NCBI RefSeq assembly: GCF_030758315.1
Contig: NZ_CP132336.1
Location: 682,001 to 746,000, forward strand
Length of the DNA: 64,000 nucleotides
Reading direction: 5' to 3'
Source: Pararhizobium sp. IMCC3301
GTDB lineage: Bacteria; Pseudomonadota; Alphaproteobacteria; Rhizobiales; GCA-2746425
The translations under genes and the position numbers were made by a program. A model generated the notes under the pieces. It made no database searches and was not told where the DNA came from. It saw only the letters and a program-made list of their open reading frames with translations. Positions 1 through 64,000 of this stretch are shown here, in pieces. Within the stretch, counting starts at the first letter, position 1. The number at the start of each line of letters is the position of its first letter.

Positions 1-399
1 AACGCAATCGTCAAGCGCATTGCGCAGCGCCAGAATCGCTTCGGTATCTCCCGAGACTTCCAGTTCGCGCGAAAAGAACACTGCATCGCCGTCAAGCCGA
101 CCTTCCAGCAACGCCAGCAACATGATGAACGGTCCTGTGACCATCGCGTCCGGCGTGCTCACCACACCTTTGCGCAGCACCCGGATCGTTGGACCATCAG
201 GCAGGACTTCAAAGACAAACGGCAAATCGACGGGATCAAAACCGTAGCGCTTTTCCGCATAGGGTCCCAAGCGGTCAAAAAGCGTCGGATGCCGCGCCAA
301 CACAGCATCAAAGACTTTCTGTGTTACCAGCTGGACGACCCGGATCGGAATCGGCGTCAGACCCACAGTTGCGAATTTCGGCAGCAGCATGCCAGTCAT
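1..399 (-). CDS. ubiT: UbiT-like SCP2 sterol-binding protein (partial)
   Basis: This gene runs off the left edge, so only the first 133 residues are visible. The product resembles UbiT (COG3154, SCP2 lipid-binding fold), the accessory factor that acts with UbiU and UbiV in oxygen-independent ubiquinone synthesis, presumably by binding the hydrophobic intermediates. The start is the ATG at 397-399 (MTGMLLPKFA), because it has a purine-rich Shine-Dalgarno region (GGTGAAGAA) just upstream, and the next upstream ATG (411-413) runs into a stop after five codons. The segment with VFFSRELEVSGDTEA near the edge is typical of the family. The gene is divergent from ubiD and ubiX, which fits a quinone locus. 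The C-terminus and any ubiU/ubiV neighbours lie outside the window. Confidence 0.75.
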   Translation of the reverse strand, partial: MTGMLLPKFATVGLTPIPIRVVQLVTQKVFDAVLARHPTLFDRLGPYAEKRYGFDPVDLPFVFEVLPDGPTIRVLRKGVVSTPDAMVTGPFIMLLALLEGRLDGDAVFFSRELEVSGDTEAILALRNALDDCV

Positions 400-473
400 T
401 TCTTCACCGTCATTTCTTCCCAGTCATTATTCGGTGTGCAGCTAAACAATAGCGCCTCCGGTGATGCCACACT

Positions 474-487
474 TTGATCTAGCGCAA
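474..487. promoter_or_regulatory. Possible degenerate FNR/FnrL-type box
   Basis: The 14-mer TTGATCTAGCGCAA lies in the ubiT/ubiD divergent spacer and matches eight of the ten fixed positions of the FNR-type pattern TTGAY-N4-RTCAA. In some alphaproteobacteria FnrL controls the anaerobic ubiquinone genes, so the placement makes sense. The right half-site is poor and the call is tentative. Confidence 0.25.
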
Positions 488-568
488 TGACAGCCAGGAT
501 CGTTGCAGCGCTTAATCCAGCGAGAATCGGCCATCCATCAGCAATCCATCAGTCTCGACGTCACCGGT

Positions 569-2086
569 ATGAGCAAATATCCCGATCTGCGATCATTTAT
601 TGTGGCGCTTGAGCAACGCCAATGGCTGCAGCGCGTAAGCTGCCCGGTCTCGATTGTCCATGAAATGACCGAAATCCATCGCCGGGTCCTGCTTGCAAAC
701 GGACCGGCGCTGTTGTTCGAGAACCCGGTCGATGCCGAAGGACGCCCCTGCAAAATGCCGGTCCTGACCAATGTGTTCGGCACTGCGGAACGCATTGCCC
801 TCGGGCTTGGTGTTGCGGTTGAACAACTGGATGAACTTGGAGAAATGCTGGCGTTTTTGCGGCAACCGACGCCGCCTGCCAACATGCAGCAGGCCTTTGA
901 AACGATCCCCTCTCTGAAGGCTGCCCTGTCCATGGGAACACGCCGGACCCGGCGCGCGCCAGTTCAGGCGCAGATATTCACCGGCGACCAGGTTGATCTC
1001 GCAAAACTGCCCATCCAGTGGTGCTGGCCGGGCGAACCTGCACCGCTCATCACCTGGCCGCTGGTGATCACCCGTGCTCCTGACGATCCGGATGATGTCA
1101 ATGTCGGTGTTTACCGTATGCAGGTTCTGGGACCCAACAGGCTGATTGTGCGCTGGCTCGGCAACCGCGGCGGTGCGCGCCATCATCGCCTCTGGGCGAC
1201 GCGCAACGAACCGATGCCGGTCGCTGTTGCCATCGGCGCTGATCCGGCCACCATTCTGGCCGCTGTCATGCCCGTGCCCGAGGACATGAATGAACTGGGA
1301 TTTGCCGGCATTTTGCGCCGCAGCAAAACCAGGGTGACCCCGGCGCTTTCCCTACCGATGGCCGTTCCAGCCGAAGCTGAAATCGTGCTGGAAGGCTTTA
1401 TCGCCCCTGATGAGCGCGCGCCGGAGGGCCCCTATGGCGACCATACCGGCTATTACAATGCTGTCGAACCCTTCCCGGTGCTGACCCTGAGCGCCCTGAC
1501 CATGCGCAAAAATCCGCTCTATTTATCCACCTTCACCGGACGACCGCCCGATGAGCCGTCCCGCCTCGGCGAGACCATGACCCGCCTGTTCGCGCCAATC
1601 ATCAAACGCCAGTTTCCCGAAATAAAGGATTACTGGCTGCCGCCGGAAGCCTGCTCCTACCGTGCCCTCGTGGTCGCCATCGACAAACGCTATCCCGGTC
1701 AGGCCAAACGCATCATGATGGGCATGTGGTCGGTTCTGCCGCAATTCCTCTATACCAAACTGATTATTGTCGTCGACGCAGACATCAATGTCCGCGATTG
1801 GTCCGATGTGATGTGGTCAATTGCCACCCGTTTTGATGCCTCGCGCGACCTGACGGTCATTGCCGACACCCCCATCGACTATCTTGATTTCGCATCTCCG
1901 CGCCCCGGCCTCGGCGGCAAGATGGGTATAGACGCCACGCGCAAGATCGGCGCGGAAACCGACCGTGAATGGGGTGAGGTATTGAAAATGTCGCCGCAGA
2001 TCGTCGCACGCGTGGATGCCATCTGGGGCGATCTGAACCTGGGTGCACCAGCACCGGCACCGGCCGGGAAGAAGGACACTTTATGA
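569..2086 (+). CDS. ubiD: UbiD-family decarboxylase
   Basis: This is a prenylated-FMN-dependent decarboxylase of about 505 residues, close to the 497 of E. coli UbiD. In ubiquinone synthesis UbiD removes the carboxylate of 3-polyprenyl-4-hydroxybenzoate. The start at 569 was chosen over an upstream in-frame ATG at 503 because the product then begins MSKYPDLRSFIVALEQ, the usual UbiD N-terminus. The hallmark APEGPYGDHTGYYN, which carries active-site acidic residues, is present, as is GLGGKMGIDATRK near the C-terminus. The gene overlaps ubiX by four bases (ATGA), so the two are translationally coupled and the cofactor-making enzyme is made with its client. A UbiD-like decarboxylase for another aromatic acid is possible, but the ubiT neighbour favours the quinone role. 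Confidence 0.85.
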   Translation: MSKYPDLRSFIVALEQRQWLQRVSCPVSIVHEMTEIHRRVLLANGPALLFENPVDAEGRPCKMPVLTNVFGTAERIALGLGVAVEQLDELGEMLAFLRQPTPPANMQQAFETIPSLKAALSMGTRRTRRAPVQAQIFTGDQVDLAKLPIQWCWPGEPAPLITWPLVITRAPDDPDDVNVGVYRMQVLGPNRLIVRWLGNRGGARHHRLWATRNEPMPVAVAIGADPATILAAVMPVPEDMNELGFAGILRRSKTRVTPALSLPMAVPAEAEIVLEGFIAPDERAPEGPYGDHTGYYNAVEPFPVLTLSALTMRKNPLYLSTFTGRPPDEPSRLGETMTRLFAPIIKRQFPEIKDYWLPPEACSYRALVVAIDKRYPGQAKRIMMGMWSVLPQFLYTKLIIVVDADINVRDWSDVMWSIATRFDASRDLTVIADTPIDYLDFASPRPGLGGKMGIDATRKIGAETDREWGEVLKMSPQIVARVDAIWGDLNLGAPAPAPAGKKDTL

Positions 2087-2670
2087 GTGCGCCCCAGCGT
2101 GTGGTCCTCGGCGTGTCCGGAGCATCGGGTGCCGCGATTGCCATGCGCATCGCCGAGCGCTTGCGGGCGCTGGAAGGTGTCGAAACGCATCTGGTCATCT
2201 CCGGCGCAGCACAGCGGACACTGGCCCATGAAATCGGCCCCGATGCCACAGACCGGCTGCATAAACTGGCCGATCACGTCCATGCCATTGATGATATTGG
2301 CGCCAATATTGCCAGTGGCTCTTTCCGCTCTGCGGGCATGATCATCGCCCCGTGCTCAATGCGCAGCCTTGGTGCCATCGCGACCAGCTTGTCGGACAAT
2401 CTTCTGGTGCGAGCGGCGGATGTGCATCTGAAAGAAAGACGCCGGCTGGTGCTGCTGGCGCGGGAAAGCCCGTTACATCTGGGACATTTGCGGCTGATGT
2501 GCGCTGTCACCGAAATGGGCGCCATCATTGCCCCGCCGGTGCCGGCGTTTTATCTCAAGCCCGCAACCATTGCCCAAATCATCGACCAGATCGCAGCCCG
2601 CGCCATCGACCTGCTCGCCCTTGATGGTCCCAACCAGGCAGAGGCCTGGCAAGGTGAGAGCGGGCATTAA
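2083..2670 (+). CDS. ubiX: UbiX flavin prenyltransferase
   Basis: The 195-residue protein is a UbiX/Pad1-type flavin prenyltransferase, which joins dimethylallyl phosphate to FMN and so makes the prenyl-FMN cofactor used by UbiD. The N-terminal VLGVSGASGAAIAMRIAERL is the FMN-binding signature, and the later segments around APCSMRSLGAIA and RRRLVLLARESPLHLGHL are the usual conserved blocks. Its length is normal. It starts inside the ubiD stop codon (ATGA) and forms a two-gene operon with it. Confidence 0.9.
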   Translation: MSAPQRVVLGVSGASGAAIAMRIAERLRALEGVETHLVISGAAQRTLAHEIGPDATDRLHKLADHVHAIDDIGANIASGSFRSAGMIIAPCSMRSLGAIATSLSDNLLVRAADVHLKERRRLVLLARESPLHLGHLRLMCAVTEMGAIIAPPVPAFYLKPATIAQIIDQIAARAIDLLALDGPNQAEAWQGESGH

Positions 2671-2701
2671 AACAGCCTTGGCCTACACCTTGCCGGACCA
2701 A

Positions 2702-2812
2702 GCGCCACACTCCTTGGACGCCGAGTTGACACGGATTGCACCGGAGTTGCTCTACCCCGAAGCCGCCAATGCGCTATGGGCCATGTGCGGGAATTGGCGT
2801 GAAAGGGCTGGA
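2702..2812 (+). pseudogene. Remnant of a VapC-like PIN-domain toxin
   Basis: Just after ubiX, one frame reads APELLYPEAANALWAM, which matches the conserved helix of VapC-type PIN-domain ribonucleases, where the middle of the protein typically reads like APELLLPEVANALW. Only about 37 residues are recognisable. There is no N-terminal catalytic Asp segment, no usable start and no antitoxin gene, so this is a decayed fragment. The match is to the family pattern from memory and has not been tested by a search. Confidence 0.45.
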
Positions 2813-2822
2813 GCAGGCAGCC

Positions 2823-4505
2823 TCACTCCAGCAGCTTCATGAAATTGCGCTTGCGCCGGAAGCGGATCTTGACACCCGCGACATAGGCTGCCTGTTCGGG
2901 TACGCCGCGTAAAGCGCCCATGCGGGTAATCAATCTGTGGGCCTCCTCGTAATTGTGATTGCCGCCGGCCCGGAGGAGTTCTTCGACCCGGTCGGCATAA
3001 ACCTTGAGCGCATCACGCGAATGGTTGGTCTCACTCGCCTTGGCAAGAGATTCCTTCAGTCCTGACGAGGCCCTGTTTTCGTTTGCAATTACCCAGGCCG
3101 CATCGAACATTTTCTCTTCCATCAGCACCCGAATGAGAAGATCGGCCGCATCGCGCCACGGCGCGGGTTTTTCCTCGGCCAACTGCGCCTCAAGGTGCGC
3201 AACGGCACGCTCGCGCGTTTCCTCGCCGCCAACACTCCGAAGTCGTTTATACAACTCCAGGCTCGGATCCTTCTCGAAGGCCCGCCACAGATGCGCCTCT
3301 GCCTCTGCTCTTCGGCCAGCTTGGTCCAACAGATCAACGGTGAAGAACACGAGTTGTTTGTCCGGCCGCTCGTCTTCGAAAATCCATAGACCCTCTTCAG
3401 CGTGATGCAGCGCCTCTTCCTGCCGATCCTGCGCGAGGCAGAATTCAGCCAGTTGCAGATACTGCCTTGGCGACGACAGATCCTTGGCGCGGATGGCAAT
3501 ACGCACCTCAACATCACCGTCGCGCTCGGCGAAGAAATCGAGGATACTTTTCAGCCGGATGTAGTCGCCGGAGAACTCAGTCGGCGCGCGGTTCCCGCCC
3601 GCAAGCGGGGGCAACTCTTTCCAGGCTTCGGCGGCGAGCCGGCTATATTCGGTGAGCCCTGTTTCGCCCAGCACGTCGGCGTAAAGCGCGGCGGCGTTGT
3701 AGAACGTATCGTAATCGTCCCCCATTTCGCGGGTGAACAGATCGCGCGCGAGCTTTACCGGATCGGGCCGCACCGCGCGGCACGCGTCAAGGTGAATATC
3801 GCGCGCCTGATGTAACAGCGCACCGCAATGGCCGTCGGAATCGTCAATTTCCTCTATGGCCTGCTCAACCCGGGCAATGGCGTGCTCAGCGAGATTGAAG
3901 GCCAGGCTCGCGCGGCCAGCGGGTATGAGATCGGCAACGCTTTCGAGTGCCATTTGCACGCCACTCGCCCAGCGAGGCGCCGCGCCGTAATCGACAAAGC
4001 CTCTCGTGCGGGTGACTTCGTTGATCGCCTTGCGGTAACGGGGCTCCAGGACAGTCTCGTCCTCCGACGCTGCATCGGCAGCCATATCGAGCTTGCGCAA
4101 CAAGGCCGGATCCCACTCGGCCAGTTCCACAATCATCTCGACCAACGCATCAACGCCCCTGGCCTTGAGATGATCCCGGATGCGCCCGAGCGCGCCAGCA
4201 CCGTCCGCCGCGCCGTTATCGCCGGCCGCGTTGGCTGCAAACGCCGTGGCGACCATATGCTTGCAAAATCCCCAGTCCTCGAAGGCCGGGCAGGAGCATT
4301 CGCCTTCGATTTTCGCGCCGCACCCCCTAAGCACAGTGCGGTAATCCTCCGTGCCCGCAACCTGCGCCAGTACGCGCCCCGGCTCAATGGCGAGAATATT
4401 TACCTGTCCGGCGTCATGATAGGCTTGGCCGCGCGCAAACACTTTCTCGCCAGCCATTTCGCGCAGCGTGCCAATATCGAAGCGCGGCTGGTCCTTCGCT
4501 TTCAT
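2823..4505 (-). CDS. SWIM zinc-finger domain protein
   Basis: This 560-residue protein has a SWIM zinc-binding motif near residues 75-90, reading CSCPAFEDWGFCKH (CxC-x9-CxH). SWIM domains bind DNA or protein in varied regulators. The rest is mostly helical and rich in charged residues, like the tetratricopeptide-like repeats that often follow SWIM in bacterial proteins of this size. The start at 4505 (MKAKDQPRFD) gives an ATGA overlap with the upstream 136-residue gene; an in-frame ATG further upstream would run 100 bases into that gene. The specific function is unknown. Confidence 0.75.
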   Translation of the reverse strand: MKAKDQPRFDIGTLREMAGEKVFARGQAYHDAGQVNILAIEPGRVLAQVAGTEDYRTVLRGCGAKIEGECSCPAFEDWGFCKHMVATAFAANAAGDNGAADGAGALGRIRDHLKARGVDALVEMIVELAEWDPALLRKLDMAADAASEDETVLEPRYRKAINEVTRTRGFVDYGAAPRWASGVQMALESVADLIPAGRASLAFNLAEHAIARVEQAIEEIDDSDGHCGALLHQARDIHLDACRAVRPDPVKLARDLFTREMGDDYDTFYNAAALYADVLGETGLTEYSRLAAEAWKELPPLAGGNRAPTEFSGDYIRLKSILDFFAERDGDVEVRIAIRAKDLSSPRQYLQLAEFCLAQDRQEEALHHAEEGLWIFEDERPDKQLVFFTVDLLDQAGRRAEAEAHLWRAFEKDPSLELYKRLRSVGGEETRERAVAHLEAQLAEEKPAPWRDAADLLIRVLMEEKMFDAAWVIANENRASSGLKESLAKASETNHSRDALKVYADRVEELLRAGGNHNYEEAHRLITRMGALRGVPEQAAYVAGVKIRFRRKRNFMKLLE

Positions 4506-4912
4506 GAGATCGGCTGAAGCATCGGCTCGGTCTCGATAAGCCGCAAAGCCTCTTCCAGCGTGACGGCGGAATGGAGGCACCACCATTGCCCGGTATGCCT
4601 GTGCCACATCATGTCGAATCGGATTTCACTGTGACTCTCTTCCACATGATCGAGCCGGGTGAAGGCCGAATCGAACTCTGCTCCGGGATTGTCGGAATAG
4701 CCCGAGCGGTAGCGCGTGATGAAGCTGTATTTGCTCCCTCGCCACTTGCCCAGGATATCAACAGGAAAATTGAATTGGGTCGGGCGGATTTCCGGCAGAA
4801 AACGGGGCTTGAGCGTCTCGGCGATGAAGCGTTCACAAGTGGCCGTGACGGCCGCTTTGTCCTCCTTGGTAAGGGCTTTGACCCTCACCCATCTTCGTTC
4901 CCGCTTCGCCAT
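4502..4912 (-). CDS. Conserved hypothetical protein coupled to the SWIM gene
   Basis: The 136-residue product is basic at its N-terminus and rich in aromatic residues, with a C-terminal MMWHRHTGQWWCLHSA segment. It somewhat resembles DUF3024-type proteins, but I do not recognise it with confidence. No signal peptide or membrane segment is visible. It ends in an ATGA overlap with the SWIM protein gene, so the two are probably made together and may act together. A run of eight T residues lies just upstream of the start. Confidence 0.65.
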   Translation of the reverse strand: MAKRERRWVRVKALTKEDKAAVTATCERFIAETLKPRFLPEIRPTQFNFPVDILGKWRGSKYSFITRYRSGYSDNPGAEFDSAFTRLDHVEESHSEIRFDMMWHRHTGQWWCLHSAVTLEEALRLIETEPMLQPIS

Positions 4913-4964
4913 CCCGCACCGTTTTTTTTCACTCGGCTACTCAAAGTGGCCTGCATTGCATTCT

Positions 4965-4984
4965 GCGGGGGCGCCACGCCCCGC
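4965..4984 (-). terminator. GC-rich stem-loop downstream of guaA
   Basis: The arms GCGGGGGCG and CGCCCCGC around a CCA loop form a very stable hairpin in the 156-base gap between the guaA stop and the next minus-strand gene. No T-run follows on the minus strand, so it may be a weak or factor-dependent terminator, or only a transcript-stabilising stem. Confidence 0.3.
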
Positions 4985-5068
4985 TGATTTACAAGATGCC
5001 ATGAAGAAATGGAACGCAGAGCCTTCCAAGCATGGGATCAAGGGCAACATACTATAATCCGAACACTC

Positions 5069-6628
5069 TCACTCCCACTCGATTGTGCCCGGAGGTTTTG
5101 AGGTGATGTCGTAGACCACGCGGTTGATGCCCTTCACTTCGTTGATGATGCGGGTGGCGGCGCGGCCGAGAAAATTCATGTCATAGGGGTAAAAGTCTGC
5201 AGTCATGCCATCCACCGATGTCACGGCGCGCAGGGCGCAGACCGCTTCATAAGTGCGCCCGTCTCCCATCACGCCGACCGTCTGCACCGGCAGCAGCACG
5301 GCGAAGGCCTGCCAGATCGTGTCATAGAGACCAGCCTTGCGGATTTCATCCAGATAGATCGCATCGGCCTGGCGTAAAATATTGAGTTTTTCGCGGGTGA
5401 CGCCGCCCGGGCAGCGAATGGCAAGGCCTGGGCCCGGAAACGGGTGGCGTCCGACAAAACTGTCCGGCAGGCCGAGCTCGCGGCCAAGCGCCCTCACCTC
5501 ATCCTTGAACAATTCGCGCAGCGGCTCGACAAGCTGCATATTCATGCGCTCCGGCAGACCGCCGACATTATGGTGCGACTTGATGGTCACCGATGGCCCG
5601 CCGGTAAATGAGACGCTTTCAATGACATCGGGATACAGCGTACCCTGGGCAAGGAAATCCGCCCCGCCAATCGCCTTCGCCTCTTCTTCAAACACTTCGA
5701 TGAACAGCCGTCCGATGGTCTTGCGCTTTGTCTCCGGATCGGCTTCCCCGTCCAGCGCGTCGATAAAGCGGTCAGCGGCGTCGACCAGTTTCAAATTGAG
5801 ATCGTAATGCTCGCGAAACAGCGACACCACTTCTGCGGCCTCGTTTTTGCGCATCAGTCCGTGGTCAACCAGGATGCAATTCAACTGATCGCCGATCGCC
5901 TCATGAATCAGCAGCGCTGCCACAGATGAATCGACCCCGCCCGACAAGGCGCAAATCACCTTGCCATCACCAACCTGGTCGCGGATTTCCTGGATTGCCC
6001 GGTCACGATAGCCGGCCATGCTCCAATTGTTTTCAAGACCGACGATCCTGTGCACGAAATTCGACAACAGCTTGCCGCCATCGGGCGTATGAACCACTTC
6101 GGGATGAAACATCACACCGTAATATTTACGCGCTTCATTGGCGTAGGCCGCGAATGGCGCACCTTCGGAAACCGCCAGAATTTCAAAACCTTCCGGCAGT
6201 TCGATCACCCGGTCACCATGGCTCATCCAGACCTGATGGCTGGTGCCGGTTTCCCAGACGCCGTCAAATAACGGCGAGGCTTTCCTGATCTCAACGAAGG
6301 CACGGCCGAATTCGCGATGATCGGAGCCTTCCGCCTTGCCGCCGGTCTGCACGCACATCGCCATCTGGCCATAACAGATCCCCAGCACCGGAACGCCGCT
6401 CTCAAACACAATGTCCGGCGCGCGCGGTGAATCGATCTGCGATGTGGAGGCCGGGCCGCCGGACAGGATGACGCCTTTCGGCTGCATCCGCTCAAAGGCT
6501 TCGCCAGCGGATTGAAACGGTGCGATTTCGCAATACACTCCGGCCTCGCGCACCCGCCGTGCAATCAGCTGTGTGACCTGCGAACCGAAATCGACAATAA
6601 GAATGGAGTCTGGATGTGTGTTCATCAC
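5069..6628 (-). CDS. guaA: GMP synthase (glutamine-hydrolysing)
   Basis: The 519-residue enzyme converts XMP to GMP with ATP and glutamine. The N-terminal class I amidotransferase domain carries the nucleophilic Cys in [11 protein letters not shown] and the His in [12 protein letters not shown]. The ATP-pyrophosphatase domain has the PP-loop SGGVDSS, and the C-terminal dimerisation domain ends in the typical [10 protein letters not shown]. Length and domain order are normal. The start is one of two adjacent Met codons ([17 protein letters not shown]). This is a core housekeeping gene. Confidence 0.97.
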
Positions 6629-6723
6629 ATGCGATTACCGGATCGCGCAAAAACGCGCAAGTTGCTGCGCTGCAAATCGGCCGGAGTAAACTCAATAAAA
6701 CGATGTTCTCCTTAATGGAAAGA

Positions 6724-7491
6724 TCAATCGCGCGCATCAAGATTAGTTTCAATCTTGGCACGACACTCCATCAGGGGGACTTTGAACCTGGAAATGAAAT
6801 TCTGATCGGGATCCGCCGAAGATGGCCACCAGATATTTATCGCCCCGACAATGACGCTACCCGCTCTGATTGCAACGGCGAAGGAGGTCTCTCCGCTGCG
6901 TTCAAGCACCGGACCGGCGAAACTGCTTTCACGTTCGGCATAGCCGCGCGCCGCGGCCTCGGCAATTATGGTGTCAAGTGGCCTCTTCAACCAGCTGGTC
7001 TGGTTCTTCCACTCGCCTTCGGCTTTCAACTCATCATAGATATCGTTGCGTTCTTCTGGTGTCATGGCAGCCAGCAATGCCCGGCCAACTGAAGACAGCA
7101 GTATGGGGGCATTTCTGCCGATCCGGCTCCATCGCAGATGAAAGGGAGAGGAAGGGCGGCTTGATTCAATCATCACCATCTGCCGTCTCTCATGAACAAA
7201 CAAATCTGACGGCCATGAGATTTTCTTGACCAGCCAGTCCATCGGTTGTGATGCAGCGCTCAGAAGAAGTGTCGCGTAAGAGCCACTTGGTGAGGCCGCA
7301 ATCAGTGGCGCTCCAAAATATTTTCTGGTCGTCCGGTTTCGAAATACAAATCCACTGCGCGATAGCTCAGCTACGATTCTGTGGACAACCGCTTTGGACA
7401 AGCCGGTGGCTTCCACAACCTCGGTGAATGTCACGCCTTCACTGCGAGCGATAAAATCCAGGACACTGAGACCGCGAGCCAGACTTTGCAT
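6724..7491 (-). CDS. IclR-family transcriptional regulator
   Basis: The 255-residue protein has an N-terminal winged-helix domain (residues about 1-60, with the recognition region TGLSKAVVHRIVAEL) and a C-terminal IclR effector-binding domain with SSVGRALLAAMTPEER and SFAVAIRAG. It lies 32 bases downstream of the arylsulfotransferase-like gene on the same strand, so it is probably the last gene of the tctC-sulfatase operon and its local regulator. A candidate operator for it lies at 13493-13507. Confidence 0.88.
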   Translation of the reverse strand: MQSLARGLSVLDFIARSEGVTFTEVVEATGLSKAVVHRIVAELSRSGFVFRNRTTRKYFGAPLIAASPSGSYATLLLSAASQPMDWLVKKISWPSDLFVHERRQMVMIESSRPSSPFHLRWSRIGRNAPILLSSVGRALLAAMTPEERNDIYDELKAEGEWKNQTSWLKRPLDTIIAEAAARGYAERESSFAGPVLERSGETSFAVAIRAGSVIVGAINIWWPSSADPDQNFISRFKVPLMECRAKIETNLDARD

Positions 7492-7523
7492 TGCCGAAAC
7501 ATCCCTACCGCTTACTTAGCAGC

Positions 7524-8597
7524 TCAGGACACTTGATCGGGTCCAAGCCGCCCTCTGATTTGTTCTGAATCCGCAGCATATCGATAAGCGCGGAAAACCG
7601 AATTGGACTGCCCGCCCATAGATGGCCCTTCCCACGGGGCAACGAATTCCCAGACCATATCGCCATTCGGAGTAACTTCAAATACGCGGCCGGTCAAACC
7701 TTCACAAATCAAGGTGTTGCCGCTACAAAGCCTCTGCGCTCCGCTGATGTTGGGACTGAAGAAACTGTATGGCGGCGTGCCCCTGTATGTCCAGACATCC
7801 TGCCCTGACCTGGGATCAAACTCGATAACCCGGGAAAAAGGTACACCGCCGGGAACATGCAATCCATTTGCAAACAGCAGAATATTGCCACTGTCCAGGA
7901 AAGAGCAGTCGTGTTGTTGCCCCCAACTGTCATCCTGATGATGCCAACTCAGTTGCGAAGTTGCCTTTTCGATAATGGCTATGCAACTGTTTTTGCGAAA
8001 GCTCACCATGAAATCACCAGTCGGTAATTCTGTCACCGCATTGGCGTGGAGGAACTCTTTCCTGGTACTCATGGAATGCAGGGGGAAATCCTCAATCTGC
8101 ATACCCGAATGTGCATGCCACTCCCACACTATCTCGCCAGCGGGTGTCACCTCCCGCAGAAAGTCTCCCCAGATAACGCCATGCTCATCTTCGGTCCCGG
8201 GCTCGGCGCCTCGCACCCGCAGTGCTGCTTCGTCAGGCATTGGTTCCCAACCAAGATAAACCGTGTTTCCATTGGAAAGTCGTCTGAAATCGTGGTGCTG
8301 GCGGTCATCGGCATATTCCCACAGAACCTCCCCTTCCCAACTGTATTCGCGCAACAGGCCACCCTTGCCGCCACCTGGTGAAGGACCGTCGGGTGTTTCA
8401 CCCGACCACAACAGATTACCATTTTCCAGAAGATAGGCATAATTGCCGGGAATGAGCGGATGGGACCAAGAGTGAACCACCTCTCCTTTCATATCAACAA
8501 GATAGGTTTCCTGAGTATGAAGAGGACTCATCAGCGTATAACCGCCAGTCGCCCTGACCTTGTCGTAGTGCCAAAGGCCGGTTATTCTTGGACGCAT
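7524..8597 (-). CDS. Arylsulfotransferase (ASST)-like beta-propeller protein
   Basis: The product (about 357 residues) resembles the ASST/arylsulfotransferase family. It has repeated blades built around the pattern 'G-x-x-V/I-W-E', such as GEVLWEYADD, GEIVWEWHAH and GDMVWEFVAP, and His-rich loops (HANAVTEL, QQHDCSF). Classical ASST is periplasmic and moves sulfate between phenols by way of a catalytic His. This copy has no signal peptide, so it is predicted to be cytoplasmic. The start at 8597 (MRPRITGLWHYD) is preceded by AAAGAGAG; an upstream ATG would overlap the sulfatase gene by 38 bases. It lies directly after the sulfatase and may move sulfate or act as a structural propeller. Substrate unknown. 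Confidence 0.7.
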   Translation of the reverse strand: MRPRITGLWHYDKVRATGGYTLMSPLHTQETYLVDMKGEVVHSWSHPLIPGNYAYLLENGNLLWSGETPDGPSPGGGKGGLLREYSWEGEVLWEYADDRQHHDFRRLSNGNTVYLGWEPMPDEAALRVRGAEPGTEDEHGVIWGDFLREVTPAGEIVWEWHAHSGMQIEDFPLHSMSTRKEFLHANAVTELPTGDFMVSFRKNSCIAIIEKATSQLSWHHQDDSWGQQHDCSFLDSGNILLFANGLHVPGGVPFSRVIEFDPRSGQDVWTYRGTPPYSFFSPNISGAQRLCSGNTLICEGLTGRVFEVTPNGDMVWEFVAPWEGPSMGGQSNSVFRAYRYAADSEQIRGRLGPDQVS

Positions 8598-8610
8598 GTT
8601 TCTACTCTCT

Positions 8611-10215
8611 TTACGCGACATGAGTGGGCTTGGGCGCGGTATCTCCAAGGCGGATCATTTCGCGGAGCATCAATTCCACCAGCTCAGCGCGCTGCCGTGC
8701 ATGTTGAGGTGATTTCCACAGGTTTTGCATCTCATACGGGTCATTTTCCCGGTCAAAAAGCTCACCGTGATCCATGCCATCGAACAGGCTCACCCTCCAT
8801 CTGCCAGTCACGAAGCTGCGCGTGCGCATGCCTTTTTCCCTGCCCAGATGGATGCCCAATTCATCTTCTTCGATAAACATACCCTGGCGGGAAGCCAGAT
8901 CGCTGGAGGTCGTACCGGATATGATATCCATCCCCTGAGACCCGTTTTGGGGGGCCAGTCCTGCACGCGCCAGAATCGTGGTACCGATATCAATGGAACC
9001 GCTTACTTGTTGATTGGTGCTGGCGCTCTGTGAGCCAGGCTCTGACCAGATGAATGGAACGCGCAAAACACCATCATAATGAAGCCCATGCTTCAGCATC
9101 AAACCATGATCTCCCATGAAGTCACCGTGGTCGCTGGTGAAGATGACAATTGTATTTTCATCAAGACCACGCGCTCGCAAACCGTCAAGGACGCGCCCCA
9201 CGGCATCATCGACCATGGTGATCATGCCGTAGGTCAAGGCTATGATCTGCTGCGTTGCGCCAGAATCAGTTACCACAAAGGGTCTGGGACCTGCATTGTC
9301 GGCACTATCCGTGTGTGCCTCGGAGCGGAGCGCAGCAAGAAAGGGATGTTCGTCTTTTCCAACCACATCAAAGGTTTCAGGTAGCGGGATTGCGTCGGGA
9401 TCATAAAGATCAAAATAGCGTCCCGGTGGCGTGAACGGATGATGTGGATCAGGAAAGGAGCACTGTATGAAAAATGGCTGGCTTTGATCACCCTGTGCAA
9501 ACCCGTCCAGGAAGGAAAGCGTCTCATCGGCGACATAGCTGGTGGGGTAGAGTTCTTCAGGCATCGCAGTGCGCCAGGCCTGAGGCGCTTCCAAACCGGG
9601 CGAATTTAACGAGGAAGACGGGCCACGCAAGGCGTCCGGATCAGGATGGCGGTCCAGAAGCCAACGATCATAGTGACCATGAACCTGATCTCCATGTCCG
9701 TTTGCGAAGCGGACATGGTCGAAGCCATAATAGGGAAGTTGAATCTCGCGGTCTGGGTCCTTTGCCCACAGTTTCATCATCTCTGCTTCATAAGCCGGCC
9801 CCGTTCGTCTGTCGCGAACGGCATCACTAAGAACTTCTGGCGGCTCAACCAGATCATCTGTTTTCGATCCTGCATTGTCGATCAGGGGGCGGCCAGTCAT
9901 ATTCTGAAGATGGCTCTTACCGATCAATGCTGTTTTATAGCCGGCGGATCTGAGCAGATCGACATATGTCACCGCCTCAAGATCCAGCGGAATGCCATTA
10001 TGGCGGGATCCATTCGTGCTCGGCATACGCCCCGTCATCATAGCAATTCGGTTTGGCATGCAGATGGGACAGGCAACATAGAAATTGTCAAAACGCTGTC
10101 CACGGTTCGCGATCCCGTCAATATTGGGCGTCTGGACAATCGGATTACCATAGCAACCCAGATGGTCAGCCCGATGCTGATCGGTCATGAACAGAAGAAA
10201 ATTAGGTGGTCGCAT
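8611..10215 (-). CDS. Type I (formylglycine) sulfatase, cytoplasmic
   Basis: This is a 534-residue sulfatase of the alkaline-phosphatase superfamily that hydrolyses organic sulfate esters. It has the N-terminal metal-site segment FLLFMTDQHRADHLG and the formylglycine motif CMPNR at residues 52-56, followed by IAMMTGRMPS. The second metal segment reads IVIFTSDHGDFMGDHG. No signal peptide is seen, so desulfation should occur in the cytoplasm after import by the adjacent TctABC system. The Cys needs oxidation by a maturation enzyme, and none is found in the window. A phosphonate or choline-sulfate type hydrolase of the same fold is an alternative. Confidence 0.88.
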   Translation of the reverse strand: MRPPNFLLFMTDQHRADHLGCYGNPIVQTPNIDGIANRGQRFDNFYVACPICMPNRIAMMTGRMPSTNGSRHNGIPLDLEAVTYVDLLRSAGYKTALIGKSHLQNMTGRPLIDNAGSKTDDLVEPPEVLSDAVRDRRTGPAYEAEMMKLWAKDPDREIQLPYYGFDHVRFANGHGDQVHGHYDRWLLDRHPDPDALRGPSSSLNSPGLEAPQAWRTAMPEELYPTSYVADETLSFLDGFAQGDQSQPFFIQCSFPDPHHPFTPPGRYFDLYDPDAIPLPETFDVVGKDEHPFLAALRSEAHTDSADNAGPRPFVVTDSGATQQIIALTYGMITMVDDAVGRVLDGLRARGLDENTIVIFTSDHGDFMGDHGLMLKHGLHYDGVLRVPFIWSEPGSQSASTNQQVSGSIDIGTTILARAGLAPQNGSQGMDIISGTTSSDLASRQGMFIEEDELGIHLGREKGMRTRSFVTGRWRVSLFDGMDHGELFDRENDPYEMQNLWKSPQHARQRAELVELMLREMIRLGDTAPKPTHVA

Positions 10216-10251
10216 GGACTTGCTTTCAAATTTTATTGTTTTTGGGTTCGG

Positions 10252-11754
10252 CTAGGATCGTTTGGATCGCGTGCCCATTTGGTCGCGAAAATGCATTCGC
10301 CCGATAATAGACATCAGTCCAATGGCAACCAGCACCGCGATGGCGATCAACGGGACAGGCGTCAGCAGCAATTCAAGCCAGTTGCCACGCGCCGTTCCCG
10401 CCGCAGTCCGCAACCGCTCTTCTGCCAACGGGGCCAGAATGAATCCGATCACGAATGGAGCAAGCGGAAACCGGAACCACGACATGAAAAGGCCAAGAAC
10501 GCCAAATGCAAACATGATGGCCGTGTCCTCAACCCGGTTGTTGGTCGATATCACCCCGACCGTGCAAAGCATCAGAACCAGAGGAACCAACAAATATTTG
10601 GGCACAGAAAGAACTGACCGAAGATAGCGCACGGACAGAACCATCACGAAAAGGGTAACGATATTGGCAACCAGATAGGTTGAAATAATGCCGTAAAATA
10701 CTTCCGGATGCTCGGAAACCAGAAGTGGCCCCGGCTGGATCTGGTGCAGAATAAGTGCCGCCATCAGCAGCACGTCCTGACCCGAACCCGGGATGCCCAG
10801 CGCGATCATCGGCACCAGCGCGCCGCCAACCGTCGCATTGTTTCCGCTCTCCGAGGCGACAAGCGCCTCCTCGCTGCCATTGCCGAATTCATCACGGTTC
10901 TTGGACATGCCTTTCGCCGCTGAATAGGCTACGATTGCACCAATATTGGCACCGATCCCTGGCATCAGGCCGATAAGTGTCCCAATCAGAGACGACCTGA
11001 TCAAATTTCCGAAATAGCGAAAGCATCGGCCCAGTTCATGAAGAATTTCGGGCAGACGCGCAGAAGCCTGTTGCATGATCTGGCGATCATCACTTGAGTC
11101 AACCAGCATCTGCCGCACCGCAAACGCACCGATCAGAACCGCAAGCAGATCAAACCCGTTCGACAGCGACGGCACCCCGAAGGTGAAACGGTTTGTAGCT
11201 GAAATACTGTCGAATCCGACAAGCGCCAGGCTGATCCCCAAGACGCCTGAAATCAATGATTTCAGAATGGCTCCCTGACCGGCAAACGCAATCAGTATCA
11301 ATCCCAGTACAATGAAGACGAAGTAATCAAAACTTTGAAGTTGCGATGCCAGCCGTGCCAATGGCGCGGACAGGCTGGCAAGAACCAGCCAGGAGACGAT
11401 GCCCCCAAACAGAGATGCCATGATACCGATCGAAAGAGCACGCGCTGCAAAGCCTTTTCTAGCCAGTGCGTGACCATCAATCGCCGTCATGACTGCAGCT
11501 GGAGTACCGGGAACACCAATCAAAACGGCTGATGACAGGCCACCTGTCACTCCGCCCACATAGATCCCGATTAGCAGCACTTGGGCAAGTAGATTGTCCA
11601 TGGCAAATGTGGCAGGAAGGACCAGCGCCATCAACATGCCGCCTCCCAACCCGGGGATAGCACCAACGACGACACCGGCAAACACACCAATAATGCAATA
11701 AAGCATCGGCATTGGCCCGAGCATGTATGCAAGAGAATTAAGAAGGTCGTTCAT
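10252..11754 (-). CDS. Tripartite tricarboxylate transporter large permease (TctA family)
   Basis: The protein (about 500 residues) has the TctA layout of roughly 10-12 membrane segments. The conserved glycine-rich loop GAIPGLGGGM lies near the N-terminus, and the second copy, GLMPGIGANIGAIVAYSAAK, is followed by the SGNNATVGGALVPMIALGIPG block. It forms the channel of a TTT importer with TctB and uses a TctC binding protein. The start at 11754 was preferred because a GTGAGTGGG ribosome-binding region precedes it; a GTG six bases upstream is also possible. The real substrate is likely the sulfated or carboxylated compound handled by the adjoining sulfatase rather than citrate. Confidence 0.92.
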   Translation of the reverse strand: MNDLLNSLAYMLGPMPMLYCIIGVFAGVVVGAIPGLGGGMLMALVLPATFAMDNLLAQVLLIGIYVGGVTGGLSSAVLIGVPGTPAAVMTAIDGHALARKGFAARALSIGIMASLFGGIVSWLVLASLSAPLARLASQLQSFDYFVFIVLGLILIAFAGQGAILKSLISGVLGISLALVGFDSISATNRFTFGVPSLSNGFDLLAVLIGAFAVRQMLVDSSDDRQIMQQASARLPEILHELGRCFRYFGNLIRSSLIGTLIGLMPGIGANIGAIVAYSAAKGMSKNRDEFGNGSEEALVASESGNNATVGGALVPMIALGIPGSGQDVLLMAALILHQIQPGPLLVSEHPEVFYGIISTYLVANIVTLFVMVLSVRYLRSVLSVPKYLLVPLVLMLCTVGVISTNNRVEDTAIMFAFGVLGLFMSWFRFPLAPFVIGFILAPLAEERLRTAAGTARGNWLELLLTPVPLIAIAVLVAIGLMSIIGRMHFRDQMGTRSKRS

Positions 11755-11763
11755 ACCCACTCA

Positions 11764-12231
11764 CTATGGAAGGTTGACGAATAGAATGTTGCGGAACGTG
11801 TAGGAGACCACAAACACTGCCAAAACCGTTGTAATGCCCAGAATTATCAGCGCCCTGGCCTTCAGTGGCGCAAGAACAGCTCCGGCAGACAGTACAAAAA
11901 GCACGGAAGCCAGCTCGAAATGGGCCCATCCTGAAATAAGAATGTACACATAGGCCCCCAGCAAAAACACAATCAGACTCTGCCGGATCAAATCCAGAGG
12001 GAGCGACCAACTCAAAAGTTCCGCGCGCTCAGCAGACGCTGTCTGGCGCACCTGCTTCAACACTGCCACGGCCAACAGAATTGCAGACAAAATCCCCATC
12101 AACGCCACAGCAAACTTCGGGAGAAACCCCGGTCCGAGCAAATCATAGCCAGGGTTAGCTATCAGCGTCGCGCGCCAGTACATCACCGCCGAGAAAGCTG
12201 TCAACAATAGGCCTGATACGATATCTCGCAT
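11764..12231 (-). CDS. Tripartite tricarboxylate transporter small permease (TctB family)
   Basis: The 155-residue protein has four predicted membrane helices, the usual TctB form, with the N-terminal GLLLTAFSAVMYWRATLIA and LLGPGFLPKFAVALMGIL segments typical of the family. It lies nine bases before the tctA start and is the small membrane partner of that protein. Confidence 0.85.
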   Translation of the reverse strand: MRDIVSGLLLTAFSAVMYWRATLIANPGYDLLGPGFLPKFAVALMGILSAILLAVAVLKQVRQTASAERAELLSWSLPLDLIRQSLIVFLLGAYVYILISGWAHFELASVLFVLSAGAVLAPLKARALIILGITTVLAVFVVSYTFRNILFVNLP

Positions 12232-12439
12232 TTTCGGTCCCCCTCATCAGTCAGCAATTGCAATCTGCCGGAGCACAATCGGCACAGATCGCTCAAGATG
12301 ACCTGACACCAAGAATTCGCGCCATCCCCAACGCGCAGTTCCAGGAATTCATCATTTGTCAGAATACCAACAGACAGACGCAAGCCTTAAAGGAGAACAG
12401 GCCGACCGGAAATACCCGGCCGACCCCTTATCTGTTCTG

Positions 12440-13399
12440 CTACTTGACCAGCCCAAAGCGCTCGAATGCAGACCGGCGCTCATCGTTCATTTCTTTCGCG
12501 AACTTTGCAAGCTCCTCACCCGTCAGAACTGCTGGTGGCATGCTGGTGCGCTCCATCAAATCATCTCGATTAGCCGAATCTGCAAAAGCCTCGGAAAAGA
12601 CGCCGCTCCAGTAATCCTTGATATCCTGCGGAAGATCCTTACGTCCCCACAGATATCCATAGGCGCAGCTTGTCCTCGGGGTTTCAAAACCCTGTTCGCC
12701 CATCGTGCTGAGATCAGGCAGGGCCGGATGGCGTTCACTTCCGTACCAAGCCAAAGCAGTCACATCGCCCGCACGGACCTGCGATCCGATTTCTGTAGGT
12801 GAATTATCAATCAGATCAATCTCCCCTGATATCAGAGCCTGGCGACTGGCAGCCCCTCCCCCGCCCACAGAGACAAGATTAAGATCAATTCCCAGCTCTT
12901 CTTCCAATCGCAACATGTTGATGTGTGACAGCGATCCGATATTGATTGCAGCATTCACCTCATTCGGATGTTCTGTTGCATAGGCCTGCAACCCCTTCAG
13001 GTCCGAATATGGTGCATCAGCCGCTCCAAACAAACCAAGGCAGAACTCCGCAACACGGGCAATCGGCTCAATTTGATCCAGAAGGTCAAAGCCGAGCAAG
13101 CCCATGGCGCTGGTTTGAAATGGTGCGTCATGAATGAACAGGAACGTGTATCCATCTGCCGGTTGCTCAGCCACAAAGCGTGTTCCCGCAACCGTTCCGG
13201 CCCCAGGCATCGCCGTCACCGTGATCGATTGCGGAATATCACCCTGAATGATGTTCAAGGTTGCAAGGGCGAGATTGTGAATTCCGCCTCCAGCATTGTT
13301 CGGGAAGACCCACTGGATTGGTTTTTCTGGATATTCCGCATTTGCACCTGTTGCGAATAACAGCAATGCCCCTGCAACCGCGGCCATTTTCTTATGCAT
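12440..13399 (-). CDS. TctC-family periplasmic substrate-binding receptor
   Basis: The roughly 319-residue product begins with a Sec signal peptide (MHKKMAAVAGALLLFATGANA) and continues EYPEKPIQWVFPNNAGGG, the typical TctC/BugT receptor entry. It delivers ligand to the TctAB permease. The start at 13399 has a strong GGGAGGAAG ribosome-binding site. A 208-base gap separates it from tctB, which is common after binding-protein genes, where it lets the receptor be made in excess. The gene is first in the operon, and a candidate IclR operator lies about 94 bases upstream. Confidence 0.9.
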   Translation of the reverse strand: MHKKMAAVAGALLLFATGANAEYPEKPIQWVFPNNAGGGIHNLALATLNIIQGDIPQSITVTAMPGAGTVAGTRFVAEQPADGYTFLFIHDAPFQTSAMGLLGFDLLDQIEPIARVAEFCLGLFGAADAPYSDLKGLQAYATEHPNEVNAAINIGSLSHINMLRLEEELGIDLNLVSVGGGGAASRQALISGEIDLIDNSPTEIGSQVRAGDVTALAWYGSERHPALPDLSTMGEQGFETPRTSCAYGYLWGRKDLPQDIKDYWSGVFSEAFADSANRDDLMERTSMPPAVLTGEELAKFAKEMNDERRSAFERFGLVK

Positions 13400-13716
13400 G
13401 CTACTTCCTCCCAAATTGGATTTCGAGTTTCATACCGACTCATGGTGAGTAAGGCTGATCCCCTCCTGAAACTCTATCGAAATACATATCAGTTCCGCTC
13501 AGTGGAACATACACGTCCGACATGGAGACTGGCCCCGGCCCATCACCTGTCGAACTTTGCAGCAGCTGTGGTATTGGTCGGCTTTTATAAACGGGCGGAA
13601 GGTCTGAAAATGTTCGCGCGACGCGATTAACGGCCCGGGCTTTGCGAAATATCTATGCTCTGAAACGATCCAACCTTATATTCAGATCAACCGAAAATGA
13701 AGATATAGGAAACGTA
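13400..13716. other. Divergent promoter region between tctC and the MAPEG gene
   Basis: These 317 bases have no credible gene. They hold the tctC leader and ribosome-binding site on the minus strand, the palindrome at 13493-13507, and a short AT-rich stretch before the MAPEG start. Confidence 0.6.
13493..13507. promoter_or_regulatory. Candidate IclR operator, copy 1 (TTCCGC-N3-GTGGAA)
   Basis: The 15-mer TTCCGCTCAGTGGAA is an imperfect palindrome, flanked by G and C so that GTTCC/GGAAC also pair. The same pattern appears at 21113-21127 and, inverted, at 27797-27811, always ahead of an importer, regulator or catabolic operon. IclR-family sites are often short TTCC/GGAA-type palindromes. Confidence 0.55.
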
Positions 13717-14139
13717 GTGAACACACCATTCGATCCGTCAGCCATTGCCATTGTCGGTATTTACGCAGCGCTCTGCGCCTTCATTCTGACATGGCTGGGC
13801 AACAGCACCGGCTCGCTGCGCCGCAAGAACCGCATTGCCGTTGGCGATGGCGGCAACAAGCACCTCATCCGCATCATGCGCGGCCACGCAAATGCCGTTG
13901 AAAACATGCCAATCACTCTGTTGCTGCTGGCTATCGCCGCTCTGGTGGGAACGCCGCTCTTTGTGCTGCACATTCTCGGCATCCTGTTTGTCATCGGCCG
14001 CATTCTCCACGCCTGGCATTTCATTCAGGAAGATGCACCGGGCTGGCAGCGCTTTGGCGGCTTTGGACTGTCAGCCCTTGTCACTCTGGTGCTGGCTCTG
14101 GGATTGCTCGGCCATGGCACCTGGATCGCCTTCAGTTAG
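13717..14139 (+). CDS. MAPEG-family membrane protein
   Basis: This 140-residue protein has four predicted membrane helices and the MAPEG pattern (membrane-associated proteins in eicosanoid and glutathione metabolism), seen in RIMRGHANAVENMPITLLLL and RILHAWHF. Members include glutathione transferases and peroxidases, but most bacterial copies are uncharacterised. The start is taken as the GTG at 13717 (VNTPFDPSAI) because AGGA precedes it at good spacing and the mature fold begins there; an ATG at 13642 would add 25 unconvincing residues. It stands alone. Confidence 0.75.
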   Translation: MNTPFDPSAIAIVGIYAALCAFILTWLGNSTGSLRRKNRIAVGDGGNKHLIRIMRGHANAVENMPITLLLLAIAALVGTPLFVLHILGILFVIGRILHAWHFIQEDAPGWQRFGGFGLSALVTLVLALGLLGHGTWIAFS

Positions 14140-14169
14140 ATTCTGTTGCGCGCACGCAGCCCATAAGAG

Positions 14170-14235
14170 GCGGATATTTTCACGAACTGCCAGCAGGCGG
14201 CACAGCTTTGTTTGCCAGCATCGGCAAATATCCGC
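14170..14235 (+). promoter_or_regulatory. Possible structured mRNA leader upstream of metY
   Basis: The perfect 10-base arms GCGGATATTT (14170-14179) and AAATATCCGC (14226-14235) enclose two smaller stems, TGCC/GGCA (14188-14202) and TTTGCC/GGCAAA (14211-14228). The second inner stem shares three bases with the outer arm, so the two folds compete, as in a switching leader. The structure ends 44 bases before the metY start. It does not match the SAM-II pattern I know. It could also be a DNA operator or chance. Confidence 0.4.
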
Positions 14236-14279
14236 TATGAGTTCCGGTGAGATTATCGAAAACCAATTGAGGAAAATCC

Positions 14280-15557
14280 ATGTCTGACAACGGCCCGTCA
14301 TTTGATACACTTGCAGTCCATGCAGGAGCCAAACCCGATCCGACCACCGGAGCGCGGATCACACCGATCTACCAGACCACTGCCTTTGTTTTTGAGGACG
14401 TGGATCATGCAGCCAGCCTGTTCGGCCTGCAGGCCTTCGGAAATATCTACACCCGCATCACCAACCCCACCACAGCGGTTCTGGAAGAGCGTGTGGCAGC
14501 GCTCGAAGGCGGCACTGCCGGACTTTGCGTCGCCTCGGGCCATGCCGCTCAGCTGCTGGTGTTCCACACCCTGATGCAGCCGGGTGACGAAATTGTCGCC
14601 GCCAACAAATTATATGGCGGCTCGATCAACCAGATGAACCATTCCTTCAAGAATTTCGGCTGGAATGTGGTCTGGGCCGATACCGATGATCTGACCACTT
14701 TTGAAAATGCCATCACCCCGAAAACCAAGGCGATCTTTGTTGAAAGCATCGCCAATCCGGGCGGCGTTGTGACCGACATGGAAGCCCTCAGCAAGATCGC
14801 CAAACGTGCCGGTGTGCCGCTGATTGTCGACAATACAATGGCCACTCCCTATCTGTGCCGGCCATTCGAGCATGGTGCGGATATCATCGTGCATTCGCTG
14901 ACAAAATTTCTCGGCGGCCATGGCAATTCCATGGGCGGTGCCATTGTTGATGGCGGCACATTCGACTGGATGCGCGAAGGCCGCTATCCGATGCTCAGCG
15001 AACCGCGCCCGGAATACAACAACATCGTCATTGGCGAAGTGTTCGGCAATTTCGCGTTTGCCATTGCCTGCCGTGTGCTGGGTCTGCGCGATCTGGGTCC
15101 GGCGATTTCGCCGACCAATTCATTCAACATCCTCACCGGCATTGAAACCCTCAGCCTGCGCATGCAGCGCCATTGCGACAATGCCCAGAAGGTCGCCGAA
15201 TTCCTCTCCGAACACCCAAAAATCTCCTGGGTTTCCTATGCCGGACTGCCCGGCGACCGCTACCACAAGCTGCAGCAGAAATACATGCCCAAGGGTGCCG
15301 GAGCGGTGTTCACATTTGGTGTCACCGGCGGTTATGAGGCAGGTGTTGCGCTGGTTGGAAAAGTCGAGCTGCTGTCGCATCTTGCCAATCTGGGCGATAC
15401 CAGAAGCCTGATTATCCATCCTGCTTCGACGACCCATCGGCAGCTATCCGACGAGCAGAAAAAAGCCGCCGGTGCCGGCCCCGATGTGGTGCGTGTCTCA
15501 ATCGGCATTGAAGACCCGGCAGACATCATCGCCGATCTGGATCAGGCCCTCGCCTGA
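14280..15557 (+). CDS. metY: O-acetylhomoserine sulfhydrylase (PLP-dependent)
   Basis: The 425-residue enzyme belongs to the Cys/Met-metabolism PLP family and makes homocysteine from O-acetylhomoserine and sulfide. The start [20 protein letters not shown], the block [20 protein letters not shown] and the PLP-lysine segment [11 protein letters not shown] are typical of MetY. The C-terminal [11 protein letters not shown] block is also present. Length is normal. The start has a GAGGA site. It is followed by a clear intrinsic terminator and preceded by a possible structured leader. In a sulfatase-rich neighbourhood it is a natural outlet for reduced sulfur, but it is probably a housekeeping gene. 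Confidence 0.92.
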
Positions 15558-15589
15558 GAGGCTTATTCGGCACGAAATTACTGACAAAG

Positions 15590-15622
15590 CCGCGGCGTTG
15601 CAATTCAGCGCCGCGGTTTTCT
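15590..15622 (+). terminator. Intrinsic terminator after metY
   Basis: The arms CCGCGGCG (15590-15597) and CGCCGCGG (15609-15616) form a perfect 8-bp stem with an 11-base loop, followed directly by TTTTCT. This is a standard rho-independent terminator 33 bases after the metY stop. Confidence 0.85.
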
Positions 15623-15746
15623 GGTTGAATTGAGGTCTCGCACGCCGTCCGCTTCCACAGCCCGCCACCTCAGCCTGACGACAAATTTCCCGGCCCACCG
15701 AAAAAACCCTTGCGCAACCGCGACGCATCGCGCTATCCCCGGCGAC

Positions 15747-15836
15747 GGAGAGGTGGCCGAGTGGTCGAAGGCGCGCCCCTGCTAAGGGTGTAGGCGGGTA
15801 ACCGTCTCGAGGGTTCGAATCCCTTCCTCTCCGCCA
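15747..15836 (+). tRNA. tRNA-Ser (anticodon GCU)
   Basis: The 90-base sequence folds as a class II tRNA. The acceptor stem is GGAGAGG/CCTCTCC, the D-arm contains GCCGAGTGGTCGAAGGC, the anticodon loop CTGCTAA has GCT at 15781-15783, a long variable arm follows, and the T-arm reads GGGTTCGAATCCC. The CCA end is encoded in the DNA. It reads AGC/AGU serine codons. The downstream side abuts an insertion-sequence remnant. Confidence 0.95.
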
Positions 15837-15846
15837 TTATCCCAAA

Positions 15847-16325
15847 GTCCATACCGGACACATGCTTTACAGTTTATTCCGGAGACATGGTTTACACTTT
15901 CTCCGATGTGAATAGCCCGGATGGATTGACCAACCGCGAAGGAGCCGGACGCCCTCGTTTGCTGAGCGATGAGCAAATGCTGGAACTGGCGCAGATTGTC
16001 GAAACCGGACCAGACCGGGAGATAAATGGTGTTGTGCGGTGGCGGCGCATCGATCTGGTTCGGATAATCAGCGAACGGTTCGAGGTAACGTGCTCTCAAA
16101 GCGTCGTCTCCGATTATCTGGCTGAACTCGGCTTTTCCCATATCTCGGGCCGTCCGCAGCATCCTGCTCAAGATCCACAGGTGATTGAGGCTTTCAAAAA
16201 AACTTCGCCATTAGGCTCGCAGCCCACATAGCCGACCTGCCGGATGGCACGCCAATTGAGATCTGGTTTCAGGACGAAGCCCGTATTGGACAAAAGAACG
16301 GACGCGTCCGTACCTGGGCGAAGAT
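15847..16325 (+). mobile_element. IS630-family insertion-sequence remnant with broken transposase
   Basis: An open frame at 15887-16231 encodes the N-terminal helix-turn-helix of an IS630-type transposase (GRPRLLSDEQMLELAQIV, WRRIDLVRIISERFEV). The reading continues in the -1 frame from a run of seven A residues at 16196-16202 as the start of the DDE domain (GTPIEIWFQDEARIGQKNG, RVRTWA) and then stops matching near 16318. The C-terminal catalytic part and the right end are gone, so it cannot move. The left end contains short repeated segments around TTTACACTTTCTCCG and begins about ten bases after tRNA-Ser. A similar end occurs at 28024-28063. Confidence 0.8.
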
Positions 16326-16523
16326 ACCTTCTTGCAGGCGGGCGAATTTCTCAGGATCGGAACTTGGGGTCTGGTCATCGTTGCGCACATGGCAATGCAC
16401 AATGGTTGCACCGGCTTCAAATGCGGCTTGGGTACTCTCGACTTGTTCATCAACGAAGATCGGAACTGCAGGATTAACTTACGTACGCTGCAATGATCCA
16501 GTGATGGCCACACAGATGATATA
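16317..16523 (-). pseudogene. Fragment of a BKACE (3-keto-5-aminohexanoate cleavage-type, DUF849) gene
   Basis: Read on the minus strand, this segment encodes IICVAITGSL, an in-frame TAA at 16479-16481, then NPAVPIFVDEQVESTQAAF, EAGATIVHCHVRNDD and QTPSSDPEKFARLQEGIF. That is the N-terminal fifth of a BKACE enzyme, which cleaves beta-keto acids with acetyl-CoA. The residue lost to the stop is a Lys/Arg in relatives. The fragment ends where the IS630 remnant begins. It directly follows the aminotransferase gene on the same strand, so it was probably the last gene of that operon before the insertion and deletion. Confidence 0.7.
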
Positions 16524-16530
16524 TGGTTAG

Positions 16531-17739
16531 TCAGGTTTCGTCTGGATCCTCTCCTCCTCGCCCTAAGGCACGTACAGCCGCCGCTGCGCCGTATTGGCTG
16601 GGGTCAAGGCCAAGCACATTCAGAGCCAGATCAATGCATCCAATGGCTCCCAGCAGGGTCGGGGCGTTGATGTGCCCCATGTGTCCAATTCGAATTGATT
16701 TCCCAGACCATCTCCCCAGGCCTCCACCTAACGTCACTCCACAGTTTTCACGGCAGAAAGAGATGACCTTGCCCGCCAATCCGTCTGGTAGATTGAAGAC
16801 AGAGACCGAAGATGCCTGGTTTTTCTGCACCGGTATATTCGCAATGGCCCCAACATCATGCCAGCTTGAAATGGCAGACTGAGTAGCTTGTTTCAACAAC
16901 TCATGCCGTTTGAAAATCGTAGAAAGTCCTTCCTCGGCCATCATGTCAAATGCTTCGGCCAATCCGAATAATAATTGCTCTGGCGGAGTACCGCAGTATT
17001 TTTGATAGTGGTTTGTTCCGTTGCGTGTGCTCCAATCCCAATATCGTGTGCGCAGGTCTGCACATTTATGTGCTTCCAGCGCACGCTGGCTGGCAGCGAC
17101 GAAACCCAGACCTGGAGCGCTCATCAATCCCTTCTGCGAGGCGGACACCGCCACATCTACCCCCCATTTTTGAAATTCGAATGGCATGGTGCCAAGAGAT
17201 GCCACAGCATCGACCATCAACAGCGCTGGATGCCCTACAACGTCAATGGCCTGTCGCAGCTCCCCGACATCATTCGAGACCCCTGATGCCGTATCCACCT
17301 GCACACATAGGATGGCACGAATAGTATGGGCTTTGTCTGCCTTTAAGCGCTCAGACAGTGCCTCCGGGTTAACGGCACTGTGCCAGTCGGCTGACAATAT
17401 CTCGACCTGCAAGCCCATTGCGGACGCCATCTCGCCCCAACCCACGGCAAAGCGTCCTGATTGCAGCACCAGAATTTTTTCACCCCGGCACAGTGTGTTA
17501 CTAAGCGCCGCATCCCAAGCGCCATGGCCATTTGCGGCGTAAAGAAAGACCGGTTCTGATGTCTCAAACACACCTCTCAGGCCCGCTTCGCATCTTGCTG
17601 TAACGTCCAGCAATGGTCCGGAATAAATATCAATGGATGCGCAGTGCATGGCCGCTCGCACCCTGTCAGGCAGAATGGAAGGGCCGGGAATAAGTTGGAT
17701 TTGCGGACCAGACGCCAGCGGTTTCGAAAATGACGTCAC
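16531..17739 (-). CDS. Class V aminotransferase (serine/alanine-glyoxylate type)
   Basis: The 402-residue PLP enzyme resembles alanine- or serine-glyoxylate and 2-aminoethylphosphonate-type aminotransferases. It has the small-molecule entry LIPGPSILPDRV, the cofactor loop ANGHGAWDAALSN, the Asp segment MVDAVASLGTMPF and the Schiff-base lysine in SASQKGLMSAPG. The start is the GTG at 17739, which overlaps the stop of the TRAP permease (GTGA); the longer open frame upstream lies inside that gene. Its coupling to a TAXI-TRAP importer suggests that an imported amino or keto acid is the substrate. The exact reaction cannot be told. Confidence 0.82.
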   Translation of the reverse strand: MTSFSKPLASGPQIQLIPGPSILPDRVRAAMHCASIDIYSGPLLDVTARCEAGLRGVFETSEPVFLYAANGHGAWDAALSNTLCRGEKILVLQSGRFAVGWGEMASAMGLQVEILSADWHSAVNPEALSERLKADKAHTIRAILCVQVDTASGVSNDVGELRQAIDVVGHPALLMVDAVASLGTMPFEFQKWGVDVAVSASQKGLMSAPGLGFVAASQRALEAHKCADLRTRYWDWSTRNGTNHYQKYCGTPPEQLLFGLAEAFDMMAEEGLSTIFKRHELLKQATQSAISSWHDVGAIANIPVQKNQASSVSVFNLPDGLAGKVISFCRENCGVTLGGGLGRWSGKSIRIGHMGHINAPTLLGAIGCIDLALNVLGLDPSQYGAAAAVRALGRGGEDPDET

Positions 17740-19700
17740 GGCTTCGTGGTCAAAGCTACAGATTGCCGGTGCCGCAGAAAAGCCATCGCCACAACAGGGA
17801 CAATCACCAAAGCAGACAAACCAAGCATCTCGATCTTGTTCAAAGGAATGACTGTGTGCCCTGGCAGAGGCATGATGATGCTGCCTGCAATCAGCAATCC
17901 CCTCTCGTACAGCTTCAAACGTCCCACGCCAACCAGATAACCTTGCATGGCACTTGCAAAACAAAGCACCCCGACAATAGCCAGACTAAGTGAGCTTAGG
18001 ATCTGGGTTACGCTGCCCACAAGGATCAGCGCCGGATCAAGCACAAAGAAGAACGGAATGAAATAGATCACGCTGCCAAGGCGCATGGCCTCAAACCCTG
18101 TGGCCATTGGCGCAGCTTGGGCTACCGACGCCGCCGCAAAAGCACCAAGTGCAACAGGTGGTGTAATAAATGACAGCATCCCCCAATAGAAGATGAACAT
18201 ATGAACGGCCATCGGGTTCATCCCGGTAGAGATCAGGGCTGGAGCCAGAATAATTGCCAGAAAAATGTAAGCTGCTGTCACGGTCATGCCGATGCCAAGA
18301 ACAAAACTTGTCATGGCACCGATCACCAGAAGTATCATAGGCGATCCACCGGCGATCGAAAGCAAGTCATTCACCAAAGTACCGGCCAATCCGGTCATTG
18401 AAAGAGCCCCAACAATCAATCCGATCCCGGCGAGAATTGCGACAAGCTCGACAAATAAGGTTGTCAGGGTATCGACGAAAGCCAACAGTTCCTTGCGCCC
18501 CCAGCGATTTTTCTTTGAGAACAACTGGTTGATAATCAAAAGAACCGGCGTGGCGTAAAATGGCGCCAGCATTTCGCGGCGCAAGAACAAAAGCAGGTAA
18601 ACAAGCAGCGCGAAGGCAAAGATGTAGTACCAGCCGTCTTTCAGGGTTTGCCGGATTGAAGGTAGTTCCGACCTATCCAACCCTTCGATCCCATCATTTG
18701 CCGCGCGGGAATCGATTTGAACAAACAGACCAAAAAAATACAGAAATGAGGGGATGATGGCAGCCAGAGCTACGCTGGCATATGAGACCTCAAGGAAATT
18801 GGCCATGATAAATGCCGTAGCGCCCATCACAGGCGGCATCAACACACCCCCTGTTGAAGCACAGGCCTCCACGCCAGCGGCAAAAGGTGCGCTTAACTTA
18901 ATGCGTCGCATGGCTGGGATGGTCATGACACCGGTGGTCATCACATTGGTGACCACTGAGCCACTCATTGAACCCATAAGACCACTGGCAACAATGGCCA
19001 CCTTCGCTGGACCACCACGGATGTGGCCCAGCAGAGCAAAAGCCAGATTGATAAAAAAAGTACCCGCTCCGGTATGCTGTAACGCTGCACCGAAGATCAG
19101 GAAGCCAATCACCAGATTGGAAAAAGCGCGCAGAGGAATTCCGACGATGCTTTCGTTGCTCATAGCGTGATAGCCCGCGGCGATTTCCAAAGGATAGGAA
19201 AAACCCCGAATTGGGCCGGGCATAATATCTGCAAAAAGTGGATAGAGGGACACAAGGGCAACGATGATCGCGAGTGCCGTTCCCCCTGCCCGCCGTGCTG
19301 CCTCAAATATCAAAAGCCACAGAGCCATCGAAAAGTAAGAGGCGTGCAGCGGGGCAGCCAGTTCCCAGCCATTTTGCATCATCTGCAAAGAGTTGGCTAT
19401 GAACCACCCCAAGACACCAACGGTCGCAACTGCCAGCATCACATCATATACAGGGACGCGTTTTTTGGGGGCAGAACCAGTTGCTGGCAGCAGAATAAAA
19501 ACTGTCGGAATAATCAATAGCAACAGCATATACATATACTGGTTGGCCAAAAGCGTATGGCCGACAAAAAAGTGCAAATTGAATACCTGGTTTATCGCAA
19601 GCAGAACAACAATACAGGTTCCAACCCGCAAGAGCCATATCCATGCCTGACCAAGATCGCGGAAGCGGCCGGTGGCCGCCTCCATTTCTACCGATGCCAT
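17736..19700 (-). CDS. TRAP transporter fused 4TM/12TM permease (TAXI type)
   Basis: The 654-residue membrane protein joins the small (DctQ-like) and large (DctM-like) TRAP permease units, as is usual when the receptor is of TAXI type. Conserved blocks include GLMGSMSGSVVTNVMTTG, the motif EACASTGGVLMPPVMGATAF and the C-terminal repeat SFITPPVALGAFAAASVA. The start at 19700 (MASVEMEAATG) has a GGGAG site inside the end of the receptor gene. It would drive sodium- or proton-coupled import with the TAXI protein encoded just upstream. Confidence 0.92.
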   Translation of the reverse strand: MASVEMEAATGRFRDLGQAWIWLLRVGTCIVVLLAINQVFNLHFFVGHTLLANQYMYMLLLLIIPTVFILLPATGSAPKKRVPVYDVMLAVATVGVLGWFIANSLQMMQNGWELAAPLHASYFSMALWLLIFEAARRAGGTALAIIVALVSLYPLFADIMPGPIRGFSYPLEIAAGYHAMSNESIVGIPLRAFSNLVIGFLIFGAALQHTGAGTFFINLAFALLGHIRGGPAKVAIVASGLMGSMSGSVVTNVMTTGVMTIPAMRRIKLSAPFAAGVEACASTGGVLMPPVMGATAFIMANFLEVSYASVALAAIIPSFLYFFGLFVQIDSRAANDGIEGLDRSELPSIRQTLKDGWYYIFAFALLVYLLLFLRREMLAPFYATPVLLIINQLFSKKNRWGRKELLAFVDTLTTLFVELVAILAGIGLIVGALSMTGLAGTLVNDLLSIAGGSPMILLVIGAMTSFVLGIGMTVTAAYIFLAIILAPALISTGMNPMAVHMFIFYWGMLSFITPPVALGAFAAASVAQAAPMATGFEAMRLGSVIYFIPFFFVLDPALILVGSVTQILSSLSLAIVGVLCFASAMQGYLVGVGRLKLYERGLLIAGSIIMPLPGHTVIPLNKIEMLGLSALVIVPVVAMAFLRHRQSVALTTKP

Positions 19701-19705
19701 TTTGG

Positions 19706-20851
19706 CTATTTCTCCCAATAGGCAGGCATGCCAGCAGTTGTCAGCGCCTTCAGGCGTGCTTCCATCCACCGCTCCTCAAAACCTTCGGGGCTTTTGTCTT
19801 CCAAGGCGTCCCAAGCAGAAGCAATTACCGATTGACGCTTCAGCAGATATTGATTGTTTGCTTCTGCACCATCGGTCCACATGCCCTGTGACTTCCAGAA
19901 GGCAACGGCGCCGTCGTGATACGGCAAAACCCACTCGAAATTCTGCCGGTCAGAGGCCCAGCCTGCAGCGGCTGGCTCCGCTGAGACATAATTGTCAAAT
20001 TGCTCAGTTATTGCACCGGCCATATTCATGACCAAACCAGCATCCTGATCAGGAGCCGTCACAAGAATTGGATAGGGAAAGCCACCGCATTCCAAAGGAT
20101 TATCCTTTGAAATATTTGTGCCTGAGGTTGCAAGGCGCTTTGCCATATGAGGCGCTACAGTCTGCATCCTATCCCAGTTTTCATCTTCGCTGTGAGGTGT
20201 CGACAACCAGTGCAGACCGCGCGGGGAGGCATCCAGTTCCGTGCCACCACCCGATGTAAAGGATGTCATCGCATCTGCCTGATCGTTCAGTATGGCCTTC
20301 CACGCTGCATCGAAACCACTGACGTCAACTCTGATGACGTCATCCCAGGTAAGTCCACCATAGGCCAGAAAGGCGGTAACATTGGATTGCAAAGCCGGTG
20401 AGCCAATTACCCACGGTAGCCGCTTGCCCTTTAGATCGGCTGCGGTCTTGATATTTGCATCTGCCGCTGTGCCAAGCGCCAGGCAATTGGTACCAGTTGC
20501 ACTTGCCACCATTTGCAGCCGTTGTGGACCAAGCTCAGGCTTTGCCCACCCCAAAACGCCCTCTGCGGCATAAAATACACCAGACCCAGCAGCCGAAAAA
20601 TCGATCTGTCCTCTGATAACAGGCACCACCCGAGAAACATCGTTTTTCGCTGGAACCACTCGCAAGGTCACTCCATAGGCATCTTGCAGGGCCTTGCCAA
20701 TTGCAACCGATTGCCCATAGCCGGAACTTCCGACATTGTAGGCTGTCCAGGAGACCGTCTCTGGCAGTTCCACATCTGAAGCATTGGTCAATCCTGCACT
20801 GCAAAGTGACAGTGCCACCGATAGCCCTAACGTATTGAGTATTTTGATCAT
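19706..20851 (-). CDS. TAXI-family TRAP solute receptor
   Basis: The 381-residue protein has a Sec signal peptide (MIKILNTLGLSVALSLCSAG) followed by the TAXI fold, with the characteristic YNVGSSGYGQSVAIGKALQD, GQIDFSAAGSGVFYAAEG and a C-terminal YHDGAVAFWKSQGMW. It binds the substrate for the fused permease. The start at 20851 follows a strong AGGGAGGG site. The gene is transcribed divergently from the IclR gene at 21168. Confidence 0.9.
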   Translation of the reverse strand: MIKILNTLGLSVALSLCSAGLTNASDVELPETVSWTAYNVGSSGYGQSVAIGKALQDAYGVTLRVVPAKNDVSRVVPVIRGQIDFSAAGSGVFYAAEGVLGWAKPELGPQRLQMVASATGTNCLALGTAADANIKTAADLKGKRLPWVIGSPALQSNVTAFLAYGGLTWDDVIRVDVSGFDAAWKAILNDQADAMTSFTSGGGTELDASPRGLHWLSTPHSEDENWDRMQTVAPHMAKRLATSGTNISKDNPLECGGFPYPILVTAPDQDAGLVMNMAGAITEQFDNYVSAEPAAAGWASDRQNFEWVLPYHDGAVAFWKSQGMWTDGAEANNQYLLKRQSVIASAWDALEDKSPEGFEERWMEARLKALTTAGMPAYWEK

Positions 20852-21167
20852 TTTATCCCTCCCTGGGGGTAATGAATCCCGAACTGCAGTCATAAACAGG
20901 GTTCCATGGGCTCTGATTGTCGCTGTTGAATCAACGAGAGCTATCTGTTCCTGATATGACTGAGTTTGTTCATCGATTTCCTCGTTCTCTTTGCCGAAGA
21001 TTTGTTGGTCCGTTGCATCCTGCGTAGCATTCTACGCTCAAATATCTGACCCAATCTTCATACCACTACTCTGCTCGTTGGCGGTAACTGCATCAACAAA
21101 AGCGTGGCTATGTTCCGCCACGTGGAATACCCTCCGGGCCATCAGGGAATGCAGAGGAAACCCAGAA
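20852..21167. other. Divergent control region between TAXI receptor and IclR genes
   Basis: No gene is visible in these 316 bases. They contain the strong ribosome-binding site of the receptor gene, the candidate IclR operator at 21113-21127 and the AGAGGA site of the iclR gene. Confidence 0.6.
21113..21127. promoter_or_regulatory. Candidate IclR operator, copy 2 (TTCCGC-N3-GTGGAA)
   Basis: TTCCGCCACGTGGAA matches the palindrome at 13493-13507 at all fixed positions. It lies 41 bases upstream of the iclR start, where binding would block that promoter, and about 260 bases from the TAXI receptor start. Confidence 0.55.
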
Positions 21168-21944
21168 ATGGCGTCATATTCACCGGTGCGTTCAGTTGAG
21201 AGGTGCTTACAAATCCTCGAATCCATGAACAAAAGTAAAGTCTCGTCCATCGCCTACCTGCATGCCCAAACTCAGCTGCCAAAGGCGACACTTGTCCGAC
21301 AACTGCAAACCCTTGAACAGCTTGGCTTCGTTTGCAGAAACGTACGTCAATCAGAATACCAGCTGACTTCAAAAGTGATGTCCCTCAGTTCGGGCTTTCA
21401 CAGTGACCCACTCGTGGTGGAAGCGGGGCGCGTTCACGCCGTCGCGGTCACACAATTGCTGACCTGGCCAACTTCGATTGCCATCCTCGATGGCAGCGAA
21501 GTAGTGGTGCGATTTTCAACAATTCCGGACAGTCCGATTTCACCATTCCATGCCACGTTAAACATGAGGCTCTCACTGGACCGGCATGCGCTTGGTCTTG
21601 CCTATCTGGCGTTTTGTCCTGCCGCAGAGCAGCGAATTCTCATAAATTCGATTTTGAATCCGGACCAGCAAACCCCAGAAACTTCGGACCTGTCTGACGC
21701 GCCGCTTTACCAGCGACTAAAAGTCATTTGCGAACAGGGATTTTCAGAACGGGAGGTAAACACAGGCGATGCAAGATCAAATACCATCGCCGTGCCCATT
21801 CTCGGGCAAAACAGGGTGTTGGGAACACTGGGGGTGACATATTTCCGCTCTGCGCTGCGGCGTAGCGAGGCGATCACCAAGTTTCTGGAGCCACTTCAGA
21901 CCTCTGCCCTGCAGATCGCCAAGAATGTTGCCACGCTCACCTGA
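21168..21944 (+). CDS. IclR-family transcriptional regulator
   Basis: The 258-residue regulator begins MASYSPVRSVERCLQILESM, the standard IclR entry, with a winged helix (residues about 10-70) whose recognition helix region reads QLPKATLVRQLQTL, and a C-terminal effector domain with LDRHALGLAYLAFCP and SNTIAVPILGQNRVLGTLGV. The start at 21168 follows an AGAGGA site; an upstream in-frame ATG would add 59 residues unlike the family. It is divergent from the TRAP-TAXI operon, and a matching palindrome lies in front of both this gene and the DUF6282 operon, so it probably controls both. Confidence 0.88.
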   Translation: MASYSPVRSVERCLQILESMNKSKVSSIAYLHAQTQLPKATLVRQLQTLEQLGFVCRNVRQSEYQLTSKVMSLSSGFHSDPLVVEAGRVHAVAVTQLLTWPTSIAILDGSEVVVRFSTIPDSPISPFHATLNMRLSLDRHALGLAYLAFCPAAEQRILINSILNPDQQTPETSDLSDAPLYQRLKVICEQGFSEREVNTGDARSNTIAVPILGQNRVLGTLGVTYFRSALRRSEAITKFLEPLQTSALQIAKNVATLT

Positions 21945-21961
21945 CGGAATTTGTCACTATC

Positions 21962-21985
21962 AAAAAGCGCCCGCGGTACTTTTTT
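21962..21985. terminator. Possible bidirectional terminator between convergent genes
   Basis: AAAAAG (21962-21967) and CTTTTT (21979-21984) flank a GC-rich core, giving a U-tract in either direction between the convergent iclR and fumarase-beta genes. The stem is weak. Confidence 0.3.
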
Positions 21986-22003
21986 GTGCAAGGCAGAAAT
22001 GCT

Positions 22004-22621
22004 TTAGAGTCGGGTTTCATTCAATTCCTGCATTAGACCGTCCAACCGGCCTTCCGCCTGTTTTTGCAAGTCAACATAGAGTGAATTACCCTTTGTATCC
22101 ACGCCGACAGTCAGAGGGCCCAACCGCTTGACCCTGAGTCGCGTCAGACGAAACTGAAGAATGAAGTCGTCCCAGACGACTTCAACAACCTCCTCGACCG
22201 CCTCTGATGTCAGAGCGCTGGCGCCGCCGACAAAAGACAGATACACGCACCCATTGCGTTGCATCGAGGCGACCGTGTCAGGCCCGACGCCGCCTTTCCC
22301 GCCAATTGCCTTTACGCCACTTCGGTCAATGATGGTCGGCAGGTAAGGCTCAAAACGTGTGCTTGTTGAAGGATTGATATATCGGCAAACACGCCCCTTA
22401 TCCGTTTCTTCGACATAAGCACCAACCTGGCAGAGCATTCCGTCCTTTAGCGACAAGGGAAGTGGTTTGCCGGCCTCGATATATTCCTTGATCCGTTTAT
22501 GCGTCGGCAATCCCACTGTAACCACGATATCCCCGGTCAAATAGACAAGATCGCCTATTTTCAGTTGGTTGAGCGCTTGCTGGTCGAAGGGCAGTGCTAG
22601 ATCATGGCTCTGATTTTGCAT
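22004..22621 (-). CDS. Class I fumarase / tartrate dehydratase-type beta subunit
   Basis: The 205-residue protein corresponds to the C-terminal (beta) domain of class I iron-sulfur hydro-lyases such as TtdB and the FumA C-terminal half. It shows KIGDLVYLTGDIVV, RDxAHKRI-like THKRIKEYIEAGKPLP, and IDRSGVKAIGGKGGVGPDT followed by CVYLSFVGGASAL. It starts one base inside the alpha-subunit stop (TAATG), so the two are coupled. The true substrate (fumarate, tartrate, mesaconate or a methylmalate) is not clear, and the gene's place in a catabolic operon argues against a Krebs-cycle role. Confidence 0.85.
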   Translation of the reverse strand: MQNQSHDLALPFDQQALNQLKIGDLVYLTGDIVVTVGLPTHKRIKEYIEAGKPLPLSLKDGMLCQVGAYVEETDKGRVCRYINPSTSTRFEPYLPTIIDRSGVKAIGGKGGVGPDTVASMQRNGCVYLSFVGGASALTSEAVEEVVEVVWDDFILQFRLTRLRVKRLGPLTVGVDTKGNSLYVDLQKQAEGRLDGLMQELNETRL

Positions 22622-23487
22622 TATTCAATCCGTTCGATCTGGCCCGAATTATAAATCCGCGCTCTTGTACGCCGGTTGATCCAGCAATTGAAACAGATCG
22701 CAACTGGCGTGAATCCGTGACCGGCAGAATAATCAATGTGGATACCCAAAGCGGTCGTATCTCCACCTTGCCCCATGGGACCGAACCCCAATTTGTTGAT
22801 GGCTTTCAGCAGGCGTTTTTCCATGTCAGCAAGGATAGGTTCCTCATTGGGGGTGCCCATTGGGCGAAGGGTCGCCATTTTGGCCATCTTCGCGGCATGA
22901 TCAAATGATCCCCCGATGCCCACTCCGATCATCACCGGCGGGCAATGTTGAGAGCCTGCTTTGATAGCCGTTTTTAAAATATATTCTTCAATATCTGCCA
23001 GTTCCGGATAGACGAAGATTTCAAGTGACGCCCAACGCCCTGACCCCAGCGCTTTCGGCGAACAGGTGATGTCAATATAGTCCGCTCCATCAACGACATC
23101 CCAAGATATGATAGGCATATCTTTGCCTTTGAAAGATCTTTCATTGGTCAGCGGGTTTTGAACAAATTTCAGCAGGGGCGGATCAATTCGTTCGACCAGT
23201 TCCTCAAAACCCGCAGCAAATGCGGATTTGAGATTTCCTTCAAACCTGGCCTGACTTCCGATCTTGACCGCATAGACAGGAACACCCGCATCAGAACACA
23301 AAAACCTGTCTTTTTCTTCCGCCAGTTGCGCGCTGCGGATCATGAAATCCAGCACCTTCCTGGCATTCTCTCCGGTTTCCTCGGAACGGGCTTCTTCAAG
23401 TCGTAATTTTGTATCTTCAGGGATTTTTTTAAGAGACCAGTCGTAAAGATCCGCAGAGACCCGCTTCAGAGTTTCATATTTGATCAT
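22621..23487 (-). CDS. Class I fumarase / tartrate dehydratase-type alpha subunit
   Basis: The 288-residue protein is the alpha part of a [4Fe-4S] hydro-lyase. Cys residues that can hold the cluster appear in DITCSPKALGSGR, AGSQHCPPVMIGVGIGGSFD and VAICFNCWINRRTRARI. The usual PKGGGSEN glycine motif is altered to PKALGSGRW, so it is an outlying member and substrate prediction from fumarase would be unsafe. The start at 23487 (MIKYETLKRV) follows the flavin reductase stop by one base; a longer upstream open frame lies inside that gene. Confidence 0.82.
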   Translation of the reverse strand: MIKYETLKRVSADLYDWSLKKIPEDTKLRLEEARSEETGENARKVLDFMIRSAQLAEEKDRFLCSDAGVPVYAVKIGSQARFEGNLKSAFAAGFEELVERIDPPLLKFVQNPLTNERSFKGKDMPIISWDVVDGADYIDITCSPKALGSGRWASLEIFVYPELADIEEYILKTAIKAGSQHCPPVMIGVGIGGSFDHAAKMAKMATLRPMGTPNEEPILADMEKRLLKAINKLGFGPMGQGGDTTALGIHIDYSAGHGFTPVAICFNCWINRRTRARIYNSGQIERIE

Positions 23488-23488
23488 G

Positions 23489-24118
23489 TCAGTCCTGCTC
23501 TCGTTTAGCGAAAACCCGAGGTAGTTCGAACCGAGGGCCAATCGTAGCAAAATCCAGATATCCCAAGCGACTAATATGCTGGACCTTGTCGTAATCCACC
23601 AAACCATCGGTCAGACAGGCATCGTCAATGTGGACACCAACAACTTCGCCAAAAACAACAGTGTTTGGGTTTTCGGGACGGTTAGTGGGAAGATGCAGTA
23701 CTTGAATTGTCTTGCATTCGAACTGAATAGGTGAAGCTGCAACGCGGTTTGGAAGGACCAACTTTGAGGCGGCGGGCTCCAGCCCGACTTTCGTCATCTC
23801 GTCAACTTCGCTGGCCCATGCGGTCGAGCTTAGGTTCACAGCCTCGCGCAATGGAAATGTGGCAGCGTTGTACACAAACTCGCCCGTGTCGCGTGCATTC
23901 ACCCAGGAATCCTTCGGGCTGCCATCCGGCTTGAGCCCATTGCACGAGAACATGACCGTGGGCGGAAAATTATGCACCAGATTGAAGTAGCTGAACGGAG
24001 CCAGATTGTGACACCCTTGGCGGTTTATGGTTGAAATCCATCCAATTGGCCGGGGCGAAACGCAGGCCGCAATCGGGTTATGGGCAAGCCCGTGGCCCTC
24101 ATCGGGTTCAAAGAACAT
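23489..24118 (-). CDS. Flavin reductase-like FMN-binding split-barrel protein
   Basis: The 209-residue product has the flavin reductase-like fold, with the conserved SPRPIGWISTINRQGCHNLA near residues 22-41 followed by PFSYFNLV, and a C-terminal RLGYLDFATIG. Relatives either supply reduced flavin to a monooxygenase or act on their own small substrate. No partner monooxygenase is seen in this operon. The gene overlaps the end of the dehydrogenase gene by eleven bases. Confidence 0.82.
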   Translation of the reverse strand: MFFEPDEGHGLAHNPIAACVSPRPIGWISTINRQGCHNLAPFSYFNLVHNFPPTVMFSCNGLKPDGSPKDSWVNARDTGEFVYNAATFPLREAVNLSSTAWASEVDEMTKVGLEPAASKLVLPNRVAASPIQFECKTIQVLHLPTNRPENPNTVVFGEVVGVHIDDACLTDGLVDYDKVQHISRLGYLDFATIGPRFELPRVFAKREQD

Positions 24119-24995
24119 CTTTACTATCCATCGGGCTGTCCTTCAAAGCTGCGGCCACCATGGAGACAAAATCTTCTTCCCCCGCGCCCGTTTCCTCGTG
24201 GCGCATGAAACTCTTCAGCGCGGCACCAAGGGCTGGCGCATCAATCCCGGCTGACATTGCCACATCATTGAACATTGCCAGATCAGAAACGATCCCGGAA
24301 ACGGTGAAACTTGGTGGCGTACTTTCGCCCAGAATAACGGGAACCTTAAGTGCCAACACACCATTGGCAGCAGGGCTGCCAGTCAGAATCTCAAGCATTT
24401 TGTCACCCGACAGACCAGCACTTTTCCCCACTTGCAGCGCTTCGCGAAGACATTGCCAATAACTTGCCAGCATCATGTTGTTGACGATCTTGGCCGCCAT
24501 GCCATGCCCCAGCGGACCGACATAATGGATGCGGTTTGACATGGCTCCAGCAACAGGTAGAAATCTGTCAACATCAGAGGCTTGGCCACCAATGTAGATC
24601 CCGGCCTTGCCCTGCGTAACCATAATTGGCCAGCCTGAGATGGGCGCATCAAGCAACTGGGCGCCTGCCGCGTCGATGCGCGCAGCAAAAGCGGTATGAA
24701 TTGCCGGATTGACGGTGCTGCAATCAACAATCAGCAGTCCCTCCAAGTTCGTTTCCAGCAGCCCGTCAAGAACTGATGAGACCGCCTGATCATCACTCAG
24801 CGACAGCAAGATTATGTCAGCGCATTCAACAATTGTTGCTAAGCTATTGTGCCCGGTAACGCCGCATTCCAATGCCCAACCGGCATCCACGCCGCGTCTT
24901 GTCCAAGCCTCAATCTGAAAGCCTTGTCCCGACAACCGTTCGGCAATTGCCGTACCCATTTTGCCAAGCCCGATAATGCCAATGCTGTTGTTCAT
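24108..24995 (-). CDS. 3-hydroxyisobutyrate dehydrogenase-family oxidoreductase
   Basis: The roughly 295-residue beta-hydroxyacid dehydrogenase begins with the nucleotide-binding motif GIIGLGKMGTAIAERL. It carries the substrate-binding DAPISGWPIMVTQGK, in which the usual SGG is SGW, and the catalytic lysine block GHGMAAKIVNNMML. Members act on 3-hydroxyisobutyrate, tartronate semialdehyde or related beta-hydroxy acids. The start is taken at 24995 (MNNSIGIIGLG) after AAAGAAAG; an ATG eight codons earlier is also possible. Confidence 0.85.
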   Translation of the reverse strand: MNNSIGIIGLGKMGTAIAERLSGQGFQIEAWTRRGVDAGWALECGVTGHNSLATIVECADIILLSLSDDQAVSSVLDGLLETNLEGLLIVDCSTVNPAIHTAFAARIDAAGAQLLDAPISGWPIMVTQGKAGIYIGGQASDVDRFLPVAGAMSNRIHYVGPLGHGMAAKIVNNMMLASYWQCLREALQVGKSAGLSGDKMLEILTGSPAANGVLALKVPVILGESTPPSFTVSGIVSDLAMFNDVAMSAGIDAPALGAALKSFMRHEETGAGEEDFVSMVAAALKDSPMDSKDVL

Positions 24996-25029
24996 CGAGC
25001 TTTCTTTTTGTTCGGCCACAATCCGCTCA

Positions 25030-26004
25030 TCAACTCTCTACCTCCAACATTGGATAATCGTCGGCATTCAGAACCCATCCCGGCTTCAGGCTGAAATCCA
25101 TGCGCGGCGGACAAAAAATGTCGACCATTGCATTATGACCGGAACCGGTAGCCCGGCTTGTATGCACAACCGGAGGCGGGATCACCAAAGCGGACGGCGC
25201 GCCGACCTTGAACTCAATATCATCACGCCAGTCGGCCATATCGGTCGTCCAAGGCCAGCGCAGGTGATGCGAATACGAACCCTCAAGCACCAGCGAACCC
25301 TGTTCGAAGTCGTCATGGTGGTGCGGTGATAATTTGGAGCTGTCCCGCGGACCCTCATAAGGATCAAGAATGTTCACCATGAATGTCGTACAGCGAAAGA
25401 TGCGGCCAAACCGGCCCTCCTCCTTCATGACATCCAGCGAATAGTGCCGCAATTTCCAACCATCAAGTGGCACAGGCCAAGCCTGGAATGAAGGTATATG
25501 ATCGCGCGGAATGTCATAGGCCTTGGCATTAGGACACAAAGCGACAAGGTCCGACGACTGGCTGGTAAATAGCCTGAAGAACCGCCCTCCCTCTGGAACG
25601 GTTACACAACTGTCCCCCGGAGGAATGAAGGCAATTGAATTGCCCACCACATTCTGACTTTTTCCATTCACCGAAATGACAGCACCGGCTGAAGGCAATA
25701 GCACAACATATTCATCCGGCTGATTGTTGCGATTGAAGGTGCCACCGGGTTCCGCTTCGGACTGAACCAAAATGAAGTTATGCCCGCGCAAAAACCAGCT
25801 GGCGCCATTTTTGTCACGAATGTTCGGGGCTGTATCATAAAAGGTCGCGAGTTGCGCCTCGGCGATCAACCCCGTCTTGGGTTTGCGCAGGACTGCAGTT
25901 GCCAGTGCTGCCCGGGGGTCGGATTTATCATAGGCCAACTGCGCCGCCTTTCTGTATCGGGAGAGCGTCTTGAAAGTTCTGTAGCAACGAACGGGCGGCA
26001 TCAC
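25030..26004 (-). CDS. Bicupin domain protein
   Basis: Two cupin barrels are visible. The first is around residues 60-150 (GGTFNRNNQPDEYVVLLPSA, SIAFIPPGDSCVTVP). The second is around 200-310, with the metal-type HHHDDFEQGSLVLEGSYSHH and a later PPPVVHTSRATG. The His-rich second cupin could hold a metal and act as a dioxygenase, isomerase or lyase. As drawn, the gene overlaps the aldolase by 77 bases, and the first 25 residues do not look cupin-like, so the true start is probably a TTG or CTG after about 25930. The function is not known. Confidence 0.72.
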   Translation of the reverse strand: MMPPVRCYRTFKTLSRYRKAAQLAYDKSDPRAALATAVLRKPKTGLIAEAQLATFYDTAPNIRDKNGASWFLRGHNFILVQSEAEPGGTFNRNNQPDEYVVLLPSAGAVISVNGKSQNVVGNSIAFIPPGDSCVTVPEGGRFFRLFTSQSSDLVALCPNAKAYDIPRDHIPSFQAWPVPLDGWKLRHYSLDVMKEEGRFGRIFRCTTFMVNILDPYEGPRDSSKLSPHHHDDFEQGSLVLEGSYSHHLRWPWTTDMADWRDDIEFKVGAPSALVIPPPVVHTSRATGSGHNAMVDIFCPPRMDFSLKPGWVLNADDYPMLEVES

Positions 26005-26728
26005 GCAACAATGCTTGATCCGACGTCACGATAAAGGCGCTAACACCCATGTCCGAAAGAGCCTGCGCATCTTGCACACTTCCCGACATTGCGCAGATAC
26101 GCACATTTGCTGCCTGCGCGGCTTGCACGATCTGCTGTGTTGCATCTTTCACTGGGGCCGATCCAGCTTTGCACTCACCATAAGCCACAGTCAGATCACC
26201 TCGGCCAATAAAGACCCCGTCAAGTCCAGTCGTGGCCACGATTTGTGAAATGCTATCGACAGCTTCGGGATCTTCGATCATGGCGATCACAAGCGCTCGT
26301 TCATCTTCATCGCGAAGATGCTCCGCAATTGATTTACTCCCGAAATTTCCAGCCCGGGTGGTCGCCGAATAACCGCGCGAACCCGTTCGGTAACGTGCCG
26401 CATCAACAATCTTTTTTGCCTTCGCCGCTGACGTAATATGCGGCACCAGGACACCGTCGGCACCACAGTCCAACACCGAAAGAATTGCCGCTGGATCATC
26501 ATTCTGGACCCGCACCAAACAGCCCAATCCCGATGCACGGCAGGCTAAAATGATATGGTCCGTGCTTTCTCGATTTATCGCTGAATGTTCCTCGTCAATG
26601 ACGACAAAATCAAAGCCCACTGTCGCAAGAATTTCCGCTGGCATGGTGTGAGCGACTTTCAGAAAACTACCGACAAGCTGAGCGCCAGCCAGAAATCTCT
26701 GTCGTAATGCCATGTTGGAATTACTCAT
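25928..26728 (-). CDS. HpcH/HpaI-family class II aldolase
   Basis: The 266-residue protein belongs to the HpcH/HpaI/citrate-lyase TIM-barrel family, metal-dependent aldolases that cleave 2-keto-4-hydroxy acids to pyruvate and an aldehyde. The family signature FDFVVIDEEHSAIN, the Arg in LVRVQNDDPAAILSVLDCGA, GVLVPHITSAAKAKKIVDA and FIGRGDLTVAYG are present. It follows the DUF6282 gene and precedes the bicupin. A likely role is retro-aldol cleavage in a ring- or chain-degradation route. Confidence 0.87.
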   Translation of the reverse strand: MSNSNMALRQRFLAGAQLVGSFLKVAHTMPAEILATVGFDFVVIDEEHSAINRESTDHIILACRASGLGCLVRVQNDDPAAILSVLDCGADGVLVPHITSAAKAKKIVDAARYRTGSRGYSATTRAGNFGSKSIAEHLRDEDERALVIAMIEDPEAVDSISQIVATTGLDGVFIGRGDLTVAYGECKAGSAPVKDATQQIVQAAQAANVRICAMSGSVQDAQALSDMGVSAFIVTSDQALLRDAARSLLQNFQDALPIQKGGAVGL

Positions 26729-26762
26729 AGCTGCCCCATTGAATAGCGCTCAGGCTGGACAC

Positions 26763-27716
26763 TCATTGTCCAGCATTGTCTGGTATGGGAAGACCCACCA
26801 GTCTTGATGGGTTATCGCGCACCAGAAGCTTTATTTCTCCCTCAGTGAAGCCAGATGCCAGACAAAGTTTGATCGCCTGGCGCATACCTTCCACGGGTGT
26901 AGGATTGTCTACTTGCCCCAGATCTGATCCAATTGAGGAATTCTCGACACCGGCTGCGCGAATATGCTCAGCCAGCTTATGCGGCTCATAGACATTGAAA
27001 CGGCTGTCGACATAAAGACAGGCTGATTGCTCAATCAAGGCTCCGAATTCTGCCATTTCGCGAATATCGTCATAGGTGAAATGCAGACCATACATCGGGT
27101 GATTGACAATCAGTTTTTTTACACCGCGCGCTTTTGCTTCTTCAAACAGTTTCCAGATTTCCCAGACATGCAGATGACCCGATGACAAAATCGCGTCGAA
27201 CTCGGCTATCGAATCCAGGATTTCTTTGATGGAATCGATGATGTCACCCTTGTCGTCCAGCACGGTCAACAATTTAGGCGGGCGCAACTGAACATTCGTC
27301 GCCAGACGGGATTTACGAAATGAACTGCGAATATGATTTGCTGATTGTGCAGTAGGCATCCAAATGATCTTGCCGCCGTGCTTCAGCTGAGAATCGACAA
27401 CATAGGGATCAAAGCCCCCAGTGGTATTGTTCAGGACCAGACCACCAAACATCGACACGCCATGGTGACCAAGCAAGCGCTCCATAATGGGCAGGAATGG
27501 TGCGACAGAATAATGGTGATCCTTAAATAAAATGCCCCGCATCCCTGCCTGGGCCGCCTGTTCTACAGCTTCAAAATGATCAACCTGACGTTCCATGATC
27601 GAGGGCCCGGAATGGACGTGCAGATCAACCGCGCCCTGCATCAGTTTGTCGACTTTACGATTGTCCACTTCGGCAATTAATTCGCGCAACTTGGCACGAT
27701 TGCTTTCAGTATTCAT
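26763..27716 (-). CDS. DUF6282-type amidohydrolase-like protein
   Basis: The 317-residue protein has metal-site features of the amidohydrolase/PHP type: DLHVHSGPS near residue 30, FKDHHYSVAP, SSGHLHVWE, NHPMYGLHF and the final SSIGSDLGQ. It fits the DUF6282 family, whose reaction is not established. The start at 27716 (MNTESNRAKLRE) has a strong GGAGGAG site; a longer open frame upstream runs through the promoter. It is the first gene of the seven-gene operon, 81 bases after a candidate IclR operator. Confidence 0.78.
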   Translation of the reverse strand: MNTESNRAKLRELIAEVDNRKVDKLMQGAVDLHVHSGPSIMERQVDHFEAVEQAAQAGMRGILFKDHHYSVAPFLPIMERLLGHHGVSMFGGLVLNNTTGGFDPYVVDSQLKHGGKIIWMPTAQSANHIRSSFRKSRLATNVQLRPPKLLTVLDDKGDIIDSIKEILDSIAEFDAILSSGHLHVWEIWKLFEEAKARGVKKLIVNHPMYGLHFTYDDIREMAEFGALIEQSACLYVDSRFNVYEPHKLAEHIRAAGVENSSIGSDLGQVDNPTPVEGMRQAIKLCLASGFTEGEIKLLVRDNPSRLVGLPIPDNAGQ

Positions 27717-27796
27717 TGTAATCTCCTCCGATACGGGCCCGCTTTTACAACGTTTATAGAAGCAGCTGATGAGGATACAACGGCTATGGTTACTCG

Positions 27797-27811
27797 TTCC
27801 ACAGAGCGGAA
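27797..27811. promoter_or_regulatory. Candidate IclR operator, copy 3 (inverted)
   Basis: TTCCACAGAGCGGAA is the reverse complement of the pattern TTCCGC-N3-GTGGAA found at 13493 and 21113. It lies 81 bases upstream of the DUF6282 start, a normal place for an activator or repressor site. Confidence 0.55.
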
Positions 27812-28081
27812 TGGGGTGCAACCCGATTGAGCAGAGTGGAAGGGTCAACACATGTTGAATAACTCCTTTTCATGATGAAGAAATTCAGTTTAAATTGCAG
27901 CAGATAGAGGCTTGTCGTGTGAAATTCGAATTTATTGTACGATATTTAGTGGCTTGGATTGCGCCTGTATTACGCCAATTCATTTTACTTTCCGCCATTC
28001 AGCCAAAATGGAGATCGACAACGGTCCATACCGACGCATAGTTTACACTTTCTCCGGTGTGAACGATTTTGCGGCGGTGTT
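27812..28081. other. Gene-free region upstream of the DUF6282 operon
   Basis: Together with the leader at 27717-27796, this forms a 365-base stretch without a gene. It is AT-rich for this window and holds promoter sequence, then the short insertion-sequence end at 28024-28063. Confidence 0.5.
28024..28063 (+). mobile_element. Short IS end remnant related to the one beside tRNA-Ser
   Basis: GTCCATACCG (28024-28033) is identical to 15847-15856, and the 27 bases at 28037-28063 match 15886-15912 at 25 positions, in the same orientation. A 29-30-base segment present at the first site is missing here between the two matches, leaving three bases. No transposase coding is seen. It marks the right border of the 15.8-28.1 kb block. 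Confidence 0.6.
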
Positions 28082-28240
28082 TCAAACCCCCAGTGAGCGA
28101 ACCGGTGCGGAATAGGATCCCACGAATAATCCGTATCCAACGAGTACGAGGAACGCTCCCGCGGCACAGGTGATAAATTGGCTGGCATAGTTCAGTTGAT
28201 CAAACCGCGATCCGACGGTTTTCAATGCCATTTTGCGCAT
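28082..28240 (-). pseudogene. Small membrane ORF, probably a truncated gene
   Basis: An open frame of 52 residues begins MRKMALKTVGSRFDQLNYAS and has one clear hydrophobic segment (FITCAAGAFLVLVGYGLFVG). It has no ribosome-binding site and ends at the IS end remnant, which suggests the 5' part of a membrane-protein gene cut by the insertion. It resembles the first helix of TRAP small permeases or similar proteins, but I do not recognise it. Confidence 0.35.
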
Positions 28241-28267
28241 TTGAACCGGCTTTGGTATTCCAACAGT

Positions 28268-29650
28268 TCAGCGCGCGCCCAATGCGGCAAGCTTTGCATC
28301 TGACAGGTATGCATACCGGTTCATCTGCACCGGCCCCGCGCCCAACGCCTCAAACCGGCGCATGACATCCTCCAGTGGTCCATAACCGTGAGACATGCCC
28401 CAAACCGGGGTACTCCCCGCCTGGCCACGCACCTGATCGATCTTGCTGCGGATGGACGCGCTTGTCGCAGGGTGCGCATCCTGAGGGTCGGGATATTTGA
28501 TGTCGTTCGGGTCGCGTGGCATCTCCGGCGATAATTGCAACAGCCGACTGAGCAGTCGCGCGACCGCAGGTGGTGAAAAGTCGCTGCGGCTGGTCAGAGC
28601 TGACAGATAATCTGCCTCAATCAACGGCCAATGCATGGTGTAGAATTTCACCCCCATCGCATCGCAATTGGGCGCTACTGCCGCCGGGTCAAATCCGGTG
28701 GCGAGATTCAAAGGGGGTGGGAATGCGTGCAGGAACAATTTGCATTTGCCCTGGCTGGCCTCATCCACGGTTCTACGCAAGAACCTGGCGAAATCCGTGA
28801 CAACACTCCGGCGCAGTTCCAGAAGGTCGCCCAAAACAGGATAGGCGGTCAGCAGGCTATCGCGAAAACTGTCAAAATCCTCGAGCGATATGGCCTTGTG
28901 CCGAAGGGTACTGTCACCCAGATCGGACAGAAACGCCATGGTCCCGCGCGCCAGCACATCAAGATCCAGCCCCAGTGCTGCAGCATACGGTGCCATCGCC
29001 GGGTTGAAATCAAAAAACAGGGCGTCGAAATGATACACAGGATATTCGGGCCAGTCGAATTTCAGCCCGTCGATCTGCGGGTAGGTCTTGCACAGGTCCC
29101 GTGTGATGGCGCGGACATAGGCGCGCACATCGGACGACGCGAGGGAGGCATTGCGATCAACCCGCCCGGTGCGCGGCACCAAAGTGGGCAGCAACGGTTC
29201 ATCACCCGGCAACGGGCCGCCGAATTGAACCCTGTAACACGGCGGGATTGCCGCCTGAATCTGCATCCAGACCTCCAGTCCGCGCGCCTTGGCAGCATCA
29301 ACGAAATGCCCGACAACCGCGCCCTGATCGTCGGTCAGCGCGGTCGGTTCCGGCGGGCGATAGGCCAGACCTTCGTACAGCCGCGGGTCGGGCCGGAACG
29401 AAGGTGCCGCCGTCATCCACAATTCGCGCTGGCCCCAAAGTGAGCGGTCCAGCAACCGCTTTTGCCCCAACCCGCCATCGCTGGGTGGCTCCCGGTGGCC
29501 CGTACCCCCAGGTGCCAGAGACGCCACATAGGGCGATGTCGTCAGCGACCCGGCACGCGCCAGTCCGGCTATGTTGTCAAGCACCGCGTCAACACCCTCG
29601 GACTGGGCATATTCGGGCATGACGGTGATGCCGAGATCGGGATTGATCAT
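28268..29650 (-). CDS. Uncharacterised TIM-barrel-like protein, possible glycosidase
   Basis: This 460-residue protein is not one I recognise. Several features recall GH-like barrels: an early KARGLEVWMQIQAAIPPCY strand, the Asp-containing QIDGLKFDWPEYPVYHFDAL (Asp at a beta-strand end, as in retaining glycosidases), CDAMGVKFYTMHWP, and VWGMSHGYGPLEDVM near the end. No signal peptide is seen. It is the last gene of the LarA-sulfatase operon and overlaps the preceding enolase-superfamily gene by four bases, so it is very likely part of the same pathway. A glycoside hydrolase or lyase acting on a desulfated sugar fits best, but this is inference. Confidence 0.6.
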   Translation of the reverse strand: MINPDLGITVMPEYAQSEGVDAVLDNIAGLARAGSLTTSPYVASLAPGGTGHREPPSDGGLGQKRLLDRSLWGQRELWMTAAPSFRPDPRLYEGLAYRPPEPTALTDDQGAVVGHFVDAAKARGLEVWMQIQAAIPPCYRVQFGGPLPGDEPLLPTLVPRTGRVDRNASLASSDVRAYVRAITRDLCKTYPQIDGLKFDWPEYPVYHFDALFFDFNPAMAPYAAALGLDLDVLARGTMAFLSDLGDSTLRHKAISLEDFDSFRDSLLTAYPVLGDLLELRRSVVTDFARFLRRTVDEASQGKCKLFLHAFPPPLNLATGFDPAAVAPNCDAMGVKFYTMHWPLIEADYLSALTSRSDFSPPAVARLLSRLLQLSPEMPRDPNDIKYPDPQDAHPATSASIRSKIDQVRGQAGSTPVWGMSHGYGPLEDVMRRFEALGAGPVQMNRYAYLSDAKLAALGAR

Positions 29651-30735
29651 GTTGAAGGTCCGGACTCAGGTTGAGGCACTACCAGCGACAGGCCAAGACC
29701 GAGCCTGGACATTGGCAATGTTACACGTCCGCCAATGGGTTGCGGCAGCGCCTGATCGACCAGGCTATCGAACATCGGCGTCTCGTCAAACTGGGTTTCC
29801 AGGAGTTCCTCCTGCGGCAGAGAGGCACATATGTGCATGCTGTGCATGTGGCATATCGGACCAGACGGATTATGCGGCGAAAACGCCACGCCGTGGCGCG
29901 CCATATCGACGGAAATCGCCAGCATCTCTCGCGGGCCGCCGCAATATTTGACGTCCGGCATCATCACATCATAAGCACCCGCCGCCAGATAGGGCGCGAA
30001 CCCTTGCCGCAGGATTGCGGTTTCCAGTCCGGCAAGGCGCATGCCTGCGGCATTGGCCCGCCTGCGCAGGGACACCAGTTCCGCAATTCCAGCTTCGGTT
30101 TCCAAAATCGGGCATTCAATCCAGTACGGTTTCAACGGCGCGCAAGCGTCGATCAACCTTCCGGCACCGGCAACATCGAACCGCCAATGACAATCGACCA
30201 TCAGCCTCCGCTCGCCAACCACATCACGCACTGCGGCGATGCGGGCCAATCCAAGGCCCATCGCATCGGTCATTTCACGGCGGCCCATCGTTGCCCGAAC
30301 CTCGTCAAACGGTGCGACCTTGATCGCATTGTGACCATGCGCCAGCGCGCGGCGGGCATTACTCGCCATGCCTTCGGGGCTGCGATCCCGGGTGCTGCGA
30401 TTGATGTTGGCGTAAATCCCGATCTGGTCTCGCCCGGCGCGGCCAAGATGATCTGAAAGAGACACTCCTGCCATGCGTGCGGCCAGATCGGCTTGTGCCT
30501 GGCGCAGGGCCGAGGACAGGGCGGCCTGCGGCAGCGTATCGAACCGCAGATCGGCCAGATCGGCCTCAGTCAGGCGCTTCGGCAGAGCATTGAAACAATC
30601 AGTCACCGTCGCTTCCTGATTCTCCAATGTGGCCTCGCCCCAGCCGACAGTTTCACCATCGCTCAGCGACACGAAAAGCCAGATCGTGGCAGGTGTGACT
30701 GTGACGGGAACGAATTGAACGGTAAATTCGCTCAT
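29647..30735 (-). CDS. Enolase-superfamily (mandelate racemase/MLE type) enzyme 1
   Basis: The roughly 362-residue protein shows the enolase-superfamily plan: a capping domain, then the barrel with a Lys in HNAIKVAPFDEV, metal ligands in LMVDCHWRFD, YWIECPILE and a later Glu, an Asp in MPDVKYCGG, and the His of FSPHNPSGPICHMH. SPHNPSGP is common in sugar-acid dehydratases. It probably dehydrates an aldonate or related acid. The start at 30735 forms an ATGA overlap with larB. Confidence 0.85.
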   Translation of the reverse strand: MSEFTVQFVPVTVTPATIWLFVSLSDGETVGWGEATLENQEATVTDCFNALPKRLTEADLADLRFDTLPQAALSSALRQAQADLAARMAGVSLSDHLGRAGRDQIGIYANINRSTRDRSPEGMASNARRALAHGHNAIKVAPFDEVRATMGRREMTDAMGLGLARIAAVRDVVGERRLMVDCHWRFDVAGAGRLIDACAPLKPYWIECPILETEAGIAELVSLRRRANAAGMRLAGLETAILRQGFAPYLAAGAYDVMMPDVKYCGGPREMLAISVDMARHGVAFSPHNPSGPICHMHSMHICASLPQEELLETQFDETPMFDSLVDQALPQPIGGRVTLPMSRLGLGLSLVVPQPESGPST

Positions 30736-31373
30736 CTGTCCCCCAACATGCGCAACGCCGCACAAGCAGCGCCAAAGCCGTTGCCGATATTCACCGTCAC
30801 CAGCCCTGGCGCACAACTGCCAAGTGCTGCGTCCAGTGCAAGACGTCCACCCCGGGCCACGCCGTAACCCACCGGCGAGGGCACCGCTATGATCGGGGCG
30901 CGCGTAAGACCGGCCAGCACACTGAACAATGCGCCTTCCATCCCGGCGATGGCGATCAGGATGCGATGCTGGCGCAAAGACTCGATCTCATCCATCAGCC
31001 TCCAAAGCCCTGCCACGCCGACATCCGACGTGATCGACGCTTCTGCGCCGTGGAACGCCAATGTGCGTTGCGCCTCGGCGGCAATCGGCAAATCGGAGGT
31101 GCCAGCAGCGACGATGCCGATGCCCGTGCGCATTGGCTGAGCGGCCATTCCGCCGAGAATGGCGGTCTGGCTGACAGGGTCATAATCCCAGGTCTTGCGC
31201 GCCAGCGTTGCGGCCATATCGGCGCAAAGCCGCGTCAGCAGCAGGCGCTTTCCGGCGGCTTCGGCTGTATCCAGGATGGCGGCGATCTGGTCGACCGACT
31301 TGCCGTCGCAGAGTACGGCTTCGCTCGTTCCCGTGCGTGCGCCACGATCCCAGTCCATGCGATGGTCGGTCAT
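30732..31373 (-). CDS. larB: LarB, nickel-pincer cofactor synthesis carboxylase/hydrolase
   Basis: The 213-residue protein is LarB, which carboxylates nicotinic acid adenine dinucleotide at C5 and hydrolyses it, the first step to the nickel-pincer nucleotide (NPN). The PurE-like C-terminal half shows GIVAAGTSDLPIAAEA, DVGVAGLWRLMDEI, AIAGMEGALFSVLAG and VPSPVGYGVARGG. It is somewhat short at the N-terminus compared with the 246-residue Lactiplantibacillus protein. It is coupled to larE upstream and to an enolase-superfamily gene downstream by ATGA overlaps. Confidence 0.9.
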   Translation of the reverse strand: MTDHRMDWDRGARTGTSEAVLCDGKSVDQIAAILDTAEAAGKRLLLTRLCADMAATLARKTWDYDPVSQTAILGGMAAQPMRTGIGIVAAGTSDLPIAAEAQRTLAFHGAEASITSDVGVAGLWRLMDEIESLRQHRILIAIAGMEGALFSVLAGLTRAPIIAVPSPVGYGVARGGRLALDAALGSCAPGLVTVNIGNGFGAACAALRMLGDR

Positions 31374-32131
31374 TTATCCACTTTCAGGAATGCGGCACCC
31401 CTGCGATAAGGGCGGTGGCCAAGATAGTCGCGCCCGGTTTCACGACAGGCGGCGGCGATGGATGCGGGTGGTGCTTCACCTTCGGTTTCAACGATGACGC
31501 CTGCATGTGTGATGCGGCAACGCACTGTTGCCGCCTGCCCCAGATCAGCGCGCAACAACGTTTCCATATGATCGACGAAGGCCAGATCGCTTGCATTGAC
31601 TGCGATTCCGGTTTCGACCCGACTGGCAAGACACGGTTGGGCCGGCAATTCCGCCAGATCGCCAAATCCCAAATGTCTGGCCAGCGCATAGATTGCGGCT
31701 TTGTCCAGTCCGGCCTCGATATAGGGATGCACCACCTGCCACTGCTGCGCCGCCTCCAGGCCCGGACGAAAATCACCCAGATCGTCGCAGTTCGTACCTG
31801 ACGCGATGGGGCTGTTTGTCAGACCTGCAATCGCGGCGTATAAATTGGACTTGCAGAAAAAGCACCGGTTGACCGGGTTAGCACGATATCGCGGATCGTC
31901 GAATTCGCCGGCATCAACAAGCTCCAGCCGCCACCCCGACCTTGCCCCATGATCGCGGACTCGTTCCGTGGCCAAAGGTGGCACGGCGGGGGATATCGCG
32001 TGGACCATGCGCGCCCGCCGGCCAAGAACGGAATGAGCAATATGGGCCAGAATCATGCTGTCCACACCGCCGCTGACGGCGATGGTCAGTGCCTCGTGGC
32101 GGGAAATTGCTTCTGTCAGACGTGTACTCAT
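31370..32131 (-). CDS. larE: LarE, sacrificial sulfur-insertion enzyme for the nickel-pincer cofactor
   Basis: The 253-residue PP-loop ATPase adds sulfur to the dicarboxylated nicotinate nucleotide. The ATP loop SGGVDS is at residues 20-25, the segment NRCFFCKSNLY holds Cys 91 and 94, and Cys 168 in PCLASR matches the sacrificial Cys of the founding LarE. The overlap on both sides (ATGA) ties it to larC and larB. LarE normally loses its sulfur once per turnover unless it carries an iron-sulfur cluster; which type this is cannot be told by eye. Confidence 0.92.
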   Translation of the reverse strand: MSTRLTEAISRHEALTIAVSGGVDSMILAHIAHSVLGRRARMVHAISPAVPPLATERVRDHGARSGWRLELVDAGEFDDPRYRANPVNRCFFCKSNLYAAIAGLTNSPIASGTNCDDLGDFRPGLEAAQQWQVVHPYIEAGLDKAAIYALARHLGFGDLAELPAQPCLASRVETGIAVNASDLAFVDHMETLLRADLGQAATVRCRITHAGVIVETEGEAPPASIAAACRETGRDYLGHRPYRRGAAFLKVDK

Positions 32132-33255
32132 TGCTCATCCTTCCGCGCCTTGGCCCGGCGTGCAGCAAGGCTGGTCAAATCCGCAACGGCATCACTTTCG
32201 GCCTTGGAGGTCGTTTCGGCAGGGCGTATCGCGGCCTTGACGCCAGATATGACCACGCGCGGCAGGATCAGCCGCTGGTCTTGTCGCGACCGCAGGCCCA
32301 GCGTGGTGGTCTGGGCGAAAACGGCCTGTGCAACCGCATCAGCATGGAGCGGTTGGGCCATCAACCGAAAACCGGTGACGTGCCTGCCTTTCTTACCAAT
32401 CATGGGCAGGGTAACAAGATCCAACACGCCATCAAAGGACCGCAGATGGTCGCTTGCGACGGCAATCTCTTCGCCTGTCATGTCGTCAATGTCCCATTCC
32501 AAAATCGAGACCGTATCGCCGGGCTGCGACGGTCCGGAAATTACCTGCACGACGACCACATTGGCCAGGCCCGGTAAATCCCGGGTGCCAGCACCATATC
32601 CGGTCGCCTGCAGTCGGCCCATCGGACGGGAACGCAGTGTCAGGTGATCGGCGATGTAACGCATAATCGCTGCACCCGTCGGCGTCACCCGTTCACCGTC
32701 AATGCCATCATCCTGGACGGCCATGCCCTCCAGCAGATAGGCCGTTGCAGGGGCGGGAACCGGCAGAAGGCCATGTGCCGTTTTCACCGTGCCGCCGCCC
32801 AGGGGCAGCGGATCAAGACTCCAACTCCAGCCATCGAGCAGTCCAATCAGGGCGGCAGCGGCGGTCAGATCGGCCAGTGTGTCCCAATCGGCGATCTCGT
32901 GGAAATGTACCCGGTCCAGCGGCACATCATGAACCCTGGCCTCTGCCTCTGCCAGCAACCGCAGCATCGCCCTGGCATGGGTTCGGGTCACCTCGGGCAG
33001 ATCGGCACCGACCAGCATGTGGTCCATGTCGGGGTAATGGATCGGCGTCGATACATTCTGCTCGGGAACCGTGAAGCGCCATGCCGCGATACCGGCCTTG
33101 GTGCAATGCGAAAGCGTCGCGTTGAGATGCGGCAGGACAGCACCGGTTGCTTCTGTCACCGGATCAATGAAATCAGGAAATGCATCCAGCATGGCGGCGA
33201 CAAACATATCGCCCGCAATTCCGCCGAGCGGCGTGATATGGATATGCCCCTTCAA
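32128..33255 (-). CDS. larC: LarC, nickel insertase for the pincer cofactor
   Basis: The 375-residue protein is LarC (COG1641/DUF111), which inserts nickel into the thio-carboxylated nucleotide in a CTP-dependent step. It shows the family entry PLGGIAGDMFVAAMLDAFPD, RVHFHEIADWDTLADLTAAA, RVTPTGAAIM and WDIDDMTGEEIAVA. The start is a TTG at 33253-33255 that overlaps the stop of the UxaA-like gene (TTGA). In some species larC needs a frameshift between two frames; here it is one continuous frame. Confidence 0.92.
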   Translation of the reverse strand: MKGHIHITPLGGIAGDMFVAAMLDAFPDFIDPVTEATGAVLPHLNATLSHCTKAGIAAWRFTVPEQNVSTPIHYPDMDHMLVGADLPEVTRTHARAMLRLLAEAEARVHDVPLDRVHFHEIADWDTLADLTAAAALIGLLDGWSWSLDPLPLGGGTVKTAHGLLPVPAPATAYLLEGMAVQDDGIDGERVTPTGAAIMRYIADHLTLRSRPMGRLQATGYGAGTRDLPGLANVVVVQVISGPSQPGDTVSILEWDIDDMTGEEIAVASDHLRSFDGVLDLVTLPMIGKKGRHVTGFRLMAQPLHADAVAQAVFAQTTTLGLRSRQDQRLILPRVVISGVKAAIRPAETTSKAESDAVADLTSLAARRAKARKDEQ

Positions 33256-34409
33256 ACCGATGGCCCGAGGCGCGAGATCACCTCATCCCCGTCCCGGTTC
33301 CGCTCCACTGCCGTCAGCGCGCCGTTGCAGACACTGGTAACCAAAGCGACGAGACCGGGCAACACGGCCGCCCGCTCGCGCAGACCGCGAAACACCTCCG
33401 AGGCGTCAAAGTCGATCTGATCCGGCAGGCGCGCGGCCGTGTCGGGATTGGCCGTCAGCTTTATGGTTGGCGCCAGCGCGCTGCCATAGGGGTTGCCGTG
33501 ACCGGTAGTGAAACAAACGATCTGGGACCCGGAGGCGACCATCGAGGATATGGATTCAGGCGACAGGGTCGGCGTGTCCATAAGATGGAGACCGGGACCG
33601 GTGATCGCTTCACCCTCAGACAAGGCACCCATGATCGGCCCGGTGCCGCCCTTGGATATAGCGCCCAGCGACTTTTCCTCAAGCGTGGTGATACCGCCGA
33701 TGTGGTTCTGCGGCCCTGGATTGCCGATATGGATGTCATGCCCTGCGGCCGCGGTGATCGCATGACGGGCCTGCACCAGATGGCTCAGGCGGGCGGCCAC
33801 ATCCGGTGTCGTGCAGCGCGCGTAAAGGCCTGGCTCGCATCCCAGCCATTCCAGCGTCTCCGCGAACACGGCCGCGCCACCCAGGGCGATGTGATGATCG
33901 AAAAGATCCCCCACCAGCGGGTTGGCAACGACGCCTGACGAGGCGTCGGAATGTCCGCATTCAGCCGCGATAATGAGGTCCGACATCGGGCAATTCGCCT
34001 GCGGTTCGCCCTGCACCTGCGCCAACAGGCGGTTCCCTTCTGCGATGGCTGCGGCGGTCATCGCGGTGCCGTCCTCGCCCCATCGTTGCAGCGAAAATCC
34101 CGAAACCGCCCTCCCGGATGCAGCCACCTTATCGGCCATTGCATCGCACAGCCCGTCATCGGGGGCCAGGATCAGGACAGCGCCGGTGTTGGGATGGGTG
34201 GCAAAGGCCAACAACATATGATCGTGAAATGCCCTGTCCGCGCCGACGTGGCCGCGTCCATAGGGACTGGAAATCAACACGGCATCGGGCAAATCCGCCG
34301 AAACCCGCCGTGCGCCCGGAGCGTTCAGGCCGCACATCGACAGGATCACGAGATGATTGCGAATCCCCGGCCGCCCATTGGCGCGGGGAAAGCCCTGAAA
34401 TGTGCTCAT
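33252..34409 (-). CDS. UxaA/SuyB-family hydro-lyase, large subunit
   Basis: The 385-residue protein belongs to the altronate/galactarate dehydratase large-domain family, with GFPRANGRPGIRNHLVILSM at the start, ECGHSDASSGVVANPLVGD, GNPGPQNHIGGITTLEEKSL and TTGHGNPYGSALAPTIKLT. It is split from its small SAF-domain partner (next gene), an arrangement also seen in (R)-sulfolactate sulfo-lyase SuyAB, whose subunits have nearly the same sizes. A sugar-acid dehydratase role fits the operon, but a sulfo-lyase cannot be excluded. Confidence 0.87.
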   Translation of the reverse strand: MSTFQGFPRANGRPGIRNHLVILSMCGLNAPGARRVSADLPDAVLISSPYGRGHVGADRAFHDHMLLAFATHPNTGAVLILAPDDGLCDAMADKVAASGRAVSGFSLQRWGEDGTAMTAAAIAEGNRLLAQVQGEPQANCPMSDLIIAAECGHSDASSGVVANPLVGDLFDHHIALGGAAVFAETLEWLGCEPGLYARCTTPDVAARLSHLVQARHAITAAAGHDIHIGNPGPQNHIGGITTLEEKSLGAISKGGTGPIMGALSEGEAITGPGLHLMDTPTLSPESISSMVASGSQIVCFTTGHGNPYGSALAPTIKLTANPDTAARLPDQIDFDASEVFRGLRERAAVLPGLVALVTSVCNGALTAVERNRDGDEVISRLGPSV

Positions 34410-34672
34410 CGCAGCCCTCCTTGAAGATTATGCAGATGCACATGCTGGCCGGGCAGGATGTCGATCGTGGCGTGGCCGATTACGGCACCGAACTTGATCA
34501 CTGGCGTGCCCTTGGCAATCGCGACCAGGGCGATTTTGTGGCCCATCGGCGTGTCAGATTTCAGCGCAACGGTCGGGCCGGTCGGCAAGGTCGCGCATTC
34601 GCCGGCTAGATGATCGCGCAGCAGACAGGCCACATTATCGTCGGGGTGGATCAAGATTGCGGACACCGTCAT
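34406..34672 (-). CDS. UxaA/SuyA-family SAF-domain small subunit
   Basis: The 88-residue protein is a single SAF domain, with ALKSDTPMGHKIALVAIAKG, the glycine-rich turn VIKFGAVIGHAT and a final VHLHNLQGG. Such domains pair with the large UxaA/SuyB subunit; HVHLHN is a conserved metal- or substrate-side motif. Both ends overlap neighbours by four bases, which is the strongest coupling one can see in DNA. Confidence 0.87.
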   Translation of the reverse strand: MTVSAILIHPDDNVACLLRDHLAGECATLPTGPTVALKSDTPMGHKIALVAIAKGTPVIKFGAVIGHATIDILPGQHVHLHNLQGGLR

Positions 34673-35802
34673 AGCGTGACTTCCAGGCGGGCGGTCAAAA
34701 GATCCTTGAGCGCGTCGACATCGGGATCAAAGCCAAGTCCCGGTCCAGTGCTGATCGGGAACAGCCCGTCTTCCAGAGCCAATCCACGGCCTGAAAACAC
34801 AGGAATGAACGGGTTTTCGGAACTGTCGACCTCCAGCACCCCGTCGCCGCCGATTGCTGCCAGCAGGTGAGCGGAGGCGGCGAGCCCGACGCCGCCGCCC
34901 AGAAAATGAGGGCAGTACCGCCTGCCCGCGGCCACGGCGGCGCGCGCTACCTTGTACGTCGTAGAAAGACCGCCCCATTTACATATGTCCGGCTGGATCA
35001 CCCCCAACGCGCCCAGTGCGATGGCCCGGTCAAAGGCACCACCGGTCAGATTCTCGCCGCCCGCAAGAGGCATTGACGCGGCGCGGGCCAAACTCAGCCA
35101 GTCATCGTCCGAAGCGTCTGCAGACAAAGGTTCCTCAAGCCAAACCAGATTCATGTTTGCCAGGCGTTTGCTCTGGCTCAGCGCAGAGGCAAGATCCCAG
35201 GCCTGATTAGCATCCAGCATCAAGGTTTCGCCTTCTTGCAGGGATTGTTCGGTGTCTTCGGCAGCTCCGATGCCATCGTCAGGACCGAACCCGATGCGCT
35301 GTTTGAACTGGCGATATCCCAGCGTGCGCATGCGTTCGATCTGCTCGGGGGCCTTGTCGGGACTGATGCCGCTGGCATAGGCGGGGACGGCGGAGACGGT
35401 CCCGCCCAGCATTTGCGATATGGACACACCTGCCCGGCGGGCGCGCAAATCATGCAGCGCAATATCTGCGGCGCAGGCGATTTGCGCCACTGGTCCAGGC
35501 TCGCCGCATTGCAGGATCAGCCGGTGCAGCCGCCGCAGGATTTGCGCGAAAGCATCGGGGGTTTCTGCTGTCATCCCGGCCAGCGCCGCCGGCAGTATCC
35601 GGGTCGCCAAACGGGCACGGTGATAATCCCCATCGGGTGGAAAGTTGCACCAGATCTCGCCCCAGCCATGCGCGCCCTCGGCATCTTCCAGCCGCAAGAG
35701 CAGCGCCGGCCGGTGGGTCATCGGGCCCATAACCGTGGCAATGGGCTGTGGCAGCGCGTGCCGGAAATGATGGATCGTGGCTTGGGACAGCGGAGCCGAC
35801 AT
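34669..35802 (-). CDS. Enolase-superfamily (mandelate racemase/MLE type) enzyme 2
   Basis: This 377-residue protein has the superfamily residues in order: a Lys-x-Arg in YRQFKQRIGFG, metal ligands in LMLDANQAWD, WLEEPL and AGGENL, then QPDICKWGGLS and the His in CPHFLGGGVGLAAS. The KxR in place of KxK suggests a dehydratase rather than a racemase, though this is inference. It differs clearly from enzyme 1 at 29647, so the operon has two distinct enolase-type steps. The ATG at 35802 (MSAPLSQ) overlaps the sulfatase stop; a GTG one codon earlier is also possible. Confidence 0.85.
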   Translation of the reverse strand: MSAPLSQATIHHFRHALPQPIATVMGPMTHRPALLLRLEDAEGAHGWGEIWCNFPPDGDYHRARLATRILPAALAGMTAETPDAFAQILRRLHRLILQCGEPGPVAQIACAADIALHDLRARRAGVSISQMLGGTVSAVPAYASGISPDKAPEQIERMRTLGYRQFKQRIGFGPDDGIGAAEDTEQSLQEGETLMLDANQAWDLASALSQSKRLANMNLVWLEEPLSADASDDDWLSLARAASMPLAGGENLTGGAFDRAIALGALGVIQPDICKWGGLSTTYKVARAAVAAGRRYCPHFLGGGVGLAASAHLLAAIGGDGVLEVDSSENPFIPVFSGRGLALEDGLFPISTGPGLGFDPDVDALKDLLTARLEVTL

Positions 35803-37253
35803 CACGCGTCCTCCAGCCGGTTCATTGCCGGATCAAGCGGCCACAGATGCGTGCTGACCGGGTTCGTCTGCCGGGCCCAGGCAGCCAGAATATCCTTGTT
35901 CGCACGGCGCTTTTCCATCCGCTCCCGAATGGCATCCGGATCCCAACCGTCCAACACCCGGGCCAGCATGCGCGCGACGCGCTCGGCGTGTTCGGGATCG
36001 TCGGCCAGATCGGCAAGTTCCTGCGGATCGTTGGCAAGGTCATACAGCCGTGGCGATTCGCCGTTATAATAGTGCAGCTTCCAATCGCCTTGCCGCAGCA
36101 TGCGCTGTTGCACCGCCCGCCCCCCGGTCCAGGCAGGCACGGCGTCGGTGCAATATTCGCTGAATACGGCATTGTCCCAGTCGTGGTGCCCGTCGGTCAA
36201 CAATGGCCAGAAACTGCGCCCGTCGGCGTCCGGCAAGGGCGGAGCACCCATCGCGTCGATCATGGTCGCCGACAGGTCTACCAGACTGACCACCTCGTCA
36301 CGAGTGCCTGGGGTCAGCGAAGGATGCGCCAGGATCATCGGCACCTTGGCACTTTCATCAAAGAATGTGTGCTTCCACCACAACCCGCGCTCGCCCACAT
36401 GCTCGCCATGATCGGAGGCGTAGACGATCAGCGTGTCGTCGCTCAGTCCCAGCTTCTCGACCCGGTCAATGATCTGGCCGATCATCTCGTCCAGTTCCGC
36501 CACCAGCCCCCAATACGCCGCCCGAGCCAGGCGAGACTGCCGCTCCGGCACCTCGCCGATGACCCGGTTCTGACGCCACCACGCGATCCAGCCCGCATCG
36601 CTGGCCCCGGCAGGGATTTCGGGCGGCGGCAGCACGGTCATGAAATGGTCCACCCAACGGCGCGCGGCGACATAGGGAGCATGGGGCAGCATGAACCCCA
36701 CCGTCAGGGCAAATCGTTCGCCGCTTGAGGCCAGCCGGTCAAGGGCTTTCAGCGCAGCGTCGGTAGTATCGTGGTCTTTCAACTCATAGGCGGACTGTCC
36801 CGCACCGCAAGCGATCAGGCTTTCCGGGTTCGGATCGTTGGTACCTTGCAAGACGCCCATATTGTGCCAGGCAACACCGGGATAGTTGGGCGAATGATCG
36901 CCGACCTCGCGCCAGGCATAGCCACGCATCTGATCCGGACCGACCGAATGCATGCGGCCGACAAGACCAGGGATTATCCCCGCCGCGCCCAGCGCGTGCA
37001 GCCAGGTGGGGTGGTCGGAACCCAGCACGTCGTCATTGGTCCAGCAATCCTGTGACGAGGGATAACATCCCGTCAGCATCGACATGCGCGAGGGGGTGCA
37101 GATCGGTGACGGACAATAGGAATTCGTCATCCGTACACCCTTGCCTGCCAGCCGGTCGAGCGCGGGCGTGATGGCATGCAGCTCGCCAGCGCAGCCCATA
37201 ATATGGGCCGCATGTTGGTCGGAGAAGAGGAACAGCAGGTTTTTGGGGGTCAT
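35802..37253 (-). CDS. Type I sulfatase, cytoplasmic (LarA operon)
   Basis: The 483-residue sulfatase has the N-terminal metal segment LLFLFSDQHAAHIMG, the formylglycine motif CTPSR at residues 52-56 and SRMSMLTG after it, and the second metal block LIVYASDHGEHVGERG. There is no signal peptide. It is coupled by overlaps to the LarA homologue upstream and an enolase-type enzyme downstream. It is closer to the choline-sulfatase/SGSH-like branch than to the other sulfatase in the operon (38548), so two different sulfate groups or substrates may be handled. Confidence 0.9.
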   Translation of the reverse strand: MTPKNLLFLFSDQHAAHIMGCAGELHAITPALDRLAGKGVRMTNSYCPSPICTPSRMSMLTGCYPSSQDCWTNDDVLGSDHPTWLHALGAAGIIPGLVGRMHSVGPDQMRGYAWREVGDHSPNYPGVAWHNMGVLQGTNDPNPESLIACGAGQSAYELKDHDTTDAALKALDRLASSGERFALTVGFMLPHAPYVAARRWVDHFMTVLPPPEIPAGASDAGWIAWWRQNRVIGEVPERQSRLARAAYWGLVAELDEMIGQIIDRVEKLGLSDDTLIVYASDHGEHVGERGLWWKHTFFDESAKVPMILAHPSLTPGTRDEVVSLVDLSATMIDAMGAPPLPDADGRSFWPLLTDGHHDWDNAVFSEYCTDAVPAWTGGRAVQQRMLRQGDWKLHYYNGESPRLYDLANDPQELADLADDPEHAERVARMLARVLDGWDPDAIRERMEKRRANKDILAAWARQTNPVSTHLWPLDPAMNRLEDA

Positions 37254-38551
37254 CGTTCCAACCGGTTCAGGAGGGTTCCAGTTTCGTCGAACCGCAAAGG
37301 CGCGGGATCATCGTGGTCGATCACGACGCCCTGCGCCTTCAGTTCCGGCAGCAGGTTGGCGGTGACAGCGATTTCATCCAGCTGTGCGGATGAGATGATG
37401 TGACACAGCCGCGGCGCGCCCGCGCTCCAGCAGGTGGCGACCAGCGCGCGGATGACGGTGGCCTCATCCGGCAGGACGATGGGAATGTATGCCTTTTCAA
37501 GGATCGTGGCGGTGATCGCATTCATGTACATTGCCTGCAAATCCAGCGCATTCGCCATTGCACGGGGGATGTAATCGGCCATTCCGACGCCGATCCCATT
37601 GCCGTCGGTACGGTCGGTCAGCGCCAATGCCGCGATCTTGTGGATAAAGGGCGTTGCCGGGTTGTCGACCCCGCGAATATCGGTACGGCCCGAAATGGCG
37701 GGGTCGATACCCGCGCCCGAGATATCCTTGCCCAGCCGTTCGATCAGCAGGCCGTCCAGTTGATCGAAAGGCAGTCGCGCCATGGCCTTTTTGGCGGTTT
37801 CGAGAAGCCGCATGTCAGTTTCCGCGAAATTGGCCGGGGCGACTGCCTCAATATGGCTGAGCTGTTTGTGGGAATTCTCGACCAATGCAAGACCGGCAGT
37901 GATCGGTGCATTGTCGATGATCTTTCGCGCAAGCGCGGGCAGTGTTTCGTCAAAGCCGCGCGGCCCGATCATGTGCACCTGCCGAGCCCCGCCGGCCTTT
38001 CCCAGCCCCACGGCCAGCATCTTGGTCAGCCCGCTTTCTATAGGACGCGGAAAACTTGTATGCGCCTTGACGCGGTTGATGACCAGCACACCGTCGGCGC
38101 GCGCCGCATGGGCGTCGAAATGGCAGGTCGTGCCATCGGCCAGGTCGGCATATTGCACCGTGTCCATCGTTGCGCGGATCTGGCAGCCCATCGCGTCTTC
38201 GGTAACGCCCAGCTTGGCCAGAACCGCCCGTTGCCCCTCGGCAGTGCCGCCGCCATGCGAGCCCATTCCGGGCACGATAAAGGGGGCGTAGCCGCGGCCC
38301 TTAAGCCAAGCGACTGCTGCCCGCGCAACAGTGTCAATTTGGGCAATACCCCGGCTTCCGACCGCCACGGCAATCTCGGACCCCGCCGGCAGGTTGAACA
38401 GGTTCGACGCGGCGAGCGCCTCCGCGACCGAGGCCGCCACATCATCCAGCGCCGCCACATCAGGTTGGCGCAGGCGCAGGCGGACGAAATCGGGCAAGTC
38501 CACCGATTGCAAATGCGGCAGATTGATAGCGGGGAACACTGGTTTCGTCAT
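37250..38551 (-). CDS. LarA homologue: nickel-pincer-dependent racemase/epimerase
   Basis: The 433-residue protein carries the LarA N-terminal (DUF2088) fold. Residues that align with the lactate racemase active site are present: His99 in PGMGSHGGG (LarA His108), His164 in NRVKAHTSF (His174), Lys177 in ESGLTKMLAVG (Lys184, the covalent attachment of the nickel-pincer cofactor) and His193 in RQVHMIG (His200, nickel ligand). The Lys-His spacing of 16 equals that in LarA. Known LarA homologues racemise 2-hydroxy acids or epimerise gluconate at C2. With sulfatases and sugar-acid dehydratases in the operon, a sugar-acid 2-epimerase is likely. It overlaps both neighbours by four bases. Confidence 0.85.
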   Translation of the reverse strand: MTKPVFPAINLPHLQSVDLPDFVRLRLRQPDVAALDDVAASVAEALAASNLFNLPAGSEIAVAVGSRGIAQIDTVARAAVAWLKGRGYAPFIVPGMGSHGGGTAEGQRAVLAKLGVTEDAMGCQIRATMDTVQYADLADGTTCHFDAHAARADGVLVINRVKAHTSFPRPIESGLTKMLAVGLGKAGGARQVHMIGPRGFDETLPALARKIIDNAPITAGLALVENSHKQLSHIEAVAPANFAETDMRLLETAKKAMARLPFDQLDGLLIERLGKDISGAGIDPAISGRTDIRGVDNPATPFIHKIAALALTDRTDGNGIGVGMADYIPRAMANALDLQAMYMNAITATILEKAYIPIVLPDEATVIRALVATCWSAGAPRLCHIISSAQLDEIAVTANLLPELKAQGVVIDHDDPAPLRFDETGTLLNRLER

Positions 38552-40035
38552 TGGGGCACCGTGAGGTTAAAGCGGGCGTAAAGCTCGGGTGGTGAATCAT
38601 GGGTGCACATCGTCCGCGCCATATCGGCGCAAAACCGCGCCTCGATGTCCGGGTCGCGAAACGGTGCCATCTGATCCGGGTCGGCGCCGAGATCGTAAAG
38701 CACTGTCTGCGTGTCATCGAACCCGCCGCCCTGCATCGGTGGACGCTTGGCCCCTTTGATCGCGGGGATTTTCAGCACCGGCATGCCCTGGGTGAAATCG
38801 AAACCAGCGTGCAGAGTTGCCTGGCTCAGTTCGGTCGCAGCAAAGGCCGCGCCGGAATGTTGCGGCATCAGCGTGTACTCAAAGATGGCTGTGGCCTCCA
38901 TCTCCGCAGGATAGCGGAAATAGCTGTGATGCCCGTCGGTGGCGTTGAGTGCGCCGCCGAAAATACCGAAAAGCGCGATTTCACGACCTTTGGCCCCGTG
39001 CAAAAGCGACCGCCCCTGCACCGTTTGCGGCCGGTCGATGCCGAAAAGATCAAGCAGCGTCGCCATCACGTCGATGTTCTGGCTCAGTTCCGCAGAGCGT
39101 CCAGTCGCCTGCCCCGGCGCGTGGATAAACAGCGGAATGCGGGAAATTTCGGAATAGAATGGCATCCGGTTCTTGCCCCACCAGCCGTGTTCGCCCAGCA
39201 TGAAGCCGTGATCGGTGGTCACGATCAGCGCCGTATCGCGCCACATGTCGCCCGCATCCATCGCATCCAGAAGCCGCCCAAGCTGGGCATCGCACATCGC
39301 CACAAGGGCTGCCTGGCTTGCCACCAGATCGGCGGTATCGTCCCCCGGTTCGTCGCGGCGGTAGCGCGGCCAGTCCCGCACCTTTTCGCCCGCTGTCGGA
39401 AAACCTGCACGGAATTCGGGCGGTGCATGGAAAGGCTCGTGCGGATCGAATACCTCGATCTGGAGGAACCAATCCTCGTTCCGGGCATGCGCCTCCAGAA
39501 ACGCCAGACCGGCATCGAATGTCTTCACAGTCGGAAATTCCGGCGTCTCGCGGATACGCGTTCGGTTCATTGCGGCCTGAAGGCGGTAGCCCGAAGCGTC
39601 GGTCTCCACCTGTTCGGCGTGATACTGTGCCGCGAAGGCAGCATGCGGCGGGGCGATGCACGGCACCCAGGGATCGGCCTCCTGCCCGCGAATGAAATCC
39701 CAGCTGTCGAAAGCAGTGTGATAGGTGGCACCACCGTTTTCGAAATAGTGGTAATGATCGGTGACCAGGTGGCTGTGAACGCCCGCTTGTCGCATCAGCC
39801 CCGTGGCCGTTACATCAAAAGGTTCCAGTGGTCCCCATGAGCGGTGCAGAAAATTCAATCGCCCGGTCTGCAGATCGCGCCGCGCTGGCATACAGGGCAA
39901 AGAGCCGACGATGTGTCTGTCGAACTGGACACTGCGCGCCGCCAGACGGTCAAAATTCGGGGTTGGATGTGCCCCGCCATAGCAGGACAAGGATTTGAGG
40001 GTCAGCGAATCATATAGCAAAAGAACAGCCTTCAT
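38548..40035 (-). CDS. Type I sulfatase, cytoplasmic, paralogue of the 55.7 kb enzyme
   Basis: The 495-residue sulfatase begins MKAVLLLYDSLTLKSLSCYG, with the formylglycine motif CMPAR at residues 48-52 and the long match RRDLQTGRLNFLHRSWGPLE. The second metal block reads LIVTTDHGFMLGEHGWWGK. The first metal segment has DSL where most sulfatases have DD or DQ, a trait shared with the paralogue at 55750. No signal peptide is present. It lies six bases after the tctA gene and overlaps the LarA homologue, so it is central in the operon. Confidence 0.9.
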   Translation of the reverse strand: MKAVLLLYDSLTLKSLSCYGGAHPTPNFDRLAARSVQFDRHIVGSLPCMPARRDLQTGRLNFLHRSWGPLEPFDVTATGLMRQAGVHSHLVTDHYHYFENGGATYHTAFDSWDFIRGQEADPWVPCIAPPHAAFAAQYHAEQVETDASGYRLQAAMNRTRIRETPEFPTVKTFDAGLAFLEAHARNEDWFLQIEVFDPHEPFHAPPEFRAGFPTAGEKVRDWPRYRRDEPGDDTADLVASQAALVAMCDAQLGRLLDAMDAGDMWRDTALIVTTDHGFMLGEHGWWGKNRMPFYSEISRIPLFIHAPGQATGRSAELSQNIDVMATLLDLFGIDRPQTVQGRSLLHGAKGREIALFGIFGGALNATDGHHSYFRYPAEMEATAIFEYTLMPQHSGAAFAATELSQATLHAGFDFTQGMPVLKIPAIKGAKRPPMQGGGFDDTQTVLYDLGADPDQMAPFRDPDIEARFCADMARTMCTHDSPPELYARFNLTVPQ

Positions 40036-40041
40036 CGCCTG

Positions 40042-41547
40042 CTAGCCCTCTTCGCTTGCCCGAGCCTTGGCCTTGCGCCGCCGCTCGGAAATGATCGGCC
40101 AAACCAGCAGCGCAATGGCCATCAGCGTGAAGGCAAGCGGGAACGGCCGGGTGACGATGGGGGAAAAATCCCCGGCCGTCATCATCAGCCCGCTGCGCAG
40201 CTTTTCCTCGCCCAGCGGTGCCAGAACAAAGCCGATGACAAAGGGGCCAAGCGGGATGCTGGCCCTTTCCATCAAAAACCCGATCACCCCGAATACCAGC
40301 ATCACCCAGACGTCGAACATGGTGTTGTTCAGCGCGTAGGACCCGATGACGCAGAACATCATCACGATGGGCAGAACGAAGCTTTTGGGCAGATAGATCA
40401 GGCCCGAAATGTATCGGACCGACGATGTCATCAACACAAACATCAGGATATTGGCCAACAGGGCAGCGGCAATCATGCCCCAGACAATGTCGTTGTTGGT
40501 CAGGAACAGGGTTGGGCCCGGCTGGATCGAATGAATGGTCAGCGCGCCGATCAGGATCGCATCAATGACGCTTCCCGGGATACCCATCGCGATCAGCGGG
40601 ATCAGCGCGCCGCCTACCGTGGCGTTGTTGGCAGCCTCCGAAGCGATGATGCCCTCCTCCGAGCCATGCCCGAATTTCTCGGGTGTGTCGGACATGTTCT
40701 TCGCCACAGTATAGGCCACGACAGACCCGATGGACGCGCCGATGCCCGGCAGGATGCCGATCCAGGTCCCGATGAATGACGACCGGATCATGTTGCCGGC
40801 GTTGCGCCGAAGATCACGCAGCGACATCAGGACCTTGGAGGACTTCAACTCCTGCCGTTCGGGCACGCCGCCGCGATCCATACAATCCTTGATCACCTGA
40901 CTTACGGCAAACGTGCCGATCAGCACCGGCAAAAGCTGCAAGCCACCGTTCAACTGGTAGAATCCGAAGGTCAGCCGCGGCATGCCGCTGGAGGGGTCCA
41001 CCCCCGGCATCGACACCAGCATACCCAGAAGCCCCGCAATCAGCCCCTTGACCAGCGACCCCTCGCTGACCGACGCGATCAGCACCATGGCCATCATGAT
41101 AAGCGTGAAATATTCGAACGGCCCGAACCGCGTGGCCAGGATCGACAGCGGCTGCGTGATTGTCAGCAGCACCATCCAGGACACCAGGCCGCCGACGAAT
41201 GAGGCGGTGATGCCCAGACCCAGGGCGCGGCCCGGTTGTCCGGAGCGGGCCATGGGATAGCCGTCCAGTGTGGTCATCACCGACGCGGGCGTGCCCGGCA
41301 TCCGCATCAGCGTCGCGGTGATCAAACCACCGGAAATGGCGCCGACATACATGGCAATCAGCAGAACGACGGCATCGAACGGGTCCATGTAAAACGTCAG
41401 CGGCAGGGTCAGCGCGATCAGCATCGCCCCTGACAGGCCCGGAATTGCGCCCACCACGATTCCCAGCGCTGTGCCAAGAAACAACATGAAGAACGTCCAA
41501 GGGGCAAAGATGTGTCCGATGGCGCCAAAAAGTGCGGGAAGATCCAA
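40042..41547 (-). CDS. Tripartite tricarboxylate transporter large permease (TctA family), second copy
   Basis: The 501-residue membrane protein has the TctA signatures GAIPGLSGAMLIALTLP, MYVGAISGGLITATLMRMPG, GILPGIGASIGSVVAYTVAK and EAANNATVGGALIPLIAMG. It is clearly related to the 10.3 kb copy but not identical. With TctB and TctC it should import the sulfated acid used by the operon. It follows tctB by nine bases. Confidence 0.92.
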   Translation of the reverse strand: MDLPALFGAIGHIFAPWTFFMLFLGTALGIVVGAIPGLSGAMLIALTLPLTFYMDPFDAVVLLIAMYVGAISGGLITATLMRMPGTPASVMTTLDGYPMARSGQPGRALGLGITASFVGGLVSWMVLLTITQPLSILATRFGPFEYFTLIMMAMVLIASVSEGSLVKGLIAGLLGMLVSMPGVDPSSGMPRLTFGFYQLNGGLQLLPVLIGTFAVSQVIKDCMDRGGVPERQELKSSKVLMSLRDLRRNAGNMIRSSFIGTWIGILPGIGASIGSVVAYTVAKNMSDTPEKFGHGSEEGIIASEAANNATVGGALIPLIAMGIPGSVIDAILIGALTIHSIQPGPTLFLTNNDIVWGMIAAALLANILMFVLMTSSVRYISGLIYLPKSFVLPIVMMFCVIGSYALNNTMFDVWVMLVFGVIGFLMERASIPLGPFVIGFVLAPLGEEKLRSGLMMTAGDFSPIVTRPFPLAFTLMAIALLVWPIISERRRKAKARASEEG

Positions 41548-41556
41548 TTGGCCTCC

Positions 41557-42033
41557 TCAGACCGGCAGGTCGACTACGAAGATTTCAGTGAATACGTACT
41601 GCGCGCCAAAGGCGGCAAGGGCCGACAGGATCGCCGCGGGCAGAATACGACGGCGGGCAAACCCCTCCAACCCGAGAATCAGCAGCAACAAATAGACAAA
41701 AGTGACGATGCCAAAGCCCGCCAGCTTGAGTTGCAGCGCGCCGACATAGGCCACGGTCAGACCCAGTACGATGGCGCCCCCGATCGGGTGGCCGCCGGAA
41801 AATTCCCGATGCGCCGTCCTGGCAATGCTGGTGCCGCGCATCGACAATGCCGCACCAACGATGACGGCCAGACAGCACAGGATCACGATGGCGGCGGTCC
41901 AGATCGGCACCGGACCCGAGCCCAGGGGTTCAAACCGCCCCGGTGGCAGGGCCAGCGCCTGGACCAGAAATACCGCCGTGATCAGCGCGATCAGCGCGGA
42001 AACGCCAATTTCGGTCAGGGGACGTCGATCCAT
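41557..42033 (-). CDS. Tripartite tricarboxylate transporter small permease (TctB family), second copy
   Basis: The 158-residue protein has about four membrane segments and the TctB pattern, including PLGSGPVPIWTAAIVILC. It is the small partner of the TctA protein encoded directly downstream. A strong stem-loop lies just before it, between it and tctC. Confidence 0.85.
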   Translation of the reverse strand: MDRRPLTEIGVSALIALITAVFLVQALALPPGRFEPLGSGPVPIWTAAIVILCCLAVIVGAALSMRGTSIARTAHREFSGGHPIGGAIVLGLTVAYVGALQLKLAGFGIVTFVYLLLLILGLEGFARRRILPAAILSALAAFGAQYVFTEIFVVDLPV

Positions 42034-42054
42034 GGGATGCGCCTTTCCAGACGG

Positions 42055-42087
42055 GTTGGCGCGCCCGCATCTCCGGGACGCGCCAAC
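42055..42087 (-). other. Intercistronic stem-loop between tctC and tctB
   Basis: The arms GTTGGCGCG (42055-42063) and CGCGCCAAC (42079-42087) form a perfect 9-bp stem with a 15-base loop and no U-run. Stems like this after a binding-protein gene protect the upstream mRNA or partly stop transcription, so that more receptor than permease is made. Confidence 0.6.
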
Positions 42088-42106
42088 GTGATCCTGTTAC
42101 TATGGC

Positions 42107-43081
42107 TCAGTTTTCGGCGGCGAGTTTTGCCACAGGCTCGATCGCGGCCCAAGTCGAGTCCAGGTCCGCCTGGAGCGCCTCGCCGGTCAGAAAGGATTCC
42201 GCAAAACCCTTATCGTTCAGGAATTTCTGAAACCGGTCGGTCTTGATTGCCACGCCGATGGCACCGGCAAAACCGTCAACAACCTCTTGCGGAGTGTCCT
42301 TGGGAGCGAAGATCCAGTTCTTGATGCAGAAGGTCATGTCAAAACCTTCTTCCTTCATCGTTGGAAGTTCGGGCAAGCCTACGAACCGTTCTGCGCCGGT
42401 ATAGGCCAGCGGCTTGATTTGGCTTTCCGGATTTTCGGAACCATCCGGCAGCAGGGTGAAGTTGATGACCTCTGCCCCGGACAGAACAGTCGCATTGGTC
42501 TGCGCGCCGGTCAGGGCAGTAAAGTTGGCTGTGCCACCACCAATCTGGACAAAGCGGAACTTTGCCCCTGGCATGGTTTCCTGCATCATCACGCCGGCCA
42601 GGTGGTTGATGGCACCAATGTTGGCACCGAAGATCAACGTATCCGGATCAGCCTTGGCTTTTTCCAAAAGCTCGCCAACGCTGTTGATGCCGCTGTCCTT
42701 GCGGACCATCGGGGACAAACAAAATTCGCCCGTTGCCGCCACCGGCTTGAAGTCACGCCAGCTGAAATCCAGCGCGCCGGTACCCTCGCCGCCCATCAGC
42801 GCAATGTGGATAATCAGGAAGTTATAACCATCGGCATCTGCTTCCATCACTTGCCGCGCACCGATGGAATAGTGCCCACCAACGTTGACCACCGTCACCG
42901 GCTGCGACAGCGCGCCGGATTCCTCGATGCCAGCCTGAAGAATGCGGGCCACCTGATCCGACGTGCCCCCGGCACCAAATGGCACCACAAGCTTGATCGG
43001 CTTTTCAGGCCATTCCGCCTGGGCCATCCCCGTTCCCGCAAGCATTGCAGCGACCGCAAGTCCCAAAAATCTCTTCATCAT
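42107..43081 (-). CDS. TctC-family periplasmic substrate-binding receptor, second copy
   Basis: The 324-residue receptor has a Sec signal peptide (MMKRFLGLAVAAMLAGTGMA) and the entry AEWPEKPIKLVVPFGAGGTSD, typical of TctC/Bug proteins. Two ATG codons are adjacent; the GGAGG site is better placed for the second (43078). It is the first gene of the long operon. The G+C-poor leader upstream (43082-43150) probably holds the promoter. Confidence 0.92.
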   Translation of the reverse strand: MMKRFLGLAVAAMLAGTGMAQAEWPEKPIKLVVPFGAGGTSDQVARILQAGIEESGALSQPVTVVNVGGHYSIGARQVMEADADGYNFLIIHIALMGGEGTGALDFSWRDFKPVAATGEFCLSPMVRKDSGINSVGELLEKAKADPDTLIFGANIGAINHLAGVMMQETMPGAKFRFVQIGGGTANFTALTGAQTNATVLSGAEVINFTLLPDGSENPESQIKPLAYTGAERFVGLPELPTMKEEGFDMTFCIKNWIFAPKDTPQEVVDGFAGAIGVAIKTDRFQKFLNDKGFAESFLTGEALQADLDSTWAAIEPVAKLAAEN

Positions 43082-43187
43082 ATCCTCCAGGTTGTATTAT
43101 AAGTATTTAATTATTTTATTTCGCTATTTCCTCATCAGCAGGTTATGTTAGGACTGATAATAAATCAACGGGTTTAGTAGAACAAAA

Positions 43188-43482
43188 ACTGCGCAGCCCA
43201 ACTTTGTCTTGATCACCGTCGGCCTGTGCCCCAGAATTCTGCTTGATCTGGCTGGCAGATTCGACATCGACACACCGGCGCTGAACCTGATCGCAAACAC
43301 CGGCATGTATTTCCCCAACGCCCGGTCTCAGTGTCTGATCTGCAATCCCCCGGTGATTGCTGGTTGGCATTGGCGCGCCGCCGCAGCCCGTGTCGCAGAA
43401 TCGCTGGCTGTATGGCCAACGCGGATTGCACTATCCCGAGCCACCTCAGGATGATCTGACAAACAGTATCGGCGCGCCCTAA
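43188..43482 (+). pseudogene. Decayed sulfatase gene fragment
   Basis: In the spacer between tctC and lysR, the plus strand reads TAQPNFVLITVGLCPRILL, FDIDTPALNLIANTGMYFPN and ARSQCLICNPPVIAGWHW. This is the N-terminal pattern of a type I sulfatase (QPNFVLITTDQQR..., DTPALDRIA, NA-SQCPICNPSR-TGWHP), with the metal Asp segment and the CxPxR motif ruined. After a frameshift near 43411 it continues LYGQRGLHYPEPPQDDL to a stop. It is a small relic of a fifth sulfatase, in the opposite orientation to the operon. Confidence 0.6.
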
Positions 43483-44387
43483 CCGGCATGGTCGAGCCGG
43501 GCGCTGATCACCGCTTTCACCCGTTCCAACAGACGCTCGGCTACAGGCAAAAGCGGGGCATCGGCACGCCAGACGACACCACCTTCGCGGATCGGCAGGG
43601 CGATGTTGGTGTCCACTACCTTGATCTCGGGATATGCATTGGCATGCGCGCGCGACAGAAAACCCAGTTTCTGGCTGTGGCGCAGAATATTGATCATGGC
43701 ACGAACCGAGTTGGTCTCCACCGATGGTGGCGGCAGATCGACGTCGTGTTGCCCGAACAATCGGCGCAACAATTGCCGGCCAAAGGTGTCGTACCCGGTC
43801 AGAACCCAGGATTCGCTGGCAAGTTGCGCCAATGTCTTGAGACCACCGCGATGGATCGGATGATCCTTGTGCGCCAGAATATGCATGTGTTCACGTAAAA
43901 GGATGCGCGTGCGATAGCCGCCCACGAAATAGTCGTCGGTCAGAGAGGCGAAGAACAGGTCGATTTCGCCCATATCCAGCTTGCGCCGCAACTCGTCGTT
44001 CAACGCCACTGTCAGATTGACGCGGACGCCGGGATGATCCCTCTGCAAATCAGAAATGGCGACAGGCAGGATTTCGTGAATCCAGTCCGGTCCGGCCCCG
44101 ATGCGCAATATGCCACCCGATCCGGTTTTCATGGCCGCAAGGTTTTCCGTCAAGCGATCGGTATTCTGTTCCAGCAATTGCGCATAGTCCAACACCAGCG
44201 CACCATAGGGTGTCAGCGCCATGGGCCGGGTGGTCCGGTCGAACAGGACGACATCAAGTTGCTTTTCCAGCTTGGCAATGGCCTGGGTCAAGGCCGGTTG
44301 CGACACGCCCAGTACGTTGGCCGCCACGGTCAGGTTTCGACTGGCACAGACAGCAACAAATTGGGGCAGACCGGTAAGATTCTTCAT
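43479..44387 (-). CDS. LysR-family transcriptional regulator
   Basis: The 302-residue regulator has the LysR helix-turn-helix (residues about 1-60; NLTVAANVLGVSQPALTQAIAKLEKQL) and the two-lobed effector domain. It lies upstream of the tctC-LarA operon, in the same direction, separated by the sulfatase relic, and is the natural candidate for its control, sensing a sulfated or free sugar acid. The start at 44387 (MKNLTGLPQFVAV) fits the family; upstream in-frame codons add an unlike stretch. Confidence 0.85.
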   Translation of the reverse strand: MKNLTGLPQFVAVCASRNLTVAANVLGVSQPALTQAIAKLEKQLDVVLFDRTTRPMALTPYGALVLDYAQLLEQNTDRLTENLAAMKTGSGGILRIGAGPDWIHEILPVAISDLQRDHPGVRVNLTVALNDELRRKLDMGEIDLFFASLTDDYFVGGYRTRILLREHMHILAHKDHPIHRGGLKTLAQLASESWVLTGYDTFGRQLLRRLFGQHDVDLPPPSVETNSVRAMINILRHSQKLGFLSRAHANAYPEIKVVDTNIALPIREGGVVWRADAPLLPVAERLLERVKAVISARLDHAG

Positions 44388-44520
44388 GATGCCAATCTGC
44401 AACGATTTTGATCGCCAGGACAACAGTTTTGAAATGGCAGGCCCTGCCGCCTCCCGGTGCCACACAGATGTAGAACGGGCCTGATACCGGCGGCGGCAGA
44501 ATCATACGTTAAGCTTTTTG

Positions 44521-44889
44521 TCATCGATTTTTCCATCTGTATTTGCTGTCAGCCGGATATGCGCCCTCCCGGAGGCGAGATATGCGCGAGAAGCTTCGTT
44601 GGTCAGTTGAGGCCACCGTGGCGGCATATTGCTCTTTGAGCTTCCAGCCCGTTTCATTCAGCATCAACCCCTCCAGTCTATAGGATGCCACGCCGAGGGT
44701 AGCTGGGACGATCCGGGTGGCGAAGGGGCCAAACTAATCAGACACATATGTCCAAGCCTTCAACCCCGGATCGTTGCCATATTTAGCATGGACAAGGTTC
44801 ATCGCCTCGCTTTGGCGCACAGTCGGCAAAAACTGCCCGTCACTGGACGCCGTATTGCCAACGTTGCCCGTGCCCCGTAATCGGGCCAT
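44521..44889 (-). pseudogene. Unrecognised gene with an in-frame TAG
   Basis: On the minus strand, a frame opens at ATG 44887-44889 (MARLRGTGNVGNTASSDGQF) and reads well to a TAG at 44734-44736 (AWTYVSD, stop). It then continues FGPFATRIVPATLGVASYRL and EGLMLNETGWKLKEQYAATV to a stop at 44521. Composition on both sides of the TAG looks protein-coding. I do not recognise the family. It is most likely a dead gene, with TAG read-through the less likely reading. Confidence 0.4.
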
Positions 44890-44901
44890 GGGCTATTTGA
44901 A

Positions 44902-45486
44902 TTGCGCCTCAATCTCCATGGCGAGCGCCCGGTTGATGGCATGTACCAGGTGCCGTTCCTTATTGAGGCGGGAGCGTTGTTGATATCTGGAAAGAGGGCC
45001 TTGTCAGAAACCGAGTGCCTGACGGCATTCGATGCCGTACGCGGCTCGATCCGCAATGTGGCGCGCACGGCCTATTCGCGTGGACGCCGAACTCTCTACA
45101 CGCTGACAGCTACCGATTTCCGAACATCGCTATGCAGACTCGGCGCTGGGATTTCAAATCTGACACCGGGCGCAGACCGCACGGTGGTGAATGGATTGAT
45201 CGGAGTGACACTCAGAAAATTGCGCTATCCCAAGCAAGAATCTGATGTAAATCAGCCAGCGATTCAAACATCAATTGGCCGCTTACTCTGTAAGGATTGT
45301 CCGCAAGCGCTGCACCTACGGCTCTATGCCTGGCTCAAACGGGGCCGCGTTTCGAGAGACGCAAGCGTCCGGAGAAAACGACCAGTTGATATTGGCAAGA
45401 CTGCGTTTGTGTCGTGTCGGCAGGGACAGATAAGCTGTTTTGAACTCGCCACAGCTTCCAAAAGGTCATCAGCATCTCCCTCATAA
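44902..45486 (+). CDS. DUF1488-like protein with an abnormal C-terminal extension
   Basis: Residues 10-72 (QVPFLIEAGALLI, LTAFDAVRGSIRNVARTAYS, RGRRTLYTLTATDF) match the DUF1488 pattern, small alphaproteobacterial proteins of about 85-95 residues that normally end near this point. Here the frame runs on for about 120 more residues with low-complexity Ser/Arg-rich content, so the native stop was probably lost by mutation. The start is a TTG at 44902. It may be a decaying gene. Confidence 0.45.
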   Translation: MRLNLHGERPVDGMYQVPFLIEAGALLISGKRALSETECLTAFDAVRGSIRNVARTAYSRGRRTLYTLTATDFRTSLCRLGAGISNLTPGADRTVVNGLIGVTLRKLRYPKQESDVNQPAIQTSIGRLLCKDCPQALHLRLYAWLKRGRVSRDASVRRKRPVDIGKTAFVSCRQGQISCFELATASKRSSASPS

Positions 45487-45553
45487 TTGCCTCGGCAGGC
45501 AATCCGGACTATGGTCTCCTCACCAAGTAGGGTTCATCTGGAGCTTGGATTCC

Positions 45554-45904
45554 ATGAAGCTGAAACTGATTTCTAACCTTTCATTCGCTTTTTTGCTGGT
45601 CTTTGCCGGCAATGGCTTTGCCCAACAGAAAGATTGGAATTCCGCGAAGTCGAACACCTCAACTGCTGTGTCTAAAGTGGATGCTAGGGCCTGCGAACAA
45701 GTTGGCGGCACGGTGCAAACACAGCCTGACGGATCGCTAGTGTGCGCCAATATGGCTGAATCGCCAACAGGTAAGAAGCGGCGCATTCCGGCCCAGGGAA
45801 CGACGGTTCCGTTTCCGTGTGCACCGCAAGGGTCGGGAGATCCCCTGAAGGGACTCGGCATACCGTCAGATGGCCCCAAGACGCCTTGCCCAACTCTGCA
45901 GTAG
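45554..45904 (+). CDS. Secreted hypothetical protein
   Basis: The 116-residue product starts with a clear Sec signal peptide (MKLKLISNLSFAFLLVFAGNGFA, cleavage after FAQQ or nearby). The mature part is short, polar and has four Cys (ACEQVGGTVQTQPDGSLVCA, FPCAPQG, TPCPTLQ), which could form two disulfides. The start is chosen at 45554 because of the signal peptide; the open frame extends upstream. No family is recognised. It is surrounded by gene debris, so its status is uncertain. Confidence 0.55.
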   Translation: MKLKLISNLSFAFLLVFAGNGFAQQKDWNSAKSNTSTAVSKVDARACEQVGGTVQTQPDGSLVCANMAESPTGKKRRIPAQGTTVPFPCAPQGSGDPLKGLGIPSDGPKTPCPTLQ

Positions 45905-46397
45905 CTGACAACAACCGCCGCGAAGATGTTCGCCCTTTCGATCAATCGTGAACTGGTACCAAGCTCATTGCGCGATCCTTTTGGTCTGCCTTTTGGGTTG
46001 CCGCTTTTGCCTGTTTGAATGCAAGCGTCCGAAAAACCCGATCTGTTACGCTGCTTGGGCGGCCTAGCGCCAAGGCATGAGTTCGTTGAGAGGATTGATT
46101 TTGTGATCAGCTTTCTGGGCGAGAACGGACGCTTACCAAAAAACCGAAATTGGTTTGGTTCAATATCGGATCTGCGGGACTTCGCCGACATTTGCGGATC
46201 CTCAGCATTTCCCTTCCCCCACAAGATGTGTACCACGACGAAATTCTCGGAATTGCATGCATCGGCCGAACCATGTCGTAAATGATAAGAAGTCAGCCGG
46301 ATTCTGGAAATAGGATCAAAGGCCGAACCGGCCGCCGAGATATGCCTTAGGTCTGATGGCGCGGCCCACACAAAATAGCTGTCAACGCCAGCCCGTC
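45905..46397. other. Gene-poor debris between the secreted protein and the RND operon
   Basis: Apart from the DUF5681-like remnant on the minus strand, nothing in these 493 bases is recognisable on either strand. Open frames of 88 (plus) and 293 (minus) residues exist but have no family features. Confidence 0.5.
45910..46071 (-). pseudogene. DUF5681-like fragment
   Basis: The minus strand encodes GARPPKQRNRSGFSDACIQT then GKSGNPKGRPKGSRNEL, the N-terminal signature of DUF5681 (GYGKPPK...F-PGQSGNPKGRPKG). That domain is typical of phage- or plasmid-associated proteins. Only about 50 residues match, and the longer open frame around it is not family-like, so it is a remnant. Confidence 0.5.
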
Positions 46398-49300
46398 TCA
46401 CCGGGCAGGCTGGTTGGCGCCAAGAACTGTCACCAGCCCGCGGCGCAGCCGGGTTTTCAGACCGTTGATGACACTGAACACCGAAGGCACGAACAGCAGC
46501 GACAGGACCGTTGATAACAGCAGGCCGCCAATAACGGCGACTGCCATCGGCGCGCGGAATTCGCCGCCCGTTCCAATGGCCAGGGCGCTGGGCACCATGC
46601 CGGCTGTCATCGCAATTGTGGTCATGACAATCGGCCGGGCGCGTTTGTGCCCGGCGTCCAGCATCGCCGTGTCGCGTTCGACGCCCTTGTTCATGGCTTC
46701 CAGGGCGAATTCGACCAGCATAATTGCATTTTTGGTGACAATACCCATCAGCATCAGGAAGCCGATGACGACAGACAGGCCGATTGCCGAACCGTTGAGG
46801 TACAGCGCGAAAATCGCACCGCCAATCGCCAGCGGCAGCGACAGCAAAATGGTGACCGGCGTCATGAAGCTGGAGAACAGCAGAACCAGCACCACATAGA
46901 CCAGCAGAATGCCGGCCCCCATGGCCAGGCCGAACTGGGTAAAGATTTCGCCCATCACCTCAGCATCACCTGCGCTCTGGATGGATGTTCCAGGCGGCAT
47001 GTTATTGGCGATTTCCAGTTTGTTGATGGCTTCCGTGGCTGGCCCCAGTAACACTCCCCCGGCGAGGTCGGCCTCGACCGTGGTACGATAGCGCCGGTCA
47101 TAGCGCTCGATTGAGCTGGGTCCGGTTGACAGTTTCACATCGGCGACAACGCCAAGCGGAACGGGTTTTCCCTTGGTGCTTGGAATGCGTTGTCCGGCCA
47201 TCTGAAACAAATCGTTGCGCACCTCTTCTTCCATCCGCACAATGATCGGCAATTGTCGCTCGCCGGTGTTGAATTTGGCCAGATTTCCGCCGGTATCACC
47301 AATCGTCGCAATGCGGATGGTGCTCGCCAGGGCTGACGCCGTCACGCCCAGTTCCGCTGCCAGTTCGGGCTTCGGCGTAATCTGGATTTCAGGCCGCACC
47401 AGCGACGCGGTGGTCGAGGCATTTTCAACCGATGGCAGATTATTCATCTGCACCGCCAGTTTCCGGGCGGCCTCTGCGGCAGCCTCTTCGCTGTCACCCA
47501 GCACGCTGATTGAAATGTCGCGCGCGCCATTTTCATTCAGCACTTTCAGCCGCACGTCAGGCACATCGGCCAGCGCCGCCTCAATATCGGCGGTGATCTC
47601 ATCCGAGCTGCGCGCGCGCTCATCTTTTTGGCCGTAATTGACGACAATGGTGGCTTTGGTGTCTCCTTGGCTGCCATCGACAAAAACATTCCGGACGTCC
47701 GGGATTTTTGCCACCAAAGCGGACACATCCCGTGCCGCAACACGGGTTTCGCTCAAGGTTGAACCGGGCGGTAATTCCAGCGAGACGCTGGTACGTCCGG
47801 TGTCGGAGGCGGGAACAAACTCGGTCGGCAACAAAGTGGCGGAAAACAGCGAGGCTGCGAAAATCAGGATACCAAGGAAAAGCGTAATGGCGCGGTGGCG
47901 CAGGGTCCAGGCCAGCACCCGCATATAGCGGCGCATGATGAAACCGTCGCTCTCCTGCTCCGGCTCAATGCCGTCTTTAAGGAAATATGCCGCCATCATC
48001 GGGGTGATCAGACGCGCCACCAGCAGCGAGAACAGAACAGCCACTGCAACGGTGAGACCGAATTGTTTAAAATACTGACCGGCAATCCCGCTCATGAAGC
48101 TGACCGGCGCAAACACGGCGACAATGGTGAAGCTGATGGCAATCACGGTCATGCCGATTTCATCGGCCGCCTCTTCCGAGGCCTCATAGGCCGGTTTGCC
48201 CATCTGAATGTGACGCACAATGTTTTCGATTTCCACAATCGCATCATCCACCAGTATGCCGGTGACGAGTGTGATGCCCAGCAGGCTGACCGTGTTAAGC
48301 GAGAAGCCCAGCCAGTCCATGACGATGAAAGTAGGAATTACCGAGAGCGGCAAGGCAACTGCAGTGATGATGGTGGCGCGCCAATTGCGCAGGAACAAAA
48401 ACACCACAATGATTGCCAGTGCCGCACCCTCATAAAGGGTTGTCATGGCGCTGGTATAATTTCCTCCGGTGTAGATCGTTGCATCATCGATCAGTGTAAA
48501 ACTGACATTGGGATAGACTTCAATGATCTGCTCCAGGCGCTGCTTTGCGTTGTCGCCGGCCACAAGGTCACTGGCGCCGGTTGCGCGAAACACGCCAAAG
48601 GCGACAACCGGCTGGCCATCGGAAAGCGCAAACGAACTGGCCGCGGTCGAGCCATCAAAAACCTTGCCGATCTGGTCAAGGCGGACGGTGGTGCCGGAAC
48701 TCAGCGTAAGCGGTGTCGCCGCCAATTGCTCGATCGTGTCGGCACCGCCAAGCGCCCTGATGCTATATTCCTGACCGGCGAGGTTGCCGCTGCCGCCGCC
48801 AAGATCAATATTGATCTGGCGCAGCTGATTATTCACCTCCGCTGCAGTCAGCCCAAGGGCGAGAAGACGATCAGGATCAAGATCCACCTGGATCGCCCGG
48901 TCACCACCGCCGATCCGCGAGACTTTCCCCACACCTGAAACTGTGGTCAGTTCGCGGGCGACAATCTCATCGACAAAATAGGACAGTTCCTCAATTGAAG
49001 TGGTGGGATCGGACACCGCATAGGTGAGGATCGGCATTCCAGTCACATCGAGACGCTTGATCAACGGTTCGGTTATGTTTTCCGGAAGATCGCCGCGCAC
49101 ATTGGCGACTGCGTCCTTGATATCATTCAACGCTTGGGTGCTGTCAGTCTCCAGGGCAAATTCTATCGTGATACTGGCAGATCCGTCAGTTGCATTTGTG
49201 GTGACATGCTTGACACCGGCCACATCAGATACCGCGCTTTCAATCGGCTTTGCCAGTTGCGAGGCAATTTCCGACGGTGCTGCGCCGGGCTGGCCGATGC

Positions 49301-49442
49301 CGATGGTGATGATCGGAATATCAATATTGGGGAACTGGGTGACAGGCAGCCGGCCAAAGCTGACAAGCCCGACAATGACCAGCACCAGAAACAGCGCAAT
49401 CGATGGAACCGGCTTGTGGATGGCCCAGGCTGACAGGTTCAT
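46398..49442 (-). CDS. RND efflux permease (AcrB/HAE1-like)
   Basis: The 1014-residue protein is an RND exporter of the drug or solvent type, with 12 membrane helices and two large periplasmic loops. It starts MNLSAWAIHKPVPSIALFLV. The proton-relay Asp pair is in TGILVDDAIVEIENI (helix 4) and the Lys in MGIVTKNAIMLVEFAL (helix 10), so it should be active. It overlaps the adaptor gene by four bases. No outer-membrane TolC gene is seen nearby. The divergent MarR/GbsR gene at 50823 is the likely regulator. Confidence 0.92.
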   Translation of the reverse strand: MNLSAWAIHKPVPSIALFLVLVIVGLVSFGRLPVTQFPNIDIPIITIGIGQPGAAPSEIASQLAKPIESAVSDVAGVKHVTTNATDGSASITIEFALETDSTQALNDIKDAVANVRGDLPENITEPLIKRLDVTGMPILTYAVSDPTTSIEELSYFVDEIVARELTTVSGVGKVSRIGGGDRAIQVDLDPDRLLALGLTAAEVNNQLRQINIDLGGGSGNLAGQEYSIRALGGADTIEQLAATPLTLSSGTTVRLDQIGKVFDGSTAASSFALSDGQPVVAFGVFRATGASDLVAGDNAKQRLEQIIEVYPNVSFTLIDDATIYTGGNYTSAMTTLYEGAALAIIVVFLFLRNWRATIITAVALPLSVIPTFIVMDWLGFSLNTVSLLGITLVTGILVDDAIVEIENIVRHIQMGKPAYEASEEAADEIGMTVIAISFTIVAVFAPVSFMSGIAGQYFKQFGLTVAVAVLFSLLVARLITPMMAAYFLKDGIEPEQESDGFIMRRYMRVLAWTLRHRAITLFLGILIFAASLFSATLLPTEFVPASDTGRTSVSLELPPGSTLSETRVAARDVSALVAKIPDVRNVFVDGSQGDTKATIVVNYGQKDERARSSDEITADIEAALADVPDVRLKVLNENGARDISISVLGDSEEAAAEAARKLAVQMNNLPSVENASTTASLVRPEIQITPKPELAAELGVTASALASTIRIATIGDTGGNLAKFNTGERQLPIIVRMEEEVRNDLFQMAGQRIPSTKGKPVPLGVVADVKLSTGPSSIERYDRRYRTTVEADLAGGVLLGPATEAINKLEIANNMPPGTSIQSAGDAEVMGEIFTQFGLAMGAGILLVYVVLVLLFSSFMTPVTILLSLPLAIGGAIFALYLNGSAIGLSVVIGFLMLMGIVTKNAIMLVEFALEAMNKGVERDTAMLDAGHKRARPIVMTTIAMTAGMVPSALAIGTGGEFRAPMAVAVIGGLLLSTVLSLLFVPSVFSVINGLKTRLRRGLVTVLGANQPAR

Positions 49443-50629
49443 CGGGCTGCTTCCGCATTTGCGGCATCTTCGGCAAAGACCGGTTTGATGACGTCGCCAT
49501 CGGTAAAGAACGCCCCTGCCCTGGCAATCACAAGCTCGTCCGGTTGCAGACCACTGATGATTTCGCGTCTGTTTTCCCAGATCAGACCGGCGACAACAGG
49601 GGTTTTACTGACCGTGTCGTTCTTGACCGCAAGCACATAAGTGCCGGACTTGTCGGTCAGAATCGCAGTCGCCGGCACGGTTGCAGAGATGCGCTGCGCC
49701 GTCACAATCCAGCCGCCGGCAAAAAGACCGGTGCGAAGACCGGGTGCCTCGGTCATCTCAATTCTTATGGTTCCCAGCCGTGTTGCCGGATCAACCGTCG
49801 GTGAAATGCGTCTGATTATTCCACGCACCGAACCGGCACCTGCTATATCCAATTCTGCCGCATCACCGGTTTCAATCTGGCCGAGCGCGGTTTCAATCAC
49901 TTCCGCTTCAACTTCAACAATGCCGTCGCGGATAATTTTGTAGATCGGTTCGCCGCTGGATGATGCAATTGCGCCAATCTGTCCGTTGCGTTCGGAGACC
50001 AGACCGTCTGTCGGAGCTGCGATTTCGGCACGCGACAGATTGAGGTTCGCAATATCCAGTTGCGCCTGCGCCTGTTGGCGTTGCGCCATCGCCACCGCCA
50101 GCCCGCCCTGTGCTGAAGACAATTGAGCATCGGCCGTTTGTGCCGCCGCCAGGGCCTGATCCAGTGCCGCCTGACTGGTGCTGCCGGACTTGCGCAATTG
50201 TTGCGCCCTGTCGAGCGCAGCATCGGCCTGCACTTTTGACGCCTGAGCTGTATCAATTCCGCTTCTGGCCTGTTCGATCGCGGCTTCTGCCCTTGTCAAT
50301 TCCGCCGCGGCCTGGGCGACCTGAACTGTAAGAGTACTGTTCGACAGCACGACCAGACTGTCCCCTGTCCTGACGCTATCACCGACTTCGACAGTCAGAG
50401 ATTCGATAAGAAATCCGTTGATTTCCGGATAAATCAGAACCTCTTCGCGCGCGACGCTTGTTCCGGAAATCGGCACCCGTCCGATGATTTCTCCCAGTTC
50501 CACCCTGGCAACTGTGACAGTTGAGATTTTTTGCGAGCTTGCCTGCTGGGAAAATGCCGGCGTGCCGAAAACACCAAATGCGCCGCAAAGCGTCAGCACG
50601 GCGGCACAGGCGCATAATTGATGTCTCAT
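49439..50629 (-). CDS. RND periplasmic adaptor (membrane-fusion protein)
   Basis: The 396-residue protein has a signal peptide (MRHQLCACAAVLTLCGAFGV), a biotinyl-lipoyl half (SGTSVAREEVLIYPEINGFL, LTVEVGDSVRTGDSLVVLSN), and a long Ala/Gln-rich coiled coil that is broken by SGSTSQAALDQ. A returning lipoyl half and a beta-barrel domain follow. It joins the permease to an outer-membrane channel. The ATG at 50629 gives the best signal peptide; TTG and GTG codons further upstream are alternatives. Confidence 0.88.
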   Translation of the reverse strand: MRHQLCACAAVLTLCGAFGVFGTPAFSQQASSQKISTVTVARVELGEIIGRVPISGTSVAREEVLIYPEINGFLIESLTVEVGDSVRTGDSLVVLSNSTLTVQVAQAAAELTRAEAAIEQARSGIDTAQASKVQADAALDRAQQLRKSGSTSQAALDQALAAAQTADAQLSSAQGGLAVAMAQRQQAQAQLDIANLNLSRAEIAAPTDGLVSERNGQIGAIASSSGEPIYKIIRDGIVEVEAEVIETALGQIETGDAAELDIAGAGSVRGIIRRISPTVDPATRLGTIRIEMTEAPGLRTGLFAGGWIVTAQRISATVPATAILTDKSGTYVLAVKNDTVSKTPVVAGLIWENRREIISGLQPDELVIARAGAFFTDGDVIKPVFAEDAANAEAAR

Positions 50630-50705
50630 GACCAAAGCTTTCACTATTTTGCCGAAAGGGACCGCCAATAGGGTGTCCCGGACTGAATTGGTAGCAGATA
50701 TCAGT

Positions 50706-50779
50706 GTTCAGTCATAATTGAACGCTCTATACAAAACCGGAAAACCAGCGTCAATCATTTTATTCAGTATTGACTGAAT
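50706..50779. promoter_or_regulatory. Two palindromes in the RND/MarR divergent promoter
   Basis: ATTCAGT-ATTG-ACTGAAT (50762-50779) is a perfect palindrome with 7-base arms, and GTTCA-N8-TGAAC (50706-50723) is a second one sharing the TTCAGT core. Such paired sites between an efflux operon and its regulator are typical of autoregulated repressors. Confidence 0.55.
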
Positions 50780-50822
50780 GAACTGCTCACGCTAAATGAA
50801 GTTGGTTGTTTGGAGTGAAGTC

Positions 50823-51278
50823 ATGTCGCGCGAGTTTGCCAAAATCAGAGAACAATTCATCGAGCAAATCGGTCTGGTGGCCCAGGGCGAAGGTATGCCC
50901 CGCATTGCAGGGCGCTTGATGGGACTGATGGTGTTTGACGGTAAGCCACGTTCATTCGGTGAATTGGCCAGAGAACTCAATGTCAGCCGCGGCAGCATCA
51001 GCACCAATGCCCGGATGCTGGAGGAACGGGGTTTTATCGAACGGCTCGGAATTGCCGGCGACCGTCAGGATTATTTCCAGCTCGCCGAAAACCCATATGA
51101 AATGCTCTTGAAAAATGCGGCCGCACGGGCGCGCAAAGCCGAGGCTCTGATTGGCCGGACTGCCGATGCCCTTGCCGCAGAGCAGACGGACATCACTGCG
51201 CGCATTGATGAGTTTCAGAATTTCTACAAAACGATTGCCGCCAGTATTGACGAGGCAGCAAACTCCTTTCGCAAATAG
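50823..51278 (+). CDS. MarR/GbsR-type winged-helix regulator
   Basis: The 151-residue protein has a winged helix with GKPRSFGELARELNVSRGSI and STNARMLEERGFIERLG, matching GbsR-like MarR relatives, and a long C-terminal helix probably used for dimerisation. The start at 50823 (MSREFAKIREQF) has a GGAGTGA site; an ATG 27 bases earlier is also in frame. It is divergent from the RND adaptor gene and is likely its repressor. Confidence 0.82.
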   Translation: MSREFAKIREQFIEQIGLVAQGEGMPRIAGRLMGLMVFDGKPRSFGELARELNVSRGSISTNARMLEERGFIERLGIAGDRQDYFQLAENPYEMLLKNAAARARKAEALIGRTADALAAEQTDITARIDEFQNFYKTIAASIDEAANSFRK

Positions 51279-51375
51279 CTTCAGCTCAAGCCAGGCACAG
51301 GCGGTTCCGGGGCAACCCGGCGGGCGCGTAGTCGGAGCCCGGACAAGTCCTATGATCAATCCCAATTGACGTTGC

Positions 51376-51392
51376 GATAGCCTGAAGCTATC
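51376..51392. promoter_or_regulatory. LysR-type operator, copy 1
   Basis: GATAGC-CTGAA-GCTATC is a 17-base palindrome with the LysR T-N11-A form (ATAG-N7-CTAT), 39 bases before the lysR start. A near-identical one is at 52440-52456. Confidence 0.65.
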
Positions 51393-51430
51393 ACACTGCA
51401 CGGCATTTTGCACTTCGGAGGACCGCTCGG

Positions 51431-52336
51431 TTGGATCTGCGTCAAATCAGTTATTTTCTCCGCGTTGTTGAAGAGGGCAACGTCACACGGGCGGCCGAGA
51501 AGCTGAACATTGCCCAGCCGACCTTGTCGAAAAGCATCAAATATCTTGAACGGCAGCTGGATGTGCAGTTGTTTGAACGCCTGCCGCGCGGCGTTAAACT
51601 GACCATATATGGCGAAAAACTGCTGGAGCATGCCAGACATGTCGAAGTTCAGGTCACAACGGCTGTCGATGATCTGAAAGGCATCCGCAGCGGCAATGTC
51701 GGCAATGTGCGGATCGGGGCCGGTCCGTCCTGGTTGCGCCGCCTGCTGCCCGAGGCCATCGCTCTTGTCTTGCGGGAACGGCCAGACATCACGATCAACG
51801 TCAGCGGAGGGTTTGACGAGGCCCTGCTAAAGGCATTGTCGGCCGGACATCTGGACTTTGTCCTTGCCGAATTGCCCTTGCGCGGGCCGGAGCCTGAATT
51901 CCGTGCCGAGCAGTTGACCGAAGACCGGCTGTGTATCTGTGCCCGTGCCGGCCATGCGCTGCAGGACCGCAAAAACATAACCCTGACAGAACTTCAGGAC
52001 TATCAGTGGGTGCTGCCCCCGGCTCCAACCCTGGCGCGCAAGAAGCTAGACGCCTTTCTTCTGACTCACGGGCTGAAACTGCCAAAGCGCGTGACAGTGT
52101 CGGATTCGCTGGGCTTCATGTTGTCGCTGATCCGCCGCTCCGACGCCATCACCTATACCACCATGTCGATCCTCACATCCGAGGATGGCCAGGGCATCGT
52201 CCTGCTGGATGTCCCGGCCGTCGAAGTGGTCAGAGGCGCCGGGCTGATTTTCAGAAAACCCATCCTCGTCTCACCAGCCGTCAATTTTGTTGCCGATGTG
52301 GTGCGGCGTATCGCTGCCGAAAATCCGAAAAACTGA
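51431..52336 (+). CDS. LysR-family regulator of the ABC-sulfatase operon
   Basis: The 301-residue regulator begins with a TTG codon (MDLRQISYFLRVVEEGNVTR) and has the standard helix-turn-helix AAEKLNIAQPTLSKSIKYL and a two-lobed effector domain. It precedes the sugar-ABC/sulfatase operon in the same direction. Matching 17-base palindromes lie in front of this gene (51376) and of the operon (52440), so it probably controls both itself and the operon. Confidence 0.9.
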   Translation: MDLRQISYFLRVVEEGNVTRAAEKLNIAQPTLSKSIKYLERQLDVQLFERLPRGVKLTIYGEKLLEHARHVEVQVTTAVDDLKGIRSGNVGNVRIGAGPSWLRRLLPEAIALVLRERPDITINVSGGFDEALLKALSAGHLDFVLAELPLRGPEPEFRAEQLTEDRLCICARAGHALQDRKNITLTELQDYQWVLPPAPTLARKKLDAFLLTHGLKLPKRVTVSDSLGFMLSLIRRSDAITYTTMSILTSEDGQGIVLLDVPAVEVVRGAGLIFRKPILVSPAVNFVADVVRRIAAENPKN

Positions 52337-52439
52337 GCTGAAGGGGTTTCCGGGTGAACCTTTTGAGCGGAATTGCTCCCAACCGCCCGGTCCGCAATCT
52401 CTGCGATAAAAGTCCGACCCTATCAACCACACCCTGAAA

Positions 52440-52456
52440 CATAGCCAAGAGCTATG
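52440..52456. promoter_or_regulatory. LysR-type operator, copy 2
   Basis: CATAGC-CAAGA-GCTATG repeats the palindrome of 51376-51392 (the central ATAGCC and GCTAT blocks are identical). It lies 127 bases upstream of the solute-binding protein start. Confidence 0.65.
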
Positions 52457-52582
52457 GCAGACCGAATTATAATCATTTGTGGAATTGTTAATTCGATGGT
52501 TTCCTAGTTTTGTCACCGCGTGTTTTCCCTCGAGACCAACCTCGATGCAAAGCACTGTGGTTTAATTGGGAGGAAAAACCGA

Positions 52583-53938
52583 ATGATTTACCGCCAGTTC
52601 TGGCGTGCTGCGACACGTCGTGCTTTCATGGCAACCGCCTTGTCGGCTGTGGCCCTGACAAGCTTTGGCGCCGGCCCTGCCCGCGCCGCAGAAGCGCCCA
52701 TCACAATCGTCATCAATCAATCGCCCTGGTTCCCCGGGTTTCAGGCCGTCGTCGAAAAATACGTCGAAGAGACCGGCAACAAGGTCGAACTCGACATCAA
52801 TCCGTTTGCCGGCAGTCTGGAAAAGCAGCGCACCGCTGTGCGTGCCGATGAAAGCCCATTTGACATTCTCATCATGAATGCCGGATTTTTCGTCGAATTC
52901 TACACCGGCGGCTTTATGCAGCCGCTCAACGAAATCGACAGCTCGTTCTCACTGAGCCCGGACATTTATACGTTTGATGATTCCCCGTATTGGAATTCCG
53001 ACACGAAACGCATTGACCGTGAGAATGGTGATCTTCTCAGCATACCGATCAATCCCTTCATTCCAATTCTCCACTACCGCGCCGATCTCTACAAGGAAAA
53101 GGGACTGAGCGTTCCGGAAACCTGGGATGAATTGTATGCAAATGCCCAGGCATTGCACAATCCGCCCAAAATCTATGGCATGTCACAGCGCGGCCAGCGC
53201 GGTGCTTTCGATGTCACCTTTGACGTGTTTCCCTATATTCTGAGCCATGGCGGCGGTGTATTCGCCAGTCAGAAAACCGGTGATTATACCATCACAATCA
53301 ACAGCCCGGGAACGCTGGCCGGCATGGAGATGTATCTCAAGATTGCCAAAAATGCCGGACATCCTTCAACGGCAGGTCAGACCCAGACCAATGTCATCCA
53401 AAACATGTCAACCGGACGAGCCGGCCACATCATGGGTGTCCCCGCACCGGCCCTGTTTGACGATCCGTCCAAATCGGCGGTTGTCGGCAATGTCGATTAT
53501 ACAGCTCCGCCACGGACTGAAGATTATCCATCGTCCCCCGGTCTGGGCCACTGGCTTGGCGGGATTCCGAAGAACATCCCCGATGACCGCAAGCAGGCCG
53601 CGCTGGCCTTCCTGGGCTGGTTCCAGACTGACGAGGCTCAGATCGCCTATGCAGAAGCTGGCTCACCGCCCGTTTCCAAAAAGGTCATGACCTCGGCGAT
53701 GGCTGACAAGCCGGAATACCGCTACATGAAGGCTCTGGCTGCTGCGCTCCCCACGGCACAGCTGACCTTTGTCATCCCGGAAGCCTCTCAGGTTCTGGCG
53801 GTCACCGAATTGCGCTTCAATCAGGCAATTTCCGGCGAGTTGGAACTGAAAGAAGCACTCAACATGGCGGCAGCTGAAATCCACAAAATCATGACGGATT
53901 CAGGCTACGATGCGCCCGTCCTTGAGGATCTCAAATAG
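52583..53938 (+). CDS. ABC transporter extracellular solute-binding protein (CUT1-type)
   Basis: The 451-residue receptor has a leader whose TRRAFM (residues 11-16) fits the Tat twin-arginine motif, followed by a hydrophobic stretch ending at AARA-like PARAAEA. The mature part is a family 1 sugar-binding fold, with YVEETGNKVELDINPFAGSL, PEIYG-like PKIYGMSQRGQRG and KKQAALAFLGWF-type DRKQAALAFLGWFQTD. The start at 52583 has a GGGAGGA site. It is the first gene of the operon, and the ligand is likely a sulfated or neutral sugar. Confidence 0.88.
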   Translation: MIYRQFWRAATRRAFMATALSAVALTSFGAGPARAAEAPITIVINQSPWFPGFQAVVEKYVEETGNKVELDINPFAGSLEKQRTAVRADESPFDILIMNAGFFVEFYTGGFMQPLNEIDSSFSLSPDIYTFDDSPYWNSDTKRIDRENGDLLSIPINPFIPILHYRADLYKEKGLSVPETWDELYANAQALHNPPKIYGMSQRGQRGAFDVTFDVFPYILSHGGGVFASQKTGDYTITINSPGTLAGMEMYLKIAKNAGHPSTAGQTQTNVIQNMSTGRAGHIMGVPAPALFDDPSKSAVVGNVDYTAPPRTEDYPSSPGLGHWLGGIPKNIPDDRKQAALAFLGWFQTDEAQIAYAEAGSPPVSKKVMTSAMADKPEYRYMKALAAALPTAQLTFVIPEASQVLAVTELRFNQAISGELELKEALNMAAAEIHKIMTDSGYDAPVLEDLK

Positions 53939-53957
53939 GACCAATCTCCGAGGTTCT

Positions 53958-54013
53958 GTGGTCGCCTCCCCCCGAGCCGACCACGAAGGGCCGCCCGGCG
54001 CATTGCCGGGCGG
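53958..54013 (+). other. Two stem-loops between binding-protein and permease genes
   Basis: GTGGTCG/CGACCAC (53958-53984) and CCGCCCGGC/GCCGGGCGG (53991-54013, 9-bp perfect stem with a 5-base loop) follow the binding-protein gene. No U-run follows, so they more likely stabilise the upstream mRNA or attenuate it, as in malE-malF. Confidence 0.65.
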
Positions 54014-54043
54014 TGACCCGCAGTTGAGATGGAAAGCCGAGCT

Positions 54044-54922
54044 ATGATGTCAACGGACAAATTCTGGCGTTATGCGACCCTGTCTCCGGCCGTTATCCTG
54101 TTCCTGTTATTGACCGTTCTGCCGATGATCAATCTGCTGGTGTTGAGCTTCAACGAAGTGGAATGGGTCAACCGTGAAGCAATCTGGGAATGGGTCGGGC
54201 TGCGCAATTACCGCAAGCTGTTTGACGACACCCTGTTTCATGCCGGCATCTGGAACACCACCATTTTCGCGATTGTCGCCGTCGGCATTCAGATGCTTCT
54301 GGGGTTCGGCCTGGCGCTGCTGACAACATCTATCACCCGCGGCCGGCTGTTTTACCGCACAATATTCATCCTGCCAATCCTGGTACCCGGCATCATCATC
54401 GGTGCAATCTGGAAATTGCTCTACAGTTTCGATTTCGGCGTGTTCAATCAGGTGATGATTTTCTTTGGAGTCAACCCGGTGGACTGGCTTGGCGATTCCA
54501 CCTATGCGCTGGCGTCCGTGATTGTTGTCGATATCTGGCACTGGACACCGTTCTGTTTTCTGTTGTTGCTGGCCGGTCTGGAAAGCCTGCCGGAGGATAT
54601 CTACGAAGCCGCGAAAATCGACGGAGCAAGCGCCTGGCAGACTTTGCGCAGCATCACGCTGCCGCTGATGTTCCCGACCATTGTGGTGACGTTCATCTTC
54701 AGAATGATCCTCGCCTTCAAAGTGTTCGATGAAGTCTACCTTCTCACCGGCGGCGGCCCCGGCACTTCGACAGAAGTGATCAGTTTCACGATCTACCGGC
54801 GTTTCTTCACCGAAGATCAGGCAGGTTATGGTTCGGCGGTCTCTATAGCCACCTTTACCGTCATTGCCCTGTTGATTGCCATTGCCTCCCGGCTGGCGCG
54901 AAAGAAGGGAGAAGCGGCATGA
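54044..54922 (+). CDS. ABC sugar transporter permease (MalF-like)
   Basis: The roughly 292-residue membrane protein has six helices and the permease EAA loop EDIYEAAKIDGASAWQTLRS with ITLPLMFPTI after it, the contact site for the ATPase. The Met at 54044 was chosen because GGAAAG precedes it by seven bases; an ATG at 54029 is also in frame. It overlaps the next permease gene by four bases. Confidence 0.9.
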   Translation: MMSTDKFWRYATLSPAVILFLLLTVLPMINLLVLSFNEVEWVNREAIWEWVGLRNYRKLFDDTLFHAGIWNTTIFAIVAVGIQMLLGFGLALLTTSITRGRLFYRTIFILPILVPGIIIGAIWKLLYSFDFGVFNQVMIFFGVNPVDWLGDSTYALASVIVVDIWHWTPFCFLLLLAGLESLPEDIYEAAKIDGASAWQTLRSITLPLMFPTIVVTFIFRMILAFKVFDEVYLLTGGGPGTSTEVISFTIYRRFFTEDQAGYGSAVSIATFTVIALLIAIASRLARKKGEAA

Positions 54923-55740
54923 GTAACCGGCGGACCATCGCCAGCCACACGCTGCTGATCCTGTTTTCGATCATCGTCCTGTTTCCGTTTTTGTGGATCG
55001 TGGCGGCAAGCCTGAAAACACAGATCGATCTGCTGCTCGGCAAATTCTTCTTCGTCCCCAATCTGCAGGGTTACATCGATGTGCTGTTTTCCGGGACGTC
55101 CGATTTTATCCGCAATTTCAAGAATTCGTTGATCATCGGGCTGAGCAGCACTGCTCTTGTGCTCACCATTGCCACTCTGGCGGCCTATTCACTGTATCGG
55201 ATGCGCTGGCCGTCCTGGGTCATTCACACCCTGCTCGGCTGGTCGGTGGTGTTTCATATGGTGCCGCCGATCACTCTGGCCGGTGCCTGGTTCACAATGT
55301 TCCGTACAGTCGGCCTCGATAATACCCTGTTTGGCATCATCCTGGCTCACACAACACTCAATCTGCCGATGGCCTTGTGGATGATGGGCGTGTTCGTGCG
55401 GGATGTGCCCAGAGAAATGGTTGAAGCTGCCGAGATTGACGGCGCCACCACGCCGGAAATTCTGCGCTTTGTCATCATTCCGATTGTGCGTCCCGGCCTC
55501 GCCGCCACAGGTATTCTGAGTTTCATTTTCAGCTGGAACGAATTTGCGGTGGCGCTCAGCCTGACACAGCGTCAGACCGCGACAGTGCCGCTCGGCATCG
55601 GCAAATACGCCCAGGAAAATACCATTGCCTTCACAGAAATGGCCGCCGCATCAACCCTGTCGATCATTCCGGCGGTGGTTCTGCTGCTGGTGGCCCAGCG
55701 CTTCATCGTACGCGGCCTGACATCCGGCGCAGTCAAATAG
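54919..55740 (+). CDS. ABC sugar transporter permease (MalG-like)
   Basis: The 273-residue six-helix protein carries the EAA motif REMVEAAEIDGATTPEILRF with VIIPIVRPGLAA and the typical GILSFIFSWNEFAVALSL near the end. It starts inside the stop of the MalF-like gene (ATGA) and is followed after nine bases by the sulfatase. Confidence 0.9.
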   Translation: MSNRRTIASHTLLILFSIIVLFPFLWIVAASLKTQIDLLLGKFFFVPNLQGYIDVLFSGTSDFIRNFKNSLIIGLSSTALVLTIATLAAYSLYRMRWPSWVIHTLLGWSVVFHMVPPITLAGAWFTMFRTVGLDNTLFGIILAHTTLNLPMALWMMGVFVRDVPREMVEAAEIDGATTPEILRFVIIPIVRPGLAATGILSFIFSWNEFAVALSLTQRQTATVPLGIGKYAQENTIAFTEMAAASTLSIIPAVVLLLVAQRFIVRGLTSGAVK

Positions 55741-55749
55741 GAAACAATC

Positions 55750-57288
55750 ATGAAAACCGTCTTTGTTCTGTTCGACAGTCTGAACCGGCACCTGCTCTCG
55801 CCCTATGGCGGCACCCGCATTCCAACGCCGAATTTCGACAGGCTTGCCAAACGCTCGGTGACATTCGACAAGCACTATGTCGGCTCCATGCCCTGCATGC
55901 CGGCGCGCCGCGACATGCTGACGGGCCGCCTCAGCTTTCTGCATCGCAGCTGGGGGCCGATGGAACCGTTCGACAATGCCTTCCCGGAAATTCTGGCCGC
56001 TGAGAAAGACACGTATAGCCATCTGATCACCGATCATTTCCACTATTGGGAAGATGGTGGCGCGACCTATCACAACCGCTATGACAGCTATGAATTCATT
56101 CGCGGTCAGGAAGGCGATCCGTGGAAGGCCATGGTGCAACCGCATTGGGAGCGGCTGCGCGAGAAATATCACGACCACAATTTTTCAAAACAGCGCCGCA
56201 ACTACAAATCCCAGAACATGATCAACCGCGAATTCATCCGCGAAGAGGCAGAGTTTCCCTCGGTCCAGGTGTTTGATGCGGGGCTCGCTTTTCTGCAGCA
56301 GAACGCCGAGGCCGATAACTGGCTCGTCCAGATTGAAACATTCGACCCCCACGAACCGTTCTACGCCCCTGCCCGCTTCAGGGAAAACTTCAAAACCGAT
56401 TATGAAGGCCCGATTCTGGATTGGCCGCGCTATGGCCGGGTCGATGACCTGCCCGAGGAATGCGAAGAATTGCGCGCCAATTACTATGCCACGGTGGCGC
56501 TCTGCGATCATCAGCTCGGCCGCCTGCTGGATGAATTCGACGCCAAGAACCTGTGGGAGGATACTGCACTTGTGGTCACCACTGACCACGGATTTCTGCT
56601 CGGGGAACATGATTTCTGGGCCAAGAACCGCATGAACATCTATGAGGAAATTGCCCATATCCCGCTATTTGTGCATGATCCGCGGCGCGCTGACAAAGCC
56701 GGCTCGCGCTGCGACGCGCTGACCCAGACATCTGATATGGCGGCCACATTCATTGATCTGCATGGCGCAACCGAGCCTGCCGAGATGCAGTCCAATTCCC
56801 TGCTGCCGCTGATCGACGGATCACCCTCAAAGCGCGAGGCGGTGCTGTATGGCTATTTCGGCGGTGCAGTCAATATCACCGACGGACACCACACCTATCA
56901 TCGCTATCCGCCGGATCTGGCAACCCAGGAGATCAATCAATATACGCTGATGCCGACCCATATCTTTGATTTCTTCTCCCCGGAGGAACTGGCACAAGCG
57001 CAACTTGAACCGGCCATGGCATTCACCAAAGGTTCGCCTTTGTTGAAAGTTCCGGTCACGGCACGCTCGCCGATGTATGAGGTCTACGGGCCCGGAACAC
57101 TACTCGAGGACACGACAGTGTTGTTTGATCTGCAAAACGATCCGGGCCAGAACAACCCGATCGACGATCCGGCTATCGAGACCCGCCTGGCGGAAATGAT
57201 GTCCCGTCTGATGGCAGGTGTCGATGCACCGGCCGAAGCATTTGACCGGCTTGGCCTGACAAATTCAGGTGCTGCGGCAACACCGTGA
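55750..57288 (+). CDS. Type I sulfatase, cytoplasmic, in the ABC operon
   Basis: The 512-residue enzyme has the formylglycine motif CMPAR at residues 49-53, preceded by KHYVGSMP and followed by RRDMLTGRLSFLHRSWGPME. The second metal block is LVVTTDHGFLLGEHDFWAK. The N-terminus (MKTVFVLFDSLNRHLLSPYG) and these blocks match the enzyme at 38548, so the two are paralogues in different operons. No signal peptide is seen; the substrate is presumably imported by the flanking ABC system and desulfated inside. Its end overlaps the DUF4432 gene by four bases. Confidence 0.9.
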   Translation: MKTVFVLFDSLNRHLLSPYGGTRIPTPNFDRLAKRSVTFDKHYVGSMPCMPARRDMLTGRLSFLHRSWGPMEPFDNAFPEILAAEKDTYSHLITDHFHYWEDGGATYHNRYDSYEFIRGQEGDPWKAMVQPHWERLREKYHDHNFSKQRRNYKSQNMINREFIREEAEFPSVQVFDAGLAFLQQNAEADNWLVQIETFDPHEPFYAPARFRENFKTDYEGPILDWPRYGRVDDLPEECEELRANYYATVALCDHQLGRLLDEFDAKNLWEDTALVVTTDHGFLLGEHDFWAKNRMNIYEEIAHIPLFVHDPRRADKAGSRCDALTQTSDMAATFIDLHGATEPAEMQSNSLLPLIDGSPSKREAVLYGYFGGAVNITDGHHTYHRYPPDLATQEINQYTLMPTHIFDFFSPEELAQAQLEPAMAFTKGSPLLKVPVTARSPMYEVYGPGTLLEDTTVLFDLQNDPGQNNPIDDPAIETRLAEMMSRLMAGVDAPAEAFDRLGLTNSGAAATP

Positions 57289-58268
57289 CCCTTCATCAAT
57301 TACCCGCCAGGGATCAACTTAAATCCTATACCGGCGATTTGCGCCAGTTCGCATCCGTGCGCAAGATCGTGCTGGATGACGGGCCGGAAACCGGTCTGAG
57401 GGCGATGGCATTTTCCACCGGTGGCGGTCTCGATTTCTGGGTTCTCAGTGATCGCTCACTGGATATCGGACCGCTATGGTGGCGTGGCATGGCTGCCGCC
57501 TGGCAGCACCCCAGCGGCTATCTGGCACCGGCGCTGCATCACCCCAATGCCGATCAGGGAACCGGAATCGAGCGCGCCCTGTCTGGCTTTATGGTGAGTT
57601 GCGGGGCTGAACATATGCGCCAGCCGGCAAACGGCCATCCTTTGCATGGCAACCTGCCGCTGACACCGGCCCGCATCACCAGCTATGGCGAGAATTGGGA
57701 CGCCGCGGTGCCGCATCTGTTCTGCGAAGGAGAGGTGACAGTATCGCATCTTTCAAAATCGTCTTATCGCCTGACCCGCAGAATTGAGGCGCCGGTTGGC
57801 GGGGCCACGTTTCGCATTCTTGACCGGATCGAAAATATCGGGCTGCGACCGCAGGAACTGGCAATGCTTTACCACATCAATTTCGGCTTTCCTGCTGTTG
57901 GCCAGAACACTTCTGTTGAAATTGATGACATTGAGGTGCTGACTGTTGGCCTGCCTGATAAAACCGCCACCGAGCTGAAACCGCGTTTTGCCTGCCATGC
58001 CGTGGCCGGACCGGACACGGCCAGAACCATTCTCAAACGTCGCAGTAACGGACACTGGCCCGGCTTTCAGGCCGAAATCACAACGCAGACCGACCGGCTT
58101 CCCTATGTGCAGATCTGGGCTGATCCCCGGCCAGGGCGTAACATCGTGGCAATTGAACCGGCGACCAGTGACCGCCAGGATGACGGCACCAGCAAATCCG
58201 GCGATTTGCTGCATCCCGGACAGATCTGGACGTCACAACTTGATTTTGAATTTTCCTCGCCTGACTGA
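57285..58268 (+). CDS. DUF4432 aldose-epimerase-like protein
   Basis: The 327-residue protein fits DUF4432, a family with the galactose-mutarotase-like fold, with RSLDIGPLWWRGMAAAW, SGFMVSCGAEHMRQPANGHP, the His in LHGNLPLTPA, LAMLYHINFGFP and IEPATSDRQDDG. Mutarotases or related C-C isomerases act on free sugars. The start is a GTG overlapping the sulfatase stop (GTGA), so it is co-translated with the sulfatase. Its role may be to interconvert anomers of the desulfated sugar. The reaction is not known. Confidence 0.78.
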   Translation: MTLHQLPARDQLKSYTGDLRQFASVRKIVLDDGPETGLRAMAFSTGGGLDFWVLSDRSLDIGPLWWRGMAAAWQHPSGYLAPALHHPNADQGTGIERALSGFMVSCGAEHMRQPANGHPLHGNLPLTPARITSYGENWDAAVPHLFCEGEVTVSHLSKSSYRLTRRIEAPVGGATFRILDRIENIGLRPQELAMLYHINFGFPAVGQNTSVEIDDIEVLTVGLPDKTATELKPRFACHAVAGPDTARTILKRRSNGHWPGFQAEITTQTDRLPYVQIWADPRPGRNIVAIEPATSDRQDDGTSKSGDLLHPGQIWTSQLDFEFSSPD

Positions 58269-58303
58269 CCCGTCAGCCGAGATGGCCAGAAGTGGAGATC
58301 GTG

Positions 58304-59392
58304 ATGGCAAATGTAGCTCTTGAACATGTGAAAAAGGCGTTCGGACCGGTAACGATCATTCCTGACATTTCGCTGCAGATCGATGATGGCGAATTTGTCG
58401 TGCTGGTCGGTCCCTCAGGATGTGGAAAATCAACACTGCTGCGCATGATCGCGGGGCTGGAACCGATCAGCGGCGGCGACATTTCAATCGACGACAGAAT
58501 CGTCAACGACACGCCGGCACGGGATCGCGGCATCTCCATGGTGTTTCAGTCCTATGCGCTGTATCCGCATATGACCTCGGCGCAGAATATGAGTTTTTCG
58601 TTGCGCCTGCGCGGTGAAACCGACAGCGAGCAGAAAACCAAGGTGGAACGCGCTTCCGACATTCTCGGCCTGTCGCCCTATCTCGACCGGTTTCCCAAGC
58701 AACTGTCCGGCGGCCAGCGTCAGCGTGTGGCGATGGGCCGGGCCATTGTCCGCAAGCCGGAAGTGTTTTTGTTCGACGAACCACTGTCAAACCTTGACGC
58801 CAAGCTGCGTGTCAAAATGCGTGCGGAAATCAAGGAACTGCATCAGCGCCTGAAAACCACCATTGTCTATGTCACCCACGACCAGATCGAAGCCATGACC
58901 ATGGCCGACCGTATTGTCGTGCTGAAGGACGGTCATATCGAACAGGTCGGCGCACCGCTCGATCTGTATGATAATCCGGTCAACAAATTCGTCGGCTCCT
59001 TTCTCGGATCACCGGCGATGAATTTCCTCGACGCTGAAATGCCAGCCAGCGCCGGTCAGCCTGTCCGGTTCGAAGATGGCGACACCCTGCAGCTCGACGC
59101 ATTGTCGTGCTATCACGCCACCGGCCCGGTTCAACTCGGTATCCGGCCGGAAAGCTTCACTTTGCAATCGGAGGCCTCGGGCGACAGCATTCACGCCGAA
59201 GTGGTGGTCGTCGAACCCACCGGCTCGCAGACCGAGCTGGTGCTGCGCAAGGGCAAACACGAGCTCACCGCAACCTTCCAGAAGCGCCTCAGTGTCCGGC
59301 CCGGCGAAACTGTCCACCTGAAACCCGGCACCGAGCATCTGCACCTGTTCGATCAAACCACCGGCCTGCGGCTTCTAGCAGACGCTGCATGA
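58304..59392 (+). CDS. ABC sugar transporter ATPase (MalK/UgpC-like)
   Basis: The 362-residue ATPase has Walker A (GPSGCGKST), the signature LSGGQRQRVAMGRAI, Walker B (VFLFDEPLSNLD) and the switch His in TIVYVTHDQIEAMTMADR. The C-terminal MalK-type TOBE regulatory domain is present. It powers the permease pair upstream, being the last gene of the operon. The start at 58304 (MANVALEHVKKAFG) fits the family. Confidence 0.93.
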   Translation: MANVALEHVKKAFGPVTIIPDISLQIDDGEFVVLVGPSGCGKSTLLRMIAGLEPISGGDISIDDRIVNDTPARDRGISMVFQSYALYPHMTSAQNMSFSLRLRGETDSEQKTKVERASDILGLSPYLDRFPKQLSGGQRQRVAMGRAIVRKPEVFLFDEPLSNLDAKLRVKMRAEIKELHQRLKTTIVYVTHDQIEAMTMADRIVVLKDGHIEQVGAPLDLYDNPVNKFVGSFLGSPAMNFLDAEMPASAGQPVRFEDGDTLQLDALSCYHATGPVQLGIRPESFTLQSEASGDSIHAEVVVVEPTGSQTELVLRKGKHELTATFQKRLSVRPGETVHLKPGTEHLHLFDQTTGLRLLADAA

Positions 59393-59561
59393 AGCGCAGG
59401 CAGATGGAGTGATCGTAGCGCAGAAAACTGATCGGCTCCGTGACTGAATCGTTGCTGCGGAGCTTTGTGCGGACCTTCATCGGAAAAGTTAGAGCGTCAG
59501 CTCTATTGAAGGTGCGTTGCCATCGGACAATTCCCGGCAATGTCTGCTTTCGAAACGACTT

Positions 59562-60047
59562 TTAGCGCCCACGAATTCCATCGCATATGGACCGGCTGGA
59601 AAACACCTCGGTTACTAAACAGATGTCAATTTTCAGATGTGGCAAGCTGTCAGATGTTCTCTCGCGCGATGTTCCATTGGGACCAACGATACCCCGGATG
59701 CGCTTCCGGAAGTTTGAGAAGCTATCAAATGTCACAACGTCCACAGCTTCATCCAGATCCAGTGTCAGACAAAACCATCCGGGACGCCGCATTTCTGCGC
59801 CAACGACACTGGCCGTAAATGGTTGTGACAAATAAGAGCCCTGCACCCGTCCACCCGGTGTCCAACCGTCGGGTGGATGGTTTTTTATTGCTGCATGAAA
59901 TGTGTTCCAGTCCCGAAAACTGTAGGCGTGCGCCACCAGTTCAAGTGCATTTGCATGGCCAATTTTTGTTCCATGTTCGGCAAGTTGTGTGCGCAGGCGC
60001 TTGGCGGATGCTTTGGCCTCGGCCGCAGTTGGAAGAGGTTGGCTCAT
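59562..60047 (-). CDS. Glyoxalase-superfamily (Glyoxalase_8-like) protein
   Basis: The 161-residue protein opens with AAEAKASAKRLRTQLAEHGT, HANALELVAHAYSFRDWNTF and HAAIKNHP, the N-terminal signature of the Glyoxalase_8-type family, whose members are of unknown reaction. The middle segment VQGSYLSQPFTASVVGAEMR resembles a small barrel half. The start at 60047 (MSQPLPTAAEA) has a GGAGG site and an ATGA overlap with the MATE gene. Confidence 0.65.
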   Translation of the reverse strand: MSQPLPTAAEAKASAKRLRTQLAEHGTKIGHANALELVAHAYSFRDWNTFHAAIKNHPPDGWTPGGRVQGSYLSQPFTASVVGAEMRRPGWFCLTLDLDEAVDVVTFDSFSNFRKRIRGIVGPNGTSRERTSDSLPHLKIDICLVTEVFSSRSICDGIRGR

Positions 60048-61435
60048 GGAGTTTCCTCCGAAATCCCATGCAATACGCCCCAACGCAACGATTGGCGCTG
60101 TGCTGTGCGCGCCAGCACCGCGCCGGTCAGAATAAGCAACATCATTTCTGCGGCTGGGCCAGCGGTCCAGATGCCAATCTCTCCTATGGTGAACGTTAAA
60201 ATAAAGGTCAGCGGGAGTGCGAACAAATAGGGCTTGGAAAAGCCCAAAAGAGCGGCGCGGCCTGCGTCTCCAATTGCCTGAAAATAGGTTGCGATCATCA
60301 TGAGTGGGCCAGCCACGAAAAATAAAACGACAATGATAGGCAGGATGCGGGCGACCTCTGCAACGACGATAAGATCATCCACAAAAGCCTGCCCAATCTG
60401 CGCAGAAAAGACTGTCAATACAAGTTGTATGGAGGCGCAGTAAACAAAAGCCGCGCATACCGCGATCTTCAGACTGCTGTTCGACCGTTGCCACCGCCCC
60501 GCCCCAAAGTTGTTCCCGGTGATCGTCTGCATCGCTTGGGACAGGCCCAGAAGCGGTAAAAAGACAAAGGTCATAACCCGTGTGATGATGCCGTAAGCTG
60601 AAACTGTGCTTTCATAGATTGGGCTGTGGACAATTTGCAGCGCAGCCATGATCGCGGCAGACACAAGTGCTATGCCAATAAAGTTCAGGCTTTGCGGGGC
60701 CCCCAGGGCAAGCATGCGACCCCATGAATGGGTCAAGCTATGCTGAACAAGTGCTGACATGCGCAACTCGGTTGATCCTCGAATCCGAAATGCCACGATG
60801 ATCGCAAAGGCGAGCACCTGCGCCATCGCCGTGCCGTATGCTGATCCAGCGACACCCATATCCAGCAGTGCAATCAGCACATAGTTGAACCCGATATTTG
60901 CCAGCGAAACCAGCAGGCTCATCACAGCCATGAAACCGACCCGTCCTTCATTTCGCAAGGTGTCTGAATTGACAGACAACAAGAACAGGAGCGGTGAAAA
61001 CAACACTGTGATCCGCAGATAAACCAGCCCCATCTGCGCCAGGTCTTCTGACCCACTCGCAGCCAATGTGACGACTGTCGGACCGAAAAGCAGGAAAAGC
61101 AGGATCAGTACAGCCCCAAGTGCCAGTGCCAAACCATGTGCGCCTGCAAATACGCCACGAGCTTCGGCCAGACGATTGCCGCCGAGGTAGCGGGCCAACA
61201 GACTAGACATGCCGCTGGATACCAAAGTAGCAAGCGCAACGATCAGCATATAGATTGGAAACATAAGTGTGACCGCAGCCAGGGCATCCGGTCCAACATA
61301 GTAACCCAAAAACAAAGCATCAGCGACAGCCAGCAGCCCACTCATTTCTGTCACGAAAATGATCGGAAGCGCTGTCTTGAAATAAGTGAACCCCAAAGGT
61401 CCATCAAGAAACGTATTAGCTGGGGTGTCGGACAT
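60044..61435 (-). CDS. MATE-family efflux protein
   Basis: The roughly 463-residue protein has the 12 membrane helices of a MATE exporter (Na+/H+-coupled extrusion of cationic compounds). The two internally related halves begin FKTALPIIFVTEMSGLLAVA and LALGAPQSLNFIGIALVSAA, and ITGNNFGAGR and SLLARYLGG are typical. The start at 61435 (MSDTPANTFL) is preceded by GAGGAG; an upstream ATG adds 20 residues. The ATGA overlap with the glyoxalase-like gene suggests they are co-expressed, perhaps against a toxic compound. Confidence 0.88.
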   Translation of the reverse strand: MSDTPANTFLDGPLGFTYFKTALPIIFVTEMSGLLAVADALFLGYYVGPDALAAVTLMFPIYMLIVALATLVSSGMSSLLARYLGGNRLAEARGVFAGAHGLALALGAVLILLFLLFGPTVVTLAASGSEDLAQMGLVYLRITVLFSPLLFLLSVNSDTLRNEGRVGFMAVMSLLVSLANIGFNYVLIALLDMGVAGSAYGTAMAQVLAFAIIVAFRIRGSTELRMSALVQHSLTHSWGRMLALGAPQSLNFIGIALVSAAIMAALQIVHSPIYESTVSAYGIITRVMTFVFLPLLGLSQAMQTITGNNFGAGRWQRSNSSLKIAVCAAFVYCASIQLVLTVFSAQIGQAFVDDLIVVAEVARILPIIVVLFFVAGPLMMIATYFQAIGDAGRAALLGFSKPYLFALPLTFILTFTIGEIGIWTAGPAAEMMLLILTGAVLARTAQRQSLRWGVLHGISEETP

Positions 61436-62114
61436 GGCCCCGTACTCCTCGTGCAAAGGTCGCGCAAGATTAAGAACGGGAACCCGCATTACCATCCGCG
61501 CGAAAGACGTGGAGGACTACAAAGACAGTGTCATGCAGAACTTTACCAAGACAGAATTGTCAGCGGATGGCAGGCGTCAGCGGCCTCTCATCTGGTAACC
61601 GACCGACCTGAATTCGTCAAGACGGTCCCGTTCGCCCAAAAGAATTCAAACCGAGATACCGCCATAACACTGGCAAAGGCGCAACTACGCCCGCATCGCT
61701 CCCGGTCCGGCCCAATCCGCCCGTTCTCCCATCCCCGCGATCTGCCCCGTCAAACGCAAGGCGGGTGTCTGGGCGCAAGCGGTGGATTCGCACATATTTG
61801 GCAGGATCATCCATTCCAGCGCCCAGCAGCCCATCGAAGAAGCGACAACGGCCGGTGGGCATGCGGACAATGCAGATTGCAGATTGCGCATGGCTGCCAT
61901 ACCAAATCGGTATCTTCACATCCAGCTCTGATCGGCCCATCTTTATTGCAGTGCGGCATTGCAGTCGCAAAAACTCTGCTGGGAGGAGCCGGCCGTCAAA
62001 AACGGCGATCGGTTCGGCGCGCGTCAGGCTGGCAAGTGCCGACGCAAAACAGGTCTACGAAACGGGAGGGACAACGGCGCCCCGCAAGGTGCGTCCACAG
62101 GCAAGGAGCGTGTC
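61436..62114. other. Long stretch without a recognised gene
   Basis: This roughly 680-base region has open frames in several directions but none with family features or a good start. It ends in an AAGGAGCG ribosome-binding site for the gene at 62115. Confidence 0.5.
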
Positions 62115-62360
62115 ATGGCACACGAGTCAATACTTTCCGAACTTCCGCGGCAGGATGCAAGGCGATGGTCGTCGGCCGTCCAGGACATGGCCGGACGGTA
62201 CCATGAATGGGCGCACCGGCGGGAGGTCTACCAGACAACTTTCCACGAATTGACGCACTGTTCAGATCGCGAACTCGCCGACATATCCATCGCTCGATGC
62301 GACATTCCGCGAATTGCCGCTGAAGCTGCACGGATGGCGTCCGGGGGACACTCGCGATGA
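62115..62360 (+). CDS. DUF1127-like small protein
   Basis: The 81-residue protein has the DUF1127 (YjiS-like) core near the C-terminus: FHELTHCSDRELADISIARC then DIPRIAAEAA. Such small, arginine-rich proteins are common in alphaproteobacteria; some are RNA-binding and act in phosphate or growth-phase control. The start at 62115 (MAHESILSEL) has AAGGAGCG. It overlaps the next gene by four bases. Confidence 0.72.
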   Translation: MAHESILSELPRQDARRWSSAVQDMAGRYHEWAHRREVYQTTFHELTHCSDRELADISIARCDIPRIAAEAARMASGGHSR

Positions 62361-62731
62361 CCAAAGCACATATAAATCCGCCCCGAGGCGATGGGTTTCA
62401 CCTCTTCGACGCTGCCCTCGTCGGACTGCGCGCAGTTGGCAGGACATGTCAGACGGTTCTGCAAGTAATGCAGAGCGCGAGAATGATGCAGGTCTTGAGT
62501 GGGTTTGGAGACAAACAACTCGCCGAGATCGGTATCGAACGCAGCGACATCCCAAACTATGCACAGCGATTGATGTCGAGCGGACAGGCAGGCGAGTGTG
62601 ACACCTCTCCAGGGACCGGGGACATCAGCCGGACCATAATCCTGATTGCGCCAGATGCAGCCATTGGGTCTGCCCAAACAATCCCGCCATCCGCGGGCGA
62701 CAAAGGAATGCCGGGGAATGCGTACCGCTGA
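62357..62731 (+). CDS. DUF1127-like protein with a long tail
   Basis: The 124-residue product has a DUF1127-like core VLSGFGDKQLAEIGIERSDI near residues 45-64, and then a poorly conserved tail of about 50 residues. It starts inside the stop of the first DUF1127 gene (ATGA). Two DUF1127 proteins in tandem suggest duplication and divergence. Its 3' end overlaps the GNAT gene by 14 bases. Confidence 0.62.
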   Translation: MTKAHINPPRGDGFHLFDAALVGLRAVGRTCQTVLQVMQSARMMQVLSGFGDKQLAEIGIERSDIPNYAQRLMSSGQAGECDTSPGTGDISRTIILIAPDAAIGSAQTIPPSAGDKGMPGNAYR

Positions 62732-63272
62732 CAGTCTCCCGGATTACCGCCCTTTCAGACGATCCGGAAAGGGTGTGATCTTCACTCACACCGATGGAAC
62801 CTCGGTCTTTGTTCGTGGACTGGGGCCTGCTGACATCCGTGCCTATGGCGCTCATCTGTTACGTTTGTCATCGGAAGACCGGCGTGCGCGATTTAACGCA
62901 ACCCTGACAGATTCAGGGATACAAAGACACGTCGACAGGTTGGGATGGAGCGAAACGCTGCTTTTCGGCGTCTATGTGGACGGAGTATTACGCGGAGCCG
63001 CGGAGTTTATTGAGATCCGGAAAAGTCGCGATTGCGAGATCGCACTGTCCGTCGAAACGGCCTACCAGCACCATGCCATTGGCAGAATATTGATGGCGAC
63101 GCTTCTGGTGTGCGGCTCGTTACTTGGACTTGAGAGGATGAAGTTGTATTTCCGTAACGACAATGTTCAGATGCGCAACCTGGCGCGTGAGTTTGGTGCC
63201 AGGATGACGCCTTCTCCAGATTTCGTCGAAGCGGAAATCACCACCTCCCGAACCGAGATTGTCACAGCATGA
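62718..63272 (+). CDS. GNAT-family N-acetyltransferase
   Basis: The 184-residue protein has the GNAT fold. The acetyl-CoA-binding region reads ALSVETAYQHHAIGRILMAT, in which the Q/R-x-x-G-x-G/A loop is present as YQHHAIGR. RLSSEDRRARFNATL near residue 50 resembles PA2578/Pat-like acetyltransferases. The ATG at 62718 (MRTADSLPDYRPF) follows GGGGA. Its acyl-acceptor is unknown. Confidence 0.78.
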   Translation: MRTADSLPDYRPFRRSGKGVIFTHTDGTSVFVRGLGPADIRAYGAHLLRLSSEDRRARFNATLTDSGIQRHVDRLGWSETLLFGVYVDGVLRGAAEFIEIRKSRDCEIALSVETAYQHHAIGRILMATLLVCGSLLGLERMKLYFRNDNVQMRNLAREFGARMTPSPDFVEAEITTSRTEIVTA

Positions 63273-63711
63273 CCGGTTCGCTTCTGCAGAAGGTCGCCGC
63301 ACCCGGCCCCTTCTGAGCAGATTTGTCTGACAGGTCCCATCCCGCTATCCGACTTAATATCCAGGTGCCTGGCAATATCCCGATCTCTTCTGGTGCACGC
63401 GCACCGAAATAAGCGCGACGGATTCAGGTCTCTTTCGTTCCCCCTTTTTTACGTCTTTGGAACAAGGTTACGTAAAGCCCAGATCCGTCGACTTCACAAT
63501 GTGTTACCGGCCTGCCTCGCGAACTGATGCAGGGGAAAAGCGAACGTCCCCGGACACTGTTTCGGCAGCTATTTTAGTGCGGCAATTTCAGCGCCGCTCA
63601 GCCCTGCTCAAGGCCGATATGTCGGCTCACTGCCACAGGGAGATCATCAAATAATTGACAATAAATTCCAATTGTGATAAACAATATTCCATATATGGAG
63701 GATTGAAGAAA
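63273..63711. other. Gene-free region before the last IclR gene
   Basis: No gene is seen in these 439 bases. The last 60 are AT-rich and hold a promoter-like TTGACA and the palindrome CCATATATGG (63689-63698), which overlaps the ribosome-binding site of the next gene. Confidence 0.5.
63655..63683 (+). promoter_or_regulatory. Possible sigma-70 promoter of the IclR gene
   Basis: TTGACA (63655-63660), a 17-base spacer and TAAACA (63678-63683) form a fair promoter pattern 29 bases before the iclR start. The AT-rich setting and the overlap with the ATTCCAATTGTG segment suggest an autoregulated promoter. Confidence 0.4.
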
Positions 63712-64000
63712 TTGACGTCCGTCCCGACTGAGAGAACTTTGCAGGTACTCGAATACCTGATGGCGGCTGGATCGCGCCCGGTCAAGCAAGTCGAGATTGC
63801 GCGCGATTGCGGGATCGCGCCGGCCACTTTGAACCGCATCGTTCAAGCACTGTCGGAGCGCGGTTATGTGTTCCGCACCAGCGAGAAATACTGTGTCCCC
63901 AATTTTCGGCTGGAGCGGACGGTTCCCATGTCCGAGCAGTATCGTGAGTTTCTCGAGCGGGAAATCACTTCTCTGGCCCACGACCTCGGCGTGTCTGCCG
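63712..64000 (+). CDS. IclR-family regulator (partial, runs off the right edge)
   Basis: The visible 96 residues begin with a TTG at 63712 (LTSVPTERTLQVLEYLMAAG) and include a winged helix with EIARDCGIAPATLNRIVQAL then SERGYVFRTSEKYCVPN, the IclR pattern. The GGAGG at 63697-63701 lies at the right distance from this codon, while the TTG three codons earlier is too close. Its target operon is outside the window. Confidence 0.75.
   Translation, partial: MTSVPTERTLQVLEYLMAAGSRPVKQVEIARDCGIAPATLNRIVQALSERGYVFRTSEKYCVPNFRLERTVPMSEQYREFLEREITSLAHDLGVSA

Follow-up and report, generated by a model that had tools for sequence, protein, structure and literature searches.

Gene content and layout

The window analysed here is a stretch of 64,000 nucleotides from the genome of Pararhizobium sp. 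IMCC3301 (NZ_CP132336.1, positions 682,001 to 746,000). Its central portion, from 28268 to 43081, holds 14 genes on the minus strand, to which families were assigned by hmmscan (Table 1). The gene content bears out a sequence-only reading of this DNA, which had described one minus-strand operon of a Tct transporter, sulfatases, a LarA homologue, enolase-type enzymes, a split hydro-lyase and LarB, LarC and LarE. The same reading placed four-base overlaps at nearly all junctions from 40035 to 28268, and these are found at nine of the ten junctions between sulfatase 1 and the last gene. The remaining junction, between sulfatase 2 and enolase 1, overlaps by one base with an ATG start, or by four if translation starts at the GTG at 35805. 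Before sulfatase 1 lie three gaps, of 6, 9 and 73 bases.

Table 1. Genes of the operon and the adjacent LysR-type gene (positions in the window)
Product	Coordinates	Strand	Family evidence
LysR-type regulator, upstream of operon	43479..44465	-	PF00126 and PF03466
TctC, solute-binding protein of tripartite tricarboxylate transporter	42107..43081	-	PF03401 2.7e-18
TctB, small membrane subunit	41557..42033	-	PF07331 1.8e-11
TctA, large membrane subunit	40042..41547	-	PF01970 7.3e-148
S1 sulfatase 1	38548..40035	-	PF00884 4.4e-31; C48-M-P-A-R motif
LarA homologue, nickel-pincer (NPN) isomerase group 22 (LarA22)	37250..38551	-	NF052515 451 bits, cut-off 400
S1 sulfatase 2, choline-sulfatase-like	35802..37253	-	PF00884 5.8e-41; C52-T-P-S-R motif
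Enolase-superfamily enzyme 1 (ATG at 35802)	34669..35805	-	PF13378 1.1e-46
SAF-domain small subunit, split GarD/UxaA-type dehydratase	34406..34672	-	PF08666 25.0 bits, cut-off 21
GD_AH large subunit, split dehydratase	33252..34409	-	PF20629 8.5e-72, PF04295 4.2e-16
LarC, nickel insertion; LarC1 and LarC2 domains in one ORF	32128..33255	-	PF01969 6.2e-83; TIGR00299 and NF052512 above cut-off
LarE, sulfur transferase	31370..32131	-	TIGR00268 231 bits, cut-off 150
LarB, carboxylase of NPN synthesis	30732..31373	-	NF033503 230 bits, cut-off 175
Enolase-superfamily enzyme 2, acid-sugar-dehydratase-like (listed ORF begins upstream at 30816; gene taken as 29647-30735)	29647..30735	-	PF13378 9.4e-41 on longer ORF
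Unknown-family protein, 460 aa	28268..29650	-	

A search for the same gene set in other genomes, suggested with the sequence-only reading, recovered the whole set in one metagenome-assembled genome and part of it in another. In the first (L027) all 14 genes are present in unchanged order at 54–84% identity with one FGE fragment inserted, which indicates that the grouping is not due to chance. The second (L028) has nine of the 14 genes in order, with LarB, LarC and LarE elsewhere in the genome. TctC is 74% identical in both, and TctA is 84% identical in L027 and 82% in L028. The LysR-type gene upstream is a possible regulator of the operon; genes of this type also lie close to the cluster in L027 (partial), L028, L145 and L146. 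The GC content of the operon (61.8%) is above that of the window (56.7%), and LarA22 was found in none of the four other genomes of the genus, so horizontal gain of the operon seems likely.

The LarA homologue and its cofactor genes

LarA22 is assigned to group 22 of the NPN isomerase LarA superfamily by NCBIfam. It had earlier been called a DUF2088 protein. The family assignment stands, but LarA22 itself has no Lar_N/DUF2088 (PF09861) match in the profile search of its genome; six group 22 relatives match this profile above cut-off, weakly. Searches of PDB sequences (phmmer, hmmsearch) gave chance matches only, mostly TAL repeats, so a search by fold was needed. With the AF2 model (pLDDT 92.7), all 13 Foldseek matches in the PDB at E <= 1e-3 belong to the LarA family (best 2.2e-11), and in this model LarA22 has the LarA fold. 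The query TM scores are low (0.38–0.55), perhaps because of a rotation of domains in the model.

Five residues (R67, H99, H164, K177 and H193) are invariant in all 38 aligned group 22 sequences, the alignment (A3) consisting of 40 hand-picked loci of 80, less three with an internal stop (L038, L060 and L088), plus the window. R67, K177, H193, H99 and H164 align with R72, K183, H199, H106 and H173 of classical LarAs; by this alignment the first three are the NPN-binding positions and the last two the catalytic histidine positions. LarA22 is far from the classical LarAs, with an hhalign probability of 52.5% that covers the N-terminal 190 columns only. It is a putative nickel enzyme that probably inverts a single stereocentre in a sugar acid.

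All three cofactor proteins, LarB, LarC and LarE, exceed curated NCBIfam cut-offs, in keeping with the earlier claim that the operon holds the complete set. As in the LarABCE systems of Lactiplantibacillus plantarum and Thermotoga maritima, they would make NPN for a LarA enzyme. Unlike those lactate racemase systems, no lactate gene is recognised among the operon's fourteen, and LarC is encoded by one ORF where L. plantarum has split LarC1 and LarC2. LarE carries the cysteines C90, C93 and C167 in a CXXC-C arrangement, as in [4Fe-4S]-type LarE (PMC9283937, in part). Profile searches of the genome found no second LarC and no LarA other than LarA22, which argues against the possibility, raised with the sequence-only reading, that LarB, LarC and LarE serve an unrelated LarA elsewhere.

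Sulfatases, dehydratases and the 460-aa protein

Both sulfatases carry the C-x-P-x-R formylglycine motif, and the genome has two FGE-domain genes, a combination expected of formylglycine-dependent S1 sulfatases. As both FGE-domain genes lie outside the operon, its earlier description as self-contained applies to the nickel cofactor but not to sulfatase maturation. The clusters of L027 and L028 include an FGE-domain gene, full length in L028 and only the C-terminal part in L027, which ties the sulfatases into the system. The motif of sulfatase 1 is conserved in both. The sulfatase domain begins at residue 4 in each protein, leaving no space for a signal peptide in sulfatase 1. Sulfatase 2 is closest to 6fny in the PDB; against the choline-sulfatase model TIGR03417 (cut-off 433) it scores 274 bits and sulfatase 1 scores 92, both below the cut-off.

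The split dehydratase resembles the GarD/UxaA family. The only PDB match of the GD_AH subunit at E <= 0.001 is galactarate dehydratase 6u7l (3.7e-29), with which it shares the GD_AH domain, the CG-SD, NPxPxN and FTTGxGxPYG stretches and an adjoining SAF subunit; unlike 6u7l, the enzyme is divided between two genes. GD_AH reaches 131 bits with the galactarate dehydratase model TIGR03248, below its cut-off of 731. Enolase 1 has K-x-R at strand 2 together with QPD and PH motifs, and its closest PDB entry is 3ddm (3.1e-94). Enolase 2 has D-x-H and HNP motifs, and its top NCBIfam model is galactonate dehydratase (106 bits, below the cut-off of 311). Because the enolase and GarD matches fall under NCBIfam equivalog cut-offs, substrates are not assignable from families.

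The last gene encodes the 460-aa protein, for which Pfam, NCBIfam and PDB profile searches returned no match. An AF2 model from a two-sequence input reached a pLDDT of 34 and no fold or function was drawn from it, so the 'barrel-like' shape once given to this protein is not confirmed. E13, D199, E202 (DWPE), H340 and H421 are invariant in eight of eight aligned sequences (alignment A2).

Downstream of the operon, at 23489–27851, are genes for DUF6282, HpaI/GarL-like, GarR-like and flavin reductase proteins, the HpaI-like and GarR-like genes at 24108–26728. These were considered as the end of a galactarate-type route and excluded, as they have no match in L027, L028, L134 or L144-L146; weak matches only (24–27%) occur in L037, L042, L095, L127 and L142. 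Nothing in the cluster was recognised as an aldolase or kinase acting on a 2-keto-3-deoxy acid.

Distribution and genomic context of group 22

LarA22 is rare, occurring in 11 of 397 genomes of the order. The 460-aa protein is strongly matched in seven of these 397 genomes and the two proteins occur together in four, a co-occurrence that is confounded by one genus (g59) and was not used as statistics. In each of the three LarA22-bearing clusters, LarA22 adjoins sulfatase 2. In one genome (G605) the Tct/sulfatase/enolase/GarD core occurs without LarA22 and LarC, and in another (G641, 89% complete) a fragment of the core (sulfatase, unknown protein and enolase 1 on a 3.3-kb contig) likewise lacks both. 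The nickel step is thus a separable module that is not needed in every version. Conversely, compact LarA22-LarC-LarE-LarB clusters with no window-sulfatase match nearby are found at L120-L124, L126, L014 and L096.

Neighbour families were counted over 80 named group 22 loci, those other than GarD/UxaA being named by one representative each. Many of these loci run into the end of a contig, making the following counts lower bounds: gluconokinase at 21 loci, 6-phosphogluconate dehydrogenase at 14, PdxA-type at 11, D-threonate-kinase-type (below its own cut-off) at 10, and glucuronate isomerase and GarD/UxaA-type genes at 8 each, the last including L027 and L028. A SAF match follows the LarA22 match by 12–215 bases on the same strand at five of these eight GarD/UxaA loci (L046, L060, L068, L091 and L099; the LarA22 stretch of L060 contains a stop) from Actinomycetota, Chloroflexota and Bacillota. 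These kinase, dehydrogenase, isomerase, PdxA-type and dehydratase families handle sugar acids, and such neighbours point to sugar-acid 2-epimerisation. At L092 a weak sulfatase match (23%) lies near LarA22.

Proposed pathway and alternatives

The gene set suggests an undescribed route for eating sulfated sugar acids. On balance we lean, with slightly more confidence than doubt, towards catabolism of one or more sulfate-ester sugar acids by predicted LarA22 epimerisation and dehydration. A sulfated acid would be imported through the Tct transporter and stripped of its sulfate by the cytoplasmic sulfatases. LarA22, loaded with NPN from the operon's own LarB, LarE and LarC, would invert C2 by proton-coupled hydride transfer, and either the SAF/GarD-UxaA enzyme or a dehydratase of the enolase superfamily would then dehydrate the resulting epimer to a 2-keto-3-deoxy acid. 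What we infer is that C2 is inverted, in which order the steps run and which substrate is used; gene content, conservation, the LarA fold with its cofactor residues and the sulfatase motifs are directly seen. This is largely the pathway of the sequence-only reading, with which the operon, LarBCE, LarA residues, sulfatase motifs, dehydratase-type enzymes and conservation agree; the core without a nickel step in G605 and, as a fragment, in G641 weakens it. From the operon and from the GarD/UxaA, gluconokinase and threonate-kinase-type genes that recur near group 22 loci comes a short list of candidate substrates, namely hexonates, aldarates and tetronates with or without sulfate, with lactate as a rival.

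LarA22 with LarBCE could instead be a racemase module for lactate or some other small 2-hydroxy acid that merely travels with, or feeds a by-product of, the sulfatase/dehydratase cluster. The compact clusters without sulfatases and the core without a nickel module (G605; fragment in G641) are consistent with this. Haloferax volcanii, searched as a control with these LarA profiles only, has a group 22 match and no Lar_N match and is listed with lactate racemase activity in a review table (PMC7700177, in part), so lactate may be the substrate of some group 22 enzymes. For the present operon we consider this unlikely, as LarA22 sits between sulfatase genes with four-base overlaps, adjoins sulfatase 2 wherever both the cluster and LarA22 are present, and has group 22 relatives beside GarD/UxaA-type genes in other phyla. 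A further possibility is that LarA22 uses NPN for hydride chemistry at a carbon other than C2, or for an isomerisation other than C2 inversion. This would fit its distance from classical LarAs; the consulted parts of PMC7583248 and PMC11770544 assign no reaction to group 22, and in the LarA literature searched the term 'group 22' was not found. It is a distinctly less probable reading, because the equivalents of both catalytic histidines (H108 and H174 of LarA) are invariant in all 38 sequences, unlike some LarA groups, which have a single histidine (PMC12611868, in part).

Least probable is sulfonate rather than sulfate-ester catabolism, with SAF/GD_AH as a SuyAB-type sulfolactate sulfo-lyase and LarA22 as a sulfolactate racemase. 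SuyAB shares the split gene layout, and Tct-type sulfolactate transporters are known. However, the sole solved relative found is galactarate dehydratase, and such a route has no role for two ester sulfatases, the FGE genes of the relatives or two enolase-superfamily enzymes.

The sequence-only reading knew of no pathway with a pincer enzyme acting on desulfated sugar acids. LarA-superfamily D-gluconate 2-epimerases have in fact been published, GntE1 of Corynebacterium glutamicum (group 19, a group located near uronate genes) and GntE2 of Thermotoga maritima (group 20) (PMC7583248, in part); the claim therefore calls for caution. Among the literature searched, none joining these epimerases to sulfatases was found. 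One paper retrieved for LarA and sulfatase (PMC10132767) was rejected, 'Lara' there being part of author names. Like GntE1 and GntE2, which act on sugar acids, LarA22 is a predicted NPN enzyme of the LarA superfamily; what sets it apart is an operon that also encodes sulfatases, a Tct transporter, a GarD/UxaA pair and two enzymes of enolase type. The signature residues of groups 18-20 lie in a loop, alpha-11 and alpha-14 (PMC7583248, in part), and the hhalign comparison of LarA22, a group 22 member, covers the N-terminal part and not these C-terminal positions. In SAR202, numerous enolase paralogues, for which a role in non-phosphorylative sugar-acid catabolism has been proposed, share genomes with many sulfatases (PMC6946804, PMC10444878, both in part), as enolase-superfamily enzymes and sulfatases do here. 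Unlike here, no operon of such layout was found in the consulted parts of those papers, and 'lactate racemase' and 'nickel' are absent from their main texts. The proposed pathway, if true, would link sulfated-carbohydrate breakdown to an organometallic nickel cofactor that is rare, and provide candidate substrates for sulfatases now without any.

A more specific role for the nickel enzyme is suggested by enolase 1, which has K-x-R in all three clusters with LarA22 and K-x-K in all four without it. In mandelate racemase chemistry, one C2 configuration is served by the second lysine, which acts as its base. Having lost it, enolase 1 would accept one epimer only, and LarA22 would supply that epimer, so that in sulfated-sugar-acid catabolism a nickel-pincer epimerase would take over from an enolase-superfamily enzyme's second face. 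This we regard as a doubtful extension. The contrast may reflect a single evolutionary change, and two distant enolase relatives that lie by LarA22 in haloarchaea (L081 and L084; 27–30% identity) have K-x-K, which counts against it.

Operon structure and nickel cofactor genes

The fourteen genes of the operon run in the order TctC, TctB, TctA, sulfatase 1, LarA homologue (LarA22), sulfatase 2, enolase 1, the SAF and GD_AH subunits of a split GarD/UxaA-type dehydratase, LarC, LarE, LarB, enolase 2 and a 460-aa protein. All of the families that the sequence-only reading had placed in one minus-strand operon are matched by profile; the 460-aa protein is without family assignment in Pfam and NCBIfam. 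The same reading's claim that nearly all junctions are 4-base overlaps also holds: between sulfatase 1 and the end of the operon there are ten junctions, nine with a 4-base overlap and one with a 1-base overlap (4 bases with a GTG start). Both sulfatases have a catalytic domain that starts as early as residue 4 and are for this reason taken to be cytoplasmic, a placement suggested by sequence. The two contain C-M-P-A-R and C-T-P-S-R, the formylglycine motif.

LarB, LarC and LarE each score above curated cut-offs. Both domains of LarC lie within a single ORF, and LarE has a CXXC and a distant cysteine, the arrangement that holds a [4Fe-4S] cluster in LarE of Thermotoga maritima (PMC9283937). 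A search of the host genome found no second LarC, no Lar_N (PF09861, DUF2088) protein and no second LarA22. The LarBCE of the operon therefore most likely serve LarA22; the opposing case, service to an unrelated LarA, has no candidate among these in the host genome.

An RND-type efflux transporter lies upstream of the operon. Downstream lies a second gene set that resembles the later part of an aldarate pathway, and nothing matching it occurs in the clusters at six loci from other genomes (L027, L028, L134 and L144–L146).

Features of the window and of loci from other genomes
Feature	Positions	Strand	Content or basis
Fourteen-gene set	43081–28268	−	Profile searches (family matches)
LarA22	38551–37250	−	Nickel-pincer isomerase, group 22
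Enolase 1	34669–35805		Enolase superfamily
Enolase 2	29647–30735		Enolase superfamily
460-aa protein	28268–29650		Last gene
Upstream transporter	46398–49442	−	RND-type efflux (PF00873)
Downstream gene set	23489–27851	−	DUF6282/PHP-like, HpaI/GarL-type aldolase, unassigned ORF, GarR-type reductase, flavin reductase
L027 FGE-domain gene	17877–18395		Profile 125–254 of 255
L091 locus	10001–15893	one strand	LarA22, SAF, UxaA-type, TctC, TctA
L146 locus (G605)	2298–19901		Two Tct sets and several sulfatases round the enolase/460-aa-protein core

Conservation of the cluster

A contig scan with LarA22 found at least 586 relatives, and among the 80 best of these two loci hold a full or large cluster. 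Recurrence of the gene set elsewhere had been proposed as a check; L027 (Rhodobacter MAG) has 14 of 14 genes in unchanged order at 54–84% identity, and L028 (Afifella MAG) has nine in order, from TctC to GD_AH, with an additional sulfatase ahead of LarA22 and LarB, LarE and LarC on a separate contig. Both loci have a divergent sulfatase adjoining a LysR-type gene, which is partial in L027. A formylglycine-generating enzyme (FGE) domain gene follows the dehydratase in L028 at full length, and follows LarB in L027 as the C-terminal part only. The N-terminal half of the latter is seemingly missing, through either assembly error or decay. FGE matures sulfatases, and its presence in these clusters therefore ties sulfate ester removal to the cluster.

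The 460-aa protein has ten matches, seven of them strong, among 397 genomes of the order, the window's own genome counted; the L028 genome, taken as G662, is absent from the listed matches. Two genomes (G585 and G605) carry it with both enolases, sulfatases, TctCBA, the GD_AH/SAF pair and LysR, and LarA22 is not in these core clusters. Core fragments on short contigs occur in G562 and G641, and the protein is more isolated in G610 and G483. LarA22 and LarC are located elsewhere in the genomes of G585, G562 and G483, and searches of the G605, G641 and G610 genomes found neither. The nickel step is therefore a separable module, absent from some versions of the cluster. Two Tct sets and several sulfatases surround the enolase/460-aa-protein core of G605.

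LarA22 and its possible substrate

The 433-aa LarA22 reaches 451 bits with the NCBIfam profile NF052515 ('nickel pincer cofactor-dependent isomerase, group 22'), whose cut-off is 400. It has no match to Pfam Lar_N; in other genomes that profile picks up six group 22 genes weakly above its cut-off (4.5e-8 to 2.6e-5) and two others under it (1.7e-4, 5.2e-4). A structure model built from 38 sequences (pLDDT 92.7) gave 13 Foldseek matches in the PDB at E <= 1e-3 (best 2.2e-11), all of them lactate racemases, malate racemases or single-histidine LarA-like enzymes. Comparison with a profile of ten classical LarAs (E 1.4e-4, probability 52.5%, N-terminal 190 columns) pairs R67, H99, H164, K177 and H193 with the classical Arg, His, His, Lys and His (R75, H108, H174, K184 and H200 of LarA; PMC11770544), and these residues are invariant in 38/38 aligned sequences. 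On this pairing and invariance LarA22 looks like a two-histidine LarA enzyme, outside the groups that have one histidine (PMC12611868).

Among the same 80 named loci, neighbouring families include gluconokinase (21), 6-phosphogluconate dehydrogenase (14), PdxA-type (11), D-threonate-kinase-type (10, scored under its cut-off) and glucuronate isomerase (8), each named from one representative. A GarD/UxaA-type neighbour occurs in eight, L027 and L028 counted; other neighbours are SDR family (33), LarE (25), LarB (22) and LarC (18). Five loci (Actinomycetota, Chloroflexota and Bacillota) have LarA22, a SAF match and UxaA in that order, the SAF match starting 12–215 bases beyond LarA22 and on its strand. 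One of the five, L091 (Bacillus sp. Marseille-Q3570), also has TctC and TctA; its LarA22/dehydratase/Tct pairing is apparently independent, and nothing there matches the sulfatases of the window. At two haloarchaeal loci (L081 and L084), LarA22 has enolase-superfamily genes next to it. Four Bacillota loci (L045, L048, L059 and L064) combine a gluconokinase-family gene with LarA22 and, after it, LarE, LarB and LarC.

Given these sugar-acid neighbours and the D-gluconate 2-epimerases of LarA groups other than 22 (PMC7583248), the best reading is that LarA22 would invert C2 of a sugar acid. Lactate racemisation by at least some group 22 members would stand against this. Haloferax volcanii, the only one of 14 control genomes with a group 22 match, has LarC and no Lar_N match in its genome, and lactate racemase from this species and from Haloarcula is entered in a review table (PMC7700177); if that activity belongs to the group 22 gene, some members racemise lactate. 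The gene is a candidate for the species' activity.

LarA enzymes acting on sugar acids are already known. SAR202 genomes hold sulfatases and enolase-type enzymes together (PMC6946804, PMC10444878), whereas the window joins them with LarA22 in one operon. A literature search, supplementary tables and most subscription papers being outside its reach, found no paper in which sulfatases and a nickel-pincer enzyme share a route. The sequence-only statement that no described pathway is known to use a pincer enzyme on desulfated sugar acids should be taken with care, given the published D-gluconate 2-epimerases of this superfamily (PMC7583248).

The second strand of enolase 1 reads K-x-R in the three clusters that contain LarA22 (window, L027 and L028) and K-x-K in four clusters that lack it (L145, L146, L144 and L134). 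In mandelate racemase, the base for one of the C2 configurations is the second lysine; if this residue has been lost from enolase 1, there would be a use for an epimerase. This contrast is a possible mechanistic clue to the role of LarA22, and only a lead, because the seven clusters fall in two lineages and may reflect one change, and because the distant enolases adjoining LarA22 in the haloarchaeal loci retain K-x-K.
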